Source: an uncultured Actinomycetes bacterium
Lineage (GTDB): Bacteria; Actinomycetota; Thermoleophilia; RBG-16-64-13
Assembly: GCA_903873715.1 (NCBI GenBank)
Contig: CAIQPS010000122.1
Location: 1-37,528 of the forward strand
Length of the DNA stretch: 37,528 bases
Direction: 5' to 3'
Each line of letters begins with the position of its first letter. The first letter of the stretch is position 1. A program made the position numbers and the translations under genes. Under the pieces are notes generated by a model. It ran no database searches. It saw only the letters and a program-made list of their open reading frames with translations, and was not told the origin of the DNA. Below, one piece after another: positions 1 through 37,528 of this stretch.

Positions 1-3000
1 ATCGGTGGCGACGACACGGGCGGTGCCATGAGCTACCTGTTGCCGCTCCTCGGTGCGCTGCGCGGCCGCGGCTGCGATGCGCGACTCGTGTGTCTGGGCG
101 GCGGCGGCCTTGCGCGCGCCGCCGCCGAGCGGGGTCTGCCGGTCACCGTGCTCTCCATGAGCAACCCCTGGGACGTCCGCTCGCTGGCCCCCTTGCGCCG
201 CCATCTCGCGGGAGATCACCCCGACATCGTCCACACTCACGGCATGCGCGCCAATCTGCCGGTACGCATGGTGCTGCCCGCCGTCCGGCCGCGGCCGCTC
301 CTGTTCACCACCGTCCACTCCGACCTCGCGCTCGACTACTCGAGCACCGTGCGGTCGCGGGCGTATGCGGCCCTGGATCGGGCGACGCGCGCGGCGGTAG
401 ACGTGTTCTGCTGTGTCTCGGGCGACCTGGCCCGCCGCCTCATAGCGAGCGGGGTGCGGGAGTCCCGGGTGCACGTGGTGCATCCGGGGATCGAACTGGA
501 AGGCATGGACTTCGAGGCGGCGGCGCGGAGCGGCGCGGCCTCGCCGGGTGGCGCCGCAGCCCCGGGCGCCGGCGCCGCTCCGGTTGCGCCGCTCACTGCG
601 GTGTCTGCCCCAGGCGCGTCGGGTCCCACCATCGGCACGGTGGCCCGCCTGGTGCCGGTCAAGGACCTGGAGTTGCTGCTCGACGCAGTGGCGACCGTCG
701 CCCAGACGGTCCCGGACGTGCGGCTGGTCGTCGTCGGCGACGGGCCCGAGCGCGCGGCGCTGCAGCGCCGCGCCGCCGCGGACGACCTCGCCGGCCGCGT
801 GGAGTTCCTGGGGAAAGTGGTGCCGGCCTGGCCGGTGCTCGCCCGGTTCGACGTCTACGCGAGCAGTTCGGAGTCGGAAGGCATCCCCATCTCGGTACTG
901 GAGGCCATGGCCGCCGGGTTGCCGGAGACCGTCCAGGAGGGCGTCACGGGATACCTGGTGAAACGGGGCCCGGACCGCGCCGCCACCGCGGCGGCTCTCG
1001 CGGGCCACTTGACCCGCCTGCTCCTCGACCCGGCGCTCCGCGCGCGCATGGGAGACGCCGCCCGCTCACGGGTGCGCGAACGCTTCTCCTCGGAGGCAGC
1101 GGGGAACCTGATGGGATCCATCTACGAAAAAGCGCTGGCCGCCCGGCCGGACGAGACCGAAGGACCGGAGACCGGGATGCTGAGAGGCAGAGACATCATC
1201 TGCATGTCGTCCCTCGACTGGGACGCGCACTGGACGAGCAAGCAGCAGATCATGCACCGGCTGGCGGAGACCAACCGGGTGCTCTACGTCGAGGAACCGG
1301 TGACCGCACTGGCGCCGCTGAAAGTCCCCGCCCGCTGGAGCCGCTGGAAGGCCGTGGCGCTGTCTCTGCGCAAGGCCGAGCGCGGTCTGTGGGTGCTCAC
1401 CCCGCCTCCGCTCTCGCCGTTCGGGAACATGTATCCCTGGATCAACAAGGCCAACCAGCTCATCCTGGCCGGCTACGTCAACCGGGCCGTCAAGAAGATC
1501 GGCATGCGGGACCCCATCCTGTGGACGTATCTGCCCGGGTCCATCGACCTGATCGACCACATCCATCCGGGATCGGTGCTGTACCACTGCGTGGACGAGC
1601 ACTCGGCCTTCCCCGGCCTCATCCGGCCCGACGTGGTCACCGCATACGATCACGATCTCACCCGCCGGGCGGACCTCGTGCTGACGTCGGCGGAGAACCT
1701 CCGGGAGTCGCGGAAGCATCTGAACCCGCATATCCACCGCATCCGCCACGCGGCGGACGTCGGGCATTTCGCGTCCGCCCTCGACCCGGCGCTCGCAGTC
1801 CCGGAGGACATCGCGTCCCTCCCGCAGCCGCGGGTAGGAGTGGTGGGGGTGCACGACGAGCGTCTCGACATCGAGGCCATCGAGGCCTTGGCCGCGGCGG
1901 ATCCCGCCTGGCAGATAGTCCTTATCGGCCCGGTCCGGCCGGAGGACGTCGACGAGGAGCGCCTGCGGTCGATGCCCAACGTCCACCTGCTCGGCAACCG
2001 CCCGGTGGCGGAGCTGCCCGCGTATCTGAAGGGCCTCGACGTGGCCCTCATCCCGTACAAGCTCAACGAGCTCACCCGGAACATCTTCCCGCTCAAGCTG
2101 TATGAGTATCTGGCCGCCGGGCTCCCGGTGGTCGCCGCTGCTCTGCCCGAGTTGGCCCTGTTCTCAGGCAGCATCGGCCTGGCGGCCTCGCCCGCGGAGT
2201 ACCCGGTGCTGGTGCGGCAGGCGCTCGAAGCCGGCTCGCCCGAGGCTCGCGCCGCCCGCGCCGCCGCCGTTGCCGGGGAGACCTGGGAGAGCCGGGTGCA
2301 GGAGATGTCCGGGCTCATCGTGGAGATGCTCGCACGGGTGGAGGCGCAGCGCAGCGGCACTCAGACGGGTGGCGGTGCGCCGGACGGCGGCGGGCAGGCG
2401 CCCGCGCCCGAGCGCCCCTGGCCGTCCACGCAGGTGCTCGGTTTCCGGCTCGATCTGGCAGGTCTGGAAGAAGCGGCGCAGTGGGTGGTGGACGTAGCCG
2501 CCGCGAAGGAAGCCGGCGGCGCCGTGCCCGCCCGCACCGCACTGGCCGTCAGCTTCAACCCCGAACTGGTGATGCGCGCCCAGGAAGACCCCGCCGCGGC
2601 GGAAGTCCTCCGGGCTGCGGACCTCAGCTACGCCGACGGGGTGGGCGCCGTATGGGCCGCACGCCGCGCGGTCACGGGCGCGGGTGCCGTCGCCGGCGGT
2701 GTGGCGGGTTCCGGCACAAGCGCGGATGCCGGCGCGCCCATCCAGCGGGTGCCGGGCATCGACCTGGCGCAGAGGGTGCTCGAACTGGCGGCCGAGGCGG
2801 GGCTTAGCGTCTACCTCCTGGGGGCCAGGCCGGGGGTCGCCGACGAGGCGGCCCGGCAGCAGCAGGCCCGCATAACCGGTCTGCGGGTGGCTGGGTGCCG
2901 CGACGGCTATTTCGGCGAGGCGGACGAGACCGCCGTGGCCGCCGCCGTGCGCGCCTCGGGGGCCGACATCCTGCTGGTCGCCATGGGGGCGCCGAAACAG

Positions 3001-3330
3001 GAGATCCTTCTCCATGGCCATCGCGGCGAGTGGGGCGCCCGCGTGGCCCTGGGCGTCGGCGGCAGCTTCGACGTGTGGGCTGGGAACGTCACCCGGGCAC
3101 CGGAGTGGGCGCAGCGGGCGGGTGTGGAGTGGCTGTACCGGCTGGTCCGGGAGCCCAAACGGCTGCGCCGGCAGATGGTGTTGCCCCGCTTCGCCCTCCG
3201 GGTGGTGAGGGCGCCGGGCGGTGCGGGCCCGAAGGGTGCCTCGCCGGGAGGTGCCGCCCCGAAGGGCGCGGCTCCGAAGGGCGTGGCCCCTGAAGAGGGC
3301 CCCGGCGTGGACAGCGGGGGCGCCGGTTGA
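1..3330 (+). CDS. Three-domain glycosyltransferase: GT4-like + GT4-like + WecG/TagA/CpsF (5' partial)
   Basis: The reading frame is open at the left edge: the bases before the first ATG (position 28) encode IGGDDTGGA, the usual glycine-rich start of a GT4 enzyme, so the true start lies outside the window. Counting from base 1, residues 1-390 are a GT-B glycosyltransferase with the E-x7-E motif (E293, E301). Residues 393-790 are a second GT-B domain beginning at an internal methionine (position 1177). Residues about 800-1075 are a WecG/TagA/CpsF (GT26) domain with the ADG motif, PKQE and a GVGGSFD stretch ending in EWLYRL. The GT26 family adds a second sugar, typically ManNAc, to undecaprenyl-linked GlcNAc on the cytoplasmic side of the membrane. 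The tail is a Pro/Gly/Lys/Ala repeat. The first domain lacks about ten residues of a conserved loop after AAGLP. It overlaps murJ by four bases. A surface-polymer role is inferred; substrates are unknown. Confidence 0.9.
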   Translation: MGGDDTGGAMSYLLPLLGALRGRGCDARLVCLGGGGLARAAAERGLPVTVLSMSNPWDVRSLAPLRRHLAGDHPDIVHTHGMRANLPVRMVLPAVRPRPLLFTTVHSDLALDYSSTVRSRAYAALDRATRAAVDVFCCVSGDLARRLIASGVRESRVHVVHPGIELEGMDFEAAARSGAASPGGAAAPGAGAAPVAPLTAVSAPGASGPTIGTVARLVPVKDLELLLDAVATVAQTVPDVRLVVVGDGPERAALQRRAAADDLAGRVEFLGKVVPAWPVLARFDVYASSSESEGIPISVLEAMAAGLPETVQEGVTGYLVKRGPDRAATAAALAGHLTRLLLDPALRARMGDAARSRVRERFSSEAAGNLMGSIYEKALAARPDETEGPETGMLRGRDIICMSSLDWDAHWTSKQQIMHRLAETNRVLYVEEPVTALAPLKVPARWSRWKAVALSLRKAERGLWVLTPPPLSPFGNMYPWINKANQLILAGYVNRAVKKIGMRDPILWTYLPGSIDLIDHIHPGSVLYHCVDEHSAFPGLIRPDVVTAYDHDLTRRADLVLTSAENLRESRKHLNPHIHRIRHAADVGHFASALDPALAVPEDIASLPQPRVGVVGVHDERLDIEAIEALAAADPAWQIVLIGPVRPEDVDEERLRSMPNVHLLGNRPVAELPAYLKGLDVALIPYKLNELTRNIFPLKLYEYLAAGLPVVAAALPELALFSGSIGLAASPAEYPVLVRQALEAGSPEARAARAAAVAGETWESRVQEMSGLIVEMLARVEAQRSGTQTGGGAPDGGGQAPAPERPWPSTQVLGFRLDLAGLEEAAQWVVDVAAAKEAGGAVPARTALAVSFNPELVMRAQEDPAAAEVLRAADLSYADGVGAVWAARRAVTGAGAVAGGVAGSGTSADAGAPIQRVPGIDLAQRVLELAAEAGLSVYLLGARPGVADEAARQQQARITGLRVAGCRDGYFGEADETAVAAAVRASGADILLVAMGAPKQEILLHGHRGEWGARVALGVGGSFDVWAGNVTRAPEWAQRAGVEWLYRLVREPKRLRRQMVLPRFALRVVRAPGGAGPKGASPGGAAPKGAAPKGVAPEEGPGVDSGGAG

Positions 3331-5078
3331 GCCGGTCCGAGACAGACCCGGCATCCGCGGGCGGTCCGCCGACCGCCGAGCGCCCGGCCCCGGCATTCCC
3401 CGTCGAGATCGCCGAAGGCTGGGCGGACGATCCGGCGGAACGTGAACTGACGGCTGCCGGCGGCGGAGCCGCCGGCGTCGAAGTCCCGGCCGCCGCCGGC
3501 GAAGCCGCGGCGCCGGCGGGCAGCTCCGTCCGGGCGGTCGTCGGGAAAGCGGCCATGATCATCCTGGCAGCCACCCTCGCCGGCCGGCTGCTCGGCCTGG
3601 TGCGGGACATCGTCATGGCCGACCTCTTCGGGCGCCAGGCCGAGACCGACGCCTTCTTCCTCGCCTACCGGCTGCCCTATCTGCTGGCGCTGGTGGTCAG
3701 CAGCGGGCTGGTGGCCGCCTTCGTCCCCCTGTTCAGCCACCGCATCGCCACCGGGCAGAAGAAGGACGCGCTCGGTCTTTTCGCCAACATGGGCAAGGTG
3801 GCCGGGCTGGTGCTCGTCGGGCTGACGGTGATCCTGGTGGTCGTCGCTCCCTGGGTGGTGCCGCTCATCGGGTTCGGGTTCACGTCCGAGACCAAGCATC
3901 TGGCCGTCTACCTCTTCCGGATCGTGATGACCGGGTTCGTCTTCGCCGGCCTCACCGGGCTGGTCACGGGGATGCTCAACTCCCTCCGCCGCTTCGCCCT
4001 GGCCGCGTTCTCGTCGGTCATCGGTGCGGCGGTCGCGTTGGTCGTGATGGTGGCGCTGGCCAAGCCGATCGGCATCACGTCGCTGGCGGTCAGTATGGCG
4101 GTGAGTTACTTCGCCGGCTTTGCCGTTGTCATGTTCGGCATCCGCGACCAGGACGTGCCGTACCGCTCTCGCATCCAGTGGCGCGACCCCGCTCTGCGCG
4201 AGGCCGCCGGGATGGTGTGGCCGGTGCTCATCGGGTCTGCGGTGGGGGCGGTCGCCATCTTCTCCGATCAGATCATGGGCTCGATGCTCTCCGTCGGGTC
4301 CGTGTCGAGCCTCAGTTACGCGGACAAACTGTTCCAGTTGCCGCTGGGCCTGTTCGTCGCCGGCATCACCGTCCCGCTGTTCCCCCTGCTCTCCGAGCAG
4401 GTGGCGGCCAAGGCCCCGGACCGGGTGAAAGCCACGCTCTCGTTCGCCCTGCGCCTGATGGCGTTCCTGCTGTTCCCCATCATGGTGGCGTTCATCCTGC
4501 TGCGCTTCGCCATCACGGGATTGATCTACCAGCACGGCGAGTTCACCGCCGCGGACACCAGTCCGACCGCCTGGGTGCTCCTCTTCCTGCTCCTCGGCCT
4601 CTACGTCTACGCCGGGCGCGACACTCTCACCCGGGTCTTCTACGCCTATCACGACATGCGCACGCCGGTGAAGATCAGCGTGGCCACCGTGGTGCTCAAC
4701 ATCGGGCTGTCGTACCTGTTCATGCAGTTCCTCGGCGTCGGCGGTCTGGCTCTGGGGACCACCGTGTCGCTCACCATCAACTTCTTCGTACTTCTCTACC
4801 TGCTCAGGCGCAAGATCGGGCCCATGGGGCTCCGGCGGATGGTGGGTTCCTTCGCCAGGGTGGCCGGGGCCTCGGCCGTGATGGGAGTCGCCGTCTGGCT
4901 GGTGGACATGGCCCTCACCCGGGTGGTCTCCGCGACCACATCCGGCTTCGCCGTACGGGTGGTGGCCGGGTTGGTCGTCGGCGTCGCCGTCTACCTGATA
5001 GCGGCCACGCTGGTGCGCTCGCCCGAGCTGGCCGAGGTCAAGGACATGTTCCGCGCTATGCTCAAGAGGCGCCGCTAA
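3327..5078 (+). CDS. murJ: Lipid II flippase MurJ (MviN family)
   Basis: MurJ moves lipid-linked peptidoglycan precursor across the cytoplasmic membrane. The 583-residue protein has a cytoplasmic Pro/Ala/Glu-rich extension of about 70 residues, then the typical core starting near residue 72 with GRLLGLVRD, the DAFFLAYRLP stretch and SGLVAAFVPLF, followed by many hydrophobic segments consistent with a 14-helix MOP-family fold. The proposed start is TTG inside a TTGA overlap with the upstream glycosyltransferase stop, implying translational coupling. A start at the ATG near 3555 would cut the core, so the upstream start is preferred, although the exact codon is not certain. Its position after an undecaprenyl-linked sugar transferase fits export of lipid-linked intermediates; whether it flips lipid II or another glycolipid cannot be decided from sequence. 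Confidence 0.93.
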   Translation: MSRSETDPASAGGPPTAERPAPAFPVEIAEGWADDPAERELTAAGGGAAGVEVPAAAGEAAAPAGSSVRAVVGKAAMIILAATLAGRLLGLVRDIVMADLFGRQAETDAFFLAYRLPYLLALVVSSGLVAAFVPLFSHRIATGQKKDALGLFANMGKVAGLVLVGLTVILVVVAPWVVPLIGFGFTSETKHLAVYLFRIVMTGFVFAGLTGLVTGMLNSLRRFALAAFSSVIGAAVALVVMVALAKPIGITSLAVSMAVSYFAGFAVVMFGIRDQDVPYRSRIQWRDPALREAAGMVWPVLIGSAVGAVAIFSDQIMGSMLSVGSVSSLSYADKLFQLPLGLFVAGITVPLFPLLSEQVAAKAPDRVKATLSFALRLMAFLLFPIMVAFILLRFAITGLIYQHGEFTAADTSPTAWVLLFLLLGLYVYAGRDTLTRVFYAYHDMRTPVKISVATVVLNIGLSYLFMQFLGVGGLALGTTVSLTINFFVLLYLLRRKIGPMGLRRMVGSFARVAGASAVMGVAVWLVDMALTRVVSATTSGFAVRVVAGLVVGVAVYLIAATLVRSPELAEVKDMFRAMLKRRR

Positions 5079-5207
5079 AGGTCCGGGAGCCGGAGCGCGG
5101 CGTGGTCCGCCGCGGGTGGCCGGGGGTGTCGAGCGGCACCCACCCGGCAGGCTTTCAACCCAGGGAGGCGAACACTATTCAAGTGGTCGTGGCGCCAGGC
5201 CGAGGTG

Positions 5208-5213
5208 TATAGT
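5208..5213 (+). promoter_or_regulatory. Possible -10 element (TATAGT) for the SpoIID-like gene
   Basis: TATAGT lies about 80 bases before the GTG start in an otherwise GC-rich gap of 215 bases. The -35 region is poor (TGGTCG about 18 bases upstream). The rest of the gap shows only GC-rich partial hairpins after murJ and a good ribosome binding site (GGAGGA near 5280). Confidence 0.3.
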
Positions 5214-5293
5214 GGCGCCCTCATGCTCAAGGCATCGATTCGGGCCCACTCGCCGGCCCGTCCTCGCGCCATGAATGACGGAGGATAGACATA

Positions 5294-7714
5294 GTGGACA
5301 TCAGCCATCCCTCCCGCCGCTTCACCGTTGCCGCCTTTGCCGCCATGGCGGCCGTCGTCCTTGCCTGCTTCGTCTTCGCTCCCACCGCCCGTGCGGCGAC
5401 AGGGGACTTCATCATCAGCGGGCGCGGCTATGGCCATGGCGAAGGCATGAGCCAGTGGGGCATGTGGGAAGGGTCCCGCGAAGGCAACACCTACAAGCAG
5501 ATCCTGTCGTTCTACTATCCCGGCACGGCGCTCACCAATCTCTCGGTGATCGCTCCCGGCAGGCAGAACATAGTGGTGCGCATCACCACGAGCGTCGACT
5601 ACTTCGACTCGGTGCAACTGACCGCCATGGCGACCCCGGCCACTCTGGCCGGCTCTACGAACGGAAGCAAGAGCACCATCAAGACACTGGCGGTGGGAGA
5701 GCCGGTCACGCTCGTCTACAGCGCCGGCAAGGTGCAGGTCTCGGGAGCCGCCACCGCCTACGACTACGTGGATCTCACCCCCGTCTCGGCCGACGGCCGG
5801 GTCAAGGTGGCGCCGAGTGTGCTGTGGTCGAGCGGGACGCCGCGGCAGTACTGGGGATACATCCGCATCATCCCCAACTCGACGCAGGCCAAGCTCTACA
5901 TCCACAACTTCGTCCCCATAGACAAATATGTGGCCGGGGTCTCGGAGATCGCTCCCGATTGGGCGGTGCCCGGCGGGTCCACCTTCGCGCCCGACGCGGT
6001 CAAGGCCCAGGACGTGGCGGCGCGGACCTACATCGCCGCCCACTCCATCAGCTCGGTCCCCTACGACGATTCCCGGGACATGAACTACGTGGGCTACAAC
6101 GTCGAGGCGGTATATCCGTACCTGTCGCAGGCCGCCCAGGAGACATCGGGTGAAGTGCTCACCTACTACGGCGGCATGATCCAGACCAACTTCTCGAGCA
6201 GTTCCGGCGGATACACCACCGACTCGGCCTGGTCTTCGCAGGTCGCCTACCAGCCTGCCCAGTACGACCGGTGGAGCCTTCTCGCCCCGTCGAGCAACCC
6301 GGGCTATGCGTGGACAGTGGTCATCTCGCCCGCGGACATGGCCGCCAAGCTCGCCGATCACGCGAACGTGGGCACTATCACCGCGGTGGATGTGGTCGAA
6401 CGCGACACGGCGGACCCGCAGTCGCACGCCCGCACCGTCAAGCTGACCGGCACCACCGGCACTGCGACCATATCCGCGCACATCTTCGAGTCGCACGTCG
6501 GCTGCAGGTCGACGCTCATCCTGAGCGTGGTCAAGGACGAGGGGCTCACCCTCTACCAGCAGGCCGACCCGGCGTTGGTCTACGCCGGCGCCTGGGTGGT
6601 GCAGGCGGATGCCGGTGCTTCCGGCGGAAGCTTCCGCTACGCGGACACGACCGGGTCCTCATGCACGGTCACCTTCAATGGCACCTATCTCGCGTGGCTC
6701 GCCAAGAAGAGCGTGCACTACGGCCAGGCCAAGGTCACGCTGGACGGCGTCGACCGGGGTCTTGTCGATCTCTACAACGCCACGGAGAAGTTCGTGACGG
6801 TCTGGGAGACGGGCACGCTCGCCGCCGGCACGCACACCCTCAAGATCGAATGGACCGGCAAGAAGAACCCGCTCGCCGACGACTACAACATATCGGTGGA
6901 TGCCTTCAAGGTAGCCGGGGTGTTGACACAGCCTTCCCAGGCGGTGCTGTATCAGCAGACGGACAGCCATCTTCTCCACAAGGGCGCCTGGAAACAGCAG
7001 GCGAGCACCTCCGCCTCGGGCGGCAGCTACGAGTATGTCGATGCTTCGGGCTCGTCCTGCACCGTCAGCTTCGACGGCACGTACTTCTCCTGGCTGGCCA
7101 AGAAGAGCCCGCTGTACGGCAAAGCTCGGGTCATCGTGGACGGCAGGGCCGTGGCCATCATCGACCTTTACAGCCCGACGGCGGTGTACGGACCTGTATG
7201 GTCCAGGACGTTCGCGCCCGGGACCCACACCGTGACCATCAGTTGGACCGGGGACAAGAACGCGGCGGCGACGGCGGCCAATATCAGTGTGGACGCCTTC
7301 AAGGTGAACGGGACCCTTCTGCCCGCGCCGACCGGCGTGCGGTATCAGCAGGACGCCACCGGTCTGGTGTACTCCGGAACGTGGGCGACCTTCTCCACGG
7401 CGGGAGCTTCGGGCGGTAGCTACAAGCGCGCCAACACCAGCGGTGCTTCGGTGACCATCTCCTTCAAGGGCACGTACCTCTGTTGGATCGCGACCAAGGG
7501 AGTGACCTTGGGCAAAGCGTGGGTCTCGTTGGACGGCAAAAAGGCCGTGAGTGTGGATCTGGCCTGGACCGAGGTGCAGTACCAGCAGCCGGTGTGGAAC
7601 ACCGGGCTCCTGAGCCTGGCCCCGCACACGGTCAAGATCTGGTGGGACACCGCCAACCCATTGGGCAAGTACATAAGCGTGGATGCCGTGGAGGTCGTGG
7701 GGACGCTCTATTGA
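5294..7714 (+). CDS. Secreted SpoIID/LytB-domain protein with three C-terminal repeat modules
   Basis: The SpoIID/LytB family includes peptidoglycan lytic transglycosylases (SpoIID of endospore formers) and amidase enhancers. A signal peptide (residues 1-34, ending TARAA) precedes the GRGYGHGEGMSQWG motif (about 42-55), YYPGT, and the core IDKYVAGVSEIAP with E218 as the likely catalytic glutamate, then DAVKAQDVAARTY. The domain ends near residue 410. Three tandem modules of about 120 residues follow, starting near Y421, Y553 and Y684. Each has the pattern YQQ, GxW, SGGSY, F-x-GTYL-x-W, G-KA-V-DG, VDL, HT-KI-W and NISVDAF. The start is GTG, chosen because GGAGGA lies 8 bases upstream and the signal peptide begins at once. 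The gene has its own leader and ends at a strong terminator. The repeats are shared with the next two plus-strand genes and probably attach the enzyme to the wall or to a glycan. Confidence 0.9.
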   Translation: MDISHPSRRFTVAAFAAMAAVVLACFVFAPTARAATGDFIISGRGYGHGEGMSQWGMWEGSREGNTYKQILSFYYPGTALTNLSVIAPGRQNIVVRITTSVDYFDSVQLTAMATPATLAGSTNGSKSTIKTLAVGEPVTLVYSAGKVQVSGAATAYDYVDLTPVSADGRVKVAPSVLWSSGTPRQYWGYIRIIPNSTQAKLYIHNFVPIDKYVAGVSEIAPDWAVPGGSTFAPDAVKAQDVAARTYIAAHSISSVPYDDSRDMNYVGYNVEAVYPYLSQAAQETSGEVLTYYGGMIQTNFSSSSGGYTTDSAWSSQVAYQPAQYDRWSLLAPSSNPGYAWTVVISPADMAAKLADHANVGTITAVDVVERDTADPQSHARTVKLTGTTGTATISAHIFESHVGCRSTLILSVVKDEGLTLYQQADPALVYAGAWVVQADAGASGGSFRYADTTGSSCTVTFNGTYLAWLAKKSVHYGQAKVTLDGVDRGLVDLYNATEKFVTVWETGTLAAGTHTLKIEWTGKKNPLADDYNISVDAFKVAGVLTQPSQAVLYQQTDSHLLHKGAWKQQASTSASGGSYEYVDASGSSCTVSFDGTYFSWLAKKSPLYGKARVIVDGRAVAIIDLYSPTAVYGPVWSRTFAPGTHTVTISWTGDKNAAATAANISVDAFKVNGTLLPAPTGVRYQQDATGLVYSGTWATFSTAGASGGSYKRANTSGASVTISFKGTYLCWIATKGVTLGKAWVSLDGKKAVSVDLAWTEVQYQQPVWNTGLLSLAPHTVKIWWDTANPLGKYISVDAVEVVGTLY
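6542..7711 (+). repeat. Three tandem copies of the shared surface module (SpoIID-like protein)
   Basis: Copies start near codons at 6554, 6950 and 7343, a period of about 131 residues. Shared landmarks are YQQ at the start, SGGSY/F, F-x-GTYL-x-W(L/I)A, VDL, HT(L/V)KI-W and NISVDAFKV. It is probably a beta-sandwich (galactose-binding or jelly-roll type) judged by pattern only. Confidence 0.8.
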
Positions 7715-7779
7715 GTATCTCCGGCCGGCGGCACGCCGCGCGCCCGCTTGCGCCGAAAGCGACCGCGTTGCACTGAAAC

Positions 7780-7809
7780 AAAAAGGCCCTGCGGAAGCAG
7801 GGCCTTTTT
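7780..7809 (+). terminator. Strong bidirectional rho-independent terminator
   Basis: A perfect 13-bp stem (AAAAAGGCCCTGC paired with GCAGGGCCTTTTT) encloses a GGAA loop. It has A-rich and T-rich flanks, so it can work on both strands, ending the SpoIID-like gene and the opposing SHOCT gene. Confidence 0.93.
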
Positions 7810-7860
7810 CGTCAATACCGTCTGCCGCTCTCCGGCAGTGCCGGGGATGTCTGCGGCCGG

Positions 7861-8214
7861 CTAGCTCGTCGCGGGCGGCTCACCGAACCCGAGGTCGGCT
7901 TTGCGCTGCAGAAAATCCTCGCGCGTGACCTCACCCTTGGCGTAGCGCTGCTCGAGGATGGCCAGCAGAGCCGTCCGGTCCGTGGTGGGACCAGGGCCCA
8001 CGGACGGCGCCGTCGGGGCAGGCCCGGTCACCGGGTATCCGGCGGCCGCGCTCTTGTGGTGGGAATGGATCACCAATGCCCGGATCGCGATGACTATGGC
8101 TGCAATAACAGCGATCCACAGGATGATCATGAGCACCATGCCCACGATCCCTGTGCCGCCGATGTCATGACCGAAGGTCCCGAAGCTGGGTTCGCCCCAG
8201 TCACCTCTCATCAT
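7861..8214 (-). CDS. Small SHOCT-domain membrane protein
   Basis: A 117-residue protein with a Gly-rich N-terminus, one transmembrane helix (GIVGMVLMIILWIAVIAAI, about residues 21-43), a His/Lys-rich juxtamembrane patch, a Pro/Gly/Thr linker, and a C-terminal SHOCT-type helical hairpin (LLAILEQRYAKGEVTREDF). SHOCT domains are short oligomerisation modules found at the ends of many unrelated bacterial proteins; no enzymatic role is known. The start is the first of two adjacent ATG codons, preceded by AGGAGA. A longer frame reaches 8442 but its extra residues look non-coding. It is transcribed towards the SpoIID-like gene and shares its terminator. Its function is unknown; a membrane-linked regulatory role is only a guess. 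Confidence 0.82.
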   Translation of the reverse strand: MMRGDWGEPSFGTFGHDIGGTGIVGMVLMIILWIAVIAAIVIAIRALVIHSHHKSAAAGYPVTGPAPTAPSVGPGPTTDRTALLAILEQRYAKGEVTREDFLQRKADLGFGEPPATS

Positions 8215-8550
8215 CAGACACTCTCCTATTCTGGGCCTCCCGCAGGCCCGTTCCGATGTCCGGGCTAATATACGCCCCCGGGTATAAGAGAGCCGTAAAG
8301 GAAGCGCGCGGGCAGATACGCCGATCGCGGCGCGGACCACCTGTACCGCAGCTTCGCCCATGCCCTTCGCGGGTGCCCCGCGGCCGGCTGTGCGCGCATC
8401 CAGCCCCCCGGGTGGAGGGTCTCTCGACTCCTTTTTCTTCAACGAAAAAATTTCGTCTGCGCGCTAAAGGAAGGGGGGCGACCTGCCGACATATGGGATA
8501 GGCAAGTCAAGATCAAGTCTCATCTGTCAGGTACGACAGGAGGAAGCAGC
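8215..8550. other. 336-base divergent intergenic region
   Basis: This gap lies between the SHOCT gene (minus) and the CAP-protein gene (plus) and holds no convincing gene. It contains an AT-rich island (about 8430-8456) with the inverted repeat ACGAAA-AAA-TTTCGT at 8442-8456, a sigma28-like promoter candidate at 8465-8492, and a small hairpin, CTGTC with GACAG, next to the ribosome binding site of the CAP gene. I looked for known riboswitch cores and found none. Confidence 0.6.
8465..8492 (+). promoter_or_regulatory. Possible sigma28/WhiG-type promoter for the CAP-protein gene
   Basis: TAAA and GCCGACAT are separated by 16 bases; the FliA/WhiG consensus is TAAA-N15-GCCGATAA, so spacing is off by one and two bases of the second box differ. 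It lies about 60 bases before the start codon. It is suggestive only. Confidence 0.3.
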
Positions 8551-10308
8551 ATGAAAACCTCCGCAGCAAAGCCAAGAATCACCAGGATGCATTCGCGGCT
8601 CGCGCTCATCACTCTCGCCGCGGCGATCCTCGTGGCTGTGCTGTTCGGCGTTGTCCTGACCTCCGGGGCTCAGGCCTACAGCTACAACAATGAAGAGGCC
8701 AAGTTCGTCAAGCTGATCAACGACTACCGTGTCGCCAACGGCCTCAAAGCCCTCCTGGTGTCCGACCTCATCTCTCAGGCTTGCTACCGCCACAACCACG
8801 ACATGGCGGGCTACAAGTTCTTCAGCCACTACAGCCAGAAATCCGACTGGTTCGCCTACAACGCTCTTCCCTGGGACCGCATGACCCTGAGCGGTTACAA
8901 CTTCTACACCGAGAAGGGCGAGAACATCGCAGCCGGCCAGCAGACCGCCGAGGAAGTCTTCGCGGCGTGGAAAGCTTCGGCCGGTCACAACGCGAACATG
9001 CTCGGTGCTGCGTTCAAGGTGATCGGTGTCAGCCGCTACGAGCTGGCCGGCTCCCCGTACACCTTCTACTGGACCACCGACTTCGGCGGCTACGTGGATT
9101 CCACCGCCCATACCGTCTCCGTGACGACCGCTCCCGCCACCACCCGCTACGAGCAGAACAGCAGCGGCGTCAATTACTCCGGTGGCTGGAACACCAGCAC
9201 CAGCAGCAATGACTCGGGTGGCAGCTACAGCTACGTGAACGGCACCGGCTCCATGACCGTTACCTTCAACGGCACCTATCTCGCCTACGTCACCAAGAAG
9301 GGCCCGGCCTACGGTTATGTGAAGATCACCCTCGACAACGGTACCCCGGTCAACGTGGACCTCTACAACGGCGGCATGCTCTACCAGCAGAAAGTCTGGA
9401 ACACGGGCACCATCGCCAACGGCACCCACACCGTGAAGATCGAATGGACCGGTATCCGCCGCTCGGCCGCCACCTCCTGCAACATCGGTGTCGACGCCTT
9501 CGACATCTCCGGCAGCCTGGTCTCCGTGGCCACCCGCTACCAGCAGAGTGAAGCCAAGGCCATCTGGACCGGCACCTGGGCCACCGTCTCCAATAGCGCC
9601 TCCTCGGGTGGCAGCTACACCCAGAGCAACACGGCCGGCGCCAGCGCCACCATCAACTTCAAGGGCACGTCCCTCGCCTGGATCGCCACCAAGGGCGCCA
9701 CGATGGGCAAAGCCTACGTCTCCATCGACGGCGGCGCGGCCAAACTCGTCGACCTGGCGAGCAGCTCCTCCGCTTACAACCAGAGGGTGTACACGACCGG
9801 GACGCTGTCGAACACCACCCACACCGTCAAGATCACCGCCTACTCCGGCAACGCGGCCACCCAGTACATCAACATCGACGGCTTCGACATCTCCGGCACC
9901 CCGGTCGCCCCGGTCGTCAGCACCGCCTACATGCGGTACGAACAGACCGACTCCCACTTCGTGTGGGCCGGCACCTGGACCAGCGTCTCCAACAGCGCCG
10001 CCTCCGGTGGCAGCTACAAGCAGGCTTCGGCCAGCGGCGCCTCGGTGACGGTCAAGTTCACGGGCACCAGCCTCGTCTGGGTCGCGGAGCTCGGGCCGAA
10101 GATGGGCAAAGCCTCCGTCTCCGTCGACAGCGGCGCCGCCCAGATCGTCAACCTGAACCAGGCCACCGCCGCCTACGGGGTGAAGATCTGGAACACCGGC
10201 GACCTCACCTTCGGCGTCCACACCGTGAAGATCACCTGGTACTCGGGCAATGCGGCGGGTCTCGGCATCAGCGCGGACGCCTTCTCGATCCTGGGCACGC
10301 TGAACTGA
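8551..10308 (+). CDS. Secreted CAP-domain (SCP-like) protein with three C-terminal repeat modules
   Basis: A 585-residue exported protein. Residues 1-42 are a signal peptide (hydrophobic stretch LALITLAAAILVAVLFGVVL, ending AQA). Residues about 45-190 are a CAP domain: NDYRVANGLKAL, HNHDMAGYKFFSHYS, GENIAAG, EVFAAWKASAGHNANML and the final TTDFGG, with the His and Glu residues usual for the CAP cavity. Bacterial CAP proteins are secreted; their biochemical role is mostly unknown, with sterol or lipid binding and nuclease activity reported for some members. Three modules start near Y200, Y330 and Y463, clearly homologous to those of the upstream SpoIID-like protein. The start is ATG with a strong GGAGG upstream. 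The gene is followed by a GC-rich hairpin. Confidence 0.92.
   Translation: MKTSAAKPRITRMHSRLALITLAAAILVAVLFGVVLTSGAQAYSYNNEEAKFVKLINDYRVANGLKALLVSDLISQACYRHNHDMAGYKFFSHYSQKSDWFAYNALPWDRMTLSGYNFYTEKGENIAAGQQTAEEVFAAWKASAGHNANMLGAAFKVIGVSRYELAGSPYTFYWTTDFGGYVDSTAHTVSVTTAPATTRYEQNSSGVNYSGGWNTSTSSNDSGGSYSYVNGTGSMTVTFNGTYLAYVTKKGPAYGYVKITLDNGTPVNVDLYNGGMLYQQKVWNTGTIANGTHTVKIEWTGIRRSAATSCNIGVDAFDISGSLVSVATRYQQSEAKAIWTGTWATVSNSASSGGSYTQSNTAGASATINFKGTSLAWIATKGATMGKAYVSIDGGAAKLVDLASSSSAYNQRVYTTGTLSNTTHTVKITAYSGNAATQYINIDGFDISGTPVAPVVSTAYMRYEQTDSHFVWAGTWTSVSNSAASGGSYKQASASGASVTVKFTGTSLVWVAELGPKMGKASVSVDSGAAQIVNLNQATAAYGVKIWNTGDLTFGVHTVKITWYSGNAAGLGISADAFSILGTLN
9139..10305 (+). repeat. Three tandem copies of the shared surface module (CAP protein)
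   Basis: Copies start near codons at 9148, 9538 and 9937, with a period of 130-133 residues. They share Y(E/Q)Q, SGGSY, F-x-GT-LAW/Y, VDL, HTVKI and DAF with the neighbouring genes. Confidence 0.8.
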
Positions 10309-10336
10309 GACGCCGTCTGAGATGACGGATCCTCTG

Positions 10337-10364
10337 CCGGGCCCGCCGCATGGCGGGTCCGGTT
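10337..10364 (+). terminator. GC-rich hairpin after the CAP gene
   Basis: An 11-bp stem (CCGGGCCCGCC with GGCGGGTCCGG, one G-U pair) has a GCAT loop and is followed by only two T residues. It is a likely but weak terminator. A near-identical hairpin follows the papain-like gene. Confidence 0.6.
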
Positions 10365-10426
10365 GTGCCGTCTTAGTGCGCGCGTCCATTGACAGTTGGA
10401 TAGATACGTGGCAGCGTACAAGAGAC

Positions 10427-10463
10427 GGCAACAGCTTTACCGAAAGGTCAGGCTTTTTGTGCC
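10427..10463 (+). other. Possible structured 5' leader element of the papain-like gene
   Basis: Symmetric helices GGCA/TGCC, AGC/GCT and ACC/GGT stack on a GAAA tetraloop, separated by internal loops, 35 bases before the start codon. It has superficial likeness to a small regulatory RNA, but it does not match the conserved bases of any riboswitch class that I recognise. A TTGACA box sits upstream at 10389 without a clear -10. Confidence 0.3.
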
Positions 10464-10497
10464 AGGGGCGTGTCCGACGATGAAAGAGGGTGATGCG

Positions 10498-13278
10498 ATG
10501 TCGCGTTGGTGGGGCCGGTCAGGTTCGCAAGGGGTTTCGCCTTCTCGCCACCGGCAGACCTTCTTCCGTCCGGTGGCCTTCTCGGCTCTCGTGCTCGTCC
10601 TACTGCTGGCTCTCAGCGCCGGGATCGCTCTCGGCGTGGACTCCAAGCCGGCCGCCAAGCCCTCGGCAGCGCCGCTCAGCAAGGCCTTTGTGGCCTCGCA
10701 GCTGTTCGCCAAGGCTCCCGCACTCAACTCCGGGGCTCTCAAGAAGTCCGGCGGCCTGCGGCCCAGCCCGCAGGATCTGTCGTTCACCAAGGGCATGAAG
10801 GTGAAGACGTCGGCCGCGGCTGCCCTCACGGCTCTGCCCACCTCCTACGATCTGAGGGGCGTCCGCCTGACCCCGGTGAAGAACCAGGGCTCGTACGGCA
10901 CTTGCTGGGCCTTCGCGACGTTCGGGTCGTTCGAGTCGTACATCCAGCCGTATCTGACTCTGGGCGAGGTCACGGACTTCTCCGAAGACAACCTCGTCTC
11001 CAAGAGCGGCTTCAGCTACCCCGACCTCTACAACTCCGGCGGCCAGATGTACATGTCCACGGCCTACCTCACCCGGTGGTCCGGACCCCTGTACGAGACT
11101 GAAGATCCCTACCCGACGCCCACCAACACCGTCACCGGGGTCGCTCACAAGCACGTCCAGAACGTCGACTGGATCCCCGAGCGGGCCTCGGCGACCGACA
11201 ACGACAACATCAAGACCGCGGTCATGGCGAACGGTGGCCTCTACACCACCATGTACTATGACTTCGGCTCGCAGTACTTCAGCACCGCGAACTCGGCCTA
11301 CTACTACTACGGCAGCGGGGTCCTGAACCACGCGGTGGTCATCGTCGGTTGGGACGACAACTACCCTGCCACGAATTTCGCGACCGCGGCGCCGGGTAAC
11401 GGGGCATTCCTCGTCCGCAACAGCTGGGGCACCAGCTGGGGCAACGCCGGCTACTTCTGGGCCTCCTACTACGACAGCTCGTTCGGCACGAACGACCTTA
11501 CCGTCTCCTTCGACAGTGCCGAGCCGGTCGACAACTACAACGACATCTACCAGTACGACCCGCTGGGCAATGTCAGCAGCGTGGGCTATGGCAGCAACAC
11601 CGCTGCCTTCGCCAACGTGTTCACGGCGCGGGCCAGCGACTCCGTCGCTGCGGTGGGCTTCTACACCCTCACCCCGTCCACGACCTACGCGGTCTACACC
11701 GGTCCCGCCCTTGGCTCGCTCACCCTCAACACGAGTGGCACCATGGCCTACATGGGCTTCCACACGGTGACGCTCGCCACCCCGCTGTCGCTCACCGCCG
11801 GCCAGCCGTTCGTGGTGGCTGTGAAGGTAACCTCGCCCGGCACCACCTACCCGGTCGCCTTCGAGGCCGCCTACTCGGGGTATTCCAACAACGCCACGTC
11901 GGCGCCCGGCCAGAGCTACATCAGCTCCGGCAGCGTGACCAGCTGGTCTGACATCACCACGGCGTTCATGTCGAGCGCCAACGTCTGCCTAAAGGCCTAC
12001 ACCACCGGTGTCCCGGTCACCACGCCGAGCATCAGCGGTGTGAGCCCGGCCTACGGTGCGATCGCCGGCGGCAACACGGTGACCATCAGCGGCGCCCGGT
12101 TCGACGACATCCTGTCGGTGAGCTTCGGGGGTAGCGCGGCGACCGGCTACACCCGCGTCTCCTCCACCCAGATAACCGCGACGGTCCCGGCAGGGGCGGC
12201 AGGCTCCGTGCGGGTGAAGGTCGTCACCGCCGGCGGCGAGTCTCCCGACACCTCGGCCGACGACTACCTGTACGTCGGCTCCCCGGTCATCAGCAGCATC
12301 AGTCCGTCCAGCGGTCCCACCACAGGCGGGACGTCCGTGACCATCAACGGCTCGGGCTTCTACGACGTGACCGCCGTCACCTTCGGCGGTACGGCCGCGC
12401 AGAGCTACACAGTGAACTCCACGACGAAGATCACCGCAGTCGCTCCGGCCGCGGCGTCTGAGGGCGGCGTGCAGGTCCGGGTCACCGCGATCGGCGGCCC
12501 CTCCGGCACCACGACGTTCACCTACACCATCCCGGTCGCCCGGTACGAGCAGACCGCGAGCGGGATCGCCTATAGTGGCGGCTGGGGCTCGGTCAGTTCG
12601 ACGAGCGCCTCCGGCGGCACCTACATCCGCGGCGGCTCGGGCACCTCGGCGTACTTCGAGTTCACCGGCACCAGTCTGACCATCATCTCCACGAAGAGCA
12701 CGGCCATGGGCAAGATGTCCGTGACGGTGGACGGCGCCGCCCAGGTGGTCGACCTCTATAGCAGCACCACCCTGTACCAGCAGGCCGTCTATACCAAGTC
12801 GGTCAGCTCCGGCATCCACAGAGTCAAGGTGGCCTTCTCGGCGGTGACCGGCACCACCGGTAAGTACGTCAACATCGACGCCATCGACGTGGTCGGTAGT
12901 CTCAAGGCGACCGCCCGCGTGGAGCAGGGGTCCCTGACGCTCACCGGCTGGGCGACCGTGACCGGCGCCTATTCCGGCGGCAGCATGGCGACCGTGAACG
13001 CCGCCTCCACCGTGAGCTACACCTTCACGGGCGTGATGATCAACATCATCGCCACCAAGGGGACCGGCTACGGGCGCATGAGCGTGTCGCTCGATGGCGG
13101 TACGGCCGTCACGGTCGACCTCTACAACAAGACGACCGCCTACCAGCAGGCTGTCTGGAAGAGCGGCCTCCTGGCCTACGGCTCCCACACGGTGACCATC
13201 ACCTGGCTGGGGACCAAGTACAAGGCCGCCACCTCCACGATGATCGACCTCGACGCGGTGGACACCATCGGGTCGTAG
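10498..13278 (+). CDS. Secreted papain-like (C1) cysteine protease with lectin-like, IPT/TIG and repeat modules
   Basis: A 926-residue exported protease. The signal sequence is residues 1-50 (hydrophobic LVLVLLLALSAGIALG), then a propeptide-like segment to about 110. The C1 domain begins LPTSYDLRG and shows all catalytic residues: Q130 (KNQGSYGTCWAF), C136, H278 (NHAVVIVGWDD) and N308 (RNSWGTSWG). A lectin-like domain, common after bacterial C1 domains, spans about 330-505. Two IPT/TIG immunoglobulin-like domains start near residues 510 and 595. Two copies of the module shared with the upstream genes start near residues 683 and 808. The start is the ATG at 10498, with AAAGAGGG seven bases upstream; an open frame extends to 10396 without support. 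It likely acts at the cell surface on proteins or peptides; its substrate is unknown. Confidence 0.92.
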   Translation: MSRWWGRSGSQGVSPSRHRQTFFRPVAFSALVLVLLLALSAGIALGVDSKPAAKPSAAPLSKAFVASQLFAKAPALNSGALKKSGGLRPSPQDLSFTKGMKVKTSAAAALTALPTSYDLRGVRLTPVKNQGSYGTCWAFATFGSFESYIQPYLTLGEVTDFSEDNLVSKSGFSYPDLYNSGGQMYMSTAYLTRWSGPLYETEDPYPTPTNTVTGVAHKHVQNVDWIPERASATDNDNIKTAVMANGGLYTTMYYDFGSQYFSTANSAYYYYGSGVLNHAVVIVGWDDNYPATNFATAAPGNGAFLVRNSWGTSWGNAGYFWASYYDSSFGTNDLTVSFDSAEPVDNYNDIYQYDPLGNVSSVGYGSNTAAFANVFTARASDSVAAVGFYTLTPSTTYAVYTGPALGSLTLNTSGTMAYMGFHTVTLATPLSLTAGQPFVVAVKVTSPGTTYPVAFEAAYSGYSNNATSAPGQSYISSGSVTSWSDITTAFMSSANVCLKAYTTGVPVTTPSISGVSPAYGAIAGGNTVTISGARFDDILSVSFGGSAATGYTRVSSTQITATVPAGAAGSVRVKVVTAGGESPDTSADDYLYVGSPVISSISPSSGPTTGGTSVTINGSGFYDVTAVTFGGTAAQSYTVNSTTKITAVAPAAASEGGVQVRVTAIGGPSGTTTFTYTIPVARYEQTASGIAYSGGWGSVSSTSASGGTYIRGGSGTSAYFEFTGTSLTIISTKSTAMGKMSVTVDGAAQVVDLYSSTTLYQQAVYTKSVSSGIHRVKVAFSAVTGTTGKYVNIDAIDVVGSLKATARVEQGSLTLTGWATVTGAYSGGSMATVNAASTVSYTFTGVMINIIATKGTGYGRMSVSLDGGTAVTVDLYNKTTAYQQAVWKSGLLAYGSHTVTITWLGTKYKAATSTMIDLDAVDTIGS
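12541..13275 (+). repeat. Two tandem copies of the shared surface module (papain-like protease)
   Basis: Copies start near 12544 and 12919. The second has diverged at its beginning (VEQGSL, without the usual YSG-W spacing) but keeps GY-GRMSVSLDGG, VDLYN and SHTVTITW. Confidence 0.75.
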
Positions 13279-13334
13279 GCTGCGCGCAGCCGCGCCGCCG
13301 GCACGGGCCGGCGGGCGCACCGAGGACCTACCGA

Positions 13335-13367
13335 CGGGGCCCGCCACATGGCGGGCCCCGGTCTTTT
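13335..13367 (+). terminator. Rho-independent terminator after the papain-like gene
   Basis: A perfect 11-bp stem (CGGGGCCCGCC with GGCGGGCCCCG) with an ACAT loop is followed by GTCTTTT. It lies between convergent genes. Confidence 0.88.
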
Positions 13368-13447
13368 CGGGGGCCTGACTGGGTCAAGCCGGGTCGCAGG
13401 CGAAGCGCCCGGGGCGGCGCGGCGCGGCGCCGGGCTCCAGCCGCCGA

Positions 13448-14443
13448 TCAGGACGGAGTGAACATCACCGCGTCGGCGATCACGTACCCGTCCGCTCCGG
13501 TGGCCGACAGGGTGACACTGCCGGACGCAGGCGAGTAGCCCGCGCCGAAGTTGTAGTAGCCGAGCGAGAACCAGCGCGACCCGTTGATCCGCTGGTTGAT
13601 GTACCGCTTGTACGACCCGGACGGGGTGTTGATGGTCACCGTGGCTCCCGAGGTCCGGTCGGAGCCGGCGGTCCACCGCATGCATATCTCGTACAGACCG
13701 CTGCTCGGCAGACGCGGGGTCCAGCGGGCCCAGGCCGTGCCGGCGGTGGCGGCGTGGACCTGGTAGTCGTCGCCCCAGTATCCGGCGACGCTGCTCGATC
13801 GGGTCCAGTTGCCTCCCACCCCGGTCCCGCCGGTGCTCTTGGCCGTCGGGTTGTCCAGCACTATGCCGGCGCCGCTCATCGAGTCGCGGCGGATGGGTTT
13901 GTACTCGCTGCTCAGGTAGCGGCTGATCCGGCGGATCTGAAGGCCGGTGCCCGGGGCTTCGTAGATGATGGGCGATCCCCAGGCGTCGCCGCTGTAGTAG
14001 ATGGTCACGTGTCCTGTGGAGCCGTTGTTCTTCACAAGGATGTCGCCCATCTGCAACTGCGAGCGGCTGTCCAGCTCAGACCACGGGCCGATCAGGTTGT
14101 AGAAGCTGTAACTGGTGTAGCGCGTGAAGGTGGCGTTGTCGCCGCTCTCCTCCTGGTAGTAGAGGGTCTTGGGCACCTCCCAGCACTTGAGGCCCAGACC
14201 GGAGCAGTCAGGTCCGTCGCCACCTGCGTCGGGCACCCAGCTCTCCTGGCTCCACATGTAGTCGGTCCCGATGGCCGACTCCGCCCGGGCGATGATCTCG
14301 TAACCGGTCATGGTCGGGATGGCCGCCTGTGCGGCCGCGGGCGTGAGCCAGCACCCGAGCACCGCCGACAGGACCAGCCCCGCTCCGACGGCGACCGTGC
14401 CGAACCAAGGCCGCGGCCGCCGTATGTGCGAGAACGCCGTCAT
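13448..14443 (-). CDS. Secreted NlpC/P60-like hydrolase with golvesin/Xly-type C-terminal domain
   Basis: A 331-residue exported protein with a signal sequence (residues 13-41, ending AQAA). Residues about 43-185 resemble an NlpC/P60 peptidase: C80 in DCSGLG as nucleophile, and H145 in GHVTIYY after MGDILV. This family usually cuts peptide bonds in peptidoglycan stems. Residues about 198-331 form a golvesin/xanthan-lyase CBD-like beta-sandwich, ending in the typical VIADAVMFTP. The start ATG overlaps the stop of the upstream beta-propeller gene in an ATGA, so the two are co-translated. The ORF runs towards the papain-like gene. The N-terminal domain is divergent (about 35 residues between YMWSQ and the nucleophile region are unusual), so NlpC/P60 membership is likely rather than certain; the C-terminal call is firmer. 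Confidence 0.82.
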   Translation of the reverse strand: MTAFSHIRRPRPWFGTVAVGAGLVLSAVLGCWLTPAAAQAAIPTMTGYEIIARAESAIGTDYMWSQESWVPDAGGDGPDCSGLGLKCWEVPKTLYYQEESGDNATFTRYTSYSFYNLIGPWSELDSRSQLQMGDILVKNNGSTGHVTIYYSGDAWGSPIIYEAPGTGLQIRRISRYLSSEYKPIRRDSMSGAGIVLDNPTAKSTGGTGVGGNWTRSSSVAGYWGDDYQVHAATAGTAWARWTPRLPSSGLYEICMRWTAGSDRTSGATVTINTPSGSYKRYINQRINGSRWFSLGYYNFGAGYSPASGSVTLSATGADGYVIADAVMFTPS

Positions 14444-15771
14444 GGCCGCACCTCCCCGCCGAGTGTGGCGCCGAGCGCCGCGCTGACTGTCGCCGTCGGC
14501 GTGTCCGCGGCGCCGGCGATCGCGCTCGCCGCGTCCGTCGCGGTCGCCGCAGGGGCGCCCGCTCCAGGAAGCGTGTAGACGTAGATGCTGTATCCCGTGT
14601 CGTCCCCCACCGGCTGGAAGACGCGGCCGTCCGGCGCCACCGCGTAGGGCTCGCCAAGGTACGCGAACGGAGAGTCGGACAGGGTGATGGTGTCGGCTAG
14701 GACCGGGTCCACGGCGGCCGGGTCCGCGCCGCCCTGGTCAGCCGCCAGCCGCCCGATGATGAGGGCCGGAGCGTCCACCGGATCGCCCTTGGCCCGCAGG
14801 AGCCGCGCCCCCAGGATGATGCCGCCCTGCCCGTCGCCGTCCAGCGAGATGAGGTGTTCGATCGCCTTGTCCGACAACTTGGGTGCGAGAGCCTGGATCT
14901 GAGTGCCTTTGAGCGTCTTCTTGTCGACCTTGTAGCGCTTGAGCTTCACGCCTTCCTTGGGGTCGAAGGTGGCCTTGACGGCGCGGGTGAGCTCGAGGTC
15001 GAGGGGACGGCCGGGGGCGGCGCGCAGCGCCGCCCGGGACTGCTTGGCCGCACCGCCGGTCTGCCCGGCGTCCTTGAAGTCGACGAGATACACGGCGTCA
15101 TGCGCCACCTCCACGCACGGCCCATCCGTGGTGGCGAACAACCCGGTGACCACGTCGTCGAGGGCCGGCATGGCCGCGTCATGGTGTTCCACGCCTTGCC
15201 AATCGAGGGCTACAAGGCGCCGGTCTGCGTCGGCGTCCAGAACGTAGATGCTGTCGCCGTCCACCGCCAGGAAACGGGGCTCCCGCAGGTCGAGCGGTAT
15301 CTGTCCGGACGGCGACCCGTCTGCCGCCAAAGCGACCACCCGCTTGTTGACCGAGTCGAGCACGGCGATGCGCCCGTCGGGCGCGATGGCGAGGGCTTCC
15401 GGCCCTCGCGTGAGCCCTTCGGCCGGGCGGACCAGACCCACCTGGCCGGTTCCCTGGCCCCAGGGCAGGGTCACCAGCAGGCGGCCGGGAGACGGCTGGG
15501 CCGGAGTGGGATCCGTCGGGATGGCTTCTGATGGGGTGGTGTCTGACGGGGTGGTGTCCTGCGGCGCGCCGTCAGTGGTCGTCGGGGCGGCATCCGTGGA
15601 ACTGGTGGTCTCCGCGCCGGCGGACCGGGCCGCGCCCGGCACGAGCATCACTGCTACCAGCAGGGCGAGCAGCAGCAGCGCGCCTCCAAGCGCGATCAGG
15701 GGCGGCGCCCCGATGCGCGGGGCGCCCCGCGGCCTCGCCGGGTCTCGAGGCGACCGTCTTTCGAGTCTCAT
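14440..15771 (-). CDS. Membrane-anchored beta-propeller (NHL/SMP-30-like) protein
   Basis: A 443-residue protein. A basic N-terminus and one transmembrane helix (about residues 24-45) are followed by a Thr/Pro/Ser/Asp-rich linker (about 54-95) and an extracytoplasmic domain with repeating blades such as ALAIAPDGRIAVLDSVNKRVV and FLAVDGDSIYVLDADADRR, typical of NHL-like propellers. The C-terminus is Ala/Thr-rich. The start ATG has AGGAGGA upstream. It is the first gene of a two-gene operon with the NlpC/P60-like hydrolase (ATGA overlap). Propellers of this type usually bind proteins or small ligands; no catalytic residues are evident. A partner or scaffold role for the downstream enzyme is inferred. 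Confidence 0.78.
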   Translation of the reverse strand: MRLERRSPRDPARPRGAPRIGAPPLIALGGALLLLALLVAVMLVPGAARSAGAETTSSTDAAPTTTDGAPQDTTPSDTTPSEAIPTDPTPAQPSPGRLLVTLPWGQGTGQVGLVRPAEGLTRGPEALAIAPDGRIAVLDSVNKRVVALAADGSPSGQIPLDLREPRFLAVDGDSIYVLDADADRRLVALDWQGVEHHDAAMPALDDVVTGLFATTDGPCVEVAHDAVYLVDFKDAGQTGGAAKQSRAALRAAPGRPLDLELTRAVKATFDPKEGVKLKRYKVDKKTLKGTQIQALAPKLSDKAIEHLISLDGDGQGGIILGARLLRAKGDPVDAPALIIGRLAADQGGADPAAVDPVLADTITLSDSPFAYLGEPYAVAPDGRVFQPVGDDTGYSIYVYTLPGAGAPAATATDAASAIAGAADTPTATVSAALGATLGGEVRP

Positions 15772-15945
15772 GGCTTCCTCCTAGCCTGGGGGTCGTTGAT
15801 GTCCCGAGGCTAGGCGGGCCCGCCAAGCGGCTCACATGAGACCAAAGGTTGGTCATGGCGGAACGGCGGCGCCGGTTGACGGGGGACAGGGACGGCCGCT
15901 CCGCCCGCGCTGCCGCCCCACCCGGCCTCCGCCGCCCCCCTGGGG

Positions 15946-15951
15946 TACACT
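15946..15951 (+). promoter_or_regulatory. -10 box TACACT of a likely leaderless gene (YmdB-like)
   Basis: TACACT ends six bases before the ATG at 15958 and there is no ribosome binding site. This is the usual actinobacterial leaderless arrangement, placing the transcript start at or next to the start codon. Confidence 0.6.
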
Positions 15952-15957
15952 GACCGC

Positions 15958-16728
15958 ATGATCATCCTGTTCTTCGCCGATGTCATCGGAAAGCCGGGCC
16001 GCGAGGCCCTCATCAAGAAGCTCCCTCTCCTCAGGGAGCGCTACGGCGCAGATGCCGTCATCGCCAACGGGGAGAACGCCACCGACGGCAAGGGCATCAA
16101 GCCCGGTCACGCCGAGGCCCTGCTTGCCGCCGGCGTGGACGTCATCACCACCGGCAACCACGTCTGGAAGCAGCGCGAGACCTACCGCTATCTGGACGAG
16201 CAGCCGCGGATCATCAGGCCGTTCAACTTCTTGTCGTCCAACCCGGGACGAGGCGTCACCGTCGTCGACACCCGCGCCGGCCGCCTGGGCGTCATCAACC
16301 TGAGCGGCCAGTTGTATCTGAACCCGGCCCGTTCGCCCTTCGAGGCGATCGGGGAGGCTCTCGAGCAACTGCACGGGGTACGGAACGTGCTCGTGGATAT
16401 CCACGCGGAAGCCACCAGCGAGAAGGTGGCCATGGGCTGGTACCTGGACGGAGAAGTGAGTGCCGTGGTCGGCACGCACACCCACGTCCGTACGGGCGAC
16501 GCCCGCATCTTGCCGAAAGGCACCGCCTACATGACCGACGTGGGCATGTGCGGCCCCCGCGACTCCGTCATCGGCGTCAAGAAGGAACTGGTGCTCGAGC
16601 GCTTCTTCACCCAGCTACCGGTGCGCTTCGAAGTGGCCGACGGCGACGTCTGGCTTGAAGGCGTGATGATAGAACTGGGCGAGGACGGCAACGCCGTCCG
16701 GATCGAGCCGTTCGAAGAACGCGCATAG
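15958..16728 (+). CDS. YmdB-family metallophosphoesterase (TIGR00282)
   Basis: A 256-residue cytosolic enzyme of the family containing Bacillus YmdB, which hydrolyses 2',3'-cyclic nucleotides and affects biofilm and motility in that organism. All expected dinuclear metal ligands are visible: D8 (FFADVIGKPG), E39 and N40 (NGEN), N67 with the catalytic H68 (TTGNHVW), H149 (DIHAEATSEK), H174 and H176 (GTHTHV). Length matches the family. In many bacteria the gene lies near rny (RNase Y); that neighbour is not in this window. The gene appears leaderless, with TACACT six bases before ATG. It converges with the reductase gene downstream. Confidence 0.94.
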   Translation: MIILFFADVIGKPGREALIKKLPLLRERYGADAVIANGENATDGKGIKPGHAEALLAAGVDVITTGNHVWKQRETYRYLDEQPRIIRPFNFLSSNPGRGVTVVDTRAGRLGVINLSGQLYLNPARSPFEAIGEALEQLHGVRNVLVDIHAEATSEKVAMGWYLDGEVSAVVGTHTHVRTGDARILPKGTAYMTDVGMCGPRDSVIGVKKELVLERFFTQLPVRFEVADGDVWLEGVMIELGEDGNAVRIEPFEERA

Positions 16729-16762
16729 CCGGGCCCGTCGCCGAACCGGATCGGTGAGGTGT

Positions 16763-16841
16763 GCCGAACGCGCGCATGCCCAGAGGAGCGTGAGCGTGCG
16801 TACTCGCGAGCGTGGCGACGACGGGTGTGTGCGCGTTCGGC
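16763..16841. repeat. Long-range inverted repeat in a convergent intergenic region
   Basis: A 14-base arm (GCCGAACGCGCGCA, 16763-16776) pairs with TGTGCGCGTTCGGC (16828-16841), 13 of 14 exact and the other a possible G-U, across a 51-base spacer. It lies between the stops of two convergent genes. It has no T-run; it may act as a large terminator hairpin or a binding site. Confidence 0.55.
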
Positions 16842-17486
16842 CTAGTACGCCACACAGAAACGTCTGCGCGTGTGCTTCGGCTCCTCGAGCTCGTCGATCA
16901 TGGCCACGGCATAGTCGGCCGTCGAGATCTTGCACTCGCCCTTCTCGTCCACGAGCATCTGGTCGCCGCCAAGGCGGAACGTGCCGGTGCGCTCGCCGGG
17001 CTGCAGCATCGCGGCGGGGCTGAGGAAGGTCCAATCGAGATCCGGCTCCTCTTTCAGCAGATAGAGGAACTGCCGGGTGCCGCCCGCACCGGCCTTCCAG
17101 GCGGGCGGAAAGTCCGGGGTGTCTATGAGTTGCTGCCCGGGCGCCACTTCCAGGCTGCCCGCGCCGCCGACCGCCAGAAGGCGCTTGACGCCGGACTTCT
17201 TGGTCGCCGCGATGATGGCCTTCTCCGCCGCCACGAACCGCTCGAATACGTCGCCCGGCTCGTCGCGGTTGGGGTTGAACGCCGCGATGACCGCGTCGTG
17301 GCCGGCCAGCGCGTCCGCGAGGGCGTCCACGTCGAGGACGTCCACCTGCTTGGCGGTGAGGTTCGGGCGCTCGGGCAACCGGTCCACGCGACGGACGATG
17401 GCCGTCACCTCGTGTCCGCGGTCCAGCGCCTCGTTCAACAACTGCGATCCGACGAACCCCGTTGCCCCGATGAGTGCGACTTTCAT
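16842..17486 (-). CDS. NAD(P)-binding atypical SDR (YwnB/biliverdin-reductase-like)
   Basis: A 214-residue Rossmann-fold protein. GATGFVG at residues 7-13 is the dinucleotide-binding loop; RR (about 32-33) after the second strand suggests NADPH preference; VDVLD (about 48-53) and VGGAGSLEV (about 115-123) follow the pattern of atypical short-chain dehydrogenases of the YwnB/BLVRB-like group. The C-terminus ends in RRRFCVAY. These proteins reduce flavins or small carbonyls, or act as redox-linked regulators; substrate cannot be told. AAGGGGGG is a good ribosome binding site before the ATG. It stands downstream of the DUF1015 gene on the same strand with a 76-base gap, so co-transcription is possible. 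Confidence 0.85.
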   Translation of the reverse strand: MKVALIGATGFVGSQLLNEALDRGHEVTAIVRRVDRLPERPNLTAKQVDVLDVDALADALAGHDAVIAAFNPNRDEPGDVFERFVAAEKAIIAATKKSGVKRLLAVGGAGSLEVAPGQQLIDTPDFPPAWKAGAGGTRQFLYLLKEEPDLDWTFLSPAAMLQPGERTGTFRLGGDQMLVDEKGECKISTADYAVAMIDELEEPKHTRRRFCVAY

Positions 17487-17562
17487 GCCGATCCCCCCTT
17501 GGATAGCCGGTTTGACGGACGGAGCGGCGCCCGCGGCCGTGGCGGCCCGGGCGCCGGGACGG

Positions 17563-18924
17563 TCAGAGTGTCCCTGACAGGTCCTGGAACACCAGCCCCG
17601 TGGGCAGTTTGGGATAGAAGAAGGTGGCCTTCTGCGGCATCCGCTCGCCCGCGAAGGCCACTTCCCGGACCTGTTCCAGCCCCGTCGGGTTCATGAAGAA
17701 GCCCGCCTGGAACTCGCCGGCATCGAGCCGCTCGAAGGCGTCGGTGGTGTCCTTGAAGTAGGTGATGCTCCCCTCGGCCGAGGTGCGCTCCGCGGGGATG
17801 CCGAGCACCGGTCCCAGGATGAGTTCCTGCAGGATGGTCACGTCGAGTTGTTGATATCCGGCCGTGTGCCCCGGCGCGGCGGCTGCCGCAGCCGAGCCGT
17901 CGACCAGGCGCAGCCCGTACAGGCCACCGGCGCCCGGCGCCCACACGGCGAACGCCCCGCGGGGGTGCGCTGCCAGGTACTGCTCGATCGCGTCCCGCAC
18001 GCCGGGGATGCCCGGCTTGGCGGCCAACGCCTCCACGGCGAAGGTCCCGGCCAGGGCGTCCGGAAGGCCGGCCAGTCTCCCCGGGTCCACGCCGGCCACC
18101 AGGCGGTGGGTGGCGTAGATGGCCAGGCCGGGGTCGGCCATGTTGCTCAGGTAGGCGAGAAGGTATTCGTATGCCGGCGGGTCGCCGAGTGCCGCCTCCG
18201 CGCCGTCCGCGACCGCGCCGCTCGCCGCCAGCTCCCTCCGATGCTCGCGGTAGCGCAGGGCCGTCTCGTACCGGTGGTGTCCGTCCGCGATGACGAAGCG
18301 GGCGTCGCCCAGTTCGCGGCCTACCAAGACCAGCAGCGCCGGGTCGGACGTCGGCCAGAGCCGGGTGATGTTCCCGTCCTCACCGGTGATCACCGTAGCC
18401 GGGGGTTGCGAACCCGGGCCGGCCTGCCATGCCGTGGTGATGGGGTCGCCGGGCAGGTCGTAGAGCAGGAACACCGGGCTCAGGCTCATCGCCGTGTGCT
18501 CCATGAGGTCGAAACGGTCGGCTTTGGGGCCGGAGAATGTCTGTTCGTGCGGGAAGATGACGCCTTCCGAGAACTCGTGGACCCGCACCGCGGCCAGGAA
18601 CCCGTGCCGTCTCCGCGCCCGCCCGTCGGGGCCGGTGAACTCCTCTTCCACGAAGGTCAGAGTGGGGGTCTGGTCACGGACGAGGACGCCGTCCTTCTTC
18701 CATTTCTCCAACTGGGCCGCTGCCCGGGTGTAGCGGTTGTCGCAGTCGGTGTCGCTGGGCATGGTCATGCCCAGGTCCACGCGCACCACGTTGTTCCGGC
18801 TGCGCGCGTAGAGGCGGGATTGGAGCTCGGGCCCTATGACGTCGTAGGGCGGTGCCACCAGCGAGTCGGGGTCGCCGGCAGCGGGTGAGTAACGCCATGC
18901 GTGGAAGGGAGCGGCTGTGTCCAT
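17563..18924 (-). CDS. DUF1015 family protein
   Basis: A 453-residue cytosolic protein of the DUF1015 family, widespread in bacteria and with relatives in archaea. Visible family landmarks are PPYDVI (about 25-30), the NVVRVDLG stretch (45-52), GVIFPHEQT (121-129), SPVFLLY (149-155) and IADGHHRYETALRYR (212-226). Biochemical function is not established for most members; the ParB/sulfiredoxin-like fold suggested for relatives implies nucleotide or phosphate handling. There is no ribosome binding site; TATCAT ends seven bases before the ATG, so the transcript is probably leaderless. It is divergent from the 86-residue gene on the other strand. Confidence 0.9.
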   Translation of the reverse strand: MDTAAPFHAWRYSPAAGDPDSLVAPPYDVIGPELQSRLYARSRNNVVRVDLGMTMPSDTDCDNRYTRAAAQLEKWKKDGVLVRDQTPTLTFVEEEFTGPDGRARRRHGFLAAVRVHEFSEGVIFPHEQTFSGPKADRFDLMEHTAMSLSPVFLLYDLPGDPITTAWQAGPGSQPPATVITGEDGNITRLWPTSDPALLVLVGRELGDARFVIADGHHRYETALRYREHRRELAASGAVADGAEAALGDPPAYEYLLAYLSNMADPGLAIYATHRLVAGVDPGRLAGLPDALAGTFAVEALAAKPGIPGVRDAIEQYLAAHPRGAFAVWAPGAGGLYGLRLVDGSAAAAAAPGHTAGYQQLDVTILQELILGPVLGIPAERTSAEGSITYFKDTTDAFERLDAGEFQAGFFMNPTGLEQVREVAFAGERMPQKATFFYPKLPTGLVFQDLSGTL

Positions 18925-18931
18925 AGTGCGA

Positions 18932-18937
18932 ATGATA
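18932..18937 (-). promoter_or_regulatory. -10 box TATCAT of a likely leaderless DUF1015 gene
   Basis: TATCAT on the minus strand ends seven bases before the ATG at 18924, with no Shine-Dalgarno sequence. No good -35 is visible. Confidence 0.5.
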
Positions 18938-18965
18938 ACAGCGGGGGCCGCTCACCCCGGTCGCG

Positions 18966-18994
18966 TTGCTTATGGCGTGCTCAATCGTTAGATT
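18966..18994 (+). promoter_or_regulatory. Sigma70-type promoter candidate for the 86-residue gene
   Basis: TTGCTT and TAGATT are separated by 17 bases, about 100 bases before the ATG at 19097. Confidence 0.45.
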
Positions 18995-19096
18995 GGGAAA
19001 AGGATGGTTGCTGCAACACCCAGCGTCCAGCCTTTTTTGAGAGCCGTCGGGCGGCGAGCCGCGGTGGCTCGAAGGGCAGGAGAAAGAGAGAGCTCG

Positions 19097-19357
19097 ATGG
19101 CGATCACGGACAAGATACGAGGTGGGATCGAGCAGGCCGCGCGCGAGACGGAGAAGGCGCTCGACAAGGGCAAGACCAAGCTCGGAGAACTGCAGATAGA
19201 GATGCAGATGGACGGCTTGGCCAAGAAGCTCGGATACCTGGTGTTCGACTTCTACCGAGGCCGCGAGGTGGACCAGGCGGTCCGCCAGAAGGTCATCGAC
19301 GACCTGTCTCGACTGGAAGACCAGCTGCAGAGACTGCGGGGTGACGGGACGGCATGA
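19097..19357 (+). CDS. Small helical hypothetical protein
   Basis: An 86-residue, charged, almost wholly alpha-helical protein without cysteine or membrane segment. Heptad-like patterns (KIRGGIEQAARETEKALDKG and VIDDLSRLEDQLQRL) suggest two helices forming a coiled coil or helical hairpin around a central LGYLVFDFYRGRE patch. The ATG at 19097 is chosen because AGGAGAAAGAGAG lies upstream; the frame stays open to 19004 but those residues look like leader DNA. I do not recognise a named family. It lies 30 bases before the DUF1828-like gene and is likely co-transcribed with it. Confidence 0.75.
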   Translation: MAITDKIRGGIEQAARETEKALDKGKTKLGELQIEMQMDGLAKKLGYLVFDFYRGREVDQAVRQKVIDDLSRLEDQLQRLRGDGTA

Positions 19358-19387
19358 GCGACGAAAGGGCATGAGCGGCGAGGCGAC

Positions 19388-19876
19388 ATGATCGACGGGA
19401 CGAGGGACATCGAGGTCGCAGACTTCACGGGGCTGGTCTCCGGCGACCGGAACGTGTGGGAGCGGCTCGAGAGGGGCGGGCGCGTGAGCGCGGTGACCCC
19501 GTTCCGCTACCCGGGCCGCCGGGGATGGGTGGTCCTGCATATCGTCCCGGCCGTCTCGGAGGCCGGTGGACCGCAGCGGTTCACCATCAGCGACGGCGGG
19601 GCGCTCATCAAGAGCCTGGACGAGCAGGGGCTGGACCTCTCAGTCGACATGATCCTCAGCAAGACGGTCTTCCACGCCGTGAAGGAGTTCGACGGGATCT
19701 GCTTCAGCTCCGGGGAGTTCTGCCTGGCCTCCAGCGCGGAGACCCTCGTGGCCGATCTGTGGCGCTTCCTGCAGCTCGTCACCGAACTGGTCGGCCTGCG
19801 GCACTCCAAGTACAAGGATGCTCTGGTCCAGCTTTCCCGCAGGAGCGAGCGGACGCCGGGCCTCATGAACTGGTAG
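19388..19876 (+). CDS. DUF1828-like domain protein
   Basis: A 162-residue cytosolic protein. The middle (about residues 40-90: PFRYPGRRGWVVLHIV, then FTISDGGALIKSLDEQGLDLS) resembles the DUF1828 pattern, in which an RITDDGYTL-like strand is followed by a helix with conserved Gly and Leu; the C-terminal half (AETLVADLWRFLQLVTELVGL) is a long helix. DUF1828 proteins occur in bacteria and phages and have no established function, though some are near toxin-antitoxin or defence genes. It follows the helical 86-residue gene closely. The assignment rests on pattern memory and needs a profile search. Confidence 0.65.
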   Translation: MIDGTRDIEVADFTGLVSGDRNVWERLERGGRVSAVTPFRYPGRRGWVVLHIVPAVSEAGGPQRFTISDGGALIKSLDEQGLDLSVDMILSKTVFHAVKEFDGICFSSGEFCLASSAETLVADLWRFLQLVTELVGLRHSKYKDALVQLSRRSERTPGLMNW

Positions 19877-19947
19877 GGGGCGCGGGCCGCGTGGCGAAGC
19901 GGCGCGCCCGCGCACGATAGACAGGCGCATCTGGTCGAGAGGTGGGG

Positions 19948-19980
19948 CTGCGGCGCCGGTGGGGGGAACCGGCGCCGCGG
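19948..19980. terminator. GC-rich hairpin between convergent genes
   Basis: An 11-bp perfect stem (GCGGCGCCGGT with ACCGGCGCCGC), extendable by two pairs, has a seven-base G-rich loop and no T-run. It probably ends transcription from both sides. Confidence 0.5.
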
Positions 19981-19995
19981 GAGGGAGATCGAGTC

Positions 19996-20292
19996 CTATG
20001 CGAGGCGGGGGCGGTGCCTCGGCTCTACCGTCGGGATGGAATCGATCCCTTCGAGAGCGTCGAGGATGCACGCGAACCCTTCTTCGACCGCCATCGATAC
20101 GTATGCGGCCTGCGTCCTGTCGAGCACGGCGTTCTGAACGTGCCAGCACTCGGGGCACCAGAGCCTTACCTGCCAGCGCTCCTCTTCTCCCTTGGTCCAG
20201 TCCGAGGCCTGGATGAGAGGAGATGAGCAGCAGCGGCAATGGAGCTCGAGAGCTGCTGTCGGTCGGGGGAAGTTGTCGCCTGTGTTCGTCAC
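19996..20292 (-). CDS. Small zinc-ribbon-like hypothetical protein
   Basis: A 98-residue protein with CRCCSSPL (about residues 19-26) and CPEC (about 46-49), spaced like the two knuckles of a zinc ribbon, followed by a helical C-terminus (VSMAVEEGFACILDALEGIDSI). No named family is recognised. The start is GTG without an evident ribosome binding site, so the exact N-terminus is uncertain. It stands alone, convergent with the DUF1828-like gene. Confidence 0.65.
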   Translation of the reverse strand: MTNTGDNFPRPTAALELHCRCCSSPLIQASDWTKGEEERWQVRLWCPECWHVQNAVLDRTQAAYVSMAVEEGFACILDALEGIDSIPTVEPRHRPRLA

Positions 20293-20397
20293 ACAACAGC
20301 TATCGGCTGCGAGGGGCTTCCGGTTTAGTGGGACCTTAGTCCTACCCTCCGGTTACATGCTTGCCGCGCCGGCCGGCCGCCGACCGTGCGGCAGCTC

Positions 20398-20429
20398 CCT
20401 TCTGGGCGCCTCGTCAGCCGCCCAGAAGG
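20398..20429 (-). terminator. Hairpin across the stop codon of the GT39 gene
   Basis: A perfect 11-bp stem (CCTTCTGGGCG with CGCCCAGAAGG) has the GT39 stop codon in its ten-base loop. There is no T-run after it on the minus strand, so it may be a terminator or an mRNA 3'-end stabiliser. Confidence 0.4.
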
Positions 20430-22414
20430 TAGAGCGTGCCGGAGGCCGACCCGCCGTATGCCGCCGAGTCGACGGCCGTGCCGTTCGCCGCCACCCATTC
20501 GGTGACGGCCTGGAGGGTGGTGCGCGCCACTTCGGAGGTGGTGCCGGCGCTCTTGGCCGACGAGGTCGATGTCAGGAGCACGTACCTCAGTTCTCCCGAC
20601 GCGACCATCTGCTGCAGTTCGTCCACCGTGGGATAGGGGTCCCGGCTCTTGTAGCCGCCGATGGTCACCACCGGCTCGCCCGTGGCCAGGATCAGGGGGA
20701 CCGACTCGGTGGTCGATTGGACCGCGACGAGATACTTTGCATCGCCCTGGTTGCTCTCCAGATAATCCAGGAGGCCTTGGTCGACGGTGAGGTCGGAGCC
20801 GTTGGAGGTGGATCCGGGACCGGTGGTGCGCGGTCCCGCCGACGCGGTGTTGCCGGTGACCGATCGGGCGATGGTGCTGGCCGAGTACGCGAACGGCCCG
20901 GCGAGCAGCGTGGCGGTCGATAGGACTGCCACGGCGGTGGTCACGAAGACGATCGCGGAGCGCCGCCGCCGGCGGCCCGAAGACGTGCTGCGCAGGTTGA
21001 GGACGACGAGCGACCCGGCCGCGCCTACTGCACCGCAGACCAGGACGGCGGTAGCCAGACCCGGGGCGTATCCGGAGACCCGGCCGAGCATGGCCGAGGA
21101 GAGAGCGGCGGTGCCGGCGATCGCGGCGGGGAGCATCCACGAGGCCCAGCGCCGGGCGCGGCCCGCGTCCCAGAGCCCGACGGCGCCGGCGCCTGCCAAT
21201 GCCGCCACGCCGGGCGCCAACACCACGGTGTAATAGGAGTGGAGCGTGCCGGAGGCCTCGCTGAAGACCGCGATCATCACGACGGTCCACAGGCCCCAGA
21301 GCAGGTAGCCTGCCCGCGACCGGTCGGTGCGCGGCCGCCGGATGGTGACGGCGAGACCGGCGACCAGTCCGGCGAGGGCCAGCGGGAGCAGCCAGGCCAC
21401 CTGGCCGCCGAGTTGCGAGTTGAAGATCCGTAGCCAGCCTGGGTCGCCCGCCAGGTTGGCGCCCTGCGCGGTGGTGTCGAGGACGCCGGCGGTGCGGCCG
21501 AGGATGAGCGCTATCCAGGAATCGGAGGTGGTGCCGCCCACGTGGGGGCGCGAAGCGGCGGGCCACAACTCCACTATCGCCACCCACCAGCCGGCGGCCA
21601 CGATCATGGCGCCGAAGGCTGCGAGGAGTTGCCAGATGCGGCGGCCCATCTTGGGCGGACCGGCCACCAGATAGGTGATGCCGAGGGCGGGGACGATCAT
21701 CAGGCCCATGAGCATCTTGGTGAGGAAGGCGAAGCCGAGGATGACCCCGGTCAGCGCCAGCTTGCGGGTGGAGCCCTTCTCGAGGGCCGACCAGAACGCC
21801 CAGGTGCCGAGGAGCAGCAGGAGGGTGAGGAAGGCGTCGGGGTTGTTGTAGCGGAAGATGAGCGCCGCGACCGGGGTGAGCGCGAAGGCCAGGGCGGCCA
21901 GGAGGCCGGCGATCTCGCCGCGCCAGCGCCGAACGAGGTGCCCGAGCACCGCGACCGAGGCCACGCCGGCCAGGGCCTGGGGAACGAGCATGCTCCAGCT
22001 GGAGAAGCCGAAGATGCGCCCGAAGATCGCCATGGCCCAGATGGCCACCGGCGGCTTGTCCACGGTGATGAACGATCCGGGGTCGAGGGACCCGAAGAAG
22101 AAGGCCTTCCAGCTGACCGTTGCGCTCTTGACCGCGGCGGCGTAGTAGCTGTTGGCCATGCCGTTCCGGGAGAGGGACCAGGTGAAGAGGACGAGCGCGA
22201 GGACGGCGATCGCGGCCCGGCCGGCGATCGCCCACCAGGGTGTCTCAGCGACCACCTGCGCGGCACGCCCGCGAAGCCGCTCCACCCGGCCGCCCGCCGC
22301 CGCACGGGCGGCGGGGGCAGCGGGTTCGGCTGCGCCGAGTGCGCCGGGCGCCGCAGGCGCCACCTGGGCCACCTGGGCTTCAGAGACTTGGGTCACGAGG
22401 TCGTCGGTCCGCAT
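20414..22414 (-). CDS. GT39-family membrane glycosyltransferase (YkcB/ArnT-like)
   Basis: A 666-residue polytopic membrane enzyme. The N-terminus (1-58) is an Ala/Pro-rich cytoplasmic tail; the first transmembrane helix starts near residue 63, followed by the outer loop NSYYAAAVKSATVSW and LDPGSFITVDKPPVAIW (D119, K120, PP121-122), the hallmark of GT39/ArnT-like enzymes that use polyprenyl-phosphate sugars outside the membrane. Many helices follow to about residue 500, with FRYNNPDAFL near 170-180. The C-terminal 150 residues are an extracytoplasmic soluble domain (DLTVDQGLLDYLESNQ, ATGEPVVTIGGYKS) as in YkcA/YkcB-type enzymes. Acceptors may be proteins, wall polymers or lipids. It is 22 bases downstream of the phosphodiester glycosidase gene and probably in one operon with it. 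Confidence 0.93.
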   Translation of the reverse strand: MRTDDLVTQVSEAQVAQVAPAAPGALGAAEPAAPAARAAAGGRVERLRGRAAQVVAETPWWAIAGRAAIAVLALVLFTWSLSRNGMANSYYAAAVKSATVSWKAFFFGSLDPGSFITVDKPPVAIWAMAIFGRIFGFSSWSMLVPQALAGVASVAVLGHLVRRWRGEIAGLLAALAFALTPVAALIFRYNNPDAFLTLLLLLGTWAFWSALEKGSTRKLALTGVILGFAFLTKMLMGLMIVPALGITYLVAGPPKMGRRIWQLLAAFGAMIVAAGWWVAIVELWPAASRPHVGGTTSDSWIALILGRTAGVLDTTAQGANLAGDPGWLRIFNSQLGGQVAWLLPLALAGLVAGLAVTIRRPRTDRSRAGYLLWGLWTVVMIAVFSEASGTLHSYYTVVLAPGVAALAGAGAVGLWDAGRARRWASWMLPAAIAGTAALSSAMLGRVSGYAPGLATAVLVCGAVGAAGSLVVLNLRSTSSGRRRRRSAIVFVTTAVAVLSTATLLAGPFAYSASTIARSVTGNTASAGPRTTGPGSTSNGSDLTVDQGLLDYLESNQGDAKYLVAVQSTTESVPLILATGEPVVTIGGYKSRDPYPTVDELQQMVASGELRYVLLTSTSSAKSAGTTSEVARTTLQAVTEWVAANGTAVDSAAYGGSASGTLYLLGG

Positions 22415-22436
22415 GGAAGTCCTGTCCTCTCGCTGC

Positions 22437-23441
22437 CTAGCCGACGAACAGGATGTCGCTCACTGCCCGCTCGCCGTTCTGCTGCGACGGGTCGTTCACG
22501 ACGTTGCCCATGAAGTACAGGGTCGAGGAGCCGCCGCCGTCGAGGTTGTAGGCGGTGGTGCAGCCGAGTTGCTGGAAGATCTGGGCGAACTCGGTGAGGG
22601 TCACGCCCCTGCTGTAGCCGGGGCTGCGCCCATCCACGACCACGAACACGTAGTGGTTGGAGTCGATCATGCCGATGCCGCTCCGCGGGTTCACTCCCTG
22701 GATGGGGTGGCGGGCGTTCGCGTCGGCCTCATAGGTGTCGAGGCCGCTCGCCACCTGGCCGTCCACCAGCAGGCCCGGGCCGAACGAGTAGGTGTTCCAG
22801 ACGCCGTCGGCCAGGAGGTCCGCGGCCGTGGTGGTGGTCTCGTCGTACACCTTCATGGTGCCGTCCTTGTAGATTGCCAGGCCGGTCCGGGTGGGCACGT
22901 CGCGGTAGACGACTCCGTTGCGGATGATGATCCCGTCATCGCGGGAGCTGTAGTAGTCGCCGTTGATGGCCACGATCGCGTTGTTCGCCTGGGCCATGGT
23001 GGAGGTGTCCTGCACCCGGCCGCCGTACGACCCGCTGGCGAACGCGGACTGGAGAGTCGCACCGGCCGCCAACTGGATGTCGGCCACGTAGTAGGTGATC
23101 GTGTCGTTGCCGGAGCCGGTGGTCACCTTTTGGATGGTGATGGTCTTGGTCGCGCTGGTGTAGCTGGTCTCCGTGGCTGTGTAGTCGCCGGAAGCGGCGC
23201 CGGTCGGCGCGGTCGCGGCGGCGGTCGCCGTCCCGCCGCCGGACGTCGATGCGGTCGTGGCGGCCGCCTGGCCCGTCGCGTCGCCGATGGAGGCGGTCTG
23301 GGTGGAGGTCGCGGTTTGGCCGGCCCCCGCGGTCGTGCTGGTACTCGCCGACGAGCCGCAGGCCGCGAGTCCCAAGGCCGCGAACCCGGTCAACGCGAGC
23401 AGCAGTGCGCCCGCGATCGTCAGTCTGATGGTCCGTGTCAT
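22437..23441 (-). CDS. Phosphodiester glycosidase (NAGPA-domain) lipoprotein
   Basis: A 334-residue lipoprotein: signal with lipobox LAAC (C28), then an 80-residue Ser/Thr/Ala/Gly linker, then a NAGPA/phosphodiester glycosidase domain (about 110-334). Family landmarks are AINGDYY, RSGIGMI, VVDGRSPGYSRGVTLTEFAQIF, YNLDGGGSSTLYF and the ending VNDPSQQNGERAVSDILFV. The human relative removes GlcNAc from a phosphodiester; bacterial members are thought to act on phosphodiester-linked sugars of wall polymers. The ribosome binding site is AGAGAGGA. It is first in an operon with the GT39 enzyme and divergent from the CotH/VTC operon. Confidence 0.93.
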   Translation of the reverse strand: MTRTIRLTIAGALLLALTGFAALGLAACGSSASTSTTAGAGQTATSTQTASIGDATGQAAATTASTSGGGTATAAATAPTGAASGDYTATETSYTSATKTITIQKVTTGSGNDTITYYVADIQLAAGATLQSAFASGSYGGRVQDTSTMAQANNAIVAINGDYYSSRDDGIIIRNGVVYRDVPTRTGLAIYKDGTMKVYDETTTTAADLLADGVWNTYSFGPGLLVDGQVASGLDTYEADANARHPIQGVNPRSGIGMIDSNHYVFVVVDGRSPGYSRGVTLTEFAQIFQQLGCTTAYNLDGGGSSTLYFMGNVVNDPSQQNGERAVSDILFVG

Positions 23442-23679
23442 CGAAATCCTCTCTGGTCCTCTCGCGTCTTCATAGTACGTGCCGGCCGGCCGACGGGGAT
23501 CCCGCTCCCCGTCAGTACCGCACCGGTCCAGTCCATGGCCCGAGGCTACCTGGCCCCGAGTAAAGCCGGTGTGAAGCGGCCGGCGGCGCGTATCCGCAAG
23601 GTCAATCCCGACTTACGCCGGATTTACCTGGCCCCCGCGATACTGGGGCCATCGTGAAGTCGTACAAGGAGTCCGTAGG
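23442..23679. promoter_or_regulatory. Divergent control region of the glycosidase and CotH/VTC operons
   Basis: The region holds a perfect 8-bp inverted repeat GACGGGGA/TCCCCGTC (23492-23513), an 11-base direct repeat TACCTGGCCCC at 23547-23557 and 23625-23635, and a 7-bp inverted repeat TGGCCCC/GGGGCCA (23629-23651) that overlaps the second copy. A possible -10, GATACT, sits at 23639 between its arms. These look like operator sites; the regulator is unknown. Confidence 0.45.
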
Positions 23680-24204
23680 ATGAAGAAACGCACAGTCAGC
23701 GCGCTGTTCGCAGCAATCGCCCTGTCGGCGGGCGTCGCTCTCTTCGCCGCCTCGTGCGGCGGCACCGCCCAGACGGCCACCACCGCCACCTCGGTGGCCA
23801 CCACCGCCGTCAGCTCGGCCACCGAGACCACAGCGGCTTCCGGTACTGCCACCTCCGCCGCCGTGGCGCAGAGCGGCACCATCGTGGTGAGCGGCCTGGT
23901 TGACTACCCCATGAGCTTCACGTCCGTGGACATGGACTATATGGATTGGGTCACCGTCACCCAGAGCGGCACCGCCTATGAGGGCGTGCACCTGAGCGAC
24001 ATCTGGACGTTCTACGGCGTGCAGTCCACCGCCAAGACCGTGACGGTCACCGCCGCCGACGGGTCCAAGACCCAGGTCACCCTTGCCGACATCAGCAGCG
24101 ACTCGATCCTCGCCGTCGGCGACGACCAGAGCTTCACCCTGGTGATGCCAGGCATGACCGCCGCCGAGCTCGTCCAGGGCGTCACCGCGATGGATTTCGA
24201 ATAG
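23680..24204 (+). CDS. Lipoprotein with sulfite-oxidase/molybdopterin-binding-like fold, cofactor cysteine absent
   Basis: A 174-residue lipoprotein: lipobox AASC (C26), Thr/Ala/Ser linker (27-68), then a domain with the pattern of the oxidoreductase molybdopterin-binding family: VSGLVDYPMSFTSVDM, YEGVHLSDIWTFYGV and VTVTAADGSKTQVTLADI, ending in MPGMTAAELVQGVTAMDF. Only one cysteine exists (the lipid-modified one), so a molybdenum cofactor cannot be held in the usual way; it is more likely a binding or structural relative. It is the first gene of the operon, four bases before cotH. The ribosome binding site is AAGGAG. Its likely role is an outer-face partner of the system; function unknown. 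Confidence 0.75.
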   Translation: MKKRTVSALFAAIALSAGVALFAASCGGTAQTATTATSVATTAVSSATETTAASGTATSAAVAQSGTIVVSGLVDYPMSFTSVDMDYMDWVTVTQSGTAYEGVHLSDIWTFYGVQSTAKTVTVTAADGSKTQVTLADISSDSILAVGDDQSFTLVMPGMTAAELVQGVTAMDFE

Positions 24205-24208
24205 ACGG

Positions 24209-25660
24209 ATGCTTCGCCGGGTGACAGCCCTCTTGATGCCCTTTCGGCGCGTAGCCGCCGTGACCGTCGCCGTGGTGTTCTTCGGCGCGGCCGGCCTGGC
24301 CGCGGCCGGGCTCGCGGTGACGTCCTGCGGGTCGCAGGCCCCGGCCGGGACCACGGGCGCCACCGGCACCGTGACGTCCGCGGCGACCGCCACGACCGGG
24401 GCTGCCACTTCCGGCGCCACCTCGACCACCGCGGCTGCCACCTCGACCACCGCAGCCGCCGCCACCGTCGCCTCCGTCGCCTCCGGGCCCGCCACTGCTG
24501 CGGACGCCGGCGCCGTCCTCTTCGACGCCACGAAGGTCCACACCATCAGCGTGACCTTCTCCCAGACCGACTACGACGCCATGATCGCCGCCTACAAGAC
24601 CGACGGCACCAAGGAGTGGATCTCCGCCACGGTCACCATCGACGGGCAGACCTTCCAGGACGTGGGCATGCGGCTCAAGGGCAATTCCTCCCTGCGCGGC
24701 TTGGCGAACGGGCGCAACAAGGGCCCGGGCGGCACGGTCTCGGCCACGGAACCGCAGGGTCTGCCGTGGCTCATCCGCCTCGACAAGAACGTGGAAGGGC
24801 AGAACTACGACGGCATCACCGATATCGTGGTGCGGTCGAACAACTCGGCCACCTCGCTCAACGAAGCCGTGTCGCTCGAGCTGCTCCAGCAGGCCGGACT
24901 GGCCTCCGAGCGGGCGATCGCGGTGAAGTTCACGGTCAACGGCGGCACGGCCAAGCTCCGCCTGGCCACCGAGTTGCCCGACGACACCTGGATGGCCGAA
25001 CACTTCTCGGCCACCGGCGCCCTCTACAAGGCCGAAGCCAGCGGCGACTACAGCTATCGTGGCACCGATCCCGAGAGTTACACCGACGTCTTCGACCAGG
25101 AGGCGGGCAAGGACAACACCGACCTCACCCCGCTCATCCAGTTCCTCGATTTCGTCAACAACTCCGACGACGCCACCTTCAACAGCACCCTCGCCGACAA
25201 GCTCGACGTCGATGCCCTCGCCACCTATCTGGCGATGGAGGAACTCATCGGCAACTTCGACGACATCGACGGCCCCGGCAACAACTCCTACCTCTACTAC
25301 GACGCCGAAACCGGAAAGTTCACCGTCGTCCCCTGGGACCACAACCTGGCCTTCGGCGGGATGGGCGGCGGGAATCCGGGCGGCGGAGCGCCGGCAGCGG
25401 CCGGTGGCGACACCCAGGCCCGCGGCCCCCGCGGCAAGACCAACCGCCTCGTCCAGCGTTTCCACGCCAATGCGGAGTTCGAGGCCCTGTACCAGGAGAA
25501 GCTCGCCGATCTGCAGGCGACGCTCTACGAGAGCGGCGCCGCATCGGACATCCTCGACACGTGGGTGCAGGTGTTGAAGACCCAGGCATCGGACCTGGTC
25601 GACACGGCGACCATCGACTCCGAAGCCGCGAAGATATCCGCGTACTTCCAAGCCGGATAG
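24209..25660 (+). CDS. CotH-family secreted kinase-like lipoprotein
   Basis: A 483-residue exported protein: lipobox VTSC (C40), long Thr/Ala/Ser linker (about 44-95), then a CotH domain. Family landmarks are FSQTDYDAMI, MRLKGNSS (M154-S161, with K157 a probable nucleotide contact), LPWLIRLDKN, SLNEAVSLELLQQAGL, ELIGNFDDIDG (D351) and VVPWDHNLAFGG (D377, N379). The two aspartates match the positions known to be needed in Bacillus CotH, an atypical kinase that phosphorylates spore-coat proteins. The protein is predicted to act outside the membrane. It is followed 13 bases later by the beta-helix gene. This organism need not sporulate: CotH proteins are widespread in non-sporulating bacteria. 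Substrates are unknown; the adjacent surface proteins are candidates. Confidence 0.93.
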   Translation: MLRRVTALLMPFRRVAAVTVAVVFFGAAGLAAAGLAVTSCGSQAPAGTTGATGTVTSAATATTGAATSGATSTTAAATSTTAAAATVASVASGPATAADAGAVLFDATKVHTISVTFSQTDYDAMIAAYKTDGTKEWISATVTIDGQTFQDVGMRLKGNSSLRGLANGRNKGPGGTVSATEPQGLPWLIRLDKNVEGQNYDGITDIVVRSNNSATSLNEAVSLELLQQAGLASERAIAVKFTVNGGTAKLRLATELPDDTWMAEHFSATGALYKAEASGDYSYRGTDPESYTDVFDQEAGKDNTDLTPLIQFLDFVNNSDDATFNSTLADKLDVDALATYLAMEELIGNFDDIDGPGNNSYLYYDAETGKFTVVPWDHNLAFGGMGGGNPGGGAPAAAGGDTQARGPRGKTNRLVQRFHANAEFEALYQEKLADLQATLYESGAASDILDTWVQVLKTQASDLVDTATIDSEAAKISAYFQAG

Positions 25661-25673
25661 ACTGCAGGGGACC

Positions 25674-26723
25674 ATGAGACGCAGATCCAACAAGAGAGAC
25701 ATGATCGCGCTGGTGATAGCGCTGGCGCTGGTCGTCGCCGCGATCGTCACCACGGGTTTCTTCTACCACGCGCCGAGTGCGGCAGAGCCGGTGTCGGCAG
25801 CCGTGCTGGAAGCGGCGGTGTCCGACACCGAGGATGCATACGCCAAAGGCGTGGTGGACATCGACCTGTCCGACCTCGGTTCCCTGGACACCGACAGCGT
25901 GTCCGTCAATGACGGCACCCTCGAGATCGGGTCCGCGGGGGTGTACCGGCTCACCGGCAGCCTCACCGGCCAGATAGAGGTCAACACCAAGGGCAAGGTC
26001 TACCTGGAACTCGACGGTGTCAGCGTGACCAGCCCGTCGGGCCCGGCGCTGCTGGTGAAGAGCGCCAAGAAGCTAACCCTGGTCCTCACCGAGGGCAGCA
26101 CCAACACCCTGGCCGACACGGCCGGCGGCGACGCCGACTCCGCGACACTGAGCAGCAACGACTCGCTGTATTTCACGGGGGCGGGCAGCCTCACCGTGAC
26201 CGGCAACAACAGCGAAGGCATCGCCAGCGACGACGCCATCGTCATCCAGAACGGCACCATCGTGGTCACCGCAGCGGGCGATGGCCTCGCGGCCAACGAC
26301 GACATCACCATCAACGGCGGCGACATCAGCGTGACGGCCAAGGGCGACGGGCTCGACTCCAACGGAACGGTGCACGTGAACAGCGGCACCCTGGCCGCGT
26401 TCGGAGGCACTGCTCAGGGCGAGGGCGGCGTGGACGTGCGCGGCGACTTCGTGATCACCGGCGGGACGGTCGTGGCCTGCGGCAACCTCATGGCCGCCCT
26501 GGCGGACGATTCCCGGCAGACCTCCGTCTACGTGACCTCGGCGGCCGTGCAGGCGGCCGGGACGGCCGTGAGTCTCCAGCGGGACGGCGAAGAGGTCTTC
26601 GTCTTCACGCCGGGCGTCGCGTATGAGAACGTTCTCGTCAGTTCGGCCGATCTCACCAGCGGCGTCACCTACCAAGCGTACCTGGGCGGCAAGGCCGGCA
26701 ATCTGGTGCTGGCCTCGAGGTGA
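25674..26723 (+). CDS. Cthe_2159-type carbohydrate-binding beta-helix protein, membrane anchored
   Basis: A 349-residue protein with an N-terminal signal anchor (about residues 10-29, IALVIALALVVAAIVTTGFF) and a right-handed beta-helix of the Cthe_2159 family (often called carbohydrate-binding domain-containing). Repeating rungs such as LEIGSAGVYRLTGSL, IVIQNGTIVVTAAGDGLAANDDITINGGDI and GDGLDSNGTVHVNSG are plain. The founding member binds acidic polysaccharide (polygalacturonate). The C-terminus has the family-typical VSSADLTSGVTYQAYLGG. A weak SD, CAGGGG, precedes the ATG. It sits between cotH and the VTC polymerase, so it may be a kinase target or surface anchor of the system. Confidence 0.9.
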   Translation: MRRRSNKRDMIALVIALALVVAAIVTTGFFYHAPSAAEPVSAAVLEAAVSDTEDAYAKGVVDIDLSDLGSLDTDSVSVNDGTLEIGSAGVYRLTGSLTGQIEVNTKGKVYLELDGVSVTSPSGPALLVKSAKKLTLVLTEGSTNTLADTAGGDADSATLSSNDSLYFTGAGSLTVTGNNSEGIASDDAIVIQNGTIVVTAAGDGLAANDDITINGGDISVTAKGDGLDSNGTVHVNSGTLAAFGGTAQGEGGVDVRGDFVITGGTVVACGNLMAALADDSRQTSVYVTSAAVQAAGTAVSLQRDGEEVFVFTPGVAYENVLVSSADLTSGVTYQAYLGGKAGNLVLASR

Positions 26724-26727
26724 TGAG

Positions 26728-27750
26728 ATGAGCGAGCCCGTCACGACCGCCCCGCCCAACCTGCACATAAGCGTCACCAGCCGGGAGTCCTCGGCGCCGC
26801 GCCTGCGCGAGCGGGTGGAGCAGAAGTTCTTCATCCGGCCCGACCGCATGGACCTGGCCATGAGCCTGCTCTTCCGCGTGTGCCGGCGCGACCCCGAGTT
26901 CCCCGACGGGCAGGTCAACAGCCTCTACTTCGACACCTACGACCTCGATGAGCACCTGCGCTCCGACGCCGGAGACTCCGACAAGGACAAGATCCGCATC
27001 CGCTGGTACGGCGAGGAGTTCGACCCGCACAGGCGCGCGGCGGCGGGCGGCGCGGACCCCGGCCGCATCGGCGCCGAGGCGGCGCCCTCGGGCACCGGCA
27101 CCGGCAACACCGGCACCGCCGCAGTCCCCGAGACCATCAGGGTCTGGCTGGAACGCAAGACCCGGCGCGGATTCGCCTCCACCAAGCAGCGGGTGGCCGT
27201 GCCCGTCCCCACCTCGGCGCTGGACCACTCCGTGCTGAGCAGGGGCATCGTGGCGCCCGGGCTGCTCGTGTCCACCATGGCCGGGTTCGGCTTCTTCCCG
27301 CCCAAGGCGCGGTTCTGCCCGGTCATCGCCATCTCGTACTCGCGGTACCGCTTCGTGGAGCCGGTCACCGGCTTCCGCATCTCCATCGACTGGCGCATCC
27401 GGTCGTCCATGGTGATGCCGGGGCTGGGCCGGGGCGAGCGGGGGCTCGGACTGCCGGGTGCGATCGTAGAGGTGAAGGGCAGCCGGTTCGACATGCCGCC
27501 GGCGCTGCGGGCCCTGGCGGAGATCGGCTCGTCGTGGACGCGCTACTCGAAGTATTCGTCCAGCATCGACGCCCACGCCGCCGACCTGGGCAGCGTGTCG
27601 CGCACCTGGCCGACCGGCGTGATGGAGCGGGAGCCCGGACATATCGGCTGGGTGCCGGTGGCGGTGGCGAGCGGGGAAATGGAGCGCAATCTGGCCGCGG
27701 GATGGGCCGGTGTGTCGGGGGAGACTCTGGAACTGGATAGCGAGGGATGA
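26728..27750 (+). CDS. VTC-domain polyphosphate polymerase
   Basis: A 340-residue soluble protein of the VTC/CYTH-like triphosphate-tunnel fold, related to the catalytic domain of yeast Vtc4 that makes polyphosphate from ATP. Basic and acidic tunnel residues are visible: VEQKFFI near residue 32, the SLYFDT strand, KIRIRWYG, VWLERKTRRGF, an arginine-rich YSRYRFVEP, ISIDWRI, VEVKG (E248, K250) and the final YSKYSSS (K275). A Gly/Ala/Thr-rich insert interrupts residues about 100-130. The chosen ATG at 26728 follows GAGGTG; longer frames start inside the preceding gene. The stop overlaps the next gene in an ATGA. The enzyme lacks membrane segments, so the adjacent DUF4956 protein is its likely membrane partner. 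Confidence 0.92.
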   Translation: MSEPVTTAPPNLHISVTSRESSAPRLRERVEQKFFIRPDRMDLAMSLLFRVCRRDPEFPDGQVNSLYFDTYDLDEHLRSDAGDSDKDKIRIRWYGEEFDPHRRAAAGGADPGRIGAEAAPSGTGTGNTGTAAVPETIRVWLERKTRRGFASTKQRVAVPVPTSALDHSVLSRGIVAPGLLVSTMAGFGFFPPKARFCPVIAISYSRYRFVEPVTGFRISIDWRIRSSMVMPGLGRGERGLGLPGAIVEVKGSRFDMPPALRALAEIGSSWTRYSKYSSSIDAHAADLGSVSRTWPTGVMEREPGHIGWVPVAVASGEMERNLAAGWAGVSGETLELDSEG

Positions 27751-28424
27751 CCATGTGGCAGAACGTAGTGTCGGTGTGGCAAGGGATGCAATCCAACCTT
27801 GGTTGGACCGAGGCGCTGATAGCGCTGGGGTTCTCCGTGGTCTTCTCCCTGATCGTGTACTTCATGTACCAGCTGTTCTACGGCTCGCGGCATATCGGTG
27901 CCGGCGTGCAAAGGATGTTCCTGCTCGGCGGCCCGGCCATCACCGTGCTTTTCCTGGGCATCCAGACGTCCATCCCTCTGTCCCTGGGTCTGCTGGGCGC
28001 CCTCTCCTTCGTGCGCTTCCGCACCCCGGTGAAGGACCCAGCTGAGATCGGCTTCCTGCTGGTGCTCATCGCGTGCTCCATCGGGGCGTCGTCCGGCAAC
28101 TTCATGTTGATAATGCTGCTGCTCGTGGCGGTGTTCGTGATCCTTCTGGTCAAGTGGTTCCTGCGCGACCGTGCGGCGGTCGGAGCCAGGGGCAGCCTGA
28201 TGCTCTCGGTGGACCAGGCCGAGTTCGACAAGCTCGAACAGGGCATCAAGGAGTTCCTCGCCGGCCGGCTCAAAGGCCTCAGCCTCGAGTCGATGTCGGT
28301 GGTGGACGGCAGGGTGAACCTGCAGTACCAGTACAGACAACAGGCGGCCTTCGATTGGACCGGGTTCGCGAGCGATCTCAACCGGTCGACGGCGCCCACG
28401 ACAGTGGAGATATTCGTCGGATGA
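27747..28424 (+). CDS. DUF4956 membrane protein
   Basis: A 225-residue protein with about four transmembrane segments in its first 140 residues and a cytoplasmic ferredoxin-like C-terminal domain. The family signature LGALSFVRFRTPVKDPAEIGFLL (about 90-112) is intact. DUF4956 genes commonly neighbour VTC-domain genes; a membrane partner or polyphosphate channel is suspected but unproven. The gene overlaps both neighbours by four bases (ATGA), so translation is tightly coupled with the VTC polymerase and the following beta-helix lipoprotein. Confidence 0.93.
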   Translation: MTMWQNVVSVWQGMQSNLGWTEALIALGFSVVFSLIVYFMYQLFYGSRHIGAGVQRMFLLGGPAITVLFLGIQTSIPLSLGLLGALSFVRFRTPVKDPAEIGFLLVLIACSIGASSGNFMLIMLLLVAVFVILLVKWFLRDRAAVGARGSLMLSVDQAEFDKLEQGIKEFLAGRLKGLSLESMSVVDGRVNLQYQYRQQAAFDWTGFASDLNRSTAPTTVEIFVG

Positions 28425-30406
28425 ACAAGAAGATACTGACGGCCGCCGTGGCCGTCGCGCTGGTGCCCTCACTGGCGCTCGGCACGGTGGCCTGCTCCAG
28501 CGCGGGAACAGCCAGTGCGGTCACGGTGATCGGGCAGAACGGATCGACCGCAAGCGGGTCGGCCGGGGCCACGACCGCCGTGTCCACCAGTGGCTCGGCG
28601 TCCACCGCGGGCAGCTCGTCCGGTAGCTCGTCGGGCGCGAGCACGAGCGCCGCGGTGGCGACCGAAGCCCTCGCCGCGAGCCACAAGACCGAGGACACCG
28701 AGACCACCTACGACGCCGCGAGCGCCTATCAGGTCACGCTCAACGGCGACTCGATCGGCTTCACCGGCACCGGCGCCACCGTTGACGGCAGCACCATCAC
28801 CATCACCCAGCCGGGCGTCTACGTCATCAGCGGTACGCTGAGCGACGGCCAGATCCGCGTGGACACCAGCGTCGGTGGGAACGTGCGCCTCGTGCTGAAC
28901 GGCGCGGACATCACGTGTTCCATCAGCGCCCCCATCTACATCAAGAACGCCGACAAGACCATCATCACCCTGGCCGACGGCACCCAGAACAAGGTCACCG
29001 ACGGCACCACCTACAAGGTCGAAGACTCCCAGTCGAACGAGCCCGACGCGGCGGTGTTCAGCAAGGACGACCTCACCATCAACGGATCCGGCTCCCTGAC
29101 GGTGAAGGCCAGCTATAAGGACGGCATCTGCAGCACCAACGACCTGCGCATCACCGGCGGCACCATCACCGTGGATGCCGCGAACGACGCCATCAAGGGC
29201 AAGGACAGCGTCGGCGTCAAGGCAGGCACCCTCGTCCTGACGGCAGGCGCGGACGGCCTCCAGTCAAGTAACGACACCGAGGCCGACAAGGGCTATATCG
29301 CCATCGAGGGCGGGACGTTCACCATCACCTCCGGCGGCGACGCCCTGCAGGCCCAGACCACGCTCGCTGTGGCAGGCGGCGAGTTCACCATCACCACGGG
29401 TGGCGGCAGCGCCAACGGCAAGCAGCACAGCCAGCAGCAGTTCGGCGGCCCCGGCCAGAACAACACCACCACCAGCGCCGACTCGACCGGCACCTCCGAC
29501 AGCGCCAAGGGCCTCAAGGGCACCGGCGGCGTGTTCGTGACCGGCGGCACCATCACCATCGACGCGGCCGACGACTCGGTGCACTCCAACGGCACCGTGA
29601 AGATCGCGGCCGGCACTCTCAACCTCAAGACCGGCGACGACGGCATCCACGCGGACGCGACCATCCAGATCGACGGCGGCGACATCACCATCGCCCAGTC
29701 GTACGAAGGTATCGAGGCGGCCGTCGAGACCATCAACGGCGGGACCATCCACCTGACCTCCAGCGACGACGGCATCAACGTGGCCGGCGGCAACGACAGC
29801 TCGGCCAACAACAACGACCCGTTCGCGGCCAATATGAGCAACCAGTTGTTCATCAACGGTGGCTACATCTCGATCGATGCGGGCGGCGACGGCGTGGACT
29901 GCAACGGCCCGGTGGTCATGACCGACGGCACCGTGATCGTCAACGGCCCCACCAACAACGGCAACGGCGCCCTCGACTACGGACAGCAGTTCAAAGTCAC
30001 CGGCGGGACCATCGTGGCGGTGGGCAGTTCCGGCATGGCGGAGGTCCCGAGCGAGGATTCCAGCCTCTGCTCCATCATGGTCAACTTCGACTCGGCGCAG
30101 CAGGCCGGCACCCTGGTGCACATCGCCACCGCGGACGGCCAGGAGATCGTCACCGTGGCGCCGAGCAAGCAGTTCCAGTCGATCGTGGTGACCTCAGCGG
30201 CCATCAAGCAGGGCACGAGCTACAAAGTGTCACTGGGCGGCTCGTACTCCGGCGGCACGGCGAAGGACACGGTCATGACCGGCGGCTCGTACTCCGGCGG
30301 CACCGACTATGCCACGCTCGCGGTTCAGAGCATCTTGACCACTTCCGGCCAGACCGGCGGCTTCGGCGGCCCTGGCGGCGGCGGGCGCAAGCGGCCCGGC
30401 GGTTGA
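28421..30406 (+). CDS. Large Cthe_2159-type beta-helix lipoprotein
   Basis: A 661-residue surface lipoprotein: lipobox TVAC (C25), Ser/Thr/Gly/Ala linker (26-80), then a long beta-helix of the Cthe_2159 carbohydrate-binding family with many rungs (for example GSLTVKASYKDGICSTNDLRITGG and DDGIHADATIQIDGGDI). A Gln/Ser/Thr-rich loop lies near residues 330-360. The C-terminal region carries a family-typical segment (VVTSAAIKQGTSYKVSLGG), then a duplicated GGSYSGGT and a Gly/Arg/Lys tail. The ATG at 28421 overlaps the DUF4956 stop (ATGA); the open frame further upstream is out-of-frame coding DNA of that gene. It is the last and largest gene of the operon and the probable surface product of the system. 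Confidence 0.92.
   Translation: MNKKILTAAVAVALVPSLALGTVACSSAGTASAVTVIGQNGSTASGSAGATTAVSTSGSASTAGSSSGSSSGASTSAAVATEALAASHKTEDTETTYDAASAYQVTLNGDSIGFTGTGATVDGSTITITQPGVYVISGTLSDGQIRVDTSVGGNVRLVLNGADITCSISAPIYIKNADKTIITLADGTQNKVTDGTTYKVEDSQSNEPDAAVFSKDDLTINGSGSLTVKASYKDGICSTNDLRITGGTITVDAANDAIKGKDSVGVKAGTLVLTAGADGLQSSNDTEADKGYIAIEGGTFTITSGGDALQAQTTLAVAGGEFTITTGGGSANGKQHSQQQFGGPGQNNTTTSADSTGTSDSAKGLKGTGGVFVTGGTITIDAADDSVHSNGTVKIAAGTLNLKTGDDGIHADATIQIDGGDITIAQSYEGIEAAVETINGGTIHLTSSDDGINVAGGNDSSANNNDPFAANMSNQLFINGGYISIDAGGDGVDCNGPVVMTDGTVIVNGPTNNGNGALDYGQQFKVTGGTIVAVGSSGMAEVPSEDSSLCSIMVNFDSAQQAGTLVHIATADGQEIVTVAPSKQFQSIVVTSAAIKQGTSYKVSLGGSYSGGTAKDTVMTGGSYSGGTDYATLAVQSILTTSGQTGGFGGPGGGGRKRPGG
30236..30303 (+). 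repeat. In-frame 23-base direct repeat near the end of the large beta-helix gene
   Basis: The 23-base unit encoding GGSYSGGT occurs at 30236-30258 and 30281-30303, a 45-base (15-codon) period. Confidence 0.8.
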
Positions 30407-30473
30407 TGAGATAGACCCCCGCCGGTGAGCGGCGCGCCCGAAGCGGCGCCCCGGGCCCGGCTCAGACCGAGAC

Positions 30474-30896
30474 CTACCGTGGCCGGCGCTTCGCGCGTCC
30501 TATCAGGGATGCGACCGAGGCGCCGGCCATTCCACCTATGAAGGTCATGGCGAAGAACAACGCCCCGATGAAGGCCTGCTGCGCCGCCCCGGAGTAGTCT
30601 GCGAACGGCGGATCGATACCGCCCCACACCCCGAACACTAGCCCCAGCGCCGCGCCGAACGCCAGCCCGTGCCACCACTCGGGCCTCGGCCGGCTGAGGA
30701 GTTCGAACACCAGCGGCCCCAGCACCGGAGTGACGACCCACGGGATCAGCCACCAGTCGTTCGCCAGCGGTGCGAAGACGAAGTAGACCGCCAGCGGGAT
30801 AGCCACGGCGGCTGCGCCGGCCAGTGCCGCCCAGACGACGCGGCCGCCCGGAGGAGCGCCGCTGCGCCCTCGCGCCGCCGGCCCCTCGCGGCTCAT
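30474..30896 (-). CDS. Small four-helix membrane protein
   Basis: A 140-residue membrane protein with four predicted transmembrane helices (starting near residues 22, 50, 78 and 108), a Gly/Arg-rich cytoplasmic N-terminus and a basic C-terminal tail. Gly/Ala-rich helices (FGAALGLVFGVWGG and GGMAGASVASLIG) suggest tight packing. No family is recognised. Its ATG overlaps the stop of the upstream lipoprotein-like gene (ATGA), so the two form an operon. Longer upstream frames are inside that gene and unlikely. Confidence 0.75.
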   Translation of the reverse strand: MSREGPAARGRSGAPPGGRVVWAALAGAAAVAIPLAVYFVFAPLANDWWLIPWVVTPVLGPLVFELLSRPRPEWWHGLAFGAALGLVFGVWGGIDPPFADYSGAAQQAFIGALFFAMTFIGGMAGASVASLIGRAKRRPR

Positions 30897-31567
30897 GCGT
30901 ACCCACCCCGCGCCTCCGGCATCGCCTTGTACTCCGGAGTGTTCTCCACCGCCCTCATCACCTTCCCGAACCACTCCCGCAACGCGTTCGCCGCGGCTAC
31001 GCTCGAGAAGTTGTCGTCGGTCCAGTAGATGTCCTTGACGAGTCCATGCGCGACCACCTGCAGGTGGTATCTGGTGGTCGGGCTCACCATCTGCTCGACG
31101 CCCGGCTCGGTCACGTCGGCATACGGCGGGTCGAACCGATCGGGATAGCTGAAGGGATCAAGGGCGCGGAGATCCTGGTACAGCGATTCCAGCTCGGCGG
31201 CGCCGAGCACCAGGTGGGCTGTCGCCGTCGGCGGTTCGCCGGAGACCAAATCCTTGGTGAAGGTGCCGGCCGAGGTGTCCAGGATGTTCATCCGCGCGAC
31301 GCCCCATTCGGCCACCATGCTGAAGTCGGCGGGCATCTGGGCGGGCAGTGCGGGTTCGTGTGCCTCGGGCCCCGTGGATGCGGTGGTCGCCGGCGGCGCC
31401 GACGTGGAAGTCACGGGGTCGGTGGGGCTCACTGAGTCGGTTGAACTGGTGGTGCTCGTCGCTCGCTCGCACCCCAGGGTCGACGACAGTGCCACGACCG
31501 CGATGATCGCCACGGCCACGACACCCGCCGTGATGAAGAGGCTGTTCCGAGTCCATCTACGACCCAC
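30893..31567 (-). CDS. Exported protein of unknown function
   Basis: A 224-residue protein with a signal anchor (residues 9-32), a cysteine (C33, imperfect lipobox TLGC), a Thr/Ser/Pro linker (about 36-70) and a soluble domain of about 150 residues (FSMVAEWGVARMNILDTSAGTFTKDL, YHLQVVAHGLVKDIYW). The start is GTG, with AGGAGGT six bases upstream. The domain resembles small lipoproteins of the kind annotated as hypothetical in actinobacteria; no motif allows a function. It is coupled to the downstream membrane protein and divergent from the DUF4258 gene. Confidence 0.75.
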   Translation of the reverse strand: MGRRWTRNSLFITAGVVAVAIIAVVALSSTLGCERATSTTSSTDSVSPTDPVTSTSAPPATTASTGPEAHEPALPAQMPADFSMVAEWGVARMNILDTSAGTFTKDLVSGEPPTATAHLVLGAAELESLYQDLRALDPFSYPDRFDPPYADVTEPGVEQMVSPTTRYHLQVVAHGLVKDIYWTDDNFSSVAAANALREWFGKVMRAVENTPEYKAMPEARGGYA

Positions 31568-31633
31568 GTACGACCTCCTGTCTATGCGCCATCGTACAAC
31601 CTTCGGTGGATGTCAGAAGAAGTCGGCAGACGA

Positions 31634-31639
31634 TAAGTT
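31634..31639 (+). promoter_or_regulatory. -10 box TAAGTT of a likely leaderless gene (DUF4258)
   Basis: TAAGTT ends six bases before the ATG at 31646, and no ribosome binding site is present. Confidence 0.45.
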
Positions 31640-31645
31640 CCCCGC

Positions 31646-31906
31646 ATGAGCGAGCCCCGACTGAGACTGAGCCTTCATGCGCAGGACGTCCTGCGGGAGC
31701 GATGCATTCCCGAGGGCTGGGTCTGGCGTGTGGTCACCTCACCGGAGATGACGCTCGCTGACGCCCGCGACCCGCACTTGATCCATGCGCTTGCCAGGAT
31801 CCCAGAGAACGAGGGCCGCGTCCTGAGGGTGATCTATAATCCCGATGTGGGATCCATCCGAGTTGTGACGGCTTTCTTCGATCGCACAATGAGAGGGAAG
31901 CTATGA
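31646..31906 (+). CDS. DUF4258 protein (toxin-like)
   Basis: An 86-residue protein matching the DUF4258 pattern: RLSLHAQDVLRERCIPEGWVWRVVTSPE, then a RVLRVIYNP strand and VTAFFDRTMRGKL at the end. DUF4258 is a small RelE-like/BrnT-like fold often paired with a small antitoxin-like gene. It overlaps the following DUF2283 gene by four bases (ATGA). It is probably leaderless. A toxin role is by family context only. Confidence 0.85.
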   Translation: MSEPRLRLSLHAQDVLRERCIPEGWVWRVVTSPEMTLADARDPHLIHALARIPENEGRVLRVIYNPDVGSIRVVTAFFDRTMRGKL

Positions 31907-32103
31907 GAGTCAGTTTTGACGAGCAGGCCGACGCGCTCTACCTGCGTCTGGACGAGTCCGAGATCGTGGAGTCCGAGGAGATCCGGCCGGGGGTCGTCCT
32001 TGATCTCGACGCCAGGGGTGAGATCGTCGGCATAGAGATCCTCCGCGTGGGCGAGCGTCTCCCGACCGCTGAGCTCAAGCGGATGGAGTTCGACCTGGTC
32101 TAG
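31903..32103 (+). CDS. DUF2283 protein (antitoxin-like)
   Basis: A 66-residue protein of the DUF2283 family: VSFDEQADALYLRLDE, then EEIRPGVVLDLDARGEIVGIEIL, a plain match. DUF2283 proteins commonly accompany DUF4258 genes and are suspected antitoxins, although they lack a DNA-binding domain, so repression of the pair must come from elsewhere. It is translationally coupled to the upstream gene. Confidence 0.9.
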   Translation: MRVSFDEQADALYLRLDESEIVESEEIRPGVVLDLDARGEIVGIEILRVGERLPTAELKRMEFDLV

Positions 32104-32142
32104 CGCCGGCCGGAACCGGAAGGCCTACGCCGCGCGCCCCAC

Positions 32143-33810
32143 TCAGGCTCCCGAGTTCCCGCTCCGCGCGTCCGCCATCCGCTCCAGCAGACCCGGCACC
32201 GGCTTGGACGACACTCCGCGCCACATCGCCACCGCGGTCAGGCTGAGCAGCACGAAGACTGCGACGAAGACCAGTCCGAACGGGAACCCGTCCCGGCCCA
32301 GCACCCACGTCGCCAGGACCGTGGCGGCCAGCGACACCACCGCCCACATCGCCAACTGGCCGAGCACGAAGATCCAACTGAAACCGGTCGTGTCCATGGC
32401 GGCGAACTCGACGAGGTTGGTCGAGACCCGGCCGCCCCGGCGGGACGACAGCGCGGCACTGTGGACCACCACCGACACCAACGGGATGGTGAGGATCAGC
32501 ATCGTCCCGGCGCCGTGCAGGGTCAGGAACCCGGCGGCCAGCCCCACGGCCAGCGTGAGCAACCCGGCCACGGCCATCAGCACGATGGGCACCAGGCAGT
32601 GCAGCCACAGCACCTTCTCGAACCTCCAGGGCAGCAGCACCTTAGCCGCGCCCGGGGTGTCCACCTCTTGCCGCAGCGGTTCCAGCAGCGATGACGCCGC
32701 CAGATAGAGCGCGATGGCGCCCGCCCAGATCTCGCCCTGCTTGAGTGGCTGGGTAGCCAGCAGGTACATGCCCGCGCCGGCCAGGACGACCCCCCAGCCG
32801 AGCCGCACCGGCGAGCGCATCAGGGTGTTGGCGCCGTGCCAGGGGACGGTCATCCAGGGACGCAGAGGCGCCCGAAGCTTCAGGCGGCTCTGCCAGGTCT
32901 GGGGCTTGTCGGTCTGGGTGGCTTGGCCCACCGAGCGGTAGTCGAAGGCGTAGAGGCTGGCGACGATCTGCGACCGGGTACGGGCCCGCACCCGGAATCC
33001 CTCGAGCGACCAACCGGCCGCCGAGCGGAAGAGGCTGGTGGCGGCTATCAACGCCAGCACGCAGAGCGCCCCGAGCGCGGCGATCCCGTAGGACGGTGCC
33101 TCGGAGGCCAGCGGCAGCACGCCCCATCCCCAGGGCCCGGACCACAGGGCGGCGAACTTGGCCGTATGGCCGCCGTGCTGCAGGAAGGCCAGCAGGATGG
33201 TGAGACCCACGAGCGGCAGGGTGAGCCGCATGACCAGGGCCGTCGCCCAGCGCAGCCGCTGTACGTGCCAGCTGACGCTGATGAGCAACACGCCGAGGGC
33301 CAACCCCGCCAACGCCGCTTCCCCGATCCGCGCTCCGGTGTGTGCGCCCGACGACGCCACCACGGCGATGATCCCGGCCACCGCCCCGGCGATCCCCAGC
33401 AGGATGACGGCCGAAAGCAGTTTGGGCCGCACCAGGTCGCTCCGCCGCACGGGCGAGGGCAGCAGGTAGAGGCAGTCCGGCTCCGTGAACGACACGAACC
33501 CCTGGATGGTGCTGTACCGCAGGACGCCGAGGAAGATCAGCACGATGAGCGGCGGTCCCCAGATGAAGTGATAGAAGCCGGCCACATCCACGAACAGCGA
33601 GCCCAGCCGTTTGGAGACGCTCCAGAACACGGCGATCAGGATGCCGATGATGAACACGCCGATGTAGATGTTCTCGATCCGCGTGAGCCAGGACCGGCCC
33701 GGCCGCATGGAGGAAAGGATCCCGAAGACGTCGCGGGCCGGGACGGGGATGATCGCCTCCTCGTCGGCCGGAGCCGGCGGGAGTATGCCACGCGGGAGGG
33801 GGCTAGCCAT
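32143..33810 (-). CDS. ABC transporter permease (ABC-2/ABC_export-like)
   Basis: A 555-residue polytopic membrane protein with about 12 hydrophobic segments; cytoplasmic parts are rich in Arg (RRSDLVRPK, RVRARTRSQIVAS, SLLEPLRQEVDTPG). The general plan resembles putative ABC exporter permeases of Firmicutes and actinobacteria. The ATG at 33810 overlaps the ATPase stop by eight bases. An earlier frame to 33885 is inside the ATPase gene. It is the last gene of a minus-strand operon. The exported substrate is unknown. Confidence 0.87.
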   Translation of the reverse strand: MASPLPRGILPPAPADEEAIIPVPARDVFGILSSMRPGRSWLTRIENIYIGVFIIGILIAVFWSVSKRLGSLFVDVAGFYHFIWGPPLIVLIFLGVLRYSTIQGFVSFTEPDCLYLLPSPVRRSDLVRPKLLSAVILLGIAGAVAGIIAVVASSGAHTGARIGEAALAGLALGVLLISVSWHVQRLRWATALVMRLTLPLVGLTILLAFLQHGGHTAKFAALWSGPWGWGVLPLASEAPSYGIAALGALCVLALIAATSLFRSAAGWSLEGFRVRARTRSQIVASLYAFDYRSVGQATQTDKPQTWQSRLKLRAPLRPWMTVPWHGANTLMRSPVRLGWGVVLAGAGMYLLATQPLKQGEIWAGAIALYLAASSLLEPLRQEVDTPGAAKVLLPWRFEKVLWLHCLVPIVLMAVAGLLTLAVGLAAGFLTLHGAGTMLILTIPLVSVVVHSAALSSRRGGRVSTNLVEFAAMDTTGFSWIFVLGQLAMWAVVSLAATVLATWVLGRDGFPFGLVFVAVFVLLSLTAVAMWRGVSSKPVPGLLERMADARSGNSGA

Positions 33811-34525
33811 CGATGCCGGCCGCTTCGTCCGCCGGCTTGGCGGCCCGGGTGCGGCGCCGCGCCGGGGCCGGCGCCGGCTCGTCACCGGTGGTGCGTGCCT
33901 TGCCGGACGGCTGCTCCTCGTCCTCCCAGACGTGCCCCTCGGCTATCCGAAGCACCCGGTTGGCGACGGAGCGGGCGAAGACCTCGTCGTGGGTCATGAG
34001 CAGGATGGCCCGCTTGGTGCCCAGGGACTTGAGCAGGAAGTCGCGCAGCGTCTCCACGGAGGCGACGTCGAGGCCGATGGTGGGCTCGTCCAACACCAGT
34101 ACCGAGAACGGGCGGATGACCGCGCAGGCGATGGCCGTCTTCTGCCGCATGCCCCGCGAGAGCTGGGCGGGGAAGAAGTCGGCCCGGTTCTCCAGACCCA
34201 GGGACCGCAGCAGGCGGGTGATCCGCTGCTCCATGTCGTCACGGGCCACCCCGTGGGCCGTTGCGACCAGGCGCATGTGGTCGGCCACGGTGAGGTCGTG
34301 ATAGAGGTACGGGTTGTCCGGGACGTAGCTGAGGTACCGCCGGGCGGCGACCGCTTCGGCCTCGATGTCCATGGAGTAGCCGGCGATGCGGACCCACCCG
34401 TGCGTGGGCTCCTGCAGCCCGCAGATGAGCTCGCCCGCGGTGGTCTTACCGCTGCCGTTGGGGCCCATAAGGGCGACGCACTCGCCGGCGGCGATGGTCA
34501 GGTCGAGCGAATCGAGAGCGGCCAC
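33803..34525 (-). CDS. ABC transporter ATP-binding protein (N-terminus probably longer)
   Basis: Nucleotide-binding subunit for the downstream permease: Walker A GPNGSGKTT (residues 21-29), Q-loop region, signature LSRGMRQK, Walker B VLVLDEPT and H-loop MTHD. A Pro/Ala/Arg/Lys-rich tail of about 40 residues follows the domain. The first canonical start is GTG at 34525, used here, but it leaves only 20 residues before Walker A and removes the first strand and the A-loop. Codons upstream encode KILLETHELSRYYNKV, exactly what a full domain needs, and a perfect AAGGAG sits six bases before an ACG codon at 34582-34580. Translation probably begins there (see finding). It follows the LCP gene by about 50 bases and is likely co-transcribed with it. 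Confidence 0.93.
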   Translation of the reverse strand: MAALDSLDLTIAAGECVALMGPNGSGKTTAGELICGLQEPTHGWVRIAGYSMDIEAEAVAARRYLSYVPDNPYLYHDLTVADHMRLVATAHGVARDDMEQRITRLLRSLGLENRADFFPAQLSRGMRQKTAIACAVIRPFSVLVLDEPTIGLDVASVETLRDFLLKSLGTKRAILLMTHDEVFARSVANRVLRIAEGHVWEDEEQPSGKARTTGDEPAPAPARRRTRAAKPADEAAGIDG

Positions 34526-34588
34526 CTTGTTGTAGTAGCGGCTGAGCTCGTGGGTCTCGAGGAGGATCTTTGCGGGGCTCGTCGGAGG

Positions 34589-34594
34589 CTCCTT
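34589..34594 (-). promoter_or_regulatory. Ribosome binding site AAGGAG pointing to an ACG start
   Basis: AAGGAG on the minus strand lies six bases before the in-frame ACG at 34582. No ATG, GTG, TTG or CTG exists in frame between the upstream stop (TAA) and 34525. Confidence 0.6.
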
Positions 34595-34633
34595 GTCTGT
34601 CGGGGTGCGGCCACAACGGCTGCGCCGTGAAGC

Positions 34634-36118
34634 TTACCCCACCGGCACCATCGACAGCGCGATCTTGATCATGTCCTCCCGGCTGACGTTGAACATCAGC
34701 GTGTTGGATATGAAATAGAGGACGCCGTCCTTCTTCCACCAGATGTGGTGGACCTTGACCGCCGTCCCCACGATCGTGTAGGTGACCCCGTTGGCCTGCA
34801 TCTCCACGCCCTTCGCGGCCAGCGGGGCGTCGAGCCAGGTGGTGGCGTTCACCCGCATGTAGAGGTTGCCGCCCTTCCACTGGTAGGCCGCGCAGATGGC
34901 CGGCTTGGTGCCGTCGCCCACCTTGATGCCGTAGGTGCCGGATCCCGCCGGCGACCGGTACGCGTACTTGAACCCAGTGGGCATGTACGCCGGCGCCTCC
35001 AGGGCGAAGGGCACGCTCGCCTGCCAGGCCTTCCACATCGCCAGGTCGAGCGGGGTTCCGCCGCTCGGCGGCGCCGTGGAGGCGGTCTCTCCGCCTGCCC
35101 CGGTGGCCGCGGTGTCGTCCGCCGCGTCTTTGGGCGGCGCCAGCAGGTCCTTGGAGGCCTGGGCGATGCTCGCTGCGCTCGCCTTGAGGACCGACCGGGT
35201 GCCTTCAGTCGCGCTCTTGGCCTTGACGTAGCTCTGCTTCATCCGGGTGCCGTCGACGCCCACCAGCCAGCCGACCGTCGTCAGCAGCTCGAGAGGGGTC
35301 ATGTCGGTGTCGGCGGCCTTGAGGGCCTGCTCGAACAACCCGGGCAGCTTGGCCCCCAGATCCCAGGTGCGGGCCTGCTCCCGGATGCTCGCCAGGATCC
35401 ACTGCTGCCGGTGCATCCGCCCGATGTCGACGTTGGAGTCGAACCGGTACCGCGCGTAGACCAGGGTGGTCTTGCCGTCGAGGAGCTGGTAGCCGGGCGA
35501 GAGCTCCAGCGGCCGGAACTTGGCGTTGGTGTAGGTGCGATCGACATCGAAGTAGAACCCGCCCAGCGAGTCGATGATCTTCTCGAACCCCCCGAACGTG
35601 ATGGCGATGTACTTGTCCACCGTGATCCCGAACACGTGTTTGATGGTGGCCTTGGCCAGGGCGGGCCCGCCGAAGGCGTAGGCGGTGTTGATCCGCTGGC
35701 TCCCGTGGCCGGGCACTTCCACCCACAGGTCCCGGGGGATGGAGAGGAGCGACACGAAGTCCTTCTCCGGATCCACGCGCAGGAGCATGTTGACGTCCGA
35801 GGCGCCCCAGTGCATCACGTTGCCGGAACGGGTGTCGCTGCCCAGGATGAGCACGGTGTACGCGGTCGACAGCGGCGGGATGGTGACCGAGGGGCCTCCC
35901 GCGGCGGTGGTGGCGGTGGTGCTCGAGCCTGCAGCTGTGGTGGTGGGGCCGCCGGTGGTATCCGTGCCGCCGCCCGGCGTGCCGGAGGGCGTGGTGGTGG
36001 CCGGCGCGGCCGAGGTGGTCGTGGTGGTGTCGCCGGAGCACGCGAAGCACGCGGCCATCACCAGAAGGAGAGAAACGGCGAGCGCCAGACCGGCGAATCT
36101 CCGGGGCTGCCAAACCAT
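34634..36118 (-). CDS. LytR-CpsA-Psr (LCP) family protein with DUF4367-like C-terminal domain
   Basis: LCP proteins transfer undecaprenyl-linked polymers (teichoic acids, arabinogalactan, capsules) to peptidoglycan. The 494-residue protein has a hydrophobic N-terminus with a possible lipobox (AAC, C24), a Thr/Gly-rich linker (about 30-85), and an LCP domain (about 90-260) with LILGSDTRSG, SIPRDLWVEVPG, RINTAYAFGG, FGGFEKIIDSLGG, LVYARYR and RMHRQQ, carrying the conserved Arg and Asp residues that bind the polyprenyl phosphate. The last 140 residues resemble DUF4367 (YMPTGFKYAYRS, ISNTLMFNVSREDMIKIALSM). The start ATG has GGAGG upstream; a frame to 36271 is unsupported. An unusual point is the lipobox: most LCP proteins are anchored by an N-terminal helix. 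Confidence 0.94.
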   Translation of the reverse strand: MVWQPRRFAGLALAVSLLLVMAACFACSGDTTTTTSAAPATTTPSGTPGGGTDTTGGPTTTAAGSSTTATTAAGGPSVTIPPLSTAYTVLILGSDTRSGNVMHWGASDVNMLLRVDPEKDFVSLLSIPRDLWVEVPGHGSQRINTAYAFGGPALAKATIKHVFGITVDKYIAITFGGFEKIIDSLGGFYFDVDRTYTNAKFRPLELSPGYQLLDGKTTLVYARYRFDSNVDIGRMHRQQWILASIREQARTWDLGAKLPGLFEQALKAADTDMTPLELLTTVGWLVGVDGTRMKQSYVKAKSATEGTRSVLKASAASIAQASKDLLAPPKDAADDTAATGAGGETASTAPPSGGTPLDLAMWKAWQASVPFALEAPAYMPTGFKYAYRSPAGSGTYGIKVGDGTKPAICAAYQWKGGNLYMRVNATTWLDAPLAAKGVEMQANGVTYTIVGTAVKVHHIWWKKDGVLYFISNTLMFNVSREDMIKIALSMVPVG

Positions 36119-36154
36119 GTCCGCCTCCGATCTTGCGGCTCTTCCTGCGGCTTC

Positions 36155-36185
36155 AGAATACCGAGGACATGCGCCCAAAGTCCAA
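36155..36185 (-). promoter_or_regulatory. Possible promoter of the LCP operon
   Basis: TTGGAC (36185-36180) and TATTCT (36160-36155) are separated by 19 bases, about 40 bases before the start; the spacing is longer than ideal. Confidence 0.35.
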
Positions 36186-36207
36186 CTGTGCCCGCTCGAA
36201 AGAGGAA

Positions 36208-36213
36208 TACACT
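36208..36213 (+). promoter_or_regulatory. Possible -10 box TACACT for the solute-binding lipoprotein
   Basis: TACACT lies 33 bases before the GTG start, in the 128-base divergent gap; the -35 is poor. The same hexamer precedes the YmdB-like gene. Confidence 0.35.
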
Positions 36214-36246
36214 CCCATCGATATATCCACGAAAGAGGAGGCATCC

Positions 36247-37032
36247 GTGAGAAGACTCTGGACGGTTTCACTGCTGCTCCTGATCCTGGCCGTCGCGGCC
36301 CTCGCGGTCGCAGGATGCGGCGGAGGCAAGGCCTACACCGACATCAGCCAGTTGGCGGACAAGACCTTCGCCGTGCCCACGGGTACGGTGGCCGACAAAC
36401 TGGTGCTGTCGACCCTGCCGAACGCCAAGTTCAAGTACGTGGATGACGCGCTGGCCGCCTGCCTGGCCGTCAAGGACGGCAAAGCCGATGCCGCCGCGTA
36501 CGACCTCCCCATTCTCAAGAACATCGCGGCCAAGAACGAAGGTCTCACCGTCCTGCCCCAGATGATCACCAACGACGACTACGGCTTCGCCTTCGCCCTC
36601 GACAACACCGACCTCAAGGCCACCTTCGACTCCGTGGTGGGGTCGCTGAAGGCCGACGGCACCTACGCCGACATGGAGAAGCGCTGGCTGCCCGACCACG
36701 GCAACCCGGCCGCCATGCCCCAGATAGCGCTGGACGGCGCGAACGGTACCCTCAAGCTCGGCACCGCCGCCGTCACCGAACCGTTCTCGTTCAAGGACTC
36801 GAGCGGCGCAGTGGTCGGCTTCGACATCGAACTGGCCGGCTACGTCGCCAAGAAGCTCGGCATGAAACTGGAGATCGTGGAGATGCCCTTCGGCGACCTC
36901 ATCTCCGCCGTGCAGTCCGGCAGCGTCGACATGGCCGGCGCCTGCATCACCATCACCGCGGAGCGCTCCAAGTCGGTGCTGTTCTCGGCCGCCTACTACA
37001 AGGGTGGCATCGCCGCGCTCGTGAGGCAGTAG
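36247..37032 (+). CDS. Solute-binding lipoprotein (SBP family 3) with permuted halves
   Basis: A 261-residue lipoprotein (lipobox VAGC, C24) related to amino-acid ABC-transporter binding proteins. The order of parts is unusual: residues about 30-145 resemble the C-terminal half of a normal family 3 protein (LADKTFAVPTGTVADKL, DGKADAAAYDLPILK, LKADGTYADMEKRWLP), while residues about 155-261 resemble the N-terminal half (LKLGTAAVTEPFSFKDSSG, GFDIELAGYVAKKLG, DLISAVQSGSVDMAG, TITAERSKSVLFSAAYYKGG). The start is GTG, with AGAGGAGG six bases before it. No permease or ATPase of this type is in the window; the next gene is an acetyltransferase. Confidence 0.9.
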   Translation: MRRLWTVSLLLLILAVAALAVAGCGGGKAYTDISQLADKTFAVPTGTVADKLVLSTLPNAKFKYVDDALAACLAVKDGKADAAAYDLPILKNIAAKNEGLTVLPQMITNDDYGFAFALDNTDLKATFDSVVGSLKADGTYADMEKRWLPDHGNPAAMPQIALDGANGTLKLGTAAVTEPFSFKDSSGAVVGFDIELAGYVAKKLGMKLEIVEMPFGDLISAVQSGSVDMAGACITITAERSKSVLFSAAYYKGGIAALVRQ

Positions 37033-37042
37033 AGGGCGGCCG

Positions 37043-37528
37043 GTGCTCGTCGCCCGGCATCCGAACGACCTGGTCATCCGGCCCATGCGGCCGGATGACC
37101 TCGCATGGGCCGTCGGCCTCGCCGCCGAGGAGGGCTGGAACCCGGGCCTGCACGATGCCGCCTGCTTCTACGCGGCCGACCCGGGCGGGTTCCTGGTCGC
37201 CGAACTGGAGGGCGAGCGGATCGGCTCGGTGTCCGCCGTCCGCTACGACGACCGCTTCGCCTTCCTCGGGTTCTACATCGTGCTGCCCCAGTACCGCGGG
37301 GCCGGCTACGGCAACGACATAGCCGCCGCCTGCCTGAAGCTCGCGGGCGACCGCAGCTACGGTATCGACGGGGTCGTCGCCATGCAGGAGACCTACCAGC
37401 GGTGGGGCTTCGTCCCGTCGTACATGGGGATCCGCTTCTGCAGGGGACTGGGCGCGGCCGCCGGTCCGAGCGCGGCCGCCCTGGGCCCGGGCGCAGCAGC
37501 CGCCACGCGCGCCGCCGCGCCGCCGCGG
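37043..37528 (+). CDS. GNAT-family N-acetyltransferase (3' partial)
   Basis: The frame is open at the right edge. From the GTG at 37043 the protein begins LVIRPMRPDDLAWAV, has FLVAELEGERIGSVSAVRY, and the acetyl-CoA loop QYRGAGYGNDI (R/Q-x-x-G-x-G pattern), then MQETYQRWGFVPSYMGIRF, the usual end of the domain. After about residue 135 the sequence turns into Ala/Gly/Pro-rich low complexity, so the enzyme may be extended or fused. A GAGGG precedes the start by six bases. The start lies 10 bases after the solute-binding gene, so they are probably co-transcribed. The acetyl acceptor is unknown. Confidence 0.85.
   Translation, partial: MLVARHPNDLVIRPMRPDDLAWAVGLAAEEGWNPGLHDAACFYAADPGGFLVAELEGERIGSVSAVRYDDRFAFLGFYIVLPQYRGAGYGNDIAAACLKLAGDRSYGIDGVVAMQETYQRWGFVPSYMGIRFCRGLGAAAGPSAAALGPGAAAATRAAAPPR

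Follow-up and report, generated by a model that had tools for sequence, protein, structure and literature searches.

What could join a homologue of a polyphosphate polymerase, a membrane protein of the DUF4956 family and several exported proteins in one bacterial operon? We addressed this question for a locus of an uncultured Actinomycetes bacterium, lying in a 37,528-nucleotide stretch of DNA that was analyzed as a whole (hereafter, the window).

Organization of the operon

Six open reading frames, all on the plus strand, occupy positions 23680-30406. They are separated by intergenic gaps of 4, 13 and 4 bases up to gene 4, and genes 4 and 5 (27747-27750) as well as 5 and 6 (28421-28424) are joined by 4-base ATGA overlaps. 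The coordinates, gaps and overlaps are as given in a preliminary description of this DNA, and its reading of the six genes as a single operon holds. The genes and two divergent neighbors are as follows:

20414..22414, minus strand: YkcB/PMT_2-type glycosyltransferase, divergent neighbor (PF13231 and PF24878)
22437..23441, minus strand: NAGPA-type phosphodiester glycosidase, exported, divergent neighbor (PF09992, E 1.9e-41)
23680..24204, plus strand: gene 1, lipoprotein with a partial sulfite-oxidase-type (Oxidored_molyb) domain, probably non-catalytic, accessory (PF00174, E 7.6e-4, below cut-off)
24209..25660, plus strand: gene 2, exported CotH-type atypical kinase, lipobox Cys40 (PF08757, E 4.8e-34)
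25674..26723, plus strand: gene 3, beta-helix protein of the Cthe_2159 type, N-terminal signal or membrane anchor (PF14262, E 8.1e-44)
26728..27750, plus strand: gene 4, VTC-type triphosphate-tunnel polyphosphate polymerase homologue, cytosolic (PF09359, E 7.6e-15)
27747..28424, plus strand: gene 5, DUF4956 membrane protein with an MgtC-superfamily transmembrane domain and a C-terminal ACT/ferredoxin-like domain (PF16316, E 6.2e-11)
28421..30406, plus strand: gene 6, Cthe_2159-type beta-helix lipoprotein, lipobox Cys25 (PF14262, E 4.8e-95)

Neither a sigma-70-type promoter upstream nor a convincing terminator downstream was found, which is uninformative given the G+C content of the host genome. 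Five of the six genes pass their Pfam cut-offs, and gene 1 alone is weak (19.5 bits for Oxidored_molyb against a cut-off of 24). This gene had been described as a sulfite-oxidase-like lipoprotein; the lipobox (Cys26) and the partial domain are present, but Cys26 is its sole cysteine, so that the usual molybdenum-ligand cysteine is lacking. As gene 1 also occurs in none of the five other loci of the same family, we rejected it both as a working sulfite oxidase and as a member of the conserved unit. The NAGPA-type glycosidase is likewise missing from the same-family loci and is a possible functional neighbor of the operon. A homologue of the glycosyltransferase (68% identity over 396 aa; L179:8101-9456) is located inside the operon of a relative, directly 3' of DUF4956 with a 4-base overlap.

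The VTC homologue and its MgtC-like membrane partner

The product of gene 4 matches PF09359 with 55.5 bits (cut-off 23), and its profile matches yeast Vtc4 (E 3e-7). Foldseek searches with an AlphaFold2 model, whose mean pLDDT is only 67 with low values in an insertion and in the C-terminal tail, returned VTC chains for all top matches (best E 7e-12) and further matches to adenylate cyclase and to thiamine and RNA triphosphatases. By alignment, the protein retains the tunnel residues R90, R92, K144, K153, R206, R217, E248, K250 and K275. Residues R264, R266, K281, K294, R361, R373, E426 and K458 of Vtc4 align to R90, R92, K144, K153, R206, R217, E248 and K275, respectively, where K281, K294, R361, R373 and K458 are the positions that we take to be the Vtc4 residues, set on the alignment by counting. 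The E248, K250 and K275 region, checked for loss, is intact. R264A/R266A/E426N is the yeast Vtc4 mutant complex used in previous work (PMC9911596). Pfam, the Vtc4 profile, Foldseek and the tunnel residues therefore agree on a VTC polyphosphate polymerase-like protein, as initially proposed. A family search of the host genome detected neither PPK1 nor PPK2, leaving the VTC homologue as the only recognized polyphosphate synthase of this organism.

Profile comparison identifies DUF4956 as an MgtC-superfamily membrane protein, an assignment likewise published in mBio 2025. The hhalign comparison with MgtC scored 96% (E 4.6e-9, 201 columns) over essentially the whole length, with seven unrelated neighbor families scoring below 1% as a control. 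In Foldseek searches with the DUF4956 model, the C-terminal domains of MgtC proteins (7qa5 and 2lqj) ranked fourth and fifth (E about 0.008) amid other ferredoxin-like folds. Gene 5 did not match MgtC proper (PF02308) at E values up to 1, and only two of nine relatives did so (best E 0.016). We therefore regard DUF4956 as a distinct family within the superfamily; a separate true MgtC gene is present in the host genome (G000:C98). Neither the DUF4956 profile against solved structures, compared by sequence, nor a single DUF4956 against viral contigs gave a match. An RxR motif is invariant across distant DUF4956 subfamilies, and one Lys is also invariant among closer relatives. The basic hairpin formed by these residues (R90-x-R92, K96) is predicted to lie on the cytosolic face, as judged from the positive-inside rule and an AlphaFold2 model of moderate confidence (pLDDT 76, pTM 0.57).

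The two families are strictly coupled. VTC and DUF4956 are confined to the identical 19 of 198 Actinomycetota genomes with equal copy numbers, and to the identical 27 of 199 Bacillota genomes with 35 copies each. Assuming independent genomes, the probability of identical sets is about 7e-27 and 6e-34, respectively. They also share the same three of the 14 genomes used as controls: a Bacteroides, C. glutamicum, which has a CotH match as well, and the archaeon M. acetivorans. Roughly a tenth of the sampled genomes contain both families, and gene order is conserved in dozens of loci. Two apparent cases of DUF4956 without VTC turned out to be a true MgtC (L182) and a broken DUF4956 fragment (L094/L181), leaving no exceptions in the class survey. 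Co-occurrence far beyond chance, with identical genome sets in two phyla, bears out the suggestion that DUF4956 is the membrane partner of VTC.

Exchange of exported partners

The CotH domain of gene 2 (118.8 bits, above cut-off) belongs to a profile matching B. cereus CotH (5jd9/5jda, E 4e-24). The protein keeps the invariant residues R155, K157, N159, D192, N244, E255 and D351 and the near-invariant W376, D377 and N379 (PWD377). The Cthe_2159 domains of genes 3 and 6 score 150 and 318 bits, both above cut-off. Both beta-helix proteins had been regarded as lipoproteins, which holds for gene 6 with its lipobox; the only cysteine of gene 3 is residue 269, so that this protein, with its signal or anchor, is not one. 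Export of the CotH and beta-helix proteins and their genuine linkage to the VTC-DUF4956 pair are upheld. A homologue of gene 3 (59% identical) holds the same operon position in L180, and homologues of gene 6 lie immediately 3' of DUF4956 in L178 and L180, in the slot held by CotH in most other loci.

Among 50 complete loci, counted with domain-only profiles, the pair is accompanied by CotH in 31, by Cthe_2159 in 12, by both in two (including the window) and by neither in five. CotH thus adjoins the pair in 33 and one or the other in 45 of the 50 loci. The alternation is significant (Fisher P = 4e-6), and this split indicates that the two are alternatives and not a kinase-substrate pair; the operon in the window unites two kinds of surface protein that normally replace each other. 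In the exceptions that were inspected, the genes beside the pair encode an LTD-like lipoprotein in L225 and exported proteins of leucine-rich-repeat-like type in L227 and L235. On the tree, the partner label switches at least eight times, and for the beta-helix partner at least four switches are forced by well-supported branches. Four genomes (G027, G065, G141 and G173) encode VTC, DUF4956 and Cthe_2159 and not a single CotH gene, and the B. subtilis control has CotH and neither VTC nor DUF4956. OmpR-type two-component pairs flank the module in 35 of 80 loci and RsgI-type proteins in some. Some of the loci with CotH encode, just upstream, an RsgI-type protein that is exported, contains long Asp/Tyr/Ser/Thr repeats and could be a kinase substrate.

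A putative polyphosphate synthase at the membrane

The preliminary description knew of no function for the set of CotH, VTC and DUF4956, a statement that is outdated. The cotH - polyphosphate polymerase - DUF4956 genes form an accessory cluster of pel loci in Gram-positive bacteria (PMC7112168), with SIR_1592-1594 as the S. intermedius counterpart (PMC12345266). There, strains deleted for the DUF4956 or CotH homologue lost more than half of their aggregation in artificial sputum medium, and the DUF4956 deletion, unlike that of CotH, raised Pel. The VTC deletion strain still aggregated and does not figure among those with a reported alteration (PMC12345266), so the VTC product may be dispensable in that organism. 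In the literature searched, we found no tested biochemical function for bacterial VTC or DUF4956.

The explanation we favor, at somewhat less than even confidence, is that the operon core synthesizes polyphosphate in a membrane-coupled manner and serves exchangeable surface proteins. The cytosolic VTC-type polymerase would dock on the MgtC-like DUF4956 to form a two-protein machine and extend polyphosphate from ATP. The emerging chain would be caught by the basic hairpin of DUF4956 and handed to the outside, and the ACT-like domain may gate synthesis in the manner of the SPX domain in yeast. The exchangeable surface protein, usually CotH or Cthe_2159 and here both, would hold or use the product or share an envelope process with it. 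We infer these steps from the identical genome sets of the pair, the best match to yeast Vtc4 with an intact tunnel, the repeatedly exchanged exported partner, the PPK-less host and the envelope-type regulators beside the module. In addition, basic residues in the membrane part of yeast VTC couple synthesis to translocation (PMC9911596), and DUF4956 has its invariant RxR. Against this reading stand the moderate confidence of the model that places the RxR motif and the absence of a reported aggregation change upon VTC deletion in S. intermedius. Moreover, the known MgtC proteins are regulators, and we know of none shown to be a transporter.

A regulatory role, which we consider rather unlikely but the most serious rival, builds on this kinship. 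Polyphosphate would stay cytosolic, and DUF4956, MgtC-like over its whole length, would sense through its ACT-like domain and control VTC, ATP synthase or phosphate signaling, with the exported partners being simply envelope proteins co-regulated within one stress or surface programme. MgtC is cited as an inhibitor of ATP synthase and a partner of PhoR (PMC12345266), the frequent regulators beside the module would fit, and so would the divergent phenotypes of the DUF4956 and CotH deletions. However, an exported partner in about 90% of loci and its repeated swap between unrelated families would be left unexplained. We deem it improbable that the VTC-like enzyme instead phosphorylates a lipid carrier or glycan that is then exported and acted upon by CotH or the beta-helix protein. 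Triphosphate-tunnel enzymes do vary in substrate, as the Foldseek matches illustrate, the adjoining phosphodiester glycosidase and glycosyltransferase (the latter intra-operonic in L179) would suit such a product, the set is carried by pel loci, and Cthe_2159 binds polygalacturonic acid (PMC6712302); yet the closest profile and structural matches, tunnel residues included, are to the polyphosphate polymerase Vtc4, and no family of glycan genes accompanies the module throughout.

Extracellular ATP is scarce, and polyphosphate exported through DUF4956 had been proposed as the phosphate donor with which CotH modifies the beta-helix lipoproteins or bound glycan. The frequency of CotH beside the pair and the repeat-bearing RsgI-type protein speak for this proposal. 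It is nevertheless very unlikely, and we rejected it as a general role: CotH and Cthe_2159 are mutually exclusive in nearly every locus, four pair-bearing genomes lack CotH altogether, B. subtilis CotH works without VTC, and the S. intermedius VTC and CotH deletions differ. That unrelated envelope genes merely share one transcript may apply to gene 1, which, like both divergent neighbors, is not conserved; for the core, this hardly credible option is contradicted by the identical genome sets and the gene order kept in dozens of loci.

Should the pair produce and export polyphosphate, bacteria would possess another polyphosphate system in addition to PPK, and those without PPK a source of the polymer. 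MgtC-fold proteins would gain a possible transport role, and polyphosphate would be tied to adhesins of the surface and to the biofilm matrix. With its putative role, this widespread pair is well suited to testing whether polyphosphate is exported to the bacterial surface.

The Gram-positive pel accessory set resembles the operon in its same three contiguous families and in a DUF4956 described as an MgtC transmembrane plus ACT domain; the operon differs in its two additional beta-helix genes and in CotH lying upstream of VTC. No pel genes were seen in the window and no PelG match in its genome. PelG above cut-off is missing in 67 of 72 module-bearing genomes, and no linkage of the window operon to pelDEADAFG was found; the three-gene synteny is thus not confined to pel loci, which corrects PMC12345266. 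In NELoc-2 of Clostridium perfringens, every VTC-domain gene is succeeded by one for a membrane protein the length of DUF4956, accompanied by CotH, sigma and anti-sigma genes and a glycosyltransferase (PMC2879425, PMC11677781). Unlike the operon, this accessory locus of certain strains has two VTC genes and no reported Cthe_2159 gene. DUF4956 resembles the MgtC/SapB family in its full-length profile match, its helical membrane part and a predicted ferredoxin-like C-terminal domain; what sets it apart is the second Arg of RxR and its coupling to VTC. With the yeast VTC complex (Vtc1/Vtc3/Vtc4), the pair has in common the homologous tunnel domain, its key residues and the pairing of a catalytic protein with a membrane part. 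In contrast, the VTC protein of the window has neither an SPX domain nor a fused transmembrane domain, there is no vacuole, and the membrane partner is MgtC-like and not Vtc1-like. VTC and DUF4956 might, as a still more tentative proposal than the synthase itself, represent the bacterial counterpart of the yeast complex: a synthesis-coupled exporter with an MgtC-type fold as conduit and interchangeable surface proteins, and the sole polyphosphate system in PPK-less lineages.

Operon structure and coupling of VTC to DUF4956

The preliminary description had delimited a six-gene operon, and its coordinates were borne out, with gaps of 4, 13 and 4 bases followed by two ATGA overlaps. A Pfam search of the window placed CotH, both Cthe_2159 proteins, VTC and DUF4956 above the cut-offs.

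23680-24204, plus strand: lipoprotein, Oxidored_molyb-like
24209-25660, plus strand: CotH
25674-26723, plus strand: Cthe_2159 beta-helix protein
26728-27750, plus strand: VTC
27747-28424, plus strand: DUF4956
28421-30406, plus strand: Cthe_2159 beta-helix protein

The first product, described as a sulfite-oxidase-like lipoprotein, does carry a lipobox cysteine, but its likeness to Oxidored_molyb is weak (Pfam), and the usual molybdenum ligand is missing because its sole cysteine belongs to the lipobox. Both beta-helix proteins had been called lipoproteins; the first (25674-26723) has no lipobox. An 11-base direct repeat, TACCTGGCCCC (23547-23557 and 23625-23635, 78 bases apart), lies in the intergenic stretch that separates the operon from the divergent NAGPA gene; it is a possible regulator site and may be a chance occurrence.

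The operon core is VTC plus DUF4956. In even samples of both phyla, DUF4956 was found in 19 of 198 Actinomycetota genomes and VTC in the identical 19, while the same 27 of 199 Bacillota genomes carried both (35 and 35 copies, equal numbers per genome). Among 14 control genomes, the three with a DUF4956 match were also the three with a VTC match (a Bacteroides, C. glutamicum and Methanosarcina acetivorans). Assuming independent genomes, the sets would coincide with a probability of about 7e-27 (Actinomycetota) and 6e-34 (Bacillota); kinship weakens these values and leaves the zero exceptions unaffected. The association is real and stronger than previously supposed. The genes adjoin in nearly all cases; in genome G583 they lie on different contigs, and in G652 CotH occupies part of the roughly 2 kb that separate them.

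Of two seeming cases of DUF4956 without VTC in the window's class, one proved to be a true MgtC gene and the other a broken piece of DUF4956. This fragment, with no VTC near it (L094/L181, genome G273, another family of this class), apparently reflects decay of the module. Locus L097 has another DUF4956-like gene (12304-12999) 3.6 kb past the first; it has no VTC of its own nearby and may be an MgtC.

An exchangeable exported partner

The exported partner of the pair is exchangeable; the window, which has the two common ones together, represents a variant. Across 50 loci complete on both sides (both even samples, window included), CotH was the sole partner beside the pair in 31 and Cthe_2159 in 12, the two occurred together in 2 (the window and L218), and 5 had neither (Fisher P = 4e-6 for the alternation, a statistic that ignores relatedness). 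A larger set, found via DUF4956 in genome contigs and mostly from Clostridia, was similar (52, 15, 3 and 3, respectively). In a quick-method tree built from concatenated DUF4956 and VTC sequences, the partner label switches at least 8 times, with at least 4 changes of the Cthe_2159 label forced by well-supported branches. CotH was absent genome-wide from four genomes having VTC, DUF4956 and Cthe_2159 (G027, G065, G141, G173). At L191 no exported partner adjoins the pair, and CotH lies on a short separate contig of the same genome. In five further loci from the window's family, CotH and Cthe_2159 both lie around the pair in L177, L178 and L180, and only CotH does so in L176 and L179. Three of the five loci with neither carry, by eye, other seemingly exported proteins in line with the pair, which apparently are additional exchangeable partners:

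L225:5545-6156: lamin-tail-like lipoprotein, after VTC
L227:4722-5861: leucine-rich-repeat-like protein, after VTC
L235:7495-8661: leucine-rich-repeat-like protein, after VTC

The operon CotH matches B. cereus CotH and keeps the conserved Asp positions. A second CotH lipoprotein of 569 aa (L183:9100-10809, contig C124 of the window's genome, G000) lies away from VTC/DUF4956; it shares 29-38% identity with the operon CotH in two stretches and is similar in type to the CotH of L177 and L179. In 35 of 80 loci, an OmpR-type regulator paired with a histidine kinase lies upstream at a distance of no more than 3.5 kb; some CotH loci instead carry RsgI-type proteins and lipoproteins with long terminal Asp/Tyr/Ser/Thr repeats. 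Exported RsgI_M/PepSY proteins directly upstream of VTC in CotH-type loci (also in L032 and L134) end in long tandem repeats of this kind, e.g. TDYGPNNDGVTDYND, and are possible CotH substrates or Ca2+-binding repeats:

L120:4982-7288
L130:5055-7294
L168:6024-7022
L189:10664-11686

By eye, no recurrent family was seen downstream of the module, and the position of the window's divergent neighbours (phosphodiester glycosidase, YkcB-type glycosyltransferase) is not conserved. On the L179 contig, which contains masked stretches, a YkcB-type gene (8101-9456; 68% identity to the window's 20414-22414 gene) directly follows DUF4956 with a 4-base overlap. Window positions 28-13278 hold cell-envelope/surface genes (1100-aa GT4 + WecG/TagA protein, MurJ, SpoIID, CAP, papain-family proteins), three of whose products have CE2_N-like domains in common.

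Possible roles of the module

VTC matches yeast Vtc4 in a profile search (E = 3e-7), and VTC chains are the best Foldseek matches of its predicted model. Vtc4 R264, R266, K281, K294, R361, R373, E426, K428 and K458 align with window R90, R92, K144, K153, R206, R217, E248, K250 and K275, which are invariant or almost so in 37 relatives; the Vtc4 positions other than R264, R266 and E426 were placed by counting along the alignment. R264A/R266A/E426N is a mutant complex of yeast VTC (PMC9911596). Non-functional tunnel residues had been named as evidence against the original proposal; by sequence, E248, K250 and K275 are kept. Residues 97-135 (loop insertion) and 290-340 (C-terminal tail) have low predicted confidence; clostridial homologues (~223 aa) lack both.

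The predicted DUF4956 model has roughly five helices in its membrane part, plus a beta-alpha-beta-beta-alpha-beta domain; R90 and R92 are invariant even in distant subfamilies. Profile-profile comparison with MgtC gave 96% (E = 4.6e-9, 201 of 225 columns), with seven unrelated families below 1%, and Foldseek ranked two solved MgtC C-terminal domains 4 and 5, at weak E-values among other ferredoxin-like folds. An MgtC proper is ruled out (no PF02308 match). The S. intermedius homologue was previously described as MgtC plus ACT (PMC12345266).

From sequences and models, we tentatively favour a membrane-coupled polyphosphate synthase of VTC and DUF4956, whose product would arrive at the cell surface and there be held or used by the exchangeable proteins. 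The main rival, MgtC-like regulation by DUF4956 with polyphosphate staying inside the cell, draws on the profile likeness and is possible, if somewhat doubtful; a phosphorylated product other than polyphosphate is possible but unlikely. The gene set noted in the preliminary description is real, but the mechanism proposed for it, export of polyphosphate through DUF4956 for CotH to phosphorylate beta-helix proteins or glycan, is not supported and is most improbable as a general role. Neither PPK1 nor PPK2 was found in the window's genome (97% complete), and PPK1 is missing in most members of its family. Given the strict pair, the interchangeable partner and the PPK-less host, the function is open to direct test.

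Relation to pel accessory genes

The gene set is already known: an earlier study described cotH, polyphosphate polymerase and DUF4956 as accessory genes of pel (PMC7112168). That these genes are often neighbours had been stated correctly, but not that the set has no described function. In S. intermedius, mutants deleted for SIR_1592 (DUF4956) or SIR_1594 (CotH) lost more than half of their aggregation in artificial sputum medium, and Pel was up in the former and down in the latter; aggregation persisted without SIR_1593 (polyphosphate polymerase), a deletion not listed among the altered strains (PMC12345266). The same study found no synteny of the trio beyond pel loci. PelG above the family cut-off is absent from 67 of 72 module-bearing genomes and present in 5 (one more has a sub-threshold match); most module copies therefore lie outside pel.
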